Assembly (NCBI GenBank): GCA_944386885.1 | Contig: CALXCU010000151.1 | Location: 1 to 38,170, forward strand | Source of the DNA: an uncultured Oscillospiraceae bacterium | Lineage (GTDB): Bacteria; Bacillota; Clostridia; Oscillospirales; Oscillospiraceae | Length of the DNA stretch: 38,170 nt | Direction of reading: 5' to 3' | Position numbers and translations under genes: made by a program | Shown: piece after piece, positions 1-38,170 of the stretch | Numbering within the stretch: the first letter of the stretch is position 1 | Layout: every line of letters starts with the position of its first letter | The notes under the pieces: model-generated | What the model was told of the DNA's origin: nothing | Seen by the model: only the letters and a program-made list of their open reading frames with translations | The model's database searches: none

Positions 1-1195
1 ATGCTCCGCCCTCATACGTCAATTCAAATGTATACCGCTGCCCAGGAACTGGCGCGGGTGCACCTTCCAGCTCCTGAAGCCGGAGTTCCACAGGGGTTCC
101 GTCAACCGCACCGCCAACCATCCATCCGTCCTGTTCATACCGGAGCGAGGCGTAGTTGCCCTCATCTGTATAGCGGAAAACCACGCCGTAGTCGCCACTC
201 TCCAGCGCAGCGGTTTCTACCTGAAATACGCCGTCGGCCACAGTGGGAGAGGCGTTGTCGATCAGAATGGCCGCGCCCTCCGTTGTCATACAGGTGGCCA
301 TTTGAGAAGAAAAATCTGGGATCCAGACCGTATCCGCCCAGGGTGAGGGGGCGATAGAAATCTGAATGCTGGCTGGATCCGCAACTGTCCCACTCCGGTT
401 GGTACGCACCTCATAGGCAGGAATCTGGGCCTCTGGGCTGCTGAAATCCAGCTCTGCGGCTAATGAAAATCCATCTGCTTCACGGTAGCTGTACTGGCGG
501 ATGGAGCCTATATAAAGCGTTCCCTCCATTCCATTGGTGCGGATAGAGAACGTGCCAGCTTCCGCGGGGGCATTTTGCGGGATTTCTGCGCTGGCAGAGT
601 AGAGCAGACTCTCCATTCCAGCCTCCTGCAGAGCCACACTGACCGTATGTCCGACATATTCCAACCGCAAGGTATAGGTCGCACCGTCTTGTAAGAGAAA
701 CGGCTCTGCCAGGGCCGTGTTGTCCCGGCTGCTCTGGGAAAGTGCAGTATGGACGTTGAAGATTTGGTTCGATGCCCCGCCTTTATCAAAGGAAATTCCA
801 GTATAGTTCCCCTCGTCCACATAGCGGGCTAAAAAACCTATGGTGGCGTTGGCGTCATCCTCTACACCTTCCAACGCAAAGGTAATCTCATATGCACCAT
901 CCGACATAGGCAAAAGGCCATCGGTCAGCTTGGTCCGGTAATCCGCGCCCGGCGCCTGATATTGGAGCACATTCCCGGATAAAACAGGCTCCTTGCTAGA
1001 TACGGCTGTCACAAATGCATCTGCGGTTCCGGTTACCGCTTGCATCGTGGTCTCATTCAAGTTCAAATCTTGGCGATAGGTAATGTGCTCCTCCGTCAAC
1101 TCGGTCGCAGCAGCCGGGATCGGGAATGGCACCATGCTCCCCAGCAAGGCGGCCGTCAGTACCAGAGCAGTTCCTTTTTGAAATATCTGTCTCAT
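1..1195 (-). CDS. Secreted protein with ConA-like repeats (N-terminal part, cut by window edge)
   Basis: The frame is open from the ATG at 1195 to the window edge, giving at least 398 residues with the C-terminus missing. The start is supported by GGAGGGAAT directly upstream. The N-terminus is a signal peptide: MRQIFQKG, a hydrophobic core, then a likely cut after PIPAAA near residue 30. Two related segments are visible, FLARYVDEGNYTGISFDKGG near residue 120 and VFRYTDEGNYASLRYEQDGW near residue 340. Each is followed by a strand of the type YTLRLEYVG or YTFELTYEG. This pattern is typical of ConA-like lectin/glucanase folds in clostridial surface glycosidases and adhesins. The catalytic part, if any, lies outside the window, so the function is unknown. 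Codon use looks less GC-rich than in the neighbouring genes, which may indicate a different history. Confidence 0.75.
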   Translation of the reverse strand, partial: MRQIFQKGTALVLTAALLGSMVPFPIPAAATELTEEHITYRQDLNLNETTMQAVTGTADAFVTAVSSKEPVLSGNVLQYQAPGADYRTKLTDGLLPMSDGAYEITFALEGVEDDANATIGFLARYVDEGNYTGISFDKGGASNQIFNVHTALSQSSRDNTALAEPFLLQDGATYTLRLEYVGHTVSVALQEAGMESLLYSASAEIPQNAPAEAGTFSIRTNGMEGTLYIGSIRQYSYREADGFSLAAELDFSSPEAQIPAYEVRTNRSGTVADPASIQISIAPSPWADTVWIPDFSSQMATCMTTEGAAILIDNASPTVADGVFQVETAALESGDYGVVFRYTDEGNYASLRYEQDGWMVGGAVDGTPVELRLQELEGAPAPVPGQRYTFELTYEGGA

Positions 1196-1320
1196 ATTCC
1201 CTCCTATGCGCTGTTCATTGTCTGTCTTAGAAATAAGCCGTATTTGGAAGCAGTATCGCTAGACGCCCCCTTTCGTTATAATATCTAAATAAACTCTATT
1301 TTTTAGAGAGCTCTACGTTT

Positions 1321-1326
1321 ATTATA
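1321..1326 (-). promoter_or_regulatory. Possible -10 box in the AT-rich leader of the ConA-repeat gene
   Basis: The 355 bases between the ConA-repeat gene and the terminator at 1552 are strongly AT-rich and contain no convincing gene. On the minus strand a perfect TATAAT lies here, about 125 bases upstream of the start codon. No good -35 box stands 16-18 bases further upstream, so it may be an extended or alternative-sigma promoter, or chance in AT-rich DNA. A small CTCTA/TAGAG hairpin lies between it and the gene. Confidence 0.3.
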
Positions 1327-1551
1327 CTTAAACTATTTATTTTAGTATTTGTATCATAGATTCCTTTTGGGGCTAATTTGCTCGAAATTAGATCAAATTT
1401 TTCCCTCCGATTTCAACTCTTTTGTTTATTTATGAGAAATTTTTATTTATTTTTTTCACAAATTGATATTCTAGGTGCAAATTCGTCTTAAATCTTTGTC
1501 TAAACAGCCTATACCCCCTATTCTGACAGCCACAGCTGCTGAGCTTTAAAA

Positions 1552-1585
1552 ATGCCATAAGGGACCAAAAGGTCCCTTATGGCAT
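1552..1585 (-). terminator. Intrinsic terminator of the YibE/F gene
   Basis: A perfect 15-bp inverted repeat (arms 1552-1566 and 1571-1585) encloses a 4-base loop. On the minus strand a short T run follows the stem. It lies 37 bases past the stop of the YibE/F gene. The plus strand has no T run after the stem, so it acts on the minus strand. Confidence 0.8.
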
Positions 1586-1622
1586 AAAAGTGAGGCAGAG
1601 CTCCGCTGATGTTCGGTTTCAT

Positions 1623-2855
1623 TTATTTATCTGCTGGATTTTTTTGCAAGGCAGTCCCCGCCGCAGATACCCCGGCGGAAAGGCCGCCGTTGGCCCGGCC
1701 ATAGATCAGCGCGGAGATCAGCGTCGTAAGGGGAACCGCCAAAATGACGCCCACTGCGCTGGCCACCGAGCTGATGACCTCAATACCCATATAACTGGAG
1801 GACATGAGCTGATGCCAAGACAGGCTCAGCGAGTACATATACAAGATGAGTACCGTGCTGCTGCCCAGGATGGCCAGGATGAGGGTATTGGTCATAGTCC
1901 CCACCATATCCCGGCCGATGTTCATTCCGGAGCGCCACAGGTCCCGGGTGGTCAGCTGCGGATTGACGGCCTTGAGCTCGCTGAGAGCTGAGGCGATGGA
2001 CATAGCCACATCCATGACCGCGCCCAGGGCAGAGATGATGACGCCCGCCACCAGCAGGCCGCGGATATGCACGGGGATACCGGTCTGGCGCAGCTGGAGC
2101 AGGGCCTCGGCATCGGTGGCCCGCAGGCCGTCCAGATGGAGCAGCCACTGGGCCAGCAGGCCAAAGAGCATGGCCAAGGCCATCCCGGCGATGGTGCCCA
2201 CGCAGGCGCAGAAAATCTTTTTGCTGCACCCGCCCAAAATGACAAAGCAGGCCACCGCCATCAGGGAACAGAGCAGGAATGCCGTGGCAATGGGGGGCCA
2301 GCCTTTCATCAGCAGGGGCAGGAAAACCGCCAGCAGCATGGCCACAGTCAGCACCAAGCCCAGGATGGACTTGGCCCCCGTCTTTCCGCCCACCAGGATG
2401 GTGATCAGAATGAAGAGGCCCAGGACCAGGAAGACCATGGGGGTACGGTCGTACTCGTAGACGGTGGCCGTGTGTTCGCCGCTGGAGTAGGTATTGACGA
2501 TCATCACAATGCTCTCTCCCACCTGGGCGGGCTCGCTGTAAAGGGGGCCTACGGCATTGGTGACCATCAGGGTCTCGCCCTGATACTGGCCCGAGGTCAC
2601 CTCCACGAGAAGGGTCTGCTCGCCCCGGTAGGCCCCTTCAGCCACCTCGTCTGGCTCGCAGTTGTCGGTCAGGATCTGGAGGACCCTGCCCGACTCATAT
2701 TCCGCATAGTCCGAGGGCGCCGGCCCTTCCTCCTCACCGCCGCTGTGGGCGTACCAGAAGAGCGCCGCCAGAATGGCGAGAATAGCCGCCAGAACCAGGG
2801 CCGGGGGGAGGAGCCGCCGTGGGCTGACGGCGGCGGAGATCTCGGGTCGTTTCAT
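1623..2855 (-). CDS. YibE/F family membrane protein
   Basis: The 410-residue protein matches the YibE/F-like family (PF07907) in layout. It has one N-terminal membrane segment (residues about 16-35), an extracytoplasmic domain of about 100 residues containing VEVTSGQYQGETLMVTN, then about seven further hydrophobic segments with conserved-looking stretches LFILITILVGGKTG and GAVMDVAMSIASAL. The ATG at 2855 was chosen because AAAGGAG lies eight bases upstream; a longer frame to 2921 would run through the hairpin at 2904-2935. Family members are inner-membrane proteins of unknown function, sometimes proposed as transporters. It follows the large S-layer gene on the same strand with a hairpin between, and its own terminator follows. 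Co-expression with the surface protein is possible but not shown. Confidence 0.85.
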   Translation of the reverse strand: MKRPEISAAVSPRRLLPPALVLAAILAILAALFWYAHSGGEEEGPAPSDYAEYESGRVLQILTDNCEPDEVAEGAYRGEQTLLVEVTSGQYQGETLMVTNAVGPLYSEPAQVGESIVMIVNTYSSGEHTATVYEYDRTPMVFLVLGLFILITILVGGKTGAKSILGLVLTVAMLLAVFLPLLMKGWPPIATAFLLCSLMAVACFVILGGCSKKIFCACVGTIAGMALAMLFGLLAQWLLHLDGLRATDAEALLQLRQTGIPVHIRGLLVAGVIISALGAVMDVAMSIASALSELKAVNPQLTTRDLWRSGMNIGRDMVGTMTNTLILAILGSSTVLILYMYSLSLSWHQLMSSSYMGIEVISSVASAVGVILAVPLTTLISALIYGRANGGLSAGVSAAGTALQKNPADK

Positions 2856-2903
2856 ATACTGCTCCTTTCGGAATACGTCCGGGGCTGTGTTCCCCTGGAA
2901 GGG

Positions 2904-2935
2904 AGGCCGCCATCCCCGCACGGGGATGGCGGCCT
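2904..2935 (-). terminator. Strong hairpin between the S-layer protein gene and the YibE/F gene
   Basis: A perfect 14-bp inverted repeat (2904-2917 and 2922-2935) with a 4-base loop lies 29 bases past the stop of the S-layer gene. There is no U-rich tail on either strand, so it may be a weak terminator or an mRNA 3'-end stabiliser that lets some transcription continue into the YibE/F gene. Confidence 0.5.
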
Positions 2936-2963
2936 CCGAATCCCTAGGGATCCCGACAGGTTC

Positions 2964-5900
2964 TTATACGTTCACGAGGAAAAGATGAAGGACCGTAGCC
3001 GCCTGGGCTCTGGTGGACAGGCCCTGAGGCAGAAGCTGATTGTTGTCTGTCCCGTGAAGGACACCGGTCTCAACCGCCCAGCTCATGGCCTCAACCGCCC
3101 AGTCGCTGACCTGAGCGCCGTCGGCAAAGGCGGACAACTGGCCGGAGCCGGCCCCTTCCACACCCGCCATGCGGTAGAGCATGGCAACCATCTCTTCCCG
3201 CGTCACGGGGGCGTTGGGCGAGAAGGTAGTAGCGGAGGTGCCATAGATCACACCGGCCGCATTCAGATAGAGGACCGCATCGTAATACCAGCCCTCCTCC
3301 ACATCGGTGAAGGGGTTCTCCAGTCCATCCAGAGCGGCGGGGTCCACATCCAGCGCGCGGTACAGGATCGCGGCCAGCTCCGCGCGGGTCAGGGTGGCGT
3401 TCGGGGCAAAGGCGGTGCCGCCCACCCCCTGCATCAGGCCCGCCTCGGCCATGTAAGCCACATGCTCATAGTACCAGGCGTTCTCGTCCACGTCGGTGAA
3501 CACCGTGGGGGCCAGCGGAGTTTCCTCCTCGCCAATCTGGGTATCGCCGCCCTGGCTCTGGCCGGGCCGCGTCACCGTGGAGCCCACGTCGTCATCGTCG
3601 TCCGTCTGGGGAGGCACGGGGTCCGGCTCCTCAGAGGCCGTGCAGAGGATGTCCGCCCGGTCGCGCACGCGGATGCGGGCGTAGCTGTCATAGGCGATGG
3701 CATAGGTGTCGTCATAGGAGGCCAGGCCGGTTGCTTCGATCTCGCAGCCCACGGCCAGATCCTCAATCGTCTGATCGGAGGTGATGTAGCCGTCGATAAA
3801 CACACGGGCCACCTCGCCGGAGCCGTCCTGGACATAGATGGATTCCACCAGGCCGTTGGCCATGGTGATCTCCACCACACGGCCCTGGACCGTGACCAGC
3901 ATCCCCTCCACTGCGCGGCTGTTGAGTTCCGCCGCAGTGACCAGGGTGGGCGTCACGGGCTCCGCCTCGCCCACTTTTTCAATGGCGGTCACGGAGATCT
4001 GGGGTTCGCTCTGATAGGAAGAGGTCGTGCCAGTAATGCGCACCACGTCGCCCACCTGGTATTCCCCGTCCACCGGGAAGCAGTTGATGCCGCCCGTCTC
4101 ATCCTGCACATAGATGCAGTCGAAGAACGCGGTGTCCTGGTCGTAACCGGAGGCATTGGAGGTCACCACACCCTCAATGGTGAAGCGGTAGCCCTCACCA
4201 GACTGGGCCCGCACCTGGGCAATCGGGGTGATCTGGACCGGGTTGAGCAGCTCAAACAAGTTCTCGCACAGGGCGTTGTTGGCGTTCTCCGCCGGGATGG
4301 TCAGGTCGTAGTCGTTCATAAACGCCGCGCCAGAGACCAGGATGAGCCCCTTGCCCTCTTGCTGCTCCAGGGCCATGACCAGCAGGCGGCTGTCATCCTG
4401 GGCATAGGGGTACTTCACCGTCCCCTCGCCGCCCAGGCCGTCGCTATCGGCATCGGTGGAGACGGTCCCGGCATTGGCAAAGAGCACGGGAGTGACGGAG
4501 CTGGGCAGCGCATTGAGGACATTCCCCTCCCCGTCCACTGCGTAAAGGGAGGAGCCGCCGTAGTAGCTGAACAGGTCCTCTTCCGTCAGGCCGTCCGTAA
4601 GGGCGCTGGGGCCGTATGTGTTGAAGGAGAGGCTGAAGGTACTGCCCTCATAGGTGCCATCGTCGGACAGGCGCAGGGAGGAGCCAAGGGCCTCCAGAAG
4701 CCGGTTCTGAGTGGCGGCCATGTGGGGCTCGGCCTTGTCGTTGCTGTCTCCACCGCCGGTGACGATCAGCGCGCCGCCCGCCTCATGGAAGGCGGCCAGG
4801 GCCTCCAATTCCGCCTCCGAGTAATCCTTTGCCTCGGACAGGCGGCGGGAGGGGACGTTGAGCAGGATGGCGGCATACTTGCCGCTGCTGCATGCGGCGA
4901 TGAGATCCTCAGAGGTGGAGAGGAGCTCCACCCGGATGGCGGACTCGCCGGCCAGGGTCGTGAAGTTCGCCATCAGGTCCTTGTTGTAGCCGGACACATA
5001 CTCATTGCTGTGGGAGGCGTCCACACCGATGTAGGCCAGGGAACTGGCATCCTGGACATCCAGCTCAATGGAAGAGGTGAAGGTGTACTCCTTGCTCTCC
5101 AGCTCCACCACGACGGTGACGGTGATGGTAGCCAGCTTGGCCGCATCGGGCGTGTAGGCCCAGGTCAGGTCCAGAGACTCCCCGGCAGCCAGCGTATAGG
5201 CGGTGTTATCGGTCCAAAGGACCTCCGAACCGTTGGTGGTGTAGATGACGCTCTTGACCAGGGCGTCGGAGCCCTCGTCATTGTAGAGGGTGGTCTGGAT
5301 GTCCACCGCCTCGCCCGCGACGGGGGTGGTGCTGCTGGCAGTCACTTCAGAGATGCCCAGCATCAGGCTCTCGCCCACCCAGACAGGGGCCGTCACAGCC
5401 AGGTCGCCGTCGGCCTGGGTGACGCGGACGTAATAATAGGAGTACTCAGGGCTCAGGTCCGCGGTAAAGATGCCGGTGGAAAGGGACTCTGCATCCTCCC
5501 AAGTGTAGGCCACCTTGCCGGAGTTGACGATCAGCTCCACTTTGGAGATGGCGTCGGTGTCATCCGGGTCCATGACGGAGATGTCGAAGTGGAGGGTGTC
5601 GGGGACCGTCTCAATGATGGTGCCCATGGGCAGGTCATTGACGGAGTAGGTGATCTCCAGGTTTTTGTCCTCGGTGGAGTAGACCCGGTAGCTGCGGATG
5701 GCCTCGTAGATGGCCTCCTCCGAGAGCTCCTCGGCCAGGACCACGTCCCGGGCCTCGTTGGCATTGCCCCACTTGCCCTTGTGGTTATCCTGGTTGTTGG
5801 TGGGAGCCAGATGCCAGCCCTTGTCCAGAGCCAGCGTGTACTGCTCATAGCTGGGGTAGTAGCCGCTGGCGCCGATCTGGCCCTCGCCGTTGCCCACTTC

Positions 5901-8900
5901 CACCAGGTAGAGCCGGCTGTCCGCCTCGGGGCTCCAGTAGCTGAAGTCGGTGAAGTTGCCGAAGGTGCTGCCGGGGTGGTTGAACTGGGTGATGGAGTCC
6001 GCGCCTTCCGGCTGGGCCAGCAGGTCATAGTAGGCCCGCATGCCCGCATCGGAGGTCTTGTTGTTCAGGGTGGTGTTGTTGCGGGAGACAATGCCCTCGG
6101 TCACAAAGGTATTCATATGGCCGGGGCCGCCGGACCAGGTCATCTCAAAGCCGGGAATGGCGACGACGTTAGACTGGCTCTCATTGAACGCGGCAATAGT
6201 GCTCTTGTAGGTGGACCAGCGCTCCTGGCTGTACGCGGTGGCCAAGCTCATGTCGTACAGGGCGCCCTCGGGGTTGGCCTCTCCGGCCTTGTCGAAGTAG
6301 TTCGAGTGATCCGTAAAGGCCACAAAGTCCACGTTGGCCTCCTCGGGCAGGCTGCCAATGTAGTCCAGGGCGCTCTGGAGTGTGCCAGAGCCGTCGGAGT
6401 ACTCACCGGTATGGGAGTGAAGCTGGCCAAAGTAGAACTGGTAGTCCGACTCGCCCACGGTAAAGCTCCAGCTCTTGCTGACGGCCTTGCCATCGGTGCG
6501 GGTGACGGTGAGGGTGACGGTGACCCGGCCGTCGGCCATGTCGGCCGCCGGAGTATAGGAGACCCGGCCGGTGGCGGCGTCATAGGCCGCTTCCACTCCC
6601 TCGCCATTCACCTCCAGGACGACGGTGGGATTCTCCCCGACGTTGGTGAGGATGGCGGAGATCTCAGGACGCTTGTTCTCCTTGGTCTGGGAGTTGGCGG
6701 CAGGCGAAACCTGCGAAATGCCGGGCTCGTCCCTGACCTCGATCTCCACGGTGGAATCGATGGCCATATCCTTGTTGTCCAAGCCGGTCACGGTCACCAC
6801 CAGCTTCTCGCCGGTGATCAGCTCGGCGGGAATGGTGGCCGTGTAGCGGCTGCCAGAGAGGGTGTACTCCAGCACAGTATCGCCCAGGGAGACCTGGAGC
6901 TCCTTTACGCCGAAAAGGGCGTCCACGGTGAAGTGGAGCTGATAATTCTGCCCGGCATAGGCGGGAGCCAGGTTGCCGAAGACGGCCTGGGGATCGTTGA
7001 CGACGCCGTCGGTGATCTTATCGCTGGAGCAGGGATAGAAGTGATAGGTGAAGAGATCCCGGTCAGTCACAGCGTACATGCCCCAGGTGGTAAAGCCGCC
7101 GGAGAAGTACTGGAGGAACTGGGTGTTCCCATCAAAGGCAGCGGTGCGGCTGCCCAGGGTGTAGCCGCCGTTATAGGCGGTAACAGTCCAGTCGGCATCC
7201 TCGGTGGCCTCCTCGGAATAGTAGGCGTTGTTGCCCGTGCCCGTAGAGCACAGGTAGCCGAAGGACTCGTTGTGGAACCGGTAGTACGCGCCGTTGCGCT
7301 CCACGGTGAAGATCACTGCGCCATTGGAGCACACCGCCTGGCCATTGCTCAGGGTGGCTCCGGCGGAGGAAATGGAGCAGGAATAGACATCCGCCAGGTC
7401 GCCGGTCATGCCGGAGAGCACGCCCTTGGCGGCCTGGTTGTAGAGGACGACCTGATCGCCCTCTTCCGGCAGGCCGGGGCGCTCCTGTCCGTCCAGCTTG
7501 TAGATAACCACCGGCTTCTGGGAGGTCCCACCGTAGCAGGAGAAAATGCCAATGGTATTGTAGCGGATGGTATTGGCGCCCTTATCCACGCGCGAAGTGA
7601 TATTGGCGGTGCCGTCCGCTTCGATCGTGATCGTGAAGGAGGCGTTGAGATCCTTCTCCGCCTGGGTGCGCAGCAGGTTGCCGCTCTCCTCCGAGGCGTA
7701 GAGGTATCCGGTATTGCTGCCGTTGGTGGCATAGAGGGCGAAGGTGCCCTCTTCCACGCCGGACTCCAGGGTGATGATCTGGGCGTACTCGTCGTAGCTG
7801 AGCTTGTCATAGGCTTTGATGACCGGGGCCTGATCCCGGTTGTTGGCCTTCTGGGAGGTGCCCAGGGCGTAATCCAGGTCCCGGGTGACGATGAGGATCT
7901 GATCGCCGGAGACCAGCTGGGAGGCGTCGGTCACCAGCTGTGCCTGGTCCTCGCCCAGGACGGGGGGCACATAGATGGTATAAGCGAAGGAGACCTCGCG
8001 GCTGTCCTCCATGCCCTCCTTGGTGGCTTTGACGGTGAAGGTGCTGTCCTCGGTGATGGCGATGGGGCCGGTATACTCGGTCCACGCCCCGCCGTTCACC
8101 TGGTAGAGGATCGTGGCGCCCTCGGTCGAGCAGGTGAAGGAGATCTCCGTGCCGGAGTAGACCTCACCAGCCTTTACGTCGGCCCGGGGCGCGGCCACCA
8201 CATTGGCGGGCTGGTCGTTTCCAGTCACCAGGTAGAAGCGCAGTCCGTAATTCTCCTCCGAAGGGCTGTAGAAGGCGGCCCAATAGGTCCCATTCCACAT
8301 AAGGGAGCCGCCCATGTTGCCGCCCAGGTAGAAGAGGCCGTCCGCCCCGTCCACCGGAGTGAGCGTCCAGAAAACAGGCTCGCTGACCAGGGCCACGTTG
8401 GGTCCCTGGCTCTGGGTCAGGTAGCGGCCGTCGGCGGTGGCAAAGCTGTAGTCGCCCGCCTCGCTCACGCCCACGGTCCACACGTCCGCGTCGGTATAGC
8501 CGGAGAGCTTGTCGTCGGCAGAGAGGGTGAGCTCAGTCCCCGCCAGGTTCAGGGTGCTGTCCGCGCTGGCCGGCTGGCTGGACAGGCCCACACTGGCGGC
8601 GGGGTTGTAGATAATCACCTGATCGCCGGCGGTCAGGGTGTCGGTAAAGCCGCCCGCGCTGCCCGCCGCGTAGAACTGGAAGACATAGGCGGCAGAGTCG
8701 CTGAAGCGGTAGGTCGTGAAGTTCCCCTGATAGTACTCCAGGTTCAAATAGGAGCTGCCCACATTGCGCACATAGAAGCCGCTCCCGTCCTCCAGGGCCT
8801 CCAGGGTCCACAGGCTGCTGTCGGTGGCGTCGGCTTCAAAGGCCAACTGGTTGAAGCCGGTGGCGGTCAGGTACTCGCCGGCCTCGTTCTGGAAGCTGTA

Positions 8901-9803
8901 ATTGCCCTCGCTGTCCACGGTGACAGACAGCTGGGCCATATCGCTGGTGACGGTGAGCTGGCCGGCCTCCGCTGCGCCGGGGGTGGACGCCAGCTGATTC
9001 TCCTTGTCCGCGGCGGGGAACCCGGTGAGGACCGTGCCGCTCTCGGGATGGTAGATGTAGACCACGGCGCCGTCCCCGACCTCATCCATCAGAGTGGCTG
9101 ACGCGCCGGTGGAGGGCGCGGGCTCTTCCGACGGCTCAGGGGTGGGGGTGGGCTCCGGCGTCTCGCTGGGCTCGGGCTCCTCCGTGGGCTCCGGCGGGTC
9201 CACCGGAGTGGCGTCGGGGTCCAGGACCCAGAAGCCCAAGGTCTGGTTTTTCGTATTGCCGGTGGTGTTTACATAGGCCCGCCAGTCGGGCGCGCCGGTA
9301 TAGACGCCCAAGTAACGGGTCTCGTCATTGGAATCCGGCGAGGCGAGGTAGCCGGTGGCCTCGTCCAGCGTCCAGACCGCAGGAGTATCTCCGATGCGGA
9401 CGCAATTGTTTTTATTCTCACTGATGTCCAGGTACAGGTAGCCGGCCCCGGTCTGGAGCTGGTAGCCACCCTCCACGGGGATCACGCTCCAGCCATAGTC
9501 GGCGCTGCTCCCGGCGGTGGTCAGGGTGGTATCCACCACCGTGCCCAGGTCGCCCAGAGGCTGGTTTAGATTTCCCATACCCGTAGTGGGCAGGACATAG
9601 GTGACGTCATCCGCCGTCGTCATGGTGATGGCGACGGTATCCTCCTGGGTAATCTCTTCCAGAGATACCTTCGTCCAGGCCGTGGCCTCGGCAGAAGGGG
9701 TTTCCGCGCCCGTGTCATCTGCAAAAACAGTGGCTGGAAACAGAGACAGGGTCATCGCGAGTGCCAGGAAACAGGATAGCGCTTTTTGTGCAATCTGTTT
9801 CAT
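2964..9803 (-). CDS. Giant S-layer-anchored surface protein with PHP (CehA/McbA-type) metallohydrolase domain
   Basis: This is a 2279-residue exported protein. It has a signal peptide (residues 1-28, ending FPATVFA), a first module, and a Pro/Glu/Thr linker near 200-235. Several repeated modules of the GDQVIIYNP type follow (about 240-1000), with an Fn3/chitobiase-like domain near 546-615. The PHP domain spans about 1125-1410, a CARDB-like domain about 1484-1585, and a glutamine-amidotransferase-like or DUF4350-like segment about 1589-1850. Two OB-fold-like domains lie at about 1866-2048, then an acidic linker, and three SLH repeats at about 2101-2279. The PHP metal ligands are intact: H1129-S-H1131, D1165-H1166, H1276 in NHPG, and D1339-N-H1341. 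PHP/CehA enzymes are metal-dependent phosphoesterases, so cell-surface hydrolysis of phosphate esters, perhaps nucleotides or nucleic acids given the OB folds, is inferred. The ATG at 9803 has AAAGGAGG upstream and a consensus promoter. Confidence 0.9.
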   Translation of the reverse strand: MKQIAQKALSCFLALAMTLSLFPATVFADDTGAETPSAEATAWTKVSLEEITQEDTVAITMTTADDVTYVLPTTGMGNLNQPLGDLGTVVDTTLTTAGSSADYGWSVIPVEGGYQLQTGAGYLYLDISENKNNCVRIGDTPAVWTLDEATGYLASPDSNDETRYLGVYTGAPDWRAYVNTTGNTKNQTLGFWVLDPDATPVDPPEPTEEPEPSETPEPTPTPEPSEEPAPSTGASATLMDEVGDGAVVYIYHPESGTVLTGFPAADKENQLASTPGAAEAGQLTVTSDMAQLSVTVDSEGNYSFQNEAGEYLTATGFNQLAFEADATDSSLWTLEALEDGSGFYVRNVGSSYLNLEYYQGNFTTYRFSDSAAYVFQFYAAGSAGGFTDTLTAGDQVIIYNPAASVGLSSQPASADSTLNLAGTELTLSADDKLSGYTDADVWTVGVSEAGDYSFATADGRYLTQSQGPNVALVSEPVFWTLTPVDGADGLFYLGGNMGGSLMWNGTYWAAFYSPSEENYGLRFYLVTGNDQPANVVAAPRADVKAGEVYSGTEISFTCSTEGATILYQVNGGAWTEYTGPIAITEDSTFTVKATKEGMEDSREVSFAYTIYVPPVLGEDQAQLVTDASQLVSGDQILIVTRDLDYALGTSQKANNRDQAPVIKAYDKLSYDEYAQIITLESGVEEGTFALYATNGSNTGYLYASEESGNLLRTQAEKDLNASFTITIEADGTANITSRVDKGANTIRYNTIGIFSCYGGTSQKPVVIYKLDGQERPGLPEEGDQVVLYNQAAKGVLSGMTGDLADVYSCSISSAGATLSNGQAVCSNGAVIFTVERNGAYYRFHNESFGYLCSTGTGNNAYYSEEATEDADWTVTAYNGGYTLGSRTAAFDGNTQFLQYFSGGFTTWGMYAVTDRDLFTYHFYPCSSDKITDGVVNDPQAVFGNLAPAYAGQNYQLHFTVDALFGVKELQVSLGDTVLEYTLSGSRYTATIPAELITGEKLVVTVTGLDNKDMAIDSTVEIEVRDEPGISQVSPAANSQTKENKRPEISAILTNVGENPTVVLEVNGEGVEAAYDAATGRVSYTPAADMADGRVTVTLTVTRTDGKAVSKSWSFTVGESDYQFYFGQLHSHTGEYSDGSGTLQSALDYIGSLPEEANVDFVAFTDHSNYFDKAGEANPEGALYDMSLATAYSQERWSTYKSTIAAFNESQSNVVAIPGFEMTWSGGPGHMNTFVTEGIVSRNNTTLNNKTSDAGMRAYYDLLAQPEGADSITQFNHPGSTFGNFTDFSYWSPEADSRLYLVEVGNGEGQIGASGYYPSYEQYTLALDKGWHLAPTNNQDNHKGKWGNANEARDVVLAEELSEEAIYEAIRSYRVYSTEDKNLEITYSVNDLPMGTIIETVPDTLHFDISVMDPDDTDAISKVELIVNSGKVAYTWEDAESLSTGIFTADLSPEYSYYYVRVTQADGDLAVTAPVWVGESLMLGISEVTASSTTPVAGEAVDIQTTLYNDEGSDALVKSVIYTTNGSEVLWTDNTAYTLAAGESLDLTWAYTPDAAKLATITVTVVVELESKEYTFTSSIELDVQDASSLAYIGVDASHSNEYVSGYNKDLMANFTTLAGESAIRVELLSTSEDLIAACSSGKYAAILLNVPSRRLSEAKDYSEAELEALAAFHEAGGALIVTGGGDSNDKAEPHMAATQNRLLEALGSSLRLSDDGTYEGSTFSLSFNTYGPSALTDGLTEEDLFSYYGGSSLYAVDGEGNVLNALPSSVTPVLFANAGTVSTDADSDGLGGEGTVKYPYAQDDSRLLVMALEQQEGKGLILVSGAAFMNDYDLTIPAENANNALCENLFELLNPVQITPIAQVRAQSGEGYRFTIEGVVTSNASGYDQDTAFFDCIYVQDETGGINCFPVDGEYQVGDVVRITGTTSSYQSEPQISVTAIEKVGEAEPVTPTLVTAAELNSRAVEGMLVTVQGRVVEITMANGLVESIYVQDGSGEVARVFIDGYITSDQTIEDLAVGCEIEATGLASYDDTYAIAYDSYARIRVRDRADILCTASEEPDPVPPQTDDDDDVGSTVTRPGQSQGGDTQIGEEETPLAPTVFTDVDENAWYYEHVAYMAEAGLMQGVGGTAFAPNATLTRAELAAILYRALDVDPAALDGLENPFTDVEEGWYYDAVLYLNAAGVIYGTSATTFSPNAPVTREEMVAMLYRMAGVEGAGSGQLSAFADGAQVSDWAVEAMSWAVETGVLHGTDNNQLLPQGLSTRAQAATVLHLFLVNV

Positions 9804-9861
9804 TTTTTCCTCCTTTTTCTAAATTCCATTTTCTCACATTCTCTTCGTTACCGGTTTACTC

Positions 9862-9891
9862 ATTATATCAGATGACCACCACTCGTGTCAA
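9862..9891 (-). promoter_or_regulatory. Consensus SigA promoter of the S-layer PHP protein gene
   Basis: On the minus strand TTGACA (9886-9891) and TATAAT (9862-9867) are both perfect and 18 bases apart. The predicted start of transcription gives a leader of about 50 bases before the ATG at 9803. This implies strong housekeeping expression. Confidence 0.8.
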
Positions 9892-9953
9892 CCCAGCATA
9901 AGCTGTGAACTTTAAATTTATGTAAAGTTTGGCGCGTTTTTTGTAAGGAATTC

Positions 9954-9979
9954 TTGACATCTGACAAATATCCTTGACA
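9954..9979. repeat. Two TTGACA copies 20 bp apart upstream of the S-layer gene promoter
   Basis: TTGACA occurs at 9954-9959 and 9974-9979, with a related CTGACA at 9961. They lie 63-93 bases upstream of the S-layer promoter on the opposite strand. The 20-bp period places them on one helix face. No gene starts to the right, so they may be regulatory sites or decayed promoters. The rest of 9804-10133 holds only the promoter and the terminator at 10073. Confidence 0.3.
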
Positions 9980-10072
9980 ATTGCCTTGTTACACGGTAAA
10001 CGTCAAAACCGGCGCCCCGGCGAGGCGGTTCTCCAGGGCGCCATGGCGTTTGTCTGTCTTCGGAGATGAGAA

Positions 10073-10107
10073 CGGCCGGTCCTGCCAAAAACGTGCAGGA
10101 CCGGCCG
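10073..10107 (-). terminator. Hairpin after the copper-amine-oxidase-N-like gene
   Basis: A perfect 13-bp inverted repeat (10073-10085 and 10095-10107) with a 9-base loop lies 27 bases past the stop at 10134. The minus-strand T run is very short, so termination efficiency is uncertain. Confidence 0.55.
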
Positions 10108-10133
10108 CTTATAGCAAAAAAGAAGTCAAACCG

Positions 10134-11183
10134 TTAAATCCCAGTCTGTTGTGATGCCTGCGCTGTCTGGACGGCCTCGAGGCGGTCCCGTCCCAGCTGA
10201 ACCCAGGACTGGATCCGGGGGAGCTCCCGCTCCATATCCTCCACAAAGCGGTCCCGGTGTGCCTGCCAGCCGGCCTCCAGATAGCCGGGCAACTCCGCCG
10301 GGGCCAAATGTCCCTCCGGATCCAGATAAGGGGCGACCCATTGGTCCAGAATATCCTGGACCACGCTGTCTGCCGTCCCGAAATGGACCACAGGCCCCAG
10401 CTCGGGGCCGTCCAGGGCGGCAAGGGCTTCCAACGCCGCCCGTACGCCCTGGACCCGCTCCCGGAAGAGGTCCTCGCTGAGTCCGGTCTCGGCGGCCAGG
10501 TTCTCCACGTCCGCCAGGATCGCCGCCGTTCCCTCCGCGCACTGGTCGAAATAGGTCTGGGCCTGGTCCAGCTGTGCCTGAGTGGGGGCGTCATAGAGGT
10601 AGATCTCGTCGTCCCTGCCGTCCGTGTACCAGAGGATGGACTTGCCGCACATGGCCGCCACATTCCGCACCGGCAGATACACCCGCTCCCGCAGGACAAC
10701 AGGGGTAATCGGGCGGCCGTTGGCGTCGGCCAGATGCTGCTCCGCTCCATTGAGGGTCACCCGGATATCCGGGCGCAGAGCCACCTCCACCCCCTGAGCC
10801 AAATCCTGCTCAAACTGAGCCTGCTCCGCCTGGGTCGGCTCCGGTGGTCCCTCCGGGGTGAACAGGGAGAGGTAGTAGGGCTCGCTCTCCCCGCTGGTGA
10901 GGGCCACGGTGTTCTGTTCCTGATCCCAGGTCACGCTTCCGCCCAGCCACTCTCCCACCGAGCGCAGGGGAATGTACACCACGCCCTTCATGGCCAGGGG
11001 ATAGAGGGAGCGCCCCTCTTCGTCCAAAAAGGCCACCCAAAGGACGTCGTCCACCTGCATGTGGCGGTTCCAGATCTGCGCCCGGGCGGTCTCCGGCCCG
11101 GCCTCCGCCGCCACGGGCAGGCACAGTGCCGCCGTCAGCACTGCGGCGCTCAGCGCTTTGGGAAACCAGCTCTTATGCTTCAT
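10134..11183 (-). CDS. Secreted protein with two copper-amine-oxidase-N-like (stalk) domains
   Basis: The protein has 349 residues with a clear signal peptide (MKHKSWFPKALSAA, hydrophobic core, cut near AEAG at about 29). Two segments fit the Cu-amine-oxidase-N/stalk domain (PF07833): GVVYIPLRSVGEWLGG followed by VTWDQEQNTVAL, and ERVYLPVRNVAAMCGK followed by ILWYTDG. The C-terminal half is probably helical (QAQLDQAQTYFDQCAEG). Such domains are common envelope modules in Clostridia and carry no copper enzyme activity themselves. The start has CAGGAGG upstream. The gene is divergent from the sigma-factor gene at 11358 with only 174 bases between, so the sigma factor might control it, but no matching promoter motif was found. 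Its exact role is unknown. Confidence 0.85.
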   Translation of the reverse strand: MKHKSWFPKALSAAVLTAALCLPVAAEAGPETARAQIWNRHMQVDDVLWVAFLDEEGRSLYPLAMKGVVYIPLRSVGEWLGGSVTWDQEQNTVALTSGESEPYYLSLFTPEGPPEPTQAEQAQFEQDLAQGVEVALRPDIRVTLNGAEQHLADANGRPITPVVLRERVYLPVRNVAAMCGKSILWYTDGRDDEIYLYDAPTQAQLDQAQTYFDQCAEGTAAILADVENLAAETGLSEDLFRERVQGVRAALEALAALDGPELGPVVHFGTADSVVQDILDQWVAPYLDPEGHLAPAELPGYLEAGWQAHRDRFVEDMERELPRIQSWVQLGRDRLEAVQTAQASQQTGI

Positions 11184-11296
11184 GATGTTCGCCTCCTGAC
11201 ATATTTGGGTCTTCTAAATAAGATACCGCAAAACGAGGGCGAAATATTTCAATAGCTTTAAAATTTTTCAAGAAAAAGAAATCGAAATAACAAGAC

Positions 11297-11325
11297 TTGT
11301 ATTCCCCGTTTTTTTCCTTTACAAT
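11297..11325 (+). promoter_or_regulatory. Likely SigA promoter of the sigma-factor gene
   Basis: TTGTAT (11297-11302) and TACAAT (11320-11325) are 17 bases apart, and the leader to the ATG at 11358 is short. The region to its left must also carry the promoter of the divergent gene at 11183. Confidence 0.6.
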
Positions 11326-11357
11326 AGAGTTCAATTCAGGGGAAAGAAGGGACTGAC

Positions 11358-11855
11358 ATGAATCCGGCCGACGAGGCATGGGTCCAGCGTTTGTTCGAAG
11401 AAAACGCCCCTCTGATCTACCAGGTCGCAGTGCGGAGGCTGGGAGATGAAGAGGGGGCGGAGAATATTGTGCAGGAGGCCTTTTTGGCGTTGGTGGAAAA
11501 GCTGGATACTGTCCGAACGCATCCCAACCCATCCGGCTGGCTTCTGAAGGCGGCTCAGTATCTGATTCTCCAGGCCATCCGGGAGAGCGGGAAGCAAAAC
11601 GCCTGCGAGACGCCGCTGGACAAGTCCGTCCAACAGATCAGTATCCCTTTTTCCTATGCGCCGCCGCTGGGCGAGGTGCTGCCTGCCGGACTTACCCGGC
11701 GGGAGCGGCAGCTTCTCATTTGGCGCTATGAGGAGGAGCTGCCCTATGCGGAGATCGCCTCACGTTTAAAGATCCCCATTATGACCTGCCGGACACAGAT
11801 GTTCCGGGCCAGGTGCCGGTGTAAAACGCTCTGGGCGCAGGAGGACCCTCTTTGA
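11358..11855 (+). CDS. RNA polymerase sigma-70 family (ECF-type) sigma factor
   Basis: The 165-residue protein has the two-domain ECF layout. A region-2-like helix bundle lies near residues 10-65 (FEENAPLIYQVAVRRLG, then NIVQEAFLALVEKL). A region-4-like helix-turn-helix lies near 110-160 (LTRRERQLLIWRYEEEL, then YAEIASRLKIP and a recognition helix). The linker between them is short, as expected for group 4. No anti-sigma gene follows. The only adjacent partner is the divergent secreted stalk-domain protein. The start has GGGGAAAGAAGGGA upstream. It probably redirects RNA polymerase to an envelope or stress regulon, but targets cannot be read here. The bidirectional palindrome at 12090 may end this transcript. 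Confidence 0.85.
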   Translation: MNPADEAWVQRLFEENAPLIYQVAVRRLGDEEGAENIVQEAFLALVEKLDTVRTHPNPSGWLLKAAQYLILQAIRESGKQNACETPLDKSVQQISIPFSYAPPLGEVLPAGLTRRERQLLIWRYEEELPYAEIASRLKIPIMTCRTQMFRARCRCKTLWAQEDPL

Positions 11856-11907
11856 CGGGCTGTTCAGTCTTGGGCTCCGACCGATCGGCCCTCCTGCCCC
11901 GGCATGG

Positions 11908-12089
11908 TCAATGCTTCACGACGCTGGACATTCCTTCGCAACTCAGCGTGGATTGGTTCGACATGTACGCAAAAAATAGCTGGATCATTTGCCGGATATC
12001 CACCATTTTTGTGTAGGGCCCCTGCTTTTCGATGAACGCTCCGGCAATTTCATCCTGGAGCTCTTGCAGCAGCGCAGTAATCGAATCGC
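11908..12089 (-). pseudogene. Possible 3' remnant of an unidentified gene
   Basis: Between the sigma-factor gene and the araC gene, one minus-strand frame stays open for about 60 codons to a TGA at 11908. It has a protein-like composition: ITALLQELQDEIAGAFIEK, then MVDIRQMIQLFFAYMSNQS, ending VVKH. It has no start codon with a ribosome binding site. The only internal ATGs would give a 32-residue peptide. Its upstream end runs into the terminator of the araC gene. It reads like the C-terminal tail of a lost gene, but chance cannot be excluded. Nothing else convincing is seen between 11856 and 12089. Confidence 0.35.
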
Positions 12090-12135
12090 AAAAGAGCTGC
12101 GCCGGACCTGTGCACAGGTCCGGCGCAGCTCTTTT
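12090..12135. terminator. Large palindromic bidirectional terminator
   Basis: A 21-bp perfect stem (arms 12090-12110 and 12115-12135) has a TGCA loop. The A-rich left end and T-rich right end give a U tail in both directions. It lies 12 bases past the araC stop, so it mainly ends the arsR-araC transcript. It could also stop read-through from the sigma-factor gene. Confidence 0.85.
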
Positions 12136-12147
12136 TGTCTTATTTGC

Positions 12148-13140
12148 CTACGTCCGGCAGTTCCGCCGGTACTCGGTGGGCAGGATCTGAGCCACGTCCT
12201 TAAAGGCCTTGGTGAATTTTCCCTGGGTCTCGTAGCCCACTTGGGCGGCAATGGATGCGACGCTCTCGTCGGTCTCCCGCAGCAACGTCATGGCCCGGCG
12301 CACCCGGTACTCCTTCATATAGGTGGCGATGGGCTGTCCATAGACCGCTTTAAAGATCTCTTTTAGGGCACAGGTGTTGATAAGATACTCTTTGGAAAGC
12401 TCCTCAATGGTATAGCGCCGCTCCAGATGCGTGGTAAGCAAGCTGTGGATTGCCCGGACCGCCTCTGTCTGCCGGGAGATATCCTGTGTCAACTCCCGCC
12501 CGTCTGCTGGAAGGGCGCCCAGATAGAGCAGCAGCTCCTGGAGCTTGAGTCTGAGGTAAGCCAGACGCAGTTCCGGCGGCGCGGCATAGAGAGGGGCGAA
12601 AATCCACTCCAGCTCCTGGCTGGCGGGGAGCACCAGGGGCCTTTGCCCGCAAAACCGTTCCTCCAAAGCCGCAGTTCGAAATCCCGCACAGCGCAGGATC
12701 TCCGGGCAGGCCTCCTCCAGGCGCGCCAAGTCTACCCACAGCGCAATCCCTGCGGCATACCCCGCCGGGAAGGACCACTCGGAAGCGGCGCAGCCGTCCA
12801 TACCGTGCAGGGACAGCTCCCCGGCCCCCAGATAGACCGCCGTTCCAGCCGCCGTGTTCCAGCCCACCCGGCCAGCCCGGCAGTAGAACAGGTTCAAAGC
12901 CCGGGCATTGACGCGGTGACAGAAGGACGCGCCGCAGCCCTGGAACTGGCAGAAGCTCCCATGCACACCGTGATAGACTTCATAGAGCTCCATCTTTCCC
13001 CGGCCTTTCGGGCCAGCCGGAAGCGGCTGAATCCCGCGCTCTCCATCCGGCGCCGTACCGTTCCGGAATTCCACCGCCACGGTCCCCTCCGGCACGTCCT
13101 GGAGCGCCCGCTCCAACCAGGCGATTTCCTCCCGCCGCAT
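12148..13140 (-). CDS. AraC family transcriptional regulator
   Basis: The 330-residue protein ends in an AraC-type double helix-turn-helix (about residues 235-328): YTIEELSKEYLINTCALKEI, then SVASIAAQVGYETQGKFTKA, ending in the typical LPTEYRR. The N-terminal part is a poorly conserved effector domain. It carries an unusual Cys/His cluster, H57, H60, C64, C69, C74-H75 and C87, which could bind a metal (inference). The ATG at 13140 was chosen because TAGGAGGGAAG precedes it; a longer frame would overlap the arsR gene. It starts 10 bases after the arsR stop, so the two regulators form an operon divergent from the HMA/ATPase genes. It may give a second layer of metal-responsive control. Confidence 0.88.
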   Translation of the reverse strand: MRREEIAWLERALQDVPEGTVAVEFRNGTAPDGERGIQPLPAGPKGRGKMELYEVYHGVHGSFCQFQGCGASFCHRVNARALNLFYCRAGRVGWNTAAGTAVYLGAGELSLHGMDGCAASEWSFPAGYAAGIALWVDLARLEEACPEILRCAGFRTAALEERFCGQRPLVLPASQELEWIFAPLYAAPPELRLAYLRLKLQELLLYLGALPADGRELTQDISRQTEAVRAIHSLLTTHLERRYTIEELSKEYLINTCALKEIFKAVYGQPIATYMKEYRVRRAMTLLRETDESVASIAAQVGYETQGKFTKAFKDVAQILPTEYRRNCRT

Positions 13141-13150
13141 AACTTCCCTC

Positions 13151-13510
13151 CTATGTCGAGGGGCAGGCGATCTCCACCAAAGCCTCAATCATATGGTGGA
13201 GCAGCTGGGCCTGCGCCGTCTCGGCGGCCTTATAGTAGACCTCCTTGCCCTCCCGGCGGCTGACAATGAGCCCGCCGCTCTTGAGCTGCTTGAGATGGTG
13301 GGACACCGCGGGGCTGCTCATATTCACCATAGAGGACAGATTGATGACGCACTCCTCGCAGTGGCACAGCAGCCAGAAGATCCGGATGCGGCTCCCATCC
13401 CCCAGCTGTTTGAAAATGTCCGCCGCGGTCTGGAACTCGTCCACGCTGGGCATGTTGTCCAGCTCCTGCTCAATGCTCTGACCGTGGTCGTGGGGCAGTT
13501 TGATTGACAT
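13151..13510 (-). CDS. ArsR/SmtB family metal-sensing repressor
   Basis: The 119-residue protein has the ArsR winged helix-turn-helix: FKQLGDGSRIRIFWLL, a recognition helix SSPAVSHHLKQLKSGGLI, and the wing SRREGKEVYYK. Candidate metal ligands include the sequence C49-H-C51-E-E-C54 at the helix where ArsR/CadC proteins carry their thiolate site. There is also a His pair H105-H106 in the last helix, near the alpha-5 site of CzrA/SmtB proteins, and C116. It probably leaves DNA when Zn, Cd, Pb or a similar ion binds, releasing the divergent HMA/P-type ATPase genes (inference from context). AT-rich repeats at 13681 and 14021 are likely operators. The start has GGGAGGAGGA upstream. Confidence 0.92.
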   Translation of the reverse strand: MSIKLPHDHGQSIEQELDNMPSVDEFQTAADIFKQLGDGSRIRIFWLLCHCEECVINLSSMVNMSSPAVSHHLKQLKSGGLIVSRREGKEVYYKAAETAQAQLLHHMIEALVEIACPST

Positions 13511-13591
13511 GGGCTCCTCCTCCCTTTTTATTTATTGTACCACAGATGGAGCGGGTGGGGAACCAGGTTCTTTTCTCGCTCCGGGTGATTC

Positions 13592-13625
13592 GCCCAATTG
13601 GCAGAATTTTTAGCCCAATCGGCAG
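13592..13625. repeat. Direct repeat GCCCAATYGGCAG with a 21-bp period
   Basis: GCCCAATTGGCAG (13592-13604) and GCCCAATCGGCAG (13613-13625) differ in one base and are 21 bp apart, two helical turns. The core CCAATTGG is itself palindromic. They lie between the divergent arsR and HMA genes, just upstream of the HMA promoter. That is a typical position for an activator site, perhaps for the co-encoded AraC protein (inference). Confidence 0.5.
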
Positions 13626-13642
13626 GACCGCTCTCCCGGCAC

Positions 13643-13671
13643 TTGACAAAGAACTTTCCACTGTATATAAT
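13643..13671 (+). promoter_or_regulatory. Consensus SigA promoter of the HMA/P-type ATPase genes
   Basis: TTGACA (13643-13648) and TATAAT (13666-13671) are both perfect and 17 bases apart. The AT-rich likely operator starts about ten bases further on, so a bound ArsR protein would block the start of transcription. Confidence 0.85.
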
Positions 13672-13680
13672 GAAACTAGA

Positions 13681-13712
13681 TTAAACGATTATTTAATTAT
13701 TAATTTTATTAA
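13681..13712. promoter_or_regulatory. Likely ArsR operator, copy 1
   Basis: An AT-rich stretch begins TAAACGATTA and contains AATTATTAATT, placed over the predicted transcription start. The same two elements recur at 14021-14052 before the ATPase gene. The repetition and position suggest an ArsR-family binding site, although the exact half-sites are not defined. Confidence 0.55.
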
Positions 13713-13736
13713 CCTGCTGGAAAGGAGCATCCCACT

Positions 13737-13958
13737 ATGAAAAAGACCTACAAGATCGATGTGGACTGCGCCAATTGCGCCAACAAGATGGAACAGGCCG
13801 CTCAAAAAACCGAAGGCGTCAAGACTGCCACGGTAAACTTCATGACCCTGAAGATGGTTGTGGAATTCCTGGAGGGACACGATCCCAAGGCCGTCATGCA
13901 GGCCGTGCGCAAGAACTGCAAGCGGGTGGAGTCCGACTGTGAGGTCTACCTTTCATGA
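13737..13958 (+). CDS. Free-standing HMA-domain metal chaperone
   Basis: The 73-residue protein is a single heavy-metal-associated domain. It starts MKKTYKIDVDCANCANKM with metal ligands in the loop C-A-N-C (about residues 12-15), followed by the betaalphabeta pattern (TATVNFMTLKMVVEF). HMA domains bind soft metals through the two cysteines and pass them to a transporter. In many CadA/ZntA ATPases this domain is fused to the N-terminus. Here it is a separate gene 106 bases upstream of an ATPase that lacks it, so the two probably work together. The start has AAAGGAG upstream. A hairpin after the stop may make this protein more abundant than the pump. Confidence 0.92.
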   Translation: MKKTYKIDVDCANCANKMEQAAQKTEGVKTATVNFMTLKMVVEFLEGHDPKAVMQAVRKNCKRVESDCEVYLS

Positions 13959-13983
13959 GCCAATCCCCTCCCCGCCGGGAAAC

Positions 13984-14011
13984 GCCCTCCGCCCTGCCGG
14001 AGGGCACTTTT
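13984..14011 (+). terminator. Hairpin with T run between the HMA gene and the ATPase gene
   Basis: An 8-bp GC-rich stem (13984-13991 and 13998-14005) with a 6-base loop is followed by CTTTT. It looks like a modest intrinsic terminator or attenuator inside the operon. The second AT-rich operator copy follows directly. Confidence 0.6.
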
Positions 14012-14020
14012 CCGCACAAT

Positions 14021-14052
14021 ATATAAACGATTAATTATTGATTAAATTGATT
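14021..14052. promoter_or_regulatory. Likely ArsR operator, copy 2
   Basis: TAAACGATTA (14024-14033) is identical to copy 1, and AATTATTGATT matches it at 10 of 11 bases. It lies just before the ATPase start codon, so binding could block an internal promoter or elongation. No clear -35/-10 pair was found here. Confidence 0.5.
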
Positions 14053-14064
14053 GAGGCGATCGTT

Positions 14065-15951
14065 ATGACCAAAAAACAAAAAATCATGCTTGGGCGCATC
14101 CTGGCAGCGGTAGCCCTGCTCATCGCCCTGCATTTTGCTCCGGTCACCGGCTGGGTCCGGTTTGGGCTCTACCTGATCCCCTATCTCGTCATCGGGTACG
14201 ATATCCTGCTCAAGGCTCTGAAAGGCATTCGCAACCGCCAGGTCTTTGACGAGAGCTTCCTGATGGCGGTCGCTACCCTCGGCGCGATTGCTCTGGCGCT
14301 CTATGAGGACAGCGGCGACTACACCGAGGCGATCGCCGTTATGCTTTTCTATCAGGTGGGCGAGTGGTTCCAGAGTTACGCCGTGGGCAAGAGCCGCCGG
14401 AACATCAGCGACCTGATGGACATCCGGCCCGACTACGCCAATGTGGAGCGGGAGGGCCGGCTGGAGCGGGTGGACCCGGATGAGGTGGAAATCGGCACCG
14501 TCATCGTGGTCCAGCCCGGCGAGAAAGTCCCCATCGACGGTATCGTGGTGGAGGGCGCCTCCTCCCTGAACACCGCCGCCCTCACCGGCGAGTCCCTTCC
14601 CCGGGACACCCAACAGGGGGATGAGATCATCAGCGGGTGCATCAACATGACCGGCCTGCTCAAGATCCGCACCACCAAAGAATTCGGCGAATCCACCGTA
14701 TCCAAAATTCTGGATCTGGTGGAGAACGCCTCCTCCCGCAAGTCCAAATCGGAGGATTTCATCTCCAAATTTGCCCGCATCTATACCCCGGCCGTGTGCG
14801 GCAGCGCCCTGGTACTGGCCGTCCTGCCCCCGCTCATCCGGGTATTCGTCCTGGGCCTGAGCGCCGGTTGGGAGACCTGGGTCTACCGGGCCCTTACCTT
14901 CCTGGTGGCCAGCTGCCCCTGCGCCCTGGTCATCAGCATCCCCCTCTCCTTTTTTGCCGGCATCGGCGGGGCCAGCAAGGCCGGTGTGCTGGTGAAGGGT
15001 TCCAATTACTTGGAGACCCTGTCTCAGACGAAGATCGTGGTCTTCGACAAGACCGGCACCCTCACGCAGGGCGTGTTTGAGGTCAACGGCATCCACCACA
15101 GCGAGATGGAGAACGCCAAGCTGCTGGAGTATGCCGCCTTGGCCGAGAGCGCCTCCAGCCATCCCATCAGCAAAAGCCTTCAGCGGGCCTACGGCAAAGA
15201 ACTCGACCGCAGCCGGGTCCGCAATATCCAGGAGATCAGCGGCAGCGGCGTCATTGCCCAGGTGGACGGCCTGGAGGTGGCCGCCGGGAACGACAAGCTC
15301 ATGGACCGTCTGGGCATTTCCTATATCCCCTGCCACAGCGTAGGCACCATTATCCATCTGGCCATCGGCGGCAAGTACGCCGGGCATATCGTCATCTCCG
15401 ACGTGGTGAAGCCCCACTCCAAGGAGGCCATCCAGGCTCTGAAGGCCGCTGGGGTACGCAGGACAGTAATGCTCACCGGCGATGCCAAGGCGGTGGCCGA
15501 CCAGGTGGCCGCCGGTCTGGGCGTCGACCAGGCGTACAGCCAGCTGCTCCCGGCCGGCAAAGTGGAAAAGGTGGAGGAACTGCTCAGCGAAAAGCCGGAG
15601 AAGGCCAAGCTGGCCTTTGTGGGCGACGGAATCAACGACGCGCCGGTGCTCCGCCGGGCCGATATCGGCATCGCCATGGGCGCCATGGGCTCCGACGCGG
15701 CCATCGAGGCCGCCGACGTCGTCCTCATGGATGACGACCCCCTGAAGATCGCCACTGCCATCCGCATCTCCCGGAAATGCCTGGGCATTGTCTATCAGAA
15801 CATCATCTTCGCCATCGGCATCAAGCTCCTCTGCCTGGTGCTGGTGGCCCTGGGATTTGCCAATATGTGGCTGGCCATTTTCGCCGATGTGGGCGTGATG
15901 ATCCTGGCTGTCCTCAACGCGATCCGGGCCTTGTTCGTCAAAAATTTGTAA
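14065..15951 (+). CDS. Heavy-metal P1B-type ATPase (Zn/Cd/Pb exporter type)
   Basis: The 628-residue membrane pump has the full P-type set. TGES is at about residue 174 (actuator), the transport motif C284-P-C286 lies in a membrane helix, and the phosphorylated aspartate D328 is in DKTGTLT. The SSHP motif is that of heavy-metal ATPases, and GDGINDAP is at about 520. The last helices read IIFAIGIKLLCL and FADVGVMILAVLNAIR, with the Lys and Asp typical of the Zn/Cd/Pb group (CadA/ZntA). It uses ATP to export these ions. The start at 14065 is an ATG with GAGG upstream; a TTG 27 bases earlier in frame lacks a site. There is no N-terminal HMA domain, which is encoded separately upstream. A strong terminator follows. 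Confidence 0.95.
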   Translation: MTKKQKIMLGRILAAVALLIALHFAPVTGWVRFGLYLIPYLVIGYDILLKALKGIRNRQVFDESFLMAVATLGAIALALYEDSGDYTEAIAVMLFYQVGEWFQSYAVGKSRRNISDLMDIRPDYANVEREGRLERVDPDEVEIGTVIVVQPGEKVPIDGIVVEGASSLNTAALTGESLPRDTQQGDEIISGCINMTGLLKIRTTKEFGESTVSKILDLVENASSRKSKSEDFISKFARIYTPAVCGSALVLAVLPPLIRVFVLGLSAGWETWVYRALTFLVASCPCALVISIPLSFFAGIGGASKAGVLVKGSNYLETLSQTKIVVFDKTGTLTQGVFEVNGIHHSEMENAKLLEYAALAESASSHPISKSLQRAYGKELDRSRVRNIQEISGSGVIAQVDGLEVAAGNDKLMDRLGISYIPCHSVGTIIHLAIGGKYAGHIVISDVVKPHSKEAIQALKAAGVRRTVMLTGDAKAVADQVAAGLGVDQAYSQLLPAGKVEKVEELLSEKPEKAKLAFVGDGINDAPVLRRADIGIAMGAMGSDAAIEAADVVLMDDDPLKIATAIRISRKCLGIVYQNIIFAIGIKLLCLVLVALGFANMWLAIFADVGVMILAVLNAIRALFVKNL

Positions 15952-15961
15952 TCCCCGCGCC

Positions 15962-15998
15962 GCCCGTCTGGCAGAGGCTCTGCCAGACGGGCTTTTTT
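15962..15998 (+). terminator. Strong intrinsic terminator of the P1B ATPase gene
   Basis: A 15-bp perfect stem (15962-15976 and 15978-15992) is followed by six T residues, ten bases past the stop. Confidence 0.92.
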
Positions 15999-16068
15999 CG
16001 GAACCTGGAGCGCACGCGCTTCCTATCCCTCCTCGCGCCATATCAGGAAGTTTTTTTCAGGTGGCTCA

Positions 16069-16097
16069 TTGACATTTTCCCCTCTTTTCGATATAGT
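16069..16097 (+). promoter_or_regulatory. SigA promoter of the small-protein/APC permease operon
   Basis: TTGACA (16069-16074) and TATAGT (16092-16097) are 17 bases apart. The leader to the first start codon at 16174 is about 70 bases. Confidence 0.75.
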
Positions 16098-16173
16098 ATC
16101 TTCGTCCCATCAGAAATCGATTTGAACCGAGCCATTCAGGATGCAGGCCCAGTTCCAGAAAGGAGATATGGAC

Positions 16174-16473
16174 ATGAGAGAGAGAGACAAGCGTGTTGCA
16201 TCCATGCTGCACCGGGACATTGCCATGCTGGCCCTCTTCCTGGCAGTCTTTCTGGGGATCAGCGTCTTTGCGTTTTCCCAGGTACAGGCCATTGTGGAGG
16301 ACCCCGGCACGGCTGTACTCCTGACCGCCGCGTTCTTGCTGGTGGTCGTAGTCCTCACCAGCTCCATCGGCTGGGTGATCGCCTACCTCATCCGCAGCCA
16401 GAAGGAGATCTATCCGGAGGATCTGCACTATCAGGATCTGATCCGCAGCCAGAAGGAGGATGGAACGCGGTGA
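16174..16473 (+). CDS. Small membrane protein, two TM segments (permease operon)
   Basis: The 99-residue protein has no recognised family. Two hydrophobic segments, about residues 15-36 (MLALFLAVFLGISVFAFS) and 50-74 (VLLTAAFLLVVVVLTSSIGW), are followed by a charged tail with the heptad-like repeat LIRSQKE twice. The ATG at 16174 is preferred over one six bases earlier because AGGAG then sits at a proper distance. The stop overlaps the next start (GTGA), so translation of the two is coupled. As the first gene of an operon ending in an APC permease, it may be an auxiliary or assembly factor of that permease (inference). Confidence 0.7.
   Translation: MRERDKRVASMLHRDIAMLALFLAVFLGISVFAFSQVQAIVEDPGTAVLLTAAFLLVVVVLTSSIGWVIAYLIRSQKEIYPEDLHYQDLIRSQKEDGTR
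16390..16458 (+). repeat. Perfect 18-nt in-frame repeat in the tail of the first small gene
   Basis: ATCCGCAGCCAGAAGGAG occurs at 16390-16407 and again at 16441-16458, in the same frame, 51 bases apart. It duplicates IRSQKE. The second copy also supplies the ribosome binding site of the next gene. Confidence 0.8.
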
Positions 16474-16757
16474 AAAAGCGCAATTGGAAGGACCTCTTTA
16501 TGACGGTCTTTGACGTGATGTTCGTGTTGGTGCTATGCTTTGTCATTCTGCTGACCACCATGCTGGTCACTCAGGGCGGCGGGGAAGAACCTTTCACCGG
16601 CTACACCATAAATGTGCCCATCCTGTGCGGCGTGGTCGTCGCCCTGGTGGGCTATCTGTGCTTTTTGCTCAAGGTAAGTATCGGGATGCTCCGGGACCTG
16701 ATCCGGCATTATTTCAGCCGCCACTCGGCCCCCGGTGCGGAAAAGGAGGAGAAGTAA
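16470..16757 (+). CDS. Small membrane protein, two TM segments, GTG start (permease operon)
   Basis: The 95-residue protein starts VKKRNWKDLF, has a hydrophobic helix at about residues 11-31 (VFDVMFVLVLCFVILLTTML), a short polar loop, and a second helix at about 46-68 (PILCGVVVALVGYLCFLL). The C-terminal tail is charged and ends GAEKEEK. The GTG overlaps the stop of the previous gene and has AAGGAGGA upstream. The stop overlaps the next start (TAATG). No family is recognised. The topology resembles that of the first small protein and may reflect a related role beside the permease. Confidence 0.72.
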   Translation: MKKRNWKDLFMTVFDVMFVLVLCFVILLTTMLVTQGGGEEPFTGYTINVPILCGVVVALVGYLCFLLKVSIGMLRDLIRHYFSRHSAPGAEKEEK

Positions 16758-16906
16758 TGGTCACCGTCATCAACGCCGCCGCCTGGATCCTGTGCATTGT
16801 CATGGGCGTGCTCCTGTTTGGCGACTTTATTCGGACCGAGCGCTTCTTCGCCCAGGAGAAGAAAAAGGAAGCCGAGAAGGAGGAGAATGGTCATGGCCAC
16901 GACTGA
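16757..16906 (+). CDS. 49-residue single-TM protein (permease operon)
   Basis: The peptide has one membrane helix (residues about 3-21, VTVINAAAWILCIVMGVLLFG) and a cytoplasmic-looking tail rich in Lys and Glu that ends with the His-containing NGHGHD. It starts inside the stop codon of the previous gene (TAATG), with AAGGAGGAG upstream, and overlaps the permease start by 14 bases. Such tiny subunits are known for some Na+-symporters (MetS with MetP), which is an analogy only. It has no known family here. Confidence 0.7.
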   Translation: MVTVINAAAWILCIVMGVLLFGDFIRTERFFAQEKKKEAEKEENGHGHD

Positions 16907-18278
16907 GAAACCAAAGGCCCCGGCCGTCCGGGTACGCCGGGTCCTGGGGCCCCTGCATGTGTGGGCCCTGGGCGTGGGCATCGTGCTGGTGGGCGACTTC
17001 ATGGGCTGGAACCTGGGCATTCAGCAGGGCGGCTCCCTGGCCTCTCTCATCGGATTGTGGATCATGGGCTGCATGTACGCCGGGCAGGTCATGATGGTCT
17101 CGGAGATGGGAACGGTCATGCCCGAGGCCGGCGGACAGTACACCATGGCCAAGTACCTGCTGGGCCCTCTGGCCGCCTTCAACGTGGGCCTTATGCAGGT
17201 CTTTGAGTACACCATGCTGGCCGCCGGCGACGTGATCGTAGTGGGTCAGCTGCTCAACTCGGTCCTGCCCGGGGTACAGGTGCTCCCCTTTACCATTCTG
17301 ACGCTGCTGGTGCTGGCCTTCATCAACTACCGGGGCGCCCAGGCCACCCTGACCCTGAATTTCTTCATCACGGCAGTGGCGTTCATCAGCATCATCGTAC
17401 TCCTGTTCTCCACCAACTTCTGGGATCCCCAGGCCACCCTGATCCAGCTCAAGGAGTTGACCAACGGCCTGCCCTACGGCAAGCTGGGCCTGATGGCCGC
17501 CATTGGCTACTCCTGCTGGTTCTTCCTGGGTATCGAAGGCACTGCCATGGCCGCCGACGAGTGCCGCAGCCCGAACCGGGCCATCCCCTTGGGCGCGATT
17601 GTGGGCCTGACTACCCTGCTCATTGGCGGCACGGTGACCTGGTTTATCTGCTCCGGCCTCATCCCCGCCGGGGAGCTGGGCAATTCGGTCTATCCCCTCT
17701 ACGAGGCCGCTCTGGCCACCGGCAAGCTCTATGTCTTTGTGGCCCTCTTCGTGGGCACCATTCTCTCCTGCCTGGCCAGCGCCAACGGCTGTATCAACGA
17801 CTCCAGCCACGCCTGGGCCGCCCTGTCCCGGGACACCCTGCTCCCCAACCTCTTCGCCAAGGAGCACCCCAAGTATAAGTCCAACTACCGGGCTATCATC
17901 TTCCTGCTGCCCATCGCGCTGGTCTTTGCCATGACGGGCCTTCTGGACCAAGTGGTCACTTTCTCCATCTTCTCGGCCCTGATGGTGTACCTGCTCACCT
18001 GTCTGATGATGTACCGCTTCCGCAAGATGTACCCCATGGGCACGGTGAAGCGCACCTTTGTGGCCCCCCTCTTTCCCCTTCTGCCCGCGGTGGTGGCCAT
18101 CATCGTGGTGTGCGGCCTGTTCGGCCTGCACCTGAACTACGGTATCAACCTAATTTCCGGCGCGGTGTTCTACCTGCTCTCCTCCATCTGGTTCCTCAAG
18201 CGCCGGGCCAAGTTCCTGGACCGGGACCATCTGCTGGAGCCCGGCCTGAAAAAATGGGGCAAGCCCAAGTGGATGTAA
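16893..18278 (+). CDS. APC superfamily amino acid/amine permease
   Basis: The 461-residue protein has about 12 hydrophobic segments. The APC N-terminal pattern is clear: GPLHVWALGVGIVLVGDFMG, then MVSEMGTVMPEAGGQYTMAK, and FFLGIEGTAMAADECRSPNR in the middle. The last motif (GxExxAxxxxExxxPxRxxP) is characteristic of the family and resembles ethanolamine or amino-acid permeases. It is a secondary transporter in the cytoplasmic membrane with an unresolved substrate. The ATG at 16893 was chosen over 16887 because AGGAGG is nine bases upstream. It is translationally coupled to three small membrane proteins, an unusual arrangement for an APC permease. Confidence 0.88.
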   Translation: MATTEKPKAPAVRVRRVLGPLHVWALGVGIVLVGDFMGWNLGIQQGGSLASLIGLWIMGCMYAGQVMMVSEMGTVMPEAGGQYTMAKYLLGPLAAFNVGLMQVFEYTMLAAGDVIVVGQLLNSVLPGVQVLPFTILTLLVLAFINYRGAQATLTLNFFITAVAFISIIVLLFSTNFWDPQATLIQLKELTNGLPYGKLGLMAAIGYSCWFFLGIEGTAMAADECRSPNRAIPLGAIVGLTTLLIGGTVTWFICSGLIPAGELGNSVYPLYEAALATGKLYVFVALFVGTILSCLASANGCINDSSHAWAALSRDTLLPNLFAKEHPKYKSNYRAIIFLLPIALVFAMTGLLDQVVTFSIFSALMVYLLTCLMMYRFRKMYPMGTVKRTFVAPLFPLLPAVVAIIVVCGLFGLHLNYGINLISGAVFYLLSSIWFLKRRAKFLDRDHLLEPGLKKWGKPKWM

Positions 18279-18314
18279 GGGCCCCATTCCCCCGCTCTGC
18301 CCGGGAAAAATACA

Positions 18315-18360
18315 GCCCGGCTGGCTTCCCTCAGGGGAGGCCAGCCGGGCTTCTTTCTTT
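18315..18360. terminator. Bidirectional terminator between the permease and dehydrogenase genes
   Basis: An 11-bp GC stem (18315-18325 and 18340-18350) is followed by TTCTTTCTTT on the plus strand. On the minus strand it is followed by a T-rich stretch. It separates two convergent genes and its 3' end touches the dehydrogenase stop at 18359. Confidence 0.85.
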
Positions 18361-19324
18361 AGGGGTTGACCACATGGATGGGCCGTCCTGCCAGATAGGA
18401 CTTTACATTTTCCACGGTGCAGTCCATGATGCGCTGCCGGCTCTCCTTCGGCGCCCAGGAGATATGGGGCGTCAGGATGCAGTTGGGCGCCGTCAAAAGG
18501 GGGTTGTCCGGCCGGATAGGCTCGGTGTCTACCACATCCAGGCCCGCTGCGGCCATTTTTCCGCTCTTCAGGGCATCGGCCACATCCTGCTCCTGAATGA
18601 GCTGACCCCGGGCGTTGTTGATGAGGATGACCCCGTCCTTCATCTTGGCGATGGCCTCCCGGTTGATGAGATGCATGTTCTCCGGCGTCAGGTTGCAGTG
18701 CAGGGAGATCACATCGGATTGGGCATAGAGGGTGTCCAAATCCACATAGGTCCCAATCTCCCGCCCGCTCTCGGTGGGATGGACATCGTAGGCCAGGATC
18801 TCCATGCCCAGGGCCTTCGCCACCCGGCCCTCTGCCTGGCCGATGCGCCCAAAGCCGATGATGCCCATGGTCTTCCCCTCCAGCTCGATGAGGGGATAGT
18901 CCCAGTAGCACCAGTCCGGGCAGCGGCTCCACGCCCCGGCGTGGACGGACTGGTCGTGGTGGCCGATATGGTGGCAGATTTCCAGCAGCAGGGCGATGGA
19001 AAACTGGCTCACCGACGCGGTCCCATAGGAGGGGACATTGGAAACCGAGACGCCCTTTTCTTTTGCACAGGCGCAGTCCACCACATTATATCCGGTGGCC
19101 AGCACCGCAATGTACCGGATCCCCGGGCAGGCGGAGAACACCCTTCGGCTCAGGGGCGTCTTATTGGTGATGACCACTTCCGCCTCCCCAATCCGCCGGA
19201 TGATCTCCTCCTCATCCGCGGGGCTGGTGCGGTCATAGACCGTCAGCTCTCCCAGCTCTTCCAGTCCGCCCCAGCTCAGATCGCCGGGATTCTCCGTATA
19301 GCCGTCCAAAACAACCATTTTCAT
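18359..19324 (-). CDS. D-2-hydroxyacid dehydrogenase (glycerate/hydroxypyruvate reductase-like)
   Basis: The 321-residue protein is a typical NAD-dependent D-isomer-specific 2-hydroxyacid dehydrogenase. It has the Rossmann motif GIIGFGRIG near residue 157, the catalytic Arg in NNARGQLIQEQDVADAL, a Glu/Asp in DVVDTEPI, and the catalytic His in LTPHISWAPKESR. It interconverts 2-oxoacids and D-2-hydroxyacids in the cytosol. The natural substrate is not predictable, but glycerate/hydroxypyruvate-like enzymes are closest by eye. It overlaps the upstream peptidase gene by an ATGA, so both are translated together. It may reduce a 2-oxoacid released by the breakdown pathway of the upstream operon (inference). 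Confidence 0.92.
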   Translation of the reverse strand: MKMVVLDGYTENPGDLSWGGLEELGELTVYDRTSPADEEEIIRRIGEAEVVITNKTPLSRRVFSACPGIRYIAVLATGYNVVDCACAKEKGVSVSNVPSYGTASVSQFSIALLLEICHHIGHHDQSVHAGAWSRCPDWCYWDYPLIELEGKTMGIIGFGRIGQAEGRVAKALGMEILAYDVHPTESGREIGTYVDLDTLYAQSDVISLHCNLTPENMHLINREAIAKMKDGVILINNARGQLIQEQDVADALKSGKMAAAGLDVVDTEPIRPDNPLLTAPNCILTPHISWAPKESRQRIMDCTVENVKSYLAGRPIHVVNP

Positions 19325-20463
19325 TTCTTCACCCTCCCAGTCTCCGGCTCCTCCTCCAGCAGATAAGGGCCCAGCTCCTCCGGATTCAGGGGCCTCAGTT
19401 CCTCCGGCACGAACAGGCCGTCCTTCCGGATCAAAACGCCGTCGAACCAGACCTCTCCCCCGCCGTCCTCCGCCGCGTGAGACTGCACCAGGTCCCAGTG
19501 AATGGCGGAGGGGTTGATTTCGCTGTTCCCCGGGGTAAAGTGCAGCGTTTTGGCCCGTTTTTCATCAAAAATGGTGTCCAGCGTCGTCCGGGTCAGGAAG
19601 GGATTGAAACCCAGGGAGAACTCCCCGATCCGCCGGGCGTTGGCGTCCGTATCCAATATCTCGTTCATCCGCTTGGTATCGCTGGAAGTGGCCTCTACAA
19701 TGATACCACGCCGCAGTACCAAATGGACATCCCGAAAAATGGTCCCCTGCATTTCCGAGGGCACATTGTAGGTGATCTCCCCCTCGGCGCTGTCCACTAC
19801 CACGGGCATCCCCATCTCCCCGCAGGGGACATTGCGCTGACCGCAGCGGGGCACGCCGGCGCACAGATCTTTCACAGAGAAGGTCAGGTCCGTCCCCGGC
19901 GCCAGAATGCGCACCTGATCCGTACGGGCGGCCAGTTTGGCCAGCGGCTCCACCTTTTGGCACATGCGCCGGTAGTCCAGGCAGCAGGCCCGGAAATAGT
20001 AGTCCTCCATCTCCTCCGTGCTCATACCGGCGGCCTGGGCCATGGCGGCGTTGGGATAGCGCAGCACACACCATTTGGTCTTGGGAATGCGCACGCCGAA
20101 GTGGAGCTGGCCGTAGTAGGTCTCGTAGAGGGCCATTTGGCCCGGTTCGATCCCCGCCCACTCGCGGAGGTTTTCTTTTTTCCGCACCACGATATAGGCG
20201 TCCATCTCCTCCATGCGGTATCTCTGATAGCGCAGCCAGTCCTGAAGATACGCCTGGGTGGCATGGGCGATCACCGAGCGGTTCATCCGCATGGACTGGT
20301 GGGTCACAAAGGGCAGGCCCCCCGCTGCAAAGGCCGCCTCCACCAGGGCCGTCCCCAAATCATCCGCCCCGTCCCAGACGTCAATGAGCACCTTTTCCCC
20401 CGGCTGAAGGGAGACGGAATAGCCGATCACCTGGGCGGCCAGCTTGGCAAAACGCGGATCCAT
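19321..20463 (-). CDS. M29-family aminopeptidase-like protein
   Basis: The 380-residue protein follows the M29 (AmpS/PepS, PF02073) plan. The N-terminal part is MDPRFAKLAAQVIGYSVSLQ. The metal-site region contains VPCGEMGMP, GEITYNVPSE and GEFSLGFN, and the C-terminal SAIHWDLV has the expected His-x-Asp. Family enzymes are dinuclear-metal aminopeptidases that remove N-terminal residues. In the region that normally reads HxAxGxxY this protein has TLHFTPGNSE, so the usual catalytic tyrosine seems to be missing. That may mean a changed activity. The start has AGGAGGAAC upstream. The gene follows a terminator after the aldo/keto reductase and overlaps the dehydrogenase. A role in trimming imported peptides fits the transporter context but is inferred. 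Confidence 0.85.
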   Translation of the reverse strand: MDPRFAKLAAQVIGYSVSLQPGEKVLIDVWDGADDLGTALVEAAFAAGGLPFVTHQSMRMNRSVIAHATQAYLQDWLRYQRYRMEEMDAYIVVRKKENLREWAGIEPGQMALYETYYGQLHFGVRIPKTKWCVLRYPNAAMAQAAGMSTEEMEDYYFRACCLDYRRMCQKVEPLAKLAARTDQVRILAPGTDLTFSVKDLCAGVPRCGQRNVPCGEMGMPVVVDSAEGEITYNVPSEMQGTIFRDVHLVLRRGIIVEATSSDTKRMNEILDTDANARRIGEFSLGFNPFLTRTTLDTIFDEKRAKTLHFTPGNSEINPSAIHWDLVQSHAAEDGGGEVWFDGVLIRKDGLFVPEELRPLNPEELGPYLLEEEPETGRVKK

Positions 20464-20485
20464 AGTTCCTCCTTTTCTGCACTTT

Positions 20486-20537
20486 GAAAAAGCGCGCGGC
20501 GCAGAAGTCCAAGCCCTATGCCGCTTCTGCGCCGCGC
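20486..20537 (-). terminator. Terminator after the aldo/keto reductase gene
   Basis: A 14-bp GC-rich stem (20494-20507 and 20524-20537) lies 23 bases past the reductase stop. On the minus strand it is followed by a T5 run. It should partly separate the transporter operon from the peptidase/dehydrogenase pair. No promoter for that pair is visible, so read-through is likely. Confidence 0.8.
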
Positions 20538-20559
20538 TGTCTGTATCGAATGTTCTGCT

Positions 20560-21573
20560 CTACTGGGCCTGATTCTGCCGCATCTGGGCCTCCAGAGCCT
20601 CTACCCGGCGGCGGATCTCCGCCACATCCTCCGGGCTGAGCTCCACGCTGGCCGCCTGGATGTCCGCCTCGATCTGCTCAGGCTTGTGGGCGCCGCAGAT
20701 GACGTTAATGAAGTCCCCCTGAGCCAGCAGGAAGGACACCGCCAGGTCGGTCAGTGAGCAGTGGTTCTTCTCACACAGATCGGCCAGGCCGTCCACAAAA
20801 TCAATGGCCAGCGGGTAGTTCTCCGGCTTCCACCACAGGAGCTTGGTGCGGGCGTCCAGGGGGTCTACCTGGTAATCCTTGCGGTATTTTCCCGTGAGAA
20901 TGCCCCGCTCCAAGGGGGAGTAGGCGTGGAAAGCCATGCCGTACTTCCGGCACAGGGGGAGGAGGTTGGTCTCCACAAACTCCCGCTCCAGGATATTGTA
21001 CTTGCGCTGGAGGATGTCGATCTCACAGCCGCAGGCCAGGTACTCCTCCACCTGCTCCGGCTTGGCGTTGGACATGCCGATGGCCCGGATATAGCCCTCC
21101 TGCTTCAGGCGCATCAGGGCCTCCACCGTCTCCTCCACCGGGGTCAGGAAGGGGGCGCGGGCTGGGTTATGGGGATAATAAATGTCGATATAGTCGGTAC
21201 CCAGCCGCTTCAGGCTGCGGAGGATCTCCTCCCGGATCACGCTGGCCGAGACGTTGATGTAAATGCTCTCGCCGCCCTTGTCACCCCAATAGGTTCCCTC
21301 CTTCTTGTCCCAGATCATGCCGCATTTGGTGGAGATCACCGCGTCGTGGCGCCGGCCGGCAATGGCCCGGCCGATAATCTCCTCGCTGTGCCCGAAGCCG
21401 TAGAGGGGGGCCGTGTCGATCAGGTTAATCCCATGGTCCAGAGCATATTGGATTGCGCGGACCGACTCCGCGTCGTCGGTGCCGTTCCACCAGGCCCCGC
21501 CGCCAATGGACAGGCCGCCCATGGAGATGCGGGATACCTGGATGCCTGAGTGTCCAATTTTCATATAGCGCAT
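20560..21573 (-). CDS. Aldo/keto reductase
   Basis: The 337-residue protein has the (beta/alpha)8 aldo/keto reductase motifs. The DxxxxY pair is in GINLIDTAPLYGFGHSEE, the catalytic Lys in ISTKCG, and the His position in DIYYPHNP. The C-terminal NADP-binding region has FHAYSPLERGILTGKY and VICGAHKPEQIEAD. It reduces carbonyl compounds with NAD(P)H in the cytosol. The ATG at 21573 was chosen because GGGAGG is eight bases upstream; it begins 14 bases after the stop of the preceding gene. It is probably the last gene of the transporter operon. Substrate is unknown. Confidence 0.93.
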   Translation of the reverse strand: MRYMKIGHSGIQVSRISMGGLSIGGGAWWNGTDDAESVRAIQYALDHGINLIDTAPLYGFGHSEEIIGRAIAGRRHDAVISTKCGMIWDKKEGTYWGDKGGESIYINVSASVIREEILRSLKRLGTDYIDIYYPHNPARAPFLTPVEETVEALMRLKQEGYIRAIGMSNAKPEQVEEYLACGCEIDILQRKYNILEREFVETNLLPLCRKYGMAFHAYSPLERGILTGKYRKDYQVDPLDARTKLLWWKPENYPLAIDFVDGLADLCEKNHCSLTDLAVSFLLAQGDFINVICGAHKPEQIEADIQAASVELSPEDVAEIRRRVEALEAQMRQNQAQ

Positions 21574-21587
21574 CCCAACACCTCCCA

Positions 21588-21947
21588 TCAATAAATGCCG
21601 TTGTCCAGATGCATCACGCCGTTGACACCCGCATCACTCCCATGGTGGTGTTTGAAGATCACGCAGGCCCTGGCGTTGGACACCCGGTGCCCCACCACCG
21701 TCTTGACCACGTCGTCCAGATCTTTGATCAGGGTGCGCTTTTGGTTTTCCGTGCGGGCCGGCGGCGCGTAGAGGAAAAAGTAGACGCAGCCCGGCGCGTT
21801 GGCGTACTGATTCTCAGGGGGAATCTCGATGAGCATCATGGACTTCTTCTGGAAGCACTTGGAGATGGAGGCCTCCGAGAGCTCAAAGAACTTCTGTTTC
21901 TCCTCGGGGGTAAACTGGATGTTGGAAAAAATCGTGACACAAGACAT
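21588..21947 (-). CDS. Uncharacterised small protein, possible tautomerase fold without Pro1
   Basis: The 119-residue protein is weakly reminiscent of the 4-oxalocrotonate tautomerase/MIF superfamily. It has an N-terminal strand CVTIFSNIQF followed by PEEKQKFFELSEAS, and a second half with KRTLIKDLDDVVKTVVGH and ARACVIFKHHHG. Tautomerases need an N-terminal proline, which is absent here (MSCV...), so classical tautomerase chemistry is unlikely. The triple His near residues 99-101 could bind a metal (inference). The ATG at 21947 has AAGGAAG upstream. It lies between the UroD/MtaA-like gene and the aldo/keto reductase, close enough for one transcript, and is probably part of the same pathway. 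Assignment is tentative. Confidence 0.7.
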   Translation of the reverse strand: MSCVTIFSNIQFTPEEKQKFFELSEASISKCFQKKSMMLIEIPPENQYANAPGCVYFFLYAPPARTENQKRTLIKDLDDVVKTVVGHRVSNARACVIFKHHHGSDAGVNGVMHLDNGIY

Positions 21948-21999
21948 AAGTTCCGCTTCCTTTCTTTTCTCTGCATGGATTGGATCCCGCACTTTAAGG

Positions 22000-23031
22000 T
22001 CACAGGACCTCGCGGGCGGCTTGTGAAAAAGCAGTCAGCTCTTCGTGAGTGGTATGGACCGAAATGGAGCAGTCCGGCGCCAGGAGGAAGGGAATGTCCT
22101 TCATCTTTTTCAAGGTCACCCGGGTCAGCTCGGCGATATGTCCGGCCTGATTCTGGCCAAAGGGGCGCTCGTCTACGCCGCCCATGGGGGTGATGCGCCC
22201 CAGCCAGCCGGGGGCGCTGTCCAGAGGCGGGTTGCCCGTGGCGCTCTCCGGCCAGTGGAGAATATCGATGGGATAATCTGCAAACCACTCGGGATTGCAG
22301 TAGATCCCGCAGTCGTGGACCATGATCTTACAGGGTTTGAGAGCCTCGATGAGCTCCAGATCATAGGGCCGGACGAATTCCTCCCACTCTTCGCGGGTGA
22401 GGTATCCCGTGCGGGAGAGGCCGGTGGCGGCATAGAACACGCCGTAAATGCCGGTCTTGACCAGCTCCTGGGCATAGGCGGCCAAAGTGCGGGTAATGTT
22501 GCGCAGGGCCGTGTGGACCTGCTCCGGGCAGGTCTGGATCAGTGTGACCATCAGATCCTCCCGGGTGGCCGTCCGGTAACGGCCGATGGAGTCCACCGCG
22601 CACATCTTCTGAAAGACCGCCGCGGGACAGAAGATGCTGGGGAAAACCGGTACGTCGTCCTCCAGGCCCTCTACAATCAGCCGGGCGGCCTCCACCTGCT
22701 CCGCCAACGGCGGGCTGGAGGCGGGCATCTCCACGATCTTTTCCAGATCGGCCGCGCAGGTGATGGGGGCTTTGGTGCAGGGGGCCACCACGCCGCCCCG
22801 GTAGTCGGCATAGTCGAACTCGCCGCCCCAGACCTCCTCATAATAGGTGGCCCGATTCTGGGCCTTCACATAGTCCCAGTCATATCTGCGCTGAAAAGCC
22901 AGCATAGAATCGGCAAAATCCTTGGCGCCGCTGTGCTCCGTCTCCAGGAAGTGGCGCCAGGCCGACACCGGCGGCCGGTCTGCCAGCTCCCCGCGGAGGA
23001 CCGCCTCCACCCGCTCTCGTTTGCTCCACAT
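22000..23031 (-). CDS. UroD-family protein of the MtaA/MtbA-like (cobamide methyltransferase) type
   Basis: The 343-residue protein belongs to the uroporphyrinogen decarboxylase fold family (PF01208). It shows the zinc-ligand pattern of the methylcobamide methyltransferases, H239-D-C241 and C321 (spacing H-x-C-x79-C). As recalled, methanol-type MtaA has the same arrangement at nearly the same positions. Haem-type UroD lacks it, so methyl transfer from or to a corrinoid is more likely than decarboxylation. No corrinoid-binding protein is encoded in the window, so the partner must be elsewhere. The start has GGAGGAATC upstream. It follows the ABC transporter genes by about 50 bases and starts the enzyme part of the operon. 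Uptake and demethylation of a methylated compound is a testable guess. Confidence 0.85.
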   Translation of the reverse strand: MWSKRERVEAVLRGELADRPPVSAWRHFLETEHSGAKDFADSMLAFQRRYDWDYVKAQNRATYYEEVWGGEFDYADYRGGVVAPCTKAPITCAADLEKIVEMPASSPPLAEQVEAARLIVEGLEDDVPVFPSIFCPAAVFQKMCAVDSIGRYRTATREDLMVTLIQTCPEQVHTALRNITRTLAAYAQELVKTGIYGVFYAATGLSRTGYLTREEWEEFVRPYDLELIEALKPCKIMVHDCGIYCNPEWFADYPIDILHWPESATGNPPLDSAPGWLGRITPMGGVDERPFGQNQAGHIAELTRVTLKKMKDIPFLLAPDCSISVHTTHEELTAFSQAAREVL

Positions 23032-23081
23032 GTTCTTGATTCCTCCTTAAACTATGTCTGGCGGCCGGTGGGCCGTCCCCT

Positions 23082-24059
23082 CTATTGCGAATAAAGGAAG
23101 CAGGCCACGCTGTGGTCTTTTTCCACCGCCTTTAACTCCGGCCGCTCCGTCCGGCACCGCTGGGTGCAATGTTGACAGCGGGAGGCAAGCGGGCAGCCCG
23201 GCTGGCGCCCGATGGGGCTGGGAATATCCCCCTTGAGCTCGATCTGCTCTTTTTCCTCAAAGGGACTGCTGGGCGGGATGGCAGAGAGCAGCGCCTGCGT
23301 ATACGGGTGCAGCGGCCGCTGGTAGATATCCCCCGCCGGACACAGCTCCACAATATGGCCCAGGTACATGACCGCGATGGTGTCGCTGATGTAGCGGATG
23401 ACGCTCAGGTCGTGGGAAATGAACAGGTAGGTCAGGTGGAACTCCTGCTGCAGCCGGATGAGCAGATTGAGCACCTGGGCCTGCATGGACACATCCAAGG
23501 CCGAGACCGGCTCGTCGCACACCAAGAGCTCCGGTCCCACGGTCAGCGCCCGGGCGATGTTGATCCGCTGCCGCTGTCCGCCGGAAAACTCATAGGGATA
23601 GCGGTGCATGTGGTACTGATCCAGTCCCACCGCCTGGATCAGCTCCAGGGCCCGCTCCAGGCGGCTCATGCCCTCGGGCTGGATGTTATGGATGATAAAC
23701 GGCTCCATTACGCTCTGGGCCACCGTTTTGCGAGGGTCCAGAGAGGAATACGGGTCCTGGAAAATCATCTGGATCCTGCGGTGCATGTTCTTTCTTTCCT
23801 TGCCCCGCATCTGGGAGATATCCTGTCCGTCCAGAAAGATCTTCCCCTCTGTGGCCTTATGAAGGGAGACAATGCACCGGCTCAGGGTGGATTTCCCGCA
23901 CCCCGACTCGCCGATCACGCCCAGTGTCTCTCCCCGGTGGATCTGGAGGGAGACGTCGTCCAACGCATAGAGAAATTGCTTGCGCTCTCTATTTCTCCCT
24001 TGAATCGGGAATGTTTTGGTTAAATGCTCCACCTCCAACAAAACGTCGCGCTCAGCCAT
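23082..24059 (-). CDS. Oligopeptide/dipeptide ABC transporter ATP-binding protein (DppF-like)
   Basis: The 325-residue protein has the ABC ATPase set: Walker A GESGCGKST, Q-loop MIFQDPYSS, signature FSGGQRQRINIARAL, Walker B LLVCDEPVSALD and the switch His in ISHD. The C-terminal oligopeptide/dipeptide extension carries Cys and Arg residues (RCQHCTQRCR). It powers import with the two permeases and the second ATPase. The ATG at 24059 lies eight bases inside the end of the upstream DppD-like gene and has GGGGGGAAAG upstream. It is the last transporter gene of the operon. Confidence 0.95.
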   Translation of the reverse strand: MAERDVLLEVEHLTKTFPIQGRNRERKQFLYALDDVSLQIHRGETLGVIGESGCGKSTLSRCIVSLHKATEGKIFLDGQDISQMRGKERKNMHRRIQMIFQDPYSSLDPRKTVAQSVMEPFIIHNIQPEGMSRLERALELIQAVGLDQYHMHRYPYEFSGGQRQRINIARALTVGPELLVCDEPVSALDVSMQAQVLNLLIRLQQEFHLTYLFISHDLSVIRYISDTIAVMYLGHIVELCPAGDIYQRPLHPYTQALLSAIPPSSPFEEKEQIELKGDIPSPIGRQPGCPLASRCQHCTQRCRTERPELKAVEKDHSVACFLYSQ

Positions 24060-25065
24060 GCCGCTTTCCCCCCTCTCGCTCCAGCCTGTGCTCCCGGGTC
24101 TGGAGGAGGCAGGCCACACAGTGCCCATTCCCCAAATCTACCGGCTCCGGGACCACTTCTGCACACTGGGGCTGGGCATATTTACACCGGTCCCGGAAAT
24201 TGCATCCCTTCCCCACCAGGCGCAGGTCGGGCGGCATGCCCTCAATGGTGGACATGGGCTCCTTGGGCGTGTCGTTGAGGGCGGGCATGGAATCCATCAG
24301 CCCCCAGGTATAGGGGTGCATCGGGTTGGAATAGAGCTCCTTTACTGCGGCCTGCTCCACAACTCTGCCCGCATACATGACCATGACCCGGTCGCACATC
24401 TCCCAGACCACCCCCAAATTGTGGGTGATGAGCATAATGGCCGTATGGGATTCGGTCTGCAGCTGCTTCATGAGCTTCAAGATCTGGGCCTGCATCGTCA
24501 CGTCCAGGGCGGTGGTGGGCTCGTCGGCAATGATGAGCTTGGGCTTTCCGCACAGGACCATGGCAATGGCCACCCGCTGGCACATTCCGCCCGAGAGTTC
24601 AAAGGGATAGGAATTCAGCCGCTTCTCGGGGTCCGGGATACCTACCTTGCCCAGGGCCTCGGCGCTGATGCGCCGGGCCTCCTCCTTGGTAATGTTCTCA
24701 TGGGCCTGGATGGCTTCTACCATCTGATCGCCGATTTTGAAGACCGGGTCCAGCGTGGTCATGGGGTCCTGAAAGATCATGGCCACATCCTTGCCCCGGA
24801 ATTCCCGGAGCTGATTCTCATTCAGCGCGCGCACATCGGCTCCGTTGAAGTGGACCGTTCCGTCCACAATCTTCCCCGCCTTGCTGGCCAGCAGGCGCAT
24901 AATGGAGGCCGACATCACGCTCTTTCCGCACCCGGACTCCCCCACGATGCCCAGGGTCTCCCCCTCATCCACCGTGAAGCTCACGCCGTCCACCGCCTTG
25001 GAGATCCCGCTGGCGGTATAAAAATAGGTGCGCAGGTTTTTTACCTCTACCAAATGCTTGTCCAC
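24052..25065 (-). CDS. Oligopeptide/dipeptide ABC transporter ATP-binding protein (DppD-like), GTG start
   Basis: The 337-residue protein shows Walker A GESGCGKSV, signature LSGGMCQRVAIAM, Walker B LIIADEPTTALD and switch His in ITHN. It is followed by the Dpp/Opp C-terminal extension with CNFRDRCKYAQPQC, a cysteine-rich motif often seen in these ATPases. The GTG at 25065 is preceded by AGGAGGGAG. It pairs with the DppF-like ATPase and overlaps it by eight bases, so the two are made in equal amounts. Confidence 0.95.
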   Translation of the reverse strand: MDKHLVEVKNLRTYFYTASGISKAVDGVSFTVDEGETLGIVGESGCGKSVMSASIMRLLASKAGKIVDGTVHFNGADVRALNENQLREFRGKDVAMIFQDPMTTLDPVFKIGDQMVEAIQAHENITKEEARRISAEALGKVGIPDPEKRLNSYPFELSGGMCQRVAIAMVLCGKPKLIIADEPTTALDVTMQAQILKLMKQLQTESHTAIMLITHNLGVVWEMCDRVMVMYAGRVVEQAAVKELYSNPMHPYTWGLMDSMPALNDTPKEPMSTIEGMPPDLRLVGKGCNFRDRCKYAQPQCAEVVPEPVDLGNGHCVACLLQTREHRLEREGGKRHG

Positions 25066-25077
25066 ACGCGCTCCCTC

Positions 25078-25983
25078 CTAGCGTTTCATCTTGGGGTCCA
25101 GCGCATCGCGGATTCCGTCGCCCGTCAGGTTGAAGCCCAGCACGGCCAGCAGAATAAAGGCGCCGGGCAGAAAGGCCACGTGGGGCGCGGTCCCCAGGAA
25201 GGAGTTACCCGCCCGGAGGATATTCCCCCAGGAAGGGGTGGGGGCAATGATGCCCAGCCCCAGGAAGCTCAGGCCCGCCTCGGAGAGGATGGCGCTGGCA
25301 ATGTTCAGTGTGAAGTACACGATAATAGGGGACATGGCGTTGGGGAGGATGTGCCGGATAACCAAGCGCAGATGGGAGGCCCCCAGGACGCGTTCTGCGT
25401 TGCAGTACTCCTCATTCTTTAGAATCGTGACCTGTCCCCGCACCACGCGGGCGAATTTGGGCAGGCTGCTGATCCCCAGTGCCAAAATCACATTGAGCGC
25501 CCCATTGCCCAGTACAGTCACTAAGACGATGGAGAGCAGGATCGACGGGAAGGCAAACATGCCGTCTACGATCCGCATAAGGACAGAGTCCACCGCGCCC
25601 CCCGCATAGCCGGCCACCAGGCCCACGACCAGGCCCAGAAGGCATCCCACTACGCTGGCCCCGGCTGCGATGATGATGGAGGTCCGGGAGCCGTAGATAA
25701 TGCGCGCGAACAGATCCCGACCGAACTCATCCGTACCGAACAGGTGGCCAGGCGAGAGGGGGGGCAGCAGGCGGTTCGGCAGGTCCAGTTCGTTGGGCGA
25801 CTGCTGTGCCACCAGGGGCGAAAACACGGCGATGAACACCATGAACGCCACGATGATCAGACCCACTACCGCCGCGCGGTTCCGGCAGAATTTCCGCCAG
25901 AGGCTGTTGGCCTTTTCCTCCCGTTTGAACAGCGCCTCGCTGGATATGGCGCGCTCGGAAGCCGCTGTATTGGTCGTATTCAT
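25078..25983 (-). CDS. Dipeptide-type ABC transporter permease (DppC-like)
   Basis: The 301-residue membrane protein has an N-terminal hydrophobic helix (VVGLIIVAFMVFIAVFSPLV) and the DppC landmark FGTDEFGRDLFARIIYGSRTS. It ends with several TM segments and the coupling motif EAGLSFLGLGIIAPTPSWG. It forms the membrane channel with the DppB-like subunit. The start has GGGGTGAACC upstream. It is 12 bases from the DppB-like gene and 12 from the ATPase gene. Confidence 0.95.
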   Translation of the reverse strand: MNTTNTAASERAISSEALFKREEKANSLWRKFCRNRAAVVGLIIVAFMVFIAVFSPLVAQQSPNELDLPNRLLPPLSPGHLFGTDEFGRDLFARIIYGSRTSIIIAAGASVVGCLLGLVVGLVAGYAGGAVDSVLMRIVDGMFAFPSILLSIVLVTVLGNGALNVILALGISSLPKFARVVRGQVTILKNEEYCNAERVLGASHLRLVIRHILPNAMSPIIVYFTLNIASAILSEAGLSFLGLGIIAPTPSWGNILRAGNSFLGTAPHVAFLPGAFILLAVLGFNLTGDGIRDALDPKMKR

Positions 25984-25995
25984 GGTTCACCCCCC

Positions 25996-26937
25996 CTAAA
26001 TCTTGACTTTGGGCTGGATCAGCATGTAGAGGATATCCATCAGCAGGCTGATCACAACGTTTACCACTGCCAGCGTCAGGATAGCCCCCTGCACCAGGGC
26101 GTAATCCCGGGTGTTGATAGCGGTGGAGATCAGCGTCCCCATCCCGGGCCAGGAGAAGATATTCTCCGTCATAATGGCGCCGGAGAAGGAGATGCCCAGC
26201 TGCACGCCAAGGATGGAAATAATGGGCGGCAGGGCGTTTTTAAACGCGTGCTTCCAGATGATCCGCCGCTCCTTCACACCTCTGGCCCGCAGCGCCCGGA
26301 TGTAGTCGTTGTTGATGGTATCCAGCATGCTGGAGCGGGTGGTGCGGGTGAAAGTGGCCATAGGAGCCAGCGCCAGGCAGAGGCAGGGCAGGAGCATATG
26401 GGAGGCTACATCGCCAATCCCCTGGTCCAGAGACCCCATCCCCATCACCGGGAGCAGTCCCAGCTGGACGCTGAAGACAAAGATGCTCATGATTGCGATC
26501 CAGAAGACCGGCATGGACGCCCCCAGCAGGGCAAAAAAGGTACATAGGTGGTCGATGATGGAATTCTGCCGCAGGGCAGACACCGTCCCCAGCACAATTC
26601 CACCCACCAGCGCAATGATCAGTCCTGTAAAGGTAATCAGCAGCGTCTTGGGGATCCGGTCCAGAATTAGGCTGAACACGGGCTCGTTATAATTTAGTGA
26701 AGTTCCAAAATCACCCCTGCATATATCGCTGACATACATGACAAACTGTTCCGGGATGCTCTTATCCAGACCCAGGCTGGCCTGCAGCTCTGCAATCACC
26801 TGGGGATCAGCCTCGGGGCCGGCCAGCACGGAGACCGGATCGCCTGGGATGACGCGTGTGATCACAAAGGTAATGGAGACAACGATCAGCATCGTAGGAA
26901 TCAATTGAAGAAGACGTTTCCATACTAAGCGCAGCAT
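25996..26937 (-). CDS. Dipeptide-type ABC transporter permease (DppB-like)
   Basis: The 313-residue protein begins with a membrane helix (RLLQLIPTMLIVVSITFVI) and contains the DppB signatures FVITRVIPGDPVSVLAG and DYIRALRARGVKERRI. About six TM segments are visible, and it ends with NVVISLLMDILYMLIQPKVKI. It is the partner of the DppC-like permease. The start has AGGTGGG upstream. It lies 26 bases after the substrate-binding protein gene. Confidence 0.95.
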   Translation of the reverse strand: MLRLVWKRLLQLIPTMLIVVSITFVITRVIPGDPVSVLAGPEADPQVIAELQASLGLDKSIPEQFVMYVSDICRGDFGTSLNYNEPVFSLILDRIPKTLLITFTGLIIALVGGIVLGTVSALRQNSIIDHLCTFFALLGASMPVFWIAIMSIFVFSVQLGLLPVMGMGSLDQGIGDVASHMLLPCLCLALAPMATFTRTTRSSMLDTINNDYIRALRARGVKERRIIWKHAFKNALPPIISILGVQLGISFSGAIMTENIFSWPGMGTLISTAINTRDYALVQGAILTLAVVNVVISLLMDILYMLIQPKVKI

Positions 26938-26963
26938 ATCTGACCCACCTATCTGTGATCGGG

Positions 26964-28631
26964 TTACGGTTCTTTCCAGGCGTTATAGGTCTCGCCATTG
27001 CAGATGAGGAACCAGTTGTCAAAATCGGTCATGTGGACTCCCTTGCGCACGCCCCAGCAGGGATACTGGTCGGCAAACCAGATGCCCGGGCAGTCCTCCA
27101 TGGCCATTTCCAGCAGCTGGTGATAAATCTCAGTCCGCTCCGCCTGATCGGTGATGGCCAGGGCCTCCAGGTTCAGCGCGTCCCACGCCTCATTAATATA
27201 GGGGCCTGGATTATAGGAGGCATGAGCCTTGGAGGAGTCAAAGCTGTAGCCCAGGGAGAAGGCCGGGTCGGTGGAAGAGGCGGTGATGCCGCCCAGATAC
27301 AGCTCGCCGTTGCCCGAGTGGACCTTGTCGTTGTAGGTGGCGGTCTCGGTGGCATCCAAGATCACGTCCACATTCAGATTTTCCTTCCACAGCTGCTGGA
27401 GCACCACGCCGATGCGGTCCCGCTCCACCGAGGCGGCATAGCTCAGGGTGATCTCAAAACCGTCCGGATAGCCGGCCTCCGCCAGGAGCTGCCGGGCGGC
27501 TTCGGGGTCGTAGTCGGGCACCAGATCCTGAAGAGACTCGTCATAGGCCCAGGAATTCTGGGGCAGGGGGATTTTGGTGTACTCCGCGGTCCCGTCTGCA
27601 AAGGCGGCGTCGATGAGGGCCTGGCGGTCGGTGGCCATGGACAGCGCCTGGCGTACCCGCAGGTCGGTGGTGGGGCCGTTCTCATAGCTGAAGGCGATGG
27701 TGTTCATCTGTACCTTGTTCAGGGACACCAAGTCCAGATTGGGGTCGTCCAGGACCTGCTGGAGGGAGTCACTGGACAGCGACAGGGCCAGATCGATCTC
27801 CCCGGTGATGAGGGCATTGAGACGCTGGTTGGCGTCCTGGATCACTTTGAAAACCACTTTGTCTAAGTACGGGCGGTTGCCCCAGTAGTTCTCATTGCGG
27901 ACCATGGTGGTCTGCTGGTCAATCTCGTGGCTCTCCAGCTGGAACGCGCCGGTGGAGATCACATGAGCGCCGAACTCATCTCCCCAGCCCTCCACCTCTT
28001 CCTGAGGAACGATGATGAAGTTGGGCAGGGTGATCTCGTAGAGCAGCGTGGCCGTGGGCTGATAGAGGGTGAATGTGACTTCGAACTCGCCGGTGGCCTC
28101 CACTTTTTCCACAAACCCCAGCGTATTGTTTACATGCTCTTTGTTGCGCATAAAGGAATAGGCCACGTCCTCTGCGGTCATCAGGCGTCCATCCTGGTAT
28201 TCGCCCTTTTGGAAATGCACGTCGTCCCGCAGCTGGAACACCCACTGCAGACCGTCCTCACTGGTCTCCCAAGAGGTGGCCAGATTGGGGAGAAATTCTC
28301 CCTTGCCCTCGGGATCGTGGATGATCAGCGTGTCGCCCAGTTGTTGGCAGACCACATAGGCATTGTAGCCGGAGATCCGCAGCGGATCCAGCGAAGTAGG
28401 GGCTTTGTCCATGGAGATGGTCAGCGTCCCCCCTTCCACCGGTTCCGCCGACCGGCTCTCTTCCAGCTTGTCCAGGGCAGCTACGGGCGTTCTGCCCGTT
28501 CCGCTCTCTCCGGCACTGTTCTCGGGCTCCTGCGTGCCGTCGGCGCCGCATCCGCCGACGGCTGTAAATAAGAGCGCAGACGCCACCAAGAGTGACATGA
28601 GCTTCTTCGGGGAAAAACCAGTCTTCGCCAT
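26964..28631 (-). CDS. Extracellular solute-binding lipoprotein, family 5 (peptide/nickel type)
   Basis: The 555-residue lipoprotein has a signal peptide with lipobox FTAVGGC, so Cys28 should be lipid-modified. A Ser/Gly-rich linker follows, then the family-5 solute-binding fold: GGTLTISMDKAPTSLDPL, WVFQLRDDVHFQ, DLRVRQALSMATDRQALI and AGYPDGFEITL. It catches the ligand outside the membrane and feeds the Dpp-like permease. Family members bind peptides, opines, nickel chelates and other compounds, so the ligand is open. It is the first gene of the operon. A promoter lies about 100 bases upstream and a LysR gene is divergent. Confidence 0.95.
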   Translation of the reverse strand: MAKTGFSPKKLMSLLVASALLFTAVGGCGADGTQEPENSAGESGTGRTPVAALDKLEESRSAEPVEGGTLTISMDKAPTSLDPLRISGYNAYVVCQQLGDTLIIHDPEGKGEFLPNLATSWETSEDGLQWVFQLRDDVHFQKGEYQDGRLMTAEDVAYSFMRNKEHVNNTLGFVEKVEATGEFEVTFTLYQPTATLLYEITLPNFIIVPQEEVEGWGDEFGAHVISTGAFQLESHEIDQQTTMVRNENYWGNRPYLDKVVFKVIQDANQRLNALITGEIDLALSLSSDSLQQVLDDPNLDLVSLNKVQMNTIAFSYENGPTTDLRVRQALSMATDRQALIDAAFADGTAEYTKIPLPQNSWAYDESLQDLVPDYDPEAARQLLAEAGYPDGFEITLSYAASVERDRIGVVLQQLWKENLNVDVILDATETATYNDKVHSGNGELYLGGITASSTDPAFSLGYSFDSSKAHASYNPGPYINEAWDALNLEALAITDQAERTEIYHQLLEMAMEDCPGIWFADQYPCWGVRKGVHMTDFDNWFLICNGETYNAWKEP

Positions 28632-28728
28632 TTTTGTTTCACACCTTTCCTTTTCTCCGGTTTTGCCTGTGGGGCCATCCTGCCGATGGAGCAGCCCTCT
28701 GGTGCAGTCATCTGAATACTTGGCAGTT

Positions 28729-28756
28729 TGTATAAATTATTTTGCCAATTTTTCAA
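28729..28756 (-). promoter_or_regulatory. Likely promoter of the solute-binding protein/ABC operon
   Basis: On the minus strand TTGAAA (28751-28756) and TATACA (28729-28734) are 16 bases apart, and the leader to the ATG at 28631 is about 90 bases. The A/T-rich stretch upstream, including a near-palindrome around the -35 box, could be the site of the divergent LysR regulator (inference). The remaining intergenic DNA to 29071 contains a TTGACA at 28918 without a clear -10 box, and no gene. Confidence 0.55.
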
Positions 28757-29071
28757 AAACTGCGTGAAGTTTTCCCAAAGCCAGAATAGCATAAATACTC
28801 CGCCAGATAAAACACCTTTTTCCCTGCTCCTCCCACAACTATTTGACTGTTGAAATTCTCTAATTGCCTTTAATTTATTGTAAAACCCCAAAATTCTACT
28901 CATTTTATTGACATCCGTCCCATGATTGTGCTACCGTTTATGATGCCTATGGGACCCTTTTCGGCCATTTTCCTGCGCGCCGTCTTTTCTTGCCGGGCCA
29001 GTCTGTGCGCTCCGCCCTGTTTTCCACTGTCCCTGAGTCCCCCGTTTCGGGCTGTCTGAAAGGAAAATCGG

Positions 29072-30037
29072 ATGAACTTTTTAAATTTGGAATATTTTTT
29101 GGTAGCCGCAGAGGAGCTGAACTTTACCCGCGCCGCAAAGCGCCTGTATATCTCTCAGCAGTCTCTCAGCAGCCATATCGCAAAGCTGGAGGAATATTTT
29201 CAAGCTCCTCTTTTTGACCGGACTCCGCCTCTGACCTTGACAAAGGAGGGGTCTTGCCTGGTCCGGCGGGCAAAGGAGATGCTGCAGATCCGGGAAGAGA
29301 CCGCCAAGGAGATCAACGATATCCGGGATTTCAAGTCCGGGGAACTCTCCATTGGCTGTACGCGGCTCTGGGGCCGGGTGATTCTCCCCTATATCCTTCC
29401 GGTATATAACCGCCGCTTTCCCAACGTCCGCCTCCATCTTTTAGAGGGCAACGCCGACGAGGTAGAGGCCAGCCTCCAGCACGGTCAAGTGGATTTGAGC
29501 ATCGGCTACGTTCCCTCCAATTGCAGCAACCTGACCGTTAATGTCATCTGCCAGGAAAAGATGGTCCTTTTGGTCCCCTTTCAGCTCCTGGACCGCACCT
29601 ACCCAGAACACGCGCGGGAGGTCAAGCTGGCTTTGAAGGAGACCTCCGATATTACGCTGCTGAAAGACTGCCCGTTCCTGGTCATGGACCCCGCTTCCAG
29701 TATGGGGGTCGCCACAAACCACATCTTTCGCTCCATCGGCCTCACGCCCCAAATCGCCCTCCAGTCCCGCAACCTGGAGACTCTGCTCGCCCTTTGTTTT
29801 CAGGGGATGGGCGTTATGTTCTGTCCGGAGGTCCTGGTGGCGGAGGAGTTGTTTCACAAGGACGAAGCGCTGGTGGACTCCCTGGGAATCTACCCCCTTT
29901 TCTATCAAGAGGCCCAGCGCCAGCTCTCAATCAACCATCTGAAAAACAAATACCTGCCCCATGCCGCGGCGGAGTTCATCCAGCTCACCAAAGACAGCAT
30001 GGACACCAACCCCTTCCGCCTCTCCTTTTTCCCCTAA
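29072..30037 (+). CDS. LysR family transcriptional regulator
   Basis: The 321-residue protein has the LysR winged helix-turn-helix at residues 1-60 (MNFLNLEYFLVAAEELNFTR, AAKRLYISQQSLSSHIAKLE). An effector domain of the periplasmic-binding fold spans about 90-300 (LSIGCTRLWGRVILPYILPV, LSIGYVPSNC, FQGMGVMFCPE). It is divergent from the solute-binding protein operon, so it is likely to sense a ligand of that pathway and control the operon and itself. It could also act on the amidohydrolase genes downstream. The start has AAAGGAAAA upstream. Confidence 0.95.
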   Translation: MNFLNLEYFLVAAEELNFTRAAKRLYISQQSLSSHIAKLEEYFQAPLFDRTPPLTLTKEGSCLVRRAKEMLQIREETAKEINDIRDFKSGELSIGCTRLWGRVILPYILPVYNRRFPNVRLHLLEGNADEVEASLQHGQVDLSIGYVPSNCSNLTVNVICQEKMVLLVPFQLLDRTYPEHAREVKLALKETSDITLLKDCPFLVMDPASSMGVATNHIFRSIGLTPQIALQSRNLETLLALCFQGMGVMFCPEVLVAEELFHKDEALVDSLGIYPLFYQEAQRQLSINHLKNKYLPHAAAEFIQLTKDSMDTNPFRLSFFP

Positions 30038-30197
30038 GCGCAACAGAAAAAAGCCTGTGGCGGGCGAGTCAAAAAGCTCATTGCCCCTGCTGTTGAACTA
30101 TGGTAAAACAAACTTGAAGTTTTCCACCGTTTCTCTCTAAATAAGAGAAGCGGTACGCATCCTGCCCCACTGTTTTTCACAGGGAGGGAATCATGCT

Positions 30198-31403
30198 ATG
30201 GCCGATTTGATCGCCACGCTTTGTCACCAGGCGGCCCGTCAGGCCGCCGGATGGAGGCACTGGCTCCATGAGCGGCCTGAACTGAGCTTTCAGGAATTTG
30301 AGACCACTGCTTTTATCGAGGCGCAGCTCCGCTCCTTCGGCGGGATCGAGATCCGGCGGCCCACTCCCACCGGTGTAGTGGGTGTCCTCCGGGGAGGGCG
30401 GCCGGGCAAGACCACAGCCTTCCGGGCGGATATCGACGCGCTGCCCATCCAGGAGGACCCCGCCCTGGAGCCTCATTCCCAGCGGGACGGCGTGATGCAT
30501 GCCTGCGGGCATGACGGGCACACCGCCACCCTCCTGGCCACCGCCAAGGTTCTTAGCCAGCTGCGGGATCAGGTGTCCGGGACGATCCTCTTCCTGTTTC
30601 AGCCCGCGGAAGAGTGCCCTCCCGGCGGCGCGGCGGCCTTTGTTCAGGCGGGCGTGCTTCAGGGGGTGGATCTGATCTTCGGCATGCACTATCATGTGCC
30701 CGAAGACCCCGGCGTCTTTCTGGTCAAGCCCGGTCCTCTCTTTGCCTCCACCTACTCCTTTGATGTGGAGCTTCTGGGAAAAGGCGCCCACGCCGCCTTC
30801 CCCCAGACCGGTGTGGACACCGTCCTGCTGGCCGCCCATGTCGTGACGGCCCTCAACGAGCTCATTCCCCGGTGTATTGATAACCGCTGCCGGGCCGTCC
30901 TGACGGTCACAGGCATCCAGAGCCCCCGCACTTACAACAGCATGCCCGACGCCGTCTCCCTCCAGGGCACCATCCGCATTCTGGACCGCACCTGTGAGGC
31001 GCTTCTGCTCACCCGGGTCCGGGAGGTGATCGAGGGGCTCTGCCACACCTACCGGGCCCATTGCAAGATCGACCTTCGGAAAGGTTACGATCTGGTCGAG
31101 AGCACCCCCGCCCTGGCAGAGGCCGTACGCCGGGTCCTTGTGCGCTGTTTCGGAGAAGAACATGTGGTAGAACCCACACCGCTTATGGGCGGGGAGGATT
31201 TTTCCGCCTATCTCAAGGTGGTCCCCGGCTGTTATTTCCGCGCCGGGACCCGAAAGCGCAAGCCCGACGGCAGCGTCTCCCCGCCCCACTCCAGTACCTA
31301 TGAATTCAACGACGACTCCCTCCCATACGCGGTAGAGGCCCAGGTCCGGGTCCTCCTGGAGGTCCCCGCCCAAGTGGGGAGCGGCGGTCAGGAAGGAGAT
31401 TGA
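30198..31403 (+). CDS. M20D family amidohydrolase/peptidase
   Basis: The 401-residue protein is a metal-dependent amidohydrolase of the M20D type. It has the signature MHACGHDGHTA with Cys and His ligands, FLFQPAEECPPGGAA with the Glu pair, FGMHYHVPE, PLMGGEDFSAYL, and a final His in SPPHSSTYEF. Relatives remove acyl groups from N-acyl amino acids and conjugates such as N-acetyl-diaminopimelate or IAA-amino acids. The exact substrate is unknown. The start at 30198 has AGGGAGGG upstream; an ATG five bases earlier is out of frame. It precedes the cysteine-desulfidase-like gene by five bases and probably supplies its substrate (inference). Confidence 0.93.
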   Translation: MADLIATLCHQAARQAAGWRHWLHERPELSFQEFETTAFIEAQLRSFGGIEIRRPTPTGVVGVLRGGRPGKTTAFRADIDALPIQEDPALEPHSQRDGVMHACGHDGHTATLLATAKVLSQLRDQVSGTILFLFQPAEECPPGGAAAFVQAGVLQGVDLIFGMHYHVPEDPGVFLVKPGPLFASTYSFDVELLGKGAHAAFPQTGVDTVLLAAHVVTALNELIPRCIDNRCRAVLTVTGIQSPRTYNSMPDAVSLQGTIRILDRTCEALLLTRVREVIEGLCHTYRAHCKIDLRKGYDLVESTPALAEAVRRVLVRCFGEEHVVEPTPLMGGEDFSAYLKVVPGCYFRAGTRKRKPDGSVSPPHSSTYEFNDDSLPYAVEAQVRVLLEVPAQVGSGGQEGD

Positions 31404-31408
31404 CGGCT

Positions 31409-32683
31409 ATGGATTCATCCATTGTGCAGGCATACATTCAGATCCTTCAGGAGGAGTTGGTGCCCGCCCTGGGCTGTACCGAGCCCATTGCCATCGCCTA
31501 CGCGGGCGCCAAGGTCCGGGAAGTCCTGGGGCGCATGCCCGATGCCATTGAAGTTTTTTGCAGCGGCAACATCGTGAAGAATGTGAAAGGGGTCACGGTA
31601 CCCAACTCCGGCGGCCTGCGCGGGATTGAGGCAGCGGCCATCCTGGGTGTTGTCGGCGGAGATGCCGGGCGGCAGCTGGAGGTTTTAGAAGCCGTCTCCG
31701 AGCCGGACATCCGGCAGACGGAGGCGCTGCTCAAGCAGCCCTACTGCACCTGCCACCTGGCGCAGGACGTGGACAACCTCTATGTGCGCATTGCCGCTTC
31801 CGCCGGCGGAGAAAGCGCCTGTGTGGAGCTCCAATCCCACCACACCCATATTACCGAGGTGACCAAAAACGGCCGTGTGCTCTTCTCCCAGCCGGCGGAC
31901 GGCGAGGGTGCGGCACAGGCCGACAAATCCCTCTTAAATGTGCGGGACATTTTCACATTCGCCCAGGAAGCCGACCTCTCCCCTCTGGAAGATACCTTAG
32001 AGCGGCAAATTCAGATGAACACCCGCATCGCCCAAGAGGGCCTCTCCCACCCCTACGGAACCCAGGTGGGACGCACGCTGCTCAAGCATTATGACCCCTC
32101 TGATGTGCGCGTCCGCGCCCGGGCTCTGGCGGCGGCAGGGTCAGATGCCCGGATGAACGGCTGTCCTCTGCCTGTGGTCATCAATTCTGGCAGCGGAAAT
32201 CAGGGCATGACGGTCTCTCTCCCCATCATCACCTATGCCGAGGCCCTAAACGCCGGGCGTGATACCCTTCACCGCGCCCTGGCTCTGGGCAATTTGATCG
32301 CCATTCTCCAAAAGTATTACATCGGCAGCCTGTCCGCCTTCTGTGGGGCGGTCTGCGCCGGCACCGGCGCCGCCTGCGGCATCTGCTATCTTCACGGAGG
32401 CGGATACGAGGACCTGGCCCGAACCATCACCAACACCCTCTGCAATGTGGGCGGGATGATCTGTGACGGGGCCAAGTCCTCCTGTGCCGCCAAGATTGCC
32501 GCCGCAGTGGACGCCGGTATCCTGGGCTTCCTGATGGCCTTTGAAGAGAAAAACGCCTTCCAGCCCGGCGAGGGTCTGGTCCAGGCGGATGTGGACCGGA
32601 CCATCCAGAGCGTAGGCCGGGTTGGGCGCGTCGGGATGCACGCCACCGATCTGGAGGTATTGAATATTATGCTGGGCCGCTGA
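31409..32683 (+). CDS. L-cysteine desulfidase/serine-dehydratase-like protein (UPF0597, CyuA-like)
   Basis: The 424-residue protein matches the UPF0597/CyuA family: ELVPALGCTEPIAIAYAGA with C23, FCSGNIVKNVKGVTVPNSGG, INSGSGNQGMTVSLPI, and GGMICDGAKSSCAAK. Family members are iron-sulfur enzymes that break down L-cysteine to pyruvate, ammonia and sulfide, or are predicted L-serine dehydratases. The several cysteines agree with a cluster. The ATG at 31409 was chosen because GGAAGGAG is ten bases upstream; an earlier TTG would leave no spacing. It is in an operon with the M20D amidohydrolase, which suggests breakdown of acylated or peptide-bound cysteine-like compounds (inference). Confidence 0.9.
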   Translation: MDSSIVQAYIQILQEELVPALGCTEPIAIAYAGAKVREVLGRMPDAIEVFCSGNIVKNVKGVTVPNSGGLRGIEAAAILGVVGGDAGRQLEVLEAVSEPDIRQTEALLKQPYCTCHLAQDVDNLYVRIAASAGGESACVELQSHHTHITEVTKNGRVLFSQPADGEGAAQADKSLLNVRDIFTFAQEADLSPLEDTLERQIQMNTRIAQEGLSHPYGTQVGRTLLKHYDPSDVRVRARALAAAGSDARMNGCPLPVVINSGSGNQGMTVSLPIITYAEALNAGRDTLHRALALGNLIAILQKYYIGSLSAFCGAVCAGTGAACGICYLHGGGYEDLARTITNTLCNVGGMICDGAKSSCAAKIAAAVDAGILGFLMAFEEKNAFQPGEGLVQADVDRTIQSVGRVGRVGMHATDLEVLNIMLGR

Positions 32684-32747
32684 GCCGCCCTCTATCATCC
32701 CGCCGGATGATTCCCGGAGGCTTCTTTCCGGCTTTTCCGTGCAAAGA

Positions 32748-32777
32748 TTGTCGAATCCCCTCGAGGTGTGCTATAAT
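32748..32777 (+). promoter_or_regulatory. Promoter of the PucR-type regulator gene
   Basis: TTGTCG (32748-32753) and a perfect TATAAT (32772-32777) are 18 bases apart. They lie just upstream of the AGGAGG site (32787-32792) and the ATG at 32805, so the leader is short. The gap after the CyuA-like stop also holds a weak hairpin with a T run, which is not called separately. Confidence 0.7.
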
Positions 32778-32804
32778 TGCCTCAAAAGGAGGCGGCATCT
32801 CTCT

Positions 32805-34217
32805 ATGATGGCAGATCGGATCAAGCAGTGTTTGGAGGCGGCCGGATACCAGGTCCACTATTCCGGTCCGGCAGACATGGAGTTTTATGCGGTGGATCAG
32901 TATGGCCATGCAGAGCCGGAGCCCAATGTCCTCTACCTGGCCGCTCCGGGTGAATCCACCGGACGAAACGGCGTTGGCCTTCTCGTGCTGGAATCCCCGG
33001 CGGAGGCCAGCCGCGTGCAGGCGCTTTTGCAGCACATTTTTGTCGCGGAGCTGCGCCTGCGGGACCATTTCTCCAGATTGGCCCAGGCGGTCTCCGAGGG
33101 CTGCGGGATCTATGAGCTCTGCCGGTCTCTGGCCCGCCTTCTGGACTGCCCGGTGCTGCTGCTGGACCACCGGCTGGAGGCGGTCTGCCGCCATCCGGAA
33201 GCCGCCTGGAGCGCGCAGGAGACGGCTCGCCTGGCCCGGCAGGTGGAGGATTGGCGCCGTTCCTCCGGCGGCAGCGCACCCCGGCCGCCCGCCGGCTATC
33301 TTTTCCGGGAAATCTGTTACACAGGGGCAGATTATTACCTCTGTTTGCCGGAAGCAGCTCCGCCCGTGCCCGGCAGCAACAGGGCGGAGATCCTGGATCA
33401 GGTCTGCGCGCTGCTGACCCCCTCTGCTTCCCCAAAAGAGGACCACCGGGCGGCCCTGCTCACCGGACTGCTGCTCCGGCGCTTTCCCCTGACCGCAAAG
33501 GAGCGGGAGCGGCTGGTGGCGCTGGGGTGGAAGAAGCAGGAGAAATATTATCTCTTGGCGGTGGGCTGCCCTGAAGAGGACCGCGCCCTCCAAACCGAGC
33601 TGCGCCGCATCCTTCACACCGACTGCTATCCGGTCGGGAACTATCTTGTGTGCTTTCTCTCCTCTTCGCCCTATCTGGAACATACCGAACAGGATTTTCC
33701 CCAGCTGACCCGGTTTTTAAAGGAGCATGGGCGGCTGGGGATCCTCAGCATAGGCTTTTTTGACTTGGCCGACTGCGCCGCCGCCTTTGAGCAGTGCCGG
33801 ACCTGTATGGAAATCGCCCAGGAGAACCGATACACCGCCGGGCTGCGCTACTGCGGCCGCTACCAGATGACTCAGATCCTGCGTATCCTTCTCCGGGAGC
33901 ACCAAATCGACCTGAAGCAGTACTGCAGTCCCATTATTTTGCAGCTCTACGCCCTGGACCAGGCCCAGAACACCCATTATCTGGACACACTCTTCACCTA
34001 TATCTGCTCTGGACAGTCGGTAAAGCAGACCGCGGCAGCCATGGATCTGCATGTAAATACCGTGTATACGCGTGTCAGCTACCTGAAAGACCAGTTCAAA
34101 ATCGACTTCAACGACGCGCATATGCTCTACACCCTGCACAACTCGATCGTCATTCTCCATGTCACCTGTGGCCCCGGTATTCTCCATAGCGGCTGGCCCT
34201 TCCTGCCCGATGGATAG
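32805..34217 (+). CDS. PucR family transcriptional regulator
   Basis: The 470-residue protein has a C-terminal PucR-type helix-turn-helix (PF13556 type): LDTLFTYICSGQSVKQTAAA, MDLHVNTVYTRVSYLKDQF. The N-terminal part has a segment like the PucR N-terminal sensor, and a central region with CGIYELCRSLARLLDCPVLL. Such regulators control purine, amino-acid or amine catabolism. Its position just before the component-B module suggests it controls that module. A palindrome touching the -35 box of that promoter may be its site (inference). The start is one of two consecutive ATGs (32805 or 32808). Confidence 0.88.
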   Translation: MMADRIKQCLEAAGYQVHYSGPADMEFYAVDQYGHAEPEPNVLYLAAPGESTGRNGVGLLVLESPAEASRVQALLQHIFVAELRLRDHFSRLAQAVSEGCGIYELCRSLARLLDCPVLLLDHRLEAVCRHPEAAWSAQETARLARQVEDWRRSSGGSAPRPPAGYLFREICYTGADYYLCLPEAAPPVPGSNRAEILDQVCALLTPSASPKEDHRAALLTGLLLRRFPLTAKERERLVALGWKKQEKYYLLAVGCPEEDRALQTELRRILHTDCYPVGNYLVCFLSSSPYLEHTEQDFPQLTRFLKEHGRLGILSIGFFDLADCAAAFEQCRTCMEIAQENRYTAGLRYCGRYQMTQILRILLREHQIDLKQYCSPIILQLYALDQAQNTHYLDTLFTYICSGQSVKQTAAAMDLHVNTVYTRVSYLKDQFKIDFNDAHMLYTLHNSIVILHVTCGPGILHSGWPFLPDG

Positions 34218-34248
34218 GGCCGCACTCCTGTTTTAGCTGGAAAACGCC

Positions 34249-34288
34249 ATGCGGCGGATGCAGTGAAACCTGCATCCGCCGCATTTTT
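34249..34288 (+). terminator. Intrinsic terminator of the PucR gene
   Basis: A perfect 15-bp stem (34249-34263 and 34270-34284) with a 6-base loop is followed by four T residues, about 30 bases past the stop. Confidence 0.92.
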
Positions 34289-34359
34289 ACATGCAGTGTG
34301 CGCTAGCAAAGATAGAAATCTCAAAGAATGGATAATCACCATTATAGATTTCTTTCGCA

Positions 34360-34372
34360 GTGGACTGTCCAC
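34360..34372. promoter_or_regulatory. Palindrome GTGGACTGTCCAC next to the -35 box
   Basis: A perfect 6-1-6 palindrome ends one base before the -35 box of the component-B operon. It is a typical operator or activator position, possibly for the PucR-type regulator encoded upstream (inference). Confidence 0.55.
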
Positions 34373-34373
34373 A

Positions 34374-34402
34374 TTGCGCGATACTGCACAATAGACTACA
34401 AT
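34374..34402 (+). promoter_or_regulatory. Promoter of the component-B reductase module
   Basis: TTGCGC (34374-34379) and TACAAT (34397-34402) are 17 bases apart, giving a leader of about 80 bases before the ATG at 34487. The terminator just upstream makes this an independent transcript. Confidence 0.7.
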
Positions 34403-34486
34403 TTTCTCACTGGAAGATAATGCAATTTACCCAAACCCTTGGGTGGGTCCAGCCCTCCACCAACCGTCAGAAAGGAGCTTGTGCGA

Positions 34487-35794
34487 ATGAAATTAGACAT
34501 CGGAACATTTCACGTCAAGGACATCCGTTTCGGCGATCAGACATCCTATGCCGGCGGGGTCTTGACCGTGAATCGTGAGGAAGCCGCCGCCGTCCTCAAC
34601 CGGGATGGGGCGCTGAAGAAGGTCCGCCTGGAAATCGCCCGGCCTGGGGAGAGCGTCCGCATCATCCCCATCAAGGCGGCGGTGGAACCCCGCTTCCGCC
34701 CCGACGGCCGCGCCATGTTCCCCGGATACACAGGCCCGGCCGCCTTTGCCGGTGAGGGTGTCACCTACGCCCTCAAAGGCATGTCGGTCCTGGGGGTGGG
34801 CTGCCGCTCCATCAACGGGATGAACGCCATGCTCGATATGTCGGGCCCCGGCGCAGAGCAGTCCTATTTCTCCCAGCTAAACCAGCTGATTTTCCTGGCG
34901 GAAAATGCCGACCCAGGCGAGGACAACATCCGCCAGGAGAACCAGAATTTCGTCCGGGCCGCCCATGTGCTGGCCGAATATCTGGCCGCCGCCGTGAAAG
35001 ATCTGGAGCCGGAGGCCTGGGAGCATTACGACTGGGCCGACGTGTCAGAACAACACCTGCCCCGGGTAGCGTTCCTCCAACAGCAATGCAATATCCCCAA
35101 CTGGATCCACGGCTGTTCCTATTATGGCTATGACCTGACCGGCGTGCCCACCACCCTGGTCAAGCCCCTGGAGAGTCTGGACGGAGCCCTCACCGGCGAC
35201 CGCGGTTCTCTGCCGGGAAATGCCGTGCGCACCACCTATTCCTATTTGAACGCGCCGCTGGTTAAGCGCCTGCTGGCCGAGCACGGGAAGACCCTGGACT
35301 TCGTGGGCATCCTCATGACGGGACACATCGAGCCCATCGACCAGAAAAAGCAGTATGCCCACATCATCGTCAGCGCGGCCACCAGCCTGCACCTGGACGC
35401 GGCCATCTATATGGAATCCCACTGCGGCAATGTGGATGTGGACTACATGATGACCATGGCCGCCCTGGAAGATGCGGGGATCAAGACGGTCGGCATCTTG
35501 GCCGAAAACAATGGCCGGGACGGGCGCAACCCGGGCAAGACCTACGCCGACCCCAAGGCGAACGCCATTGTATCCACCGGCAATACCTGCGAGGTGTACG
35601 AGCTGCCCCCCATGGACGTGGTGTATGGCAATCTGAATACCATCGGGCAGGAGCTCTACTGGGGCGCCTGGCGGGACGATGCGGTCTGCGGACCCTCCCT
35701 GCGGAAGGACGGCTCCTTAATCGTGGACGCCCACATGTTTCTGGACCACGACGGCCTTCTGGGCTGGTCGGATAAAACCGTGAAGGATTTTTGA
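34487..35794 (+). CDS. Glycine/sarcosine/betaine reductase component B alpha/beta-type protein (GrdE/G/I-like), pyruvoyl cysteine absent
   Basis: The 435-residue protein aligns by eye along its length with GrdE-type proproteins. Shared features are FHVKDIRFGDQTSYAGGVL near the start, LEIARPGESVRIIPIKAAVEPRF, DMSGPGAEQSYFSQLN, LDGAL..., AEHGKTLDFVGILMTGHIEP, and GRDGRNPGKTYADPKA with VSTGNTC. In the component-B enzyme, GrdE is cleaved at a Cys that becomes a pyruvoyl cofactor for Schiff-base binding of the amine substrate. Here the matching stretch, D232-G-A-L-T-G-D-R-G-S241-L-P-G-N, has no cysteine. It may be uncleaved, use Ser241, or bind a substrate without a free amine. The start has AAAGGAG upstream. 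The gene is 16 bases from the selenoprotein gene. Confidence 0.88.
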   Translation: MKLDIGTFHVKDIRFGDQTSYAGGVLTVNREEAAAVLNRDGALKKVRLEIARPGESVRIIPIKAAVEPRFRPDGRAMFPGYTGPAAFAGEGVTYALKGMSVLGVGCRSINGMNAMLDMSGPGAEQSYFSQLNQLIFLAENADPGEDNIRQENQNFVRAAHVLAEYLAAAVKDLEPEAWEHYDWADVSEQHLPRVAFLQQQCNIPNWIHGCSYYGYDLTGVPTTLVKPLESLDGALTGDRGSLPGNAVRTTYSYLNAPLVKRLLAEHGKTLDFVGILMTGHIEPIDQKKQYAHIIVSAATSLHLDAAIYMESHCGNVDVDYMMTMAALEDAGIKTVGILAENNGRDGRNPGKTYADPKANAIVSTGNTCEVYELPPMDVVYGNLNTIGQELYWGAWRDDAVCGPSLRKDGSLIVDAHMFLDHDGLLGWSDKTVKDF

Positions 35795-35810
35795 CCGAGG
35801 AGGGATTCCT

Positions 35811-37112
35811 TTGAAACCAGTCATCGCATATGTCAATCAGTTTTTCGGCCAGATCGGCGGCGAGGACAAGGCCGACTACGCCCCTGAGCTGCGCACCGGG
35901 GCGGCCGGCCCCGCCCAGGCCCTCCAGGCCCAGCTGAAGGACGCGGAGATCACCCATACTATCATCTGCGGCGACAATTTTATGGCCAGCCATACCGAAC
36001 AGGCCCTGGAGCAGATCGCCGGATTTTTGAAGGAGCTGGACTGTGCCCTGCTGGCAGCGGGCCCAGCTTTCAACGCCGGGCGCTACGGCTTCAGCTGCGG
36101 CGAGGTTTGTAAGCTGGCCTGGGAGCGCTTCCACATCCCCGCACTTACCAGTATGAACGAGGGAAACCCCGGCGTGGAGCTCTACCGGAAGAGCGCTTAC
36201 ATCCTGAAAGGGCACGATACCGCCGCCGGCATGCGCAAAGATGTAGCCGCTATGGCCGCCCTGGCCAACAAGCTGCTGGCAGGTGAGCCCCTGCTGGGCG
36301 CCGATGCGGAGGGCTATTTTGGGCGCGGCATCCGGAAAGAAGTCATTTTGAAGGACCACAGATCGGCCGCTGACCGGGCTGTGGATATGCTGCTCCACAA
36401 GCTCCGGGGGGAGCCCTTCCAGACGGAGTTCCTGGTGGAGCAGGAGGACCGGGTACCCCCCCTCCCGCCGGTCGATCCCAGCAAGCTGCGCATCGCCTTC
36501 GTCACCACTTCCGGCCTGGTGCCCGCCGGGAACCCAGACCACCTCCCCTCCGGCGGCTCCACCTTCTGGGCCCGCTATGAGATCGGGAACCGGGAGACTT
36601 TGGAGAAGGGGGAATTTATTTCGGTGCACGGCGGCTACAACACCGGTTACGCCGCAGAAAATCCCATGGTGCTCCTGCCGCTGGACGCCCTGAAGCAGCA
36701 TGTCCGGGACGGGCATATCGGCTCCCTGCACCCCTACTACTATGTGCTCACCGGAAACCAGACCGCCAAGGGCGACGCGGTGCGCATGGCGCGGGAGATC
36801 GTCGCCAAAGTCCGGGAGGACGCCGTTCAGGCCATCATTCTGGGCTCCACGTGAGGAACCTGTACTCGTTGCGGTGCAATGATGGTCAAAGAAATCGAAA
36901 AATCCGGCATGCCCGTGGTCCACATGGCCAATATGACCCCAGTCGCCCAGGGAATCGGCAGCAACCGGATCGTAAAAACCTATGGGATCTCCTTCCCCAT
37001 GTTCGATCCCAACGCCACGCCGGAGGCCCAGAAACAGCAGCGCTATGAGCTGGTCGGACGGGCCCTGAAGGCGCTGAACACCCCCGTCCAGGAGTCCACC
37101 GTATTTGAATAG
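35811..37112 (+). CDS. Selenoprotein: glycine/sarcosine/betaine reductase component B gamma-type (GrdB/F/H-like)
   Basis: The frame runs for 433 residues from a TTG at 35811 (GGAGGG upstream) to a TAG at 37110, through an in-frame UGA at codon 348 (36852-36854). The surrounding motif S-T-U-G-T-C-T-R-C-G is the active-site selenocysteine motif of GrdB-type proteins. The rest continues normally (VKEIEKSGMPVVHMANM, VAQGIGSNRIV). Family landmarks are also present: QFFGQIGGEDKA, AGPAFNAGRYGFSCGE and FVTTSGLVPAGNPD. The Sec attacks the substrate and passes a carboxymethyl group to GrdA. A SECIS-like hairpin follows the UGA. The GrdB, GrdF and GrdH branches could not be told apart, so the substrate is open. 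An automatic caller would split this gene at the UGA. Confidence 0.93.
36852..36881 (+). promoter_or_regulatory. In-frame UGA (selenocysteine) with bacterial SECIS-like hairpin
   Basis: The UGA at 36852-36854 is followed by a 6-bp stem (CGTTGC 36867-36872 with GCAATG 36876-36881, one G-U pair) and the apical loop GGT. The loop begins 18 bases after the UGA. A short stem with a G/U loop at this distance is the bacterial SECIS layout recognised by SelB. Confidence 0.8.
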
Positions 37113-37153
37113 AGCACAGCTCACTGTCTGACAGCAGAAAAGAGGGATCCATC

Positions 37154-38170
37154 ATGTCAGAGGACAAAACGACCCGTAAAAGCTACTATTATGTCATCAT
37201 TGCGGCCTGTGGTATTCTATTGGGCGTCGTGTTCATGGGGCAGGCAAACCTGTACTCCCCCATCGCCCCGTTCCTTCGGGAGAGCTTTGGCCTGAGCTAT
37301 ACTCAGACCTCCATCATCTCCACGGTGCAGAACCTCTGTTCCGTGCTGGCCACCCTGATGATCACCACCGTCTATGATAAGCTGGGGGTGCGCCGGGGCC
37401 TGCTGGTGCCGCTGATCTGCGGTGTGGCGGGGGCGCTGATGTTCTGTGTGGCCAGCAATTTCGTCATGCTCTGCATCGCCGCCGGCCTGGGCTACCTCTG
37501 CTTTGGCCTGGGCGGTATGATGCCCGCCTCCCTGATTATGAACCGCTGGTTCGTCAAACGCAAAGGCCTGGTGCTGGGCCTGTGCTCCGCGGGCTCCGGT
37601 GTGACGGGCATGCTGCTCTCCGGCTGGCTGGCCACCCGCGTGGCGGAACACGGCATCGCCGCCGGTGAGATCGTTGTGGCCGCCTTTGTGGGCGTGGGCG
37701 GCCTGCTGGCCATTCTCTTCCTGCGCAATACGCCGGAGGAGATGGGCATGCGCCCCTATGGCGCCGACGAGGGCGCCTCCGCCCAGGTCAAGAAAAAGAA
37801 AACCGGCTATGTCAGCGTCAAGCCCCTCTCGGCCCAGTCCAAATTCCTCTTCGGTGCGGCGGTCGTCTGCTGCGGGTTTACCGGCTTCGGCGCTATCCCC
37901 AACTTCACCATGGCGGCCACCGCCATCGGCTACGATCCCGTATTTATCGGCGGCCTGGCCGGTATGACGGGGGCCCTGGCTATTGTGGGGAAACCTCTCT
38001 ACGGCGCGCTGGCCGATGCAATCGGCGCCTTTAAGGCCAATTTCGTCTACATGACCCTGGTAGCCGCCGCCGATCTCCTGCTCTTCCTGGCCCGGCCCGG
38101 CATGGATCTCTCCCTGTACGCGGTGGTGGTCATTTTCGGGATGGGCTGCTATGCGATCACCACGGTAGGC
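37154..38170 (+). CDS. MFS transporter (N-terminal part, cut by window edge)
   Basis: The frame is open from the ATG at 37154 (AGAGGG upstream) to the window end, 339 codons. It has the major-facilitator layout with at least ten hydrophobic segments. MFS motif A is present as YDKLGVRRGLLVP, and later GALADAIGAFKAN in the second half. The long central loop contains VKKKKTG. It resembles oxalate/formate (OxlT)- or monocarboxylate-type MFS proteins. Lying 41 bases after the selenoprotein stop, it probably moves the substrate or product of the reductase module across the membrane. The C-terminus is outside the window. Confidence 0.88.
   Translation, partial: MSEDKTTRKSYYYVIIAACGILLGVVFMGQANLYSPIAPFLRESFGLSYTQTSIISTVQNLCSVLATLMITTVYDKLGVRRGLLVPLICGVAGALMFCVASNFVMLCIAAGLGYLCFGLGGMMPASLIMNRWFVKRKGLVLGLCSAGSGVTGMLLSGWLATRVAEHGIAAGEIVVAAFVGVGGLLAILFLRNTPEEMGMRPYGADEGASAQVKKKKTGYVSVKPLSAQSKFLFGAAVVCCGFTGFGAIPNFTMAATAIGYDPVFIGGLAGMTGALAIVGKPLYGALADAIGAFKANFVYMTLVAAADLLLFLARPGMDLSLYAVVVIFGMGCYAITTVG

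Follow-up and report, generated by a model that had tools for sequence, protein, structure and literature searches.

The glycine reductase family has protein B components for several substrates, which deliver to the same proteins A and C (PMC10838667). According to the family descriptions in PMC10838667 and, for proline reductase, PMC3091704, the selenocysteine of the B selenoprotein attacks the alpha carbon of the bound substrate; in glycine reductase, the carboxymethyl group then passes to proteins A and C (PMC10838667). A carbonyl group has been proposed to hold glycine, sarcosine, and proline by their amines. The pyruvoyl group of C. difficile GrdE was shown by mass spectrometry to derive from a cysteine (PMC9908766), and the same source finds carbonyls in GrdB as well as in GrdE, predicts that the unlocated GrdB carbonyl binds glycine, and suggests that the GrdE pyruvoyl keeps GrdB active. 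FarE, the corresponding subunit of fluoroacetate reductase, is described as lacking the two cysteines and, like the betaine reductase subunit GrdI, as not being a proprotein (PMC10838667).

The stretch of DNA analyzed here (the window; 38,170 nucleotides) is one whole contig of a draft genome (2.38 Mb; 181 contigs). It carries a grdI-like gene (34487..35794, forward strand; stop codon at 35792-35794), whose 435-amino-acid product is assigned by Pfam, by phylogeny, and by shared insertions to the alpha/beta subunits of glycine/sarcosine/betaine reductase component B; the match to PF09338 (Gly_reductase) scores 358.1 bits (cut-off, 22.2) over residues 1 to 433. We placed the start at the ATG at 34487, which coincides with the beginning of the family alignment, and not at the TTG at 34439 given in the list of open reading frames (ORFs), which yields 451 amino acids. 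Sixteen bases past the stop codon begins a grdH-like gene for a selenoprotein B (35811..37112, forward strand; TTG start, 433 residues), with an in-frame UGA (36852..36854, forward strand) read as selenocysteine at residue 348, the UxxCxxC motif kept (STUGTCTRCGA), and a SECIS_4 element (RF01990; 36855..36892, forward strand; 58.3 bits; gathering score, 38) directly after the UGA. This partner passes TIGR01918 (512.7 bits; cut-off, 65.45), and its best NCBIfam profile is that of GrdH (NF040795; 570.2 bits, below the cut-off of 775). It is less divergent than the grdI-like protein, reaching about 52% identity to the relatives fetched and keeping 80 of 101 columns that are conserved across its best 109 relatives (a set of mixed type, 109 of 118 with over 350 bits, from which matches with fewer than 380 aligned residues had been excluded). 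The full-length Pfam match and the gene order, subunit then selenoprotein, are common to this pair and to GrdE/GrdB and GrdG/GrdF, the glycine and sarcosine forms of protein B.

The segment of the grdI-like protein that corresponds to the region of the pyruvoyl-forming cysteine in GrdE and GrdG reads DGALTGDRGSLPGN (residues 232 to 245; 35180..35221, forward strand) and contains no cysteine. A sequence-only reading of this DNA had reported this absence and had held that the flanks still align, and both observations stand: 21 GrdE/GrdG-type relatives have SGNCV at the site, and in the translation TTYSYLNAPLVKRLL and AEHGKTLDFVG flank it as described. We examined all six cysteines of the protein (at 106, 201, 210, 313, 368, and 401), each of which lies away from the site, and this rules out a displaced processing cysteine. 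A frame error at the site is likewise ruled out by the translation and by the G+C content at the three codon positions, which is close to that of the neighboring genes (third position, 0.81). An AlphaFold model built with 80 sequences has a mean pLDDT of 86.9 and a pTM of 0.90, with residues 241 to 250 at only 67. Searches of PDB chains by sequence (phmmer, E of 0.01) returned no match for either the grdI-like protein or its selenoprotein partner, and Foldseek returned none in PDB at an E of ≤0.001, so a template for the active site of the grdI-like protein is missing.

The sequence-only reading had further taken a site without cysteine to be exceptional, which comparison across the family does not bear out. 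The alignment (matches aligned over fewer than 300 amino acids and exact duplicates removed; 135 kept, 129 distinct with the window protein included) shows no cysteine at the site in 95 of 95 GrdI-type rows (GSFMP), in 8 of 8 FarE-type rows (a short RYWE loop), and in four other rows, where NY or NA stands instead; the first two of these counts, like that for SGNCV, follow in part from the naming, because the groups were named by the motif at the site (SGNCV for GrdE/GrdG, GSFMP for GrdI, and RYWE for FarE). Independent support for the group names comes from an annotated GrdG, from one GrdI locus in which an annotated grdH lies next to a BCCT transporter gene, from the BCCT genes beside most GrdI, from the NCBIfam FarE profile by which the FarE loci were found (nine loci, eight of them distinct, with one of the eight just below the cut-off), and from the tree. 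Whether GrdG and GrdI generally lack the cysteine, a question on which the earlier argument had been made to hang, has a divided answer: GrdI does, in all 95 rows, whereas the annotated sarcosine reductase GrdG of Peptoclostridium acidaminophilum has SGNCV. Because the GrdI and FarE rows lack the cysteine and PMC10838667 describes both proteins as other than proproteins, its absence is a known property of betaine and fluoroacetate subunits; for the betaine branch it is the normal state, and by itself no sign of an odd enzyme.

To place the grdI-like protein, we sampled every third (32) of the 95 GrdI for one tree and every fifth (19) for a smaller one, from which four long rows outside the named groups were also omitted. 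The protein joins the 32 sampled GrdI at 100/100, and the GrdI without it form one side of a branch supported at 88/94 (98/98 in the smaller tree). Insertions of 3, 2, and about 8 amino acids are common to the grdI-like protein and GrdI and are absent from the GrdE/GrdG and FarE rows printed. Identity is 39 to 43.5% to the 95 GrdI and 30 to 36% to the 21 GrdE/GrdG, which, unlike the window protein, keep the cysteine. No NCBIfam GrdI model is among the matches of the grdI-like protein, which scores below threshold against GrdG (224 bits) and FarE (NF053623; 125.6 bits against a cut-off of 675), and two GrdI proteins that we scanned show the same subthreshold pattern (GrdG, 345 and 366 bits; FarE, 172 and 162 bits). 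We assign the protein with high confidence to the GrdI type, an unprocessed class.

What is unusual is how far this protein has drifted, the missing cysteine itself being ordinary. Among 189 columns that are the same in at least 95% of GrdI, 84 are changed and 105 kept, whereas the same count for the 95 GrdI, made by leaving out one at a time, gives 0 to 12 changed (median, 1). Columns conserved in both GrdI and GrdE/GrdG are affected as well (20 of 75), and GrdI-conserved stretches have been lost both around the site and elsewhere. The protein sits on a very long branch (1.99), and the tree program cautions about long-branch joins. At the site, TGDRGSLPGN stands against SGSFMPxSSK in GrdI and does not match that motif; the loop is one residue longer than that of GrdI, which makes the register of the alignment uncertain here.

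Downstream of the pair, 41 bases after the grdH-like gene, a gene for an MFS transporter (37154..38170, forward strand) runs off the end of the contig and, the gap being so short, is probably cotranscribed with the pair. Its product is weakly similar to the lactate, bile salt, and oxalate/formate MFS profiles, all far below their cut-offs, a match of little help in naming the substrate. No counterpart was found in 80 GrdI loci at an E of 1e-8. A BCCT transporter is encoded in 68 of these 80 loci; of the 69 with 3.5 kb or more of downstream sequence, 63 have one. The window ORFs of at least 60 amino acids include no BCCT, GrdA, GrdC, GrdD, or TrxB, and the contig ends 2.4 kb past the grdI-like gene. 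Upstream lies a gene for a PucR-type regulator with a C-terminal HTH_30 domain (32739..34217, forward strand), a possible regulator of the operon. Between it and the grdI-like gene is a terminator-like hairpin of 15 perfect pairs followed by Ts (34249..34284, forward strand), the longest of four such sites in the region, where 2.6 are expected by chance. Upstream of the PucR-type gene, a serine dehydratase alpha-chain family protein (31400-32683, forward strand) adjoins an M20-family amidohydrolase (30198-31403). Elsewhere in the window, a URO-D-family protein (22000-23031, reverse strand) adjoins an apparent peptide-type ABC transporter operon (23082-28631), of which the binding protein alone was scanned.

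The explanation that we favor, and consider somewhat better than even, is a divergent subunit of the GrdI lineage that stays uncleaved, pairs with the GrdH-like selenoprotein, and acts on a substrate, probably other than betaine, that does not form a Schiff base. As a highly divergent member of the betaine reductase type of substrate-specific protein B, the grdI-like protein would form protein B with the adjacent selenoprotein and, as in GrdI, would probably be neither cleaved nor furnished with a pyruvoyl group. The substrate, held noncovalently, would be a small carboxylate that is substituted at the alpha position, carries a good leaving group, and has no Schiff-base-forming amine; selenocysteine 348 of the partner would attack its alpha carbon, and the carboxymethyl selenoether would be handed on to GrdA, to be released as acetyl phosphate by way of protein C. 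The same genome encodes a GrdA with TGA, a relative of GrdC (59% identity), and SelB (389.6 bits; cut-off, 242).

That the enzyme may stay uncleaved and that its substrate may be unable to form a Schiff base had both been suggested from the sequence, and both suggestions are supported by the nearest kin, since GrdI (acting on betaine, a quaternary amine) and FarE (acting on fluoroacetate) also lack the cysteine and are called unprocessed in PMC10838667. The missing cysteine would imply chemistry without a Schiff base, and the drift of the protein suggests a different substrate; other points toward another substrate are the adjoining MFS gene, the absence of BCCT from the window ORFs, and an ordinary-looking GrdI elsewhere in the genome (on contig C90). 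Our confidence in a substrate other than betaine that forms no Schiff base is moderate only, because the carbonyl that binds glycine may be that of GrdB and not the GrdE pyruvoyl (PMC9908766). Weighing against the favored explanation as a whole are the length of the branch, the outcome of the topology test given below, and the broken look of the betaine system on C90. Because glycine-type and betaine-type genes and an apparent sarcosine-type selenoprotein are present in the genome besides this strongly divergent, probably unprocessed GrdI-type pair, the pair suggests an electron acceptor that is still to be assigned.

The strongest competitor, which we regard as unlikely but well worth weighing, is a fast-evolving subunit of glycine betaine reductase in which the substrate has stayed the same, the sequence has drifted, and the transporter is another. 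GrdI/GrdH, the protein B of betaine reductase, resembles the window pair in lineage (by tree and by the three insertions), in length, in a site without cysteine, and in having a UGA/SECIS selenoprotein with UxxCxxC, and the window partner is nearest the GrdH profile, with its identity of up to 52% to fetched relatives. The genome itself adds to this case: the GrdH on C90 keeps only its first 84 or so residues, which run on in frame into the C-terminal half of a BCCT transporter (2824-3792 of the fetched locus), by either a real deletion or a fault of assembly, so the ordinary betaine system looks broken in this assembly, and its role in betaine reduction might have passed to the window pair. 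Such a history fits poorly with the loss of 84 of 189 conserved columns at an identity of at most 43.5%, with a site that has departed from the GrdI motif, and with the transporter genes, an MFS beside the window pair and a BCCT beside GrdI, as in 63 of the 69 longer loci.

A reductase that resembles FarE and acts on a halogenated acid or some other nonamine acid, whether derived from the GrdI branch or, with lower likelihood, kin of FarE, strikes us as improbable. FarE/FarB, the protein B of fluoroacetate reductase, likewise lacks the pyruvoyl cysteine and is adjoined by a transporter gene, farA, for an MFS protein of the oxalate/formate antiporter type (PMC10838667), as an MFS gene follows the window pair; moreover, in an AU test on the smaller tree, a clade of the window protein with FarE was not rejected (P = 0.243). 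That clade is nevertheless disfavored because of the insertions shared with GrdI, which the FarE rows printed do not have, and identity to the eight FarE is only 25 to 28%, the FarE site being a shorter RYWE loop. The partners differ too, FarB being described as without CxxC (PMC10838667), which the window selenoprotein keeps. Of the five FarE regions fetched, one has an ORF that matches the window MFS (25% identity over 172 amino acids) and four have none, and no radical SAM protein was found among the neighbors scanned, whereas PMC10838667 places a radical SAM gene in the far operon of MFA1. Membership in FarE proper is ruled out by the NCBIfam FarE score together with the GrdI insertions; the tree alone would leave kinship with FarE possible.

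A decaying or inactive paralogue, for which the very long branch, the many conserved residues lost, and the lack of any close ortholog among our searches could speak, is quite improbable to us given that both frames are open with a composition like that of the neighboring genes, that the SECIS element scores 58 bits, and that 80 of 101 conserved columns are intact in the partner.

Serine-derived pyruvoyl groups occur in some classical pyruvoyl decarboxylases, and the sequence might be read, as the sequence-only reading had also proposed, as one in which Ser241 (codon at 35207-35209, forward strand) replaces the cysteine, with cleavage between Gly240 and Ser241. In alignments of the full set, Ser241 faces the GrdE cysteine under five of six MAFFT settings (a gap under the sixth), and a glycine precedes it; with the window protein and GrdE/GrdG only, the facing residue is Ala246 under five settings and Gly240 under one, so the placement of the loop is ambiguous. 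The lineage of the grdI-like protein lacks a cysteine at the site, and we found no ortholog in which conservation of Ser241 could show, which together make this reading very improbable. Least probable of all is its extended form, a betaine-type selenocysteine reductase on a new substrate class with Gly240-Ser241 replacing Asn-Cys as the scissile pair, which would mean that processing was regained through another residue in a lineage without it.

No search returned a relative of the grdI-like protein above about 43% identity, although the pattern-based scans can miss some. A contig scan with the protein alone gave seven pattern matches, none confirmed; a scan with the alignment gave 405, from which 264 relatives were confirmed, the best 80 of these 264 being at most 43% identical. 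Since such scans need short exact patterns, absence from them is no proof. In whole-genome searches of 200, 394, 391, 10, and 3 genomes (partly the same ones; E limits of 1e-10, 1e-70, 1e-80, 1e-10, and 1e-10, respectively), the best other match was at 43%, and in a plasmid collection six records matched, the best at 40.9% identity. The titles and abstract beginnings of the literature searched describe no GrdI so divergent.

The genome to which the window belongs holds several further members of the family. Glycine-type GrdE/GrdB are encoded on contig C28 and the start of a GrdE-family gene on C157, and C116 carries part of a selenoprotein for which the sarcosine GrdF profile is the nearest (657 bits, below the cut-off of 800 over its partial length). 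On C171 there is another paralogue without the cysteine (NYIIAC), accompanied by its own selenoprotein; with fewer than 300 amino acids aligned, it was among the matches removed from the 129-sequence set. Two deep members without the cysteine, from genomes G103 and G149, join the FarE side of the tree and have the sites WNAMKAID and NKNYNNSINA. In other GrdE-family paralogues lacking it, NY stands at the N-C position (SRNYIIACQK on C171; SGNYVWPAFK and SANYIIACQK in genome G078); frames for GrdB-type selenoproteins lie near these NY paralogues, which are possibly further types of protein B.
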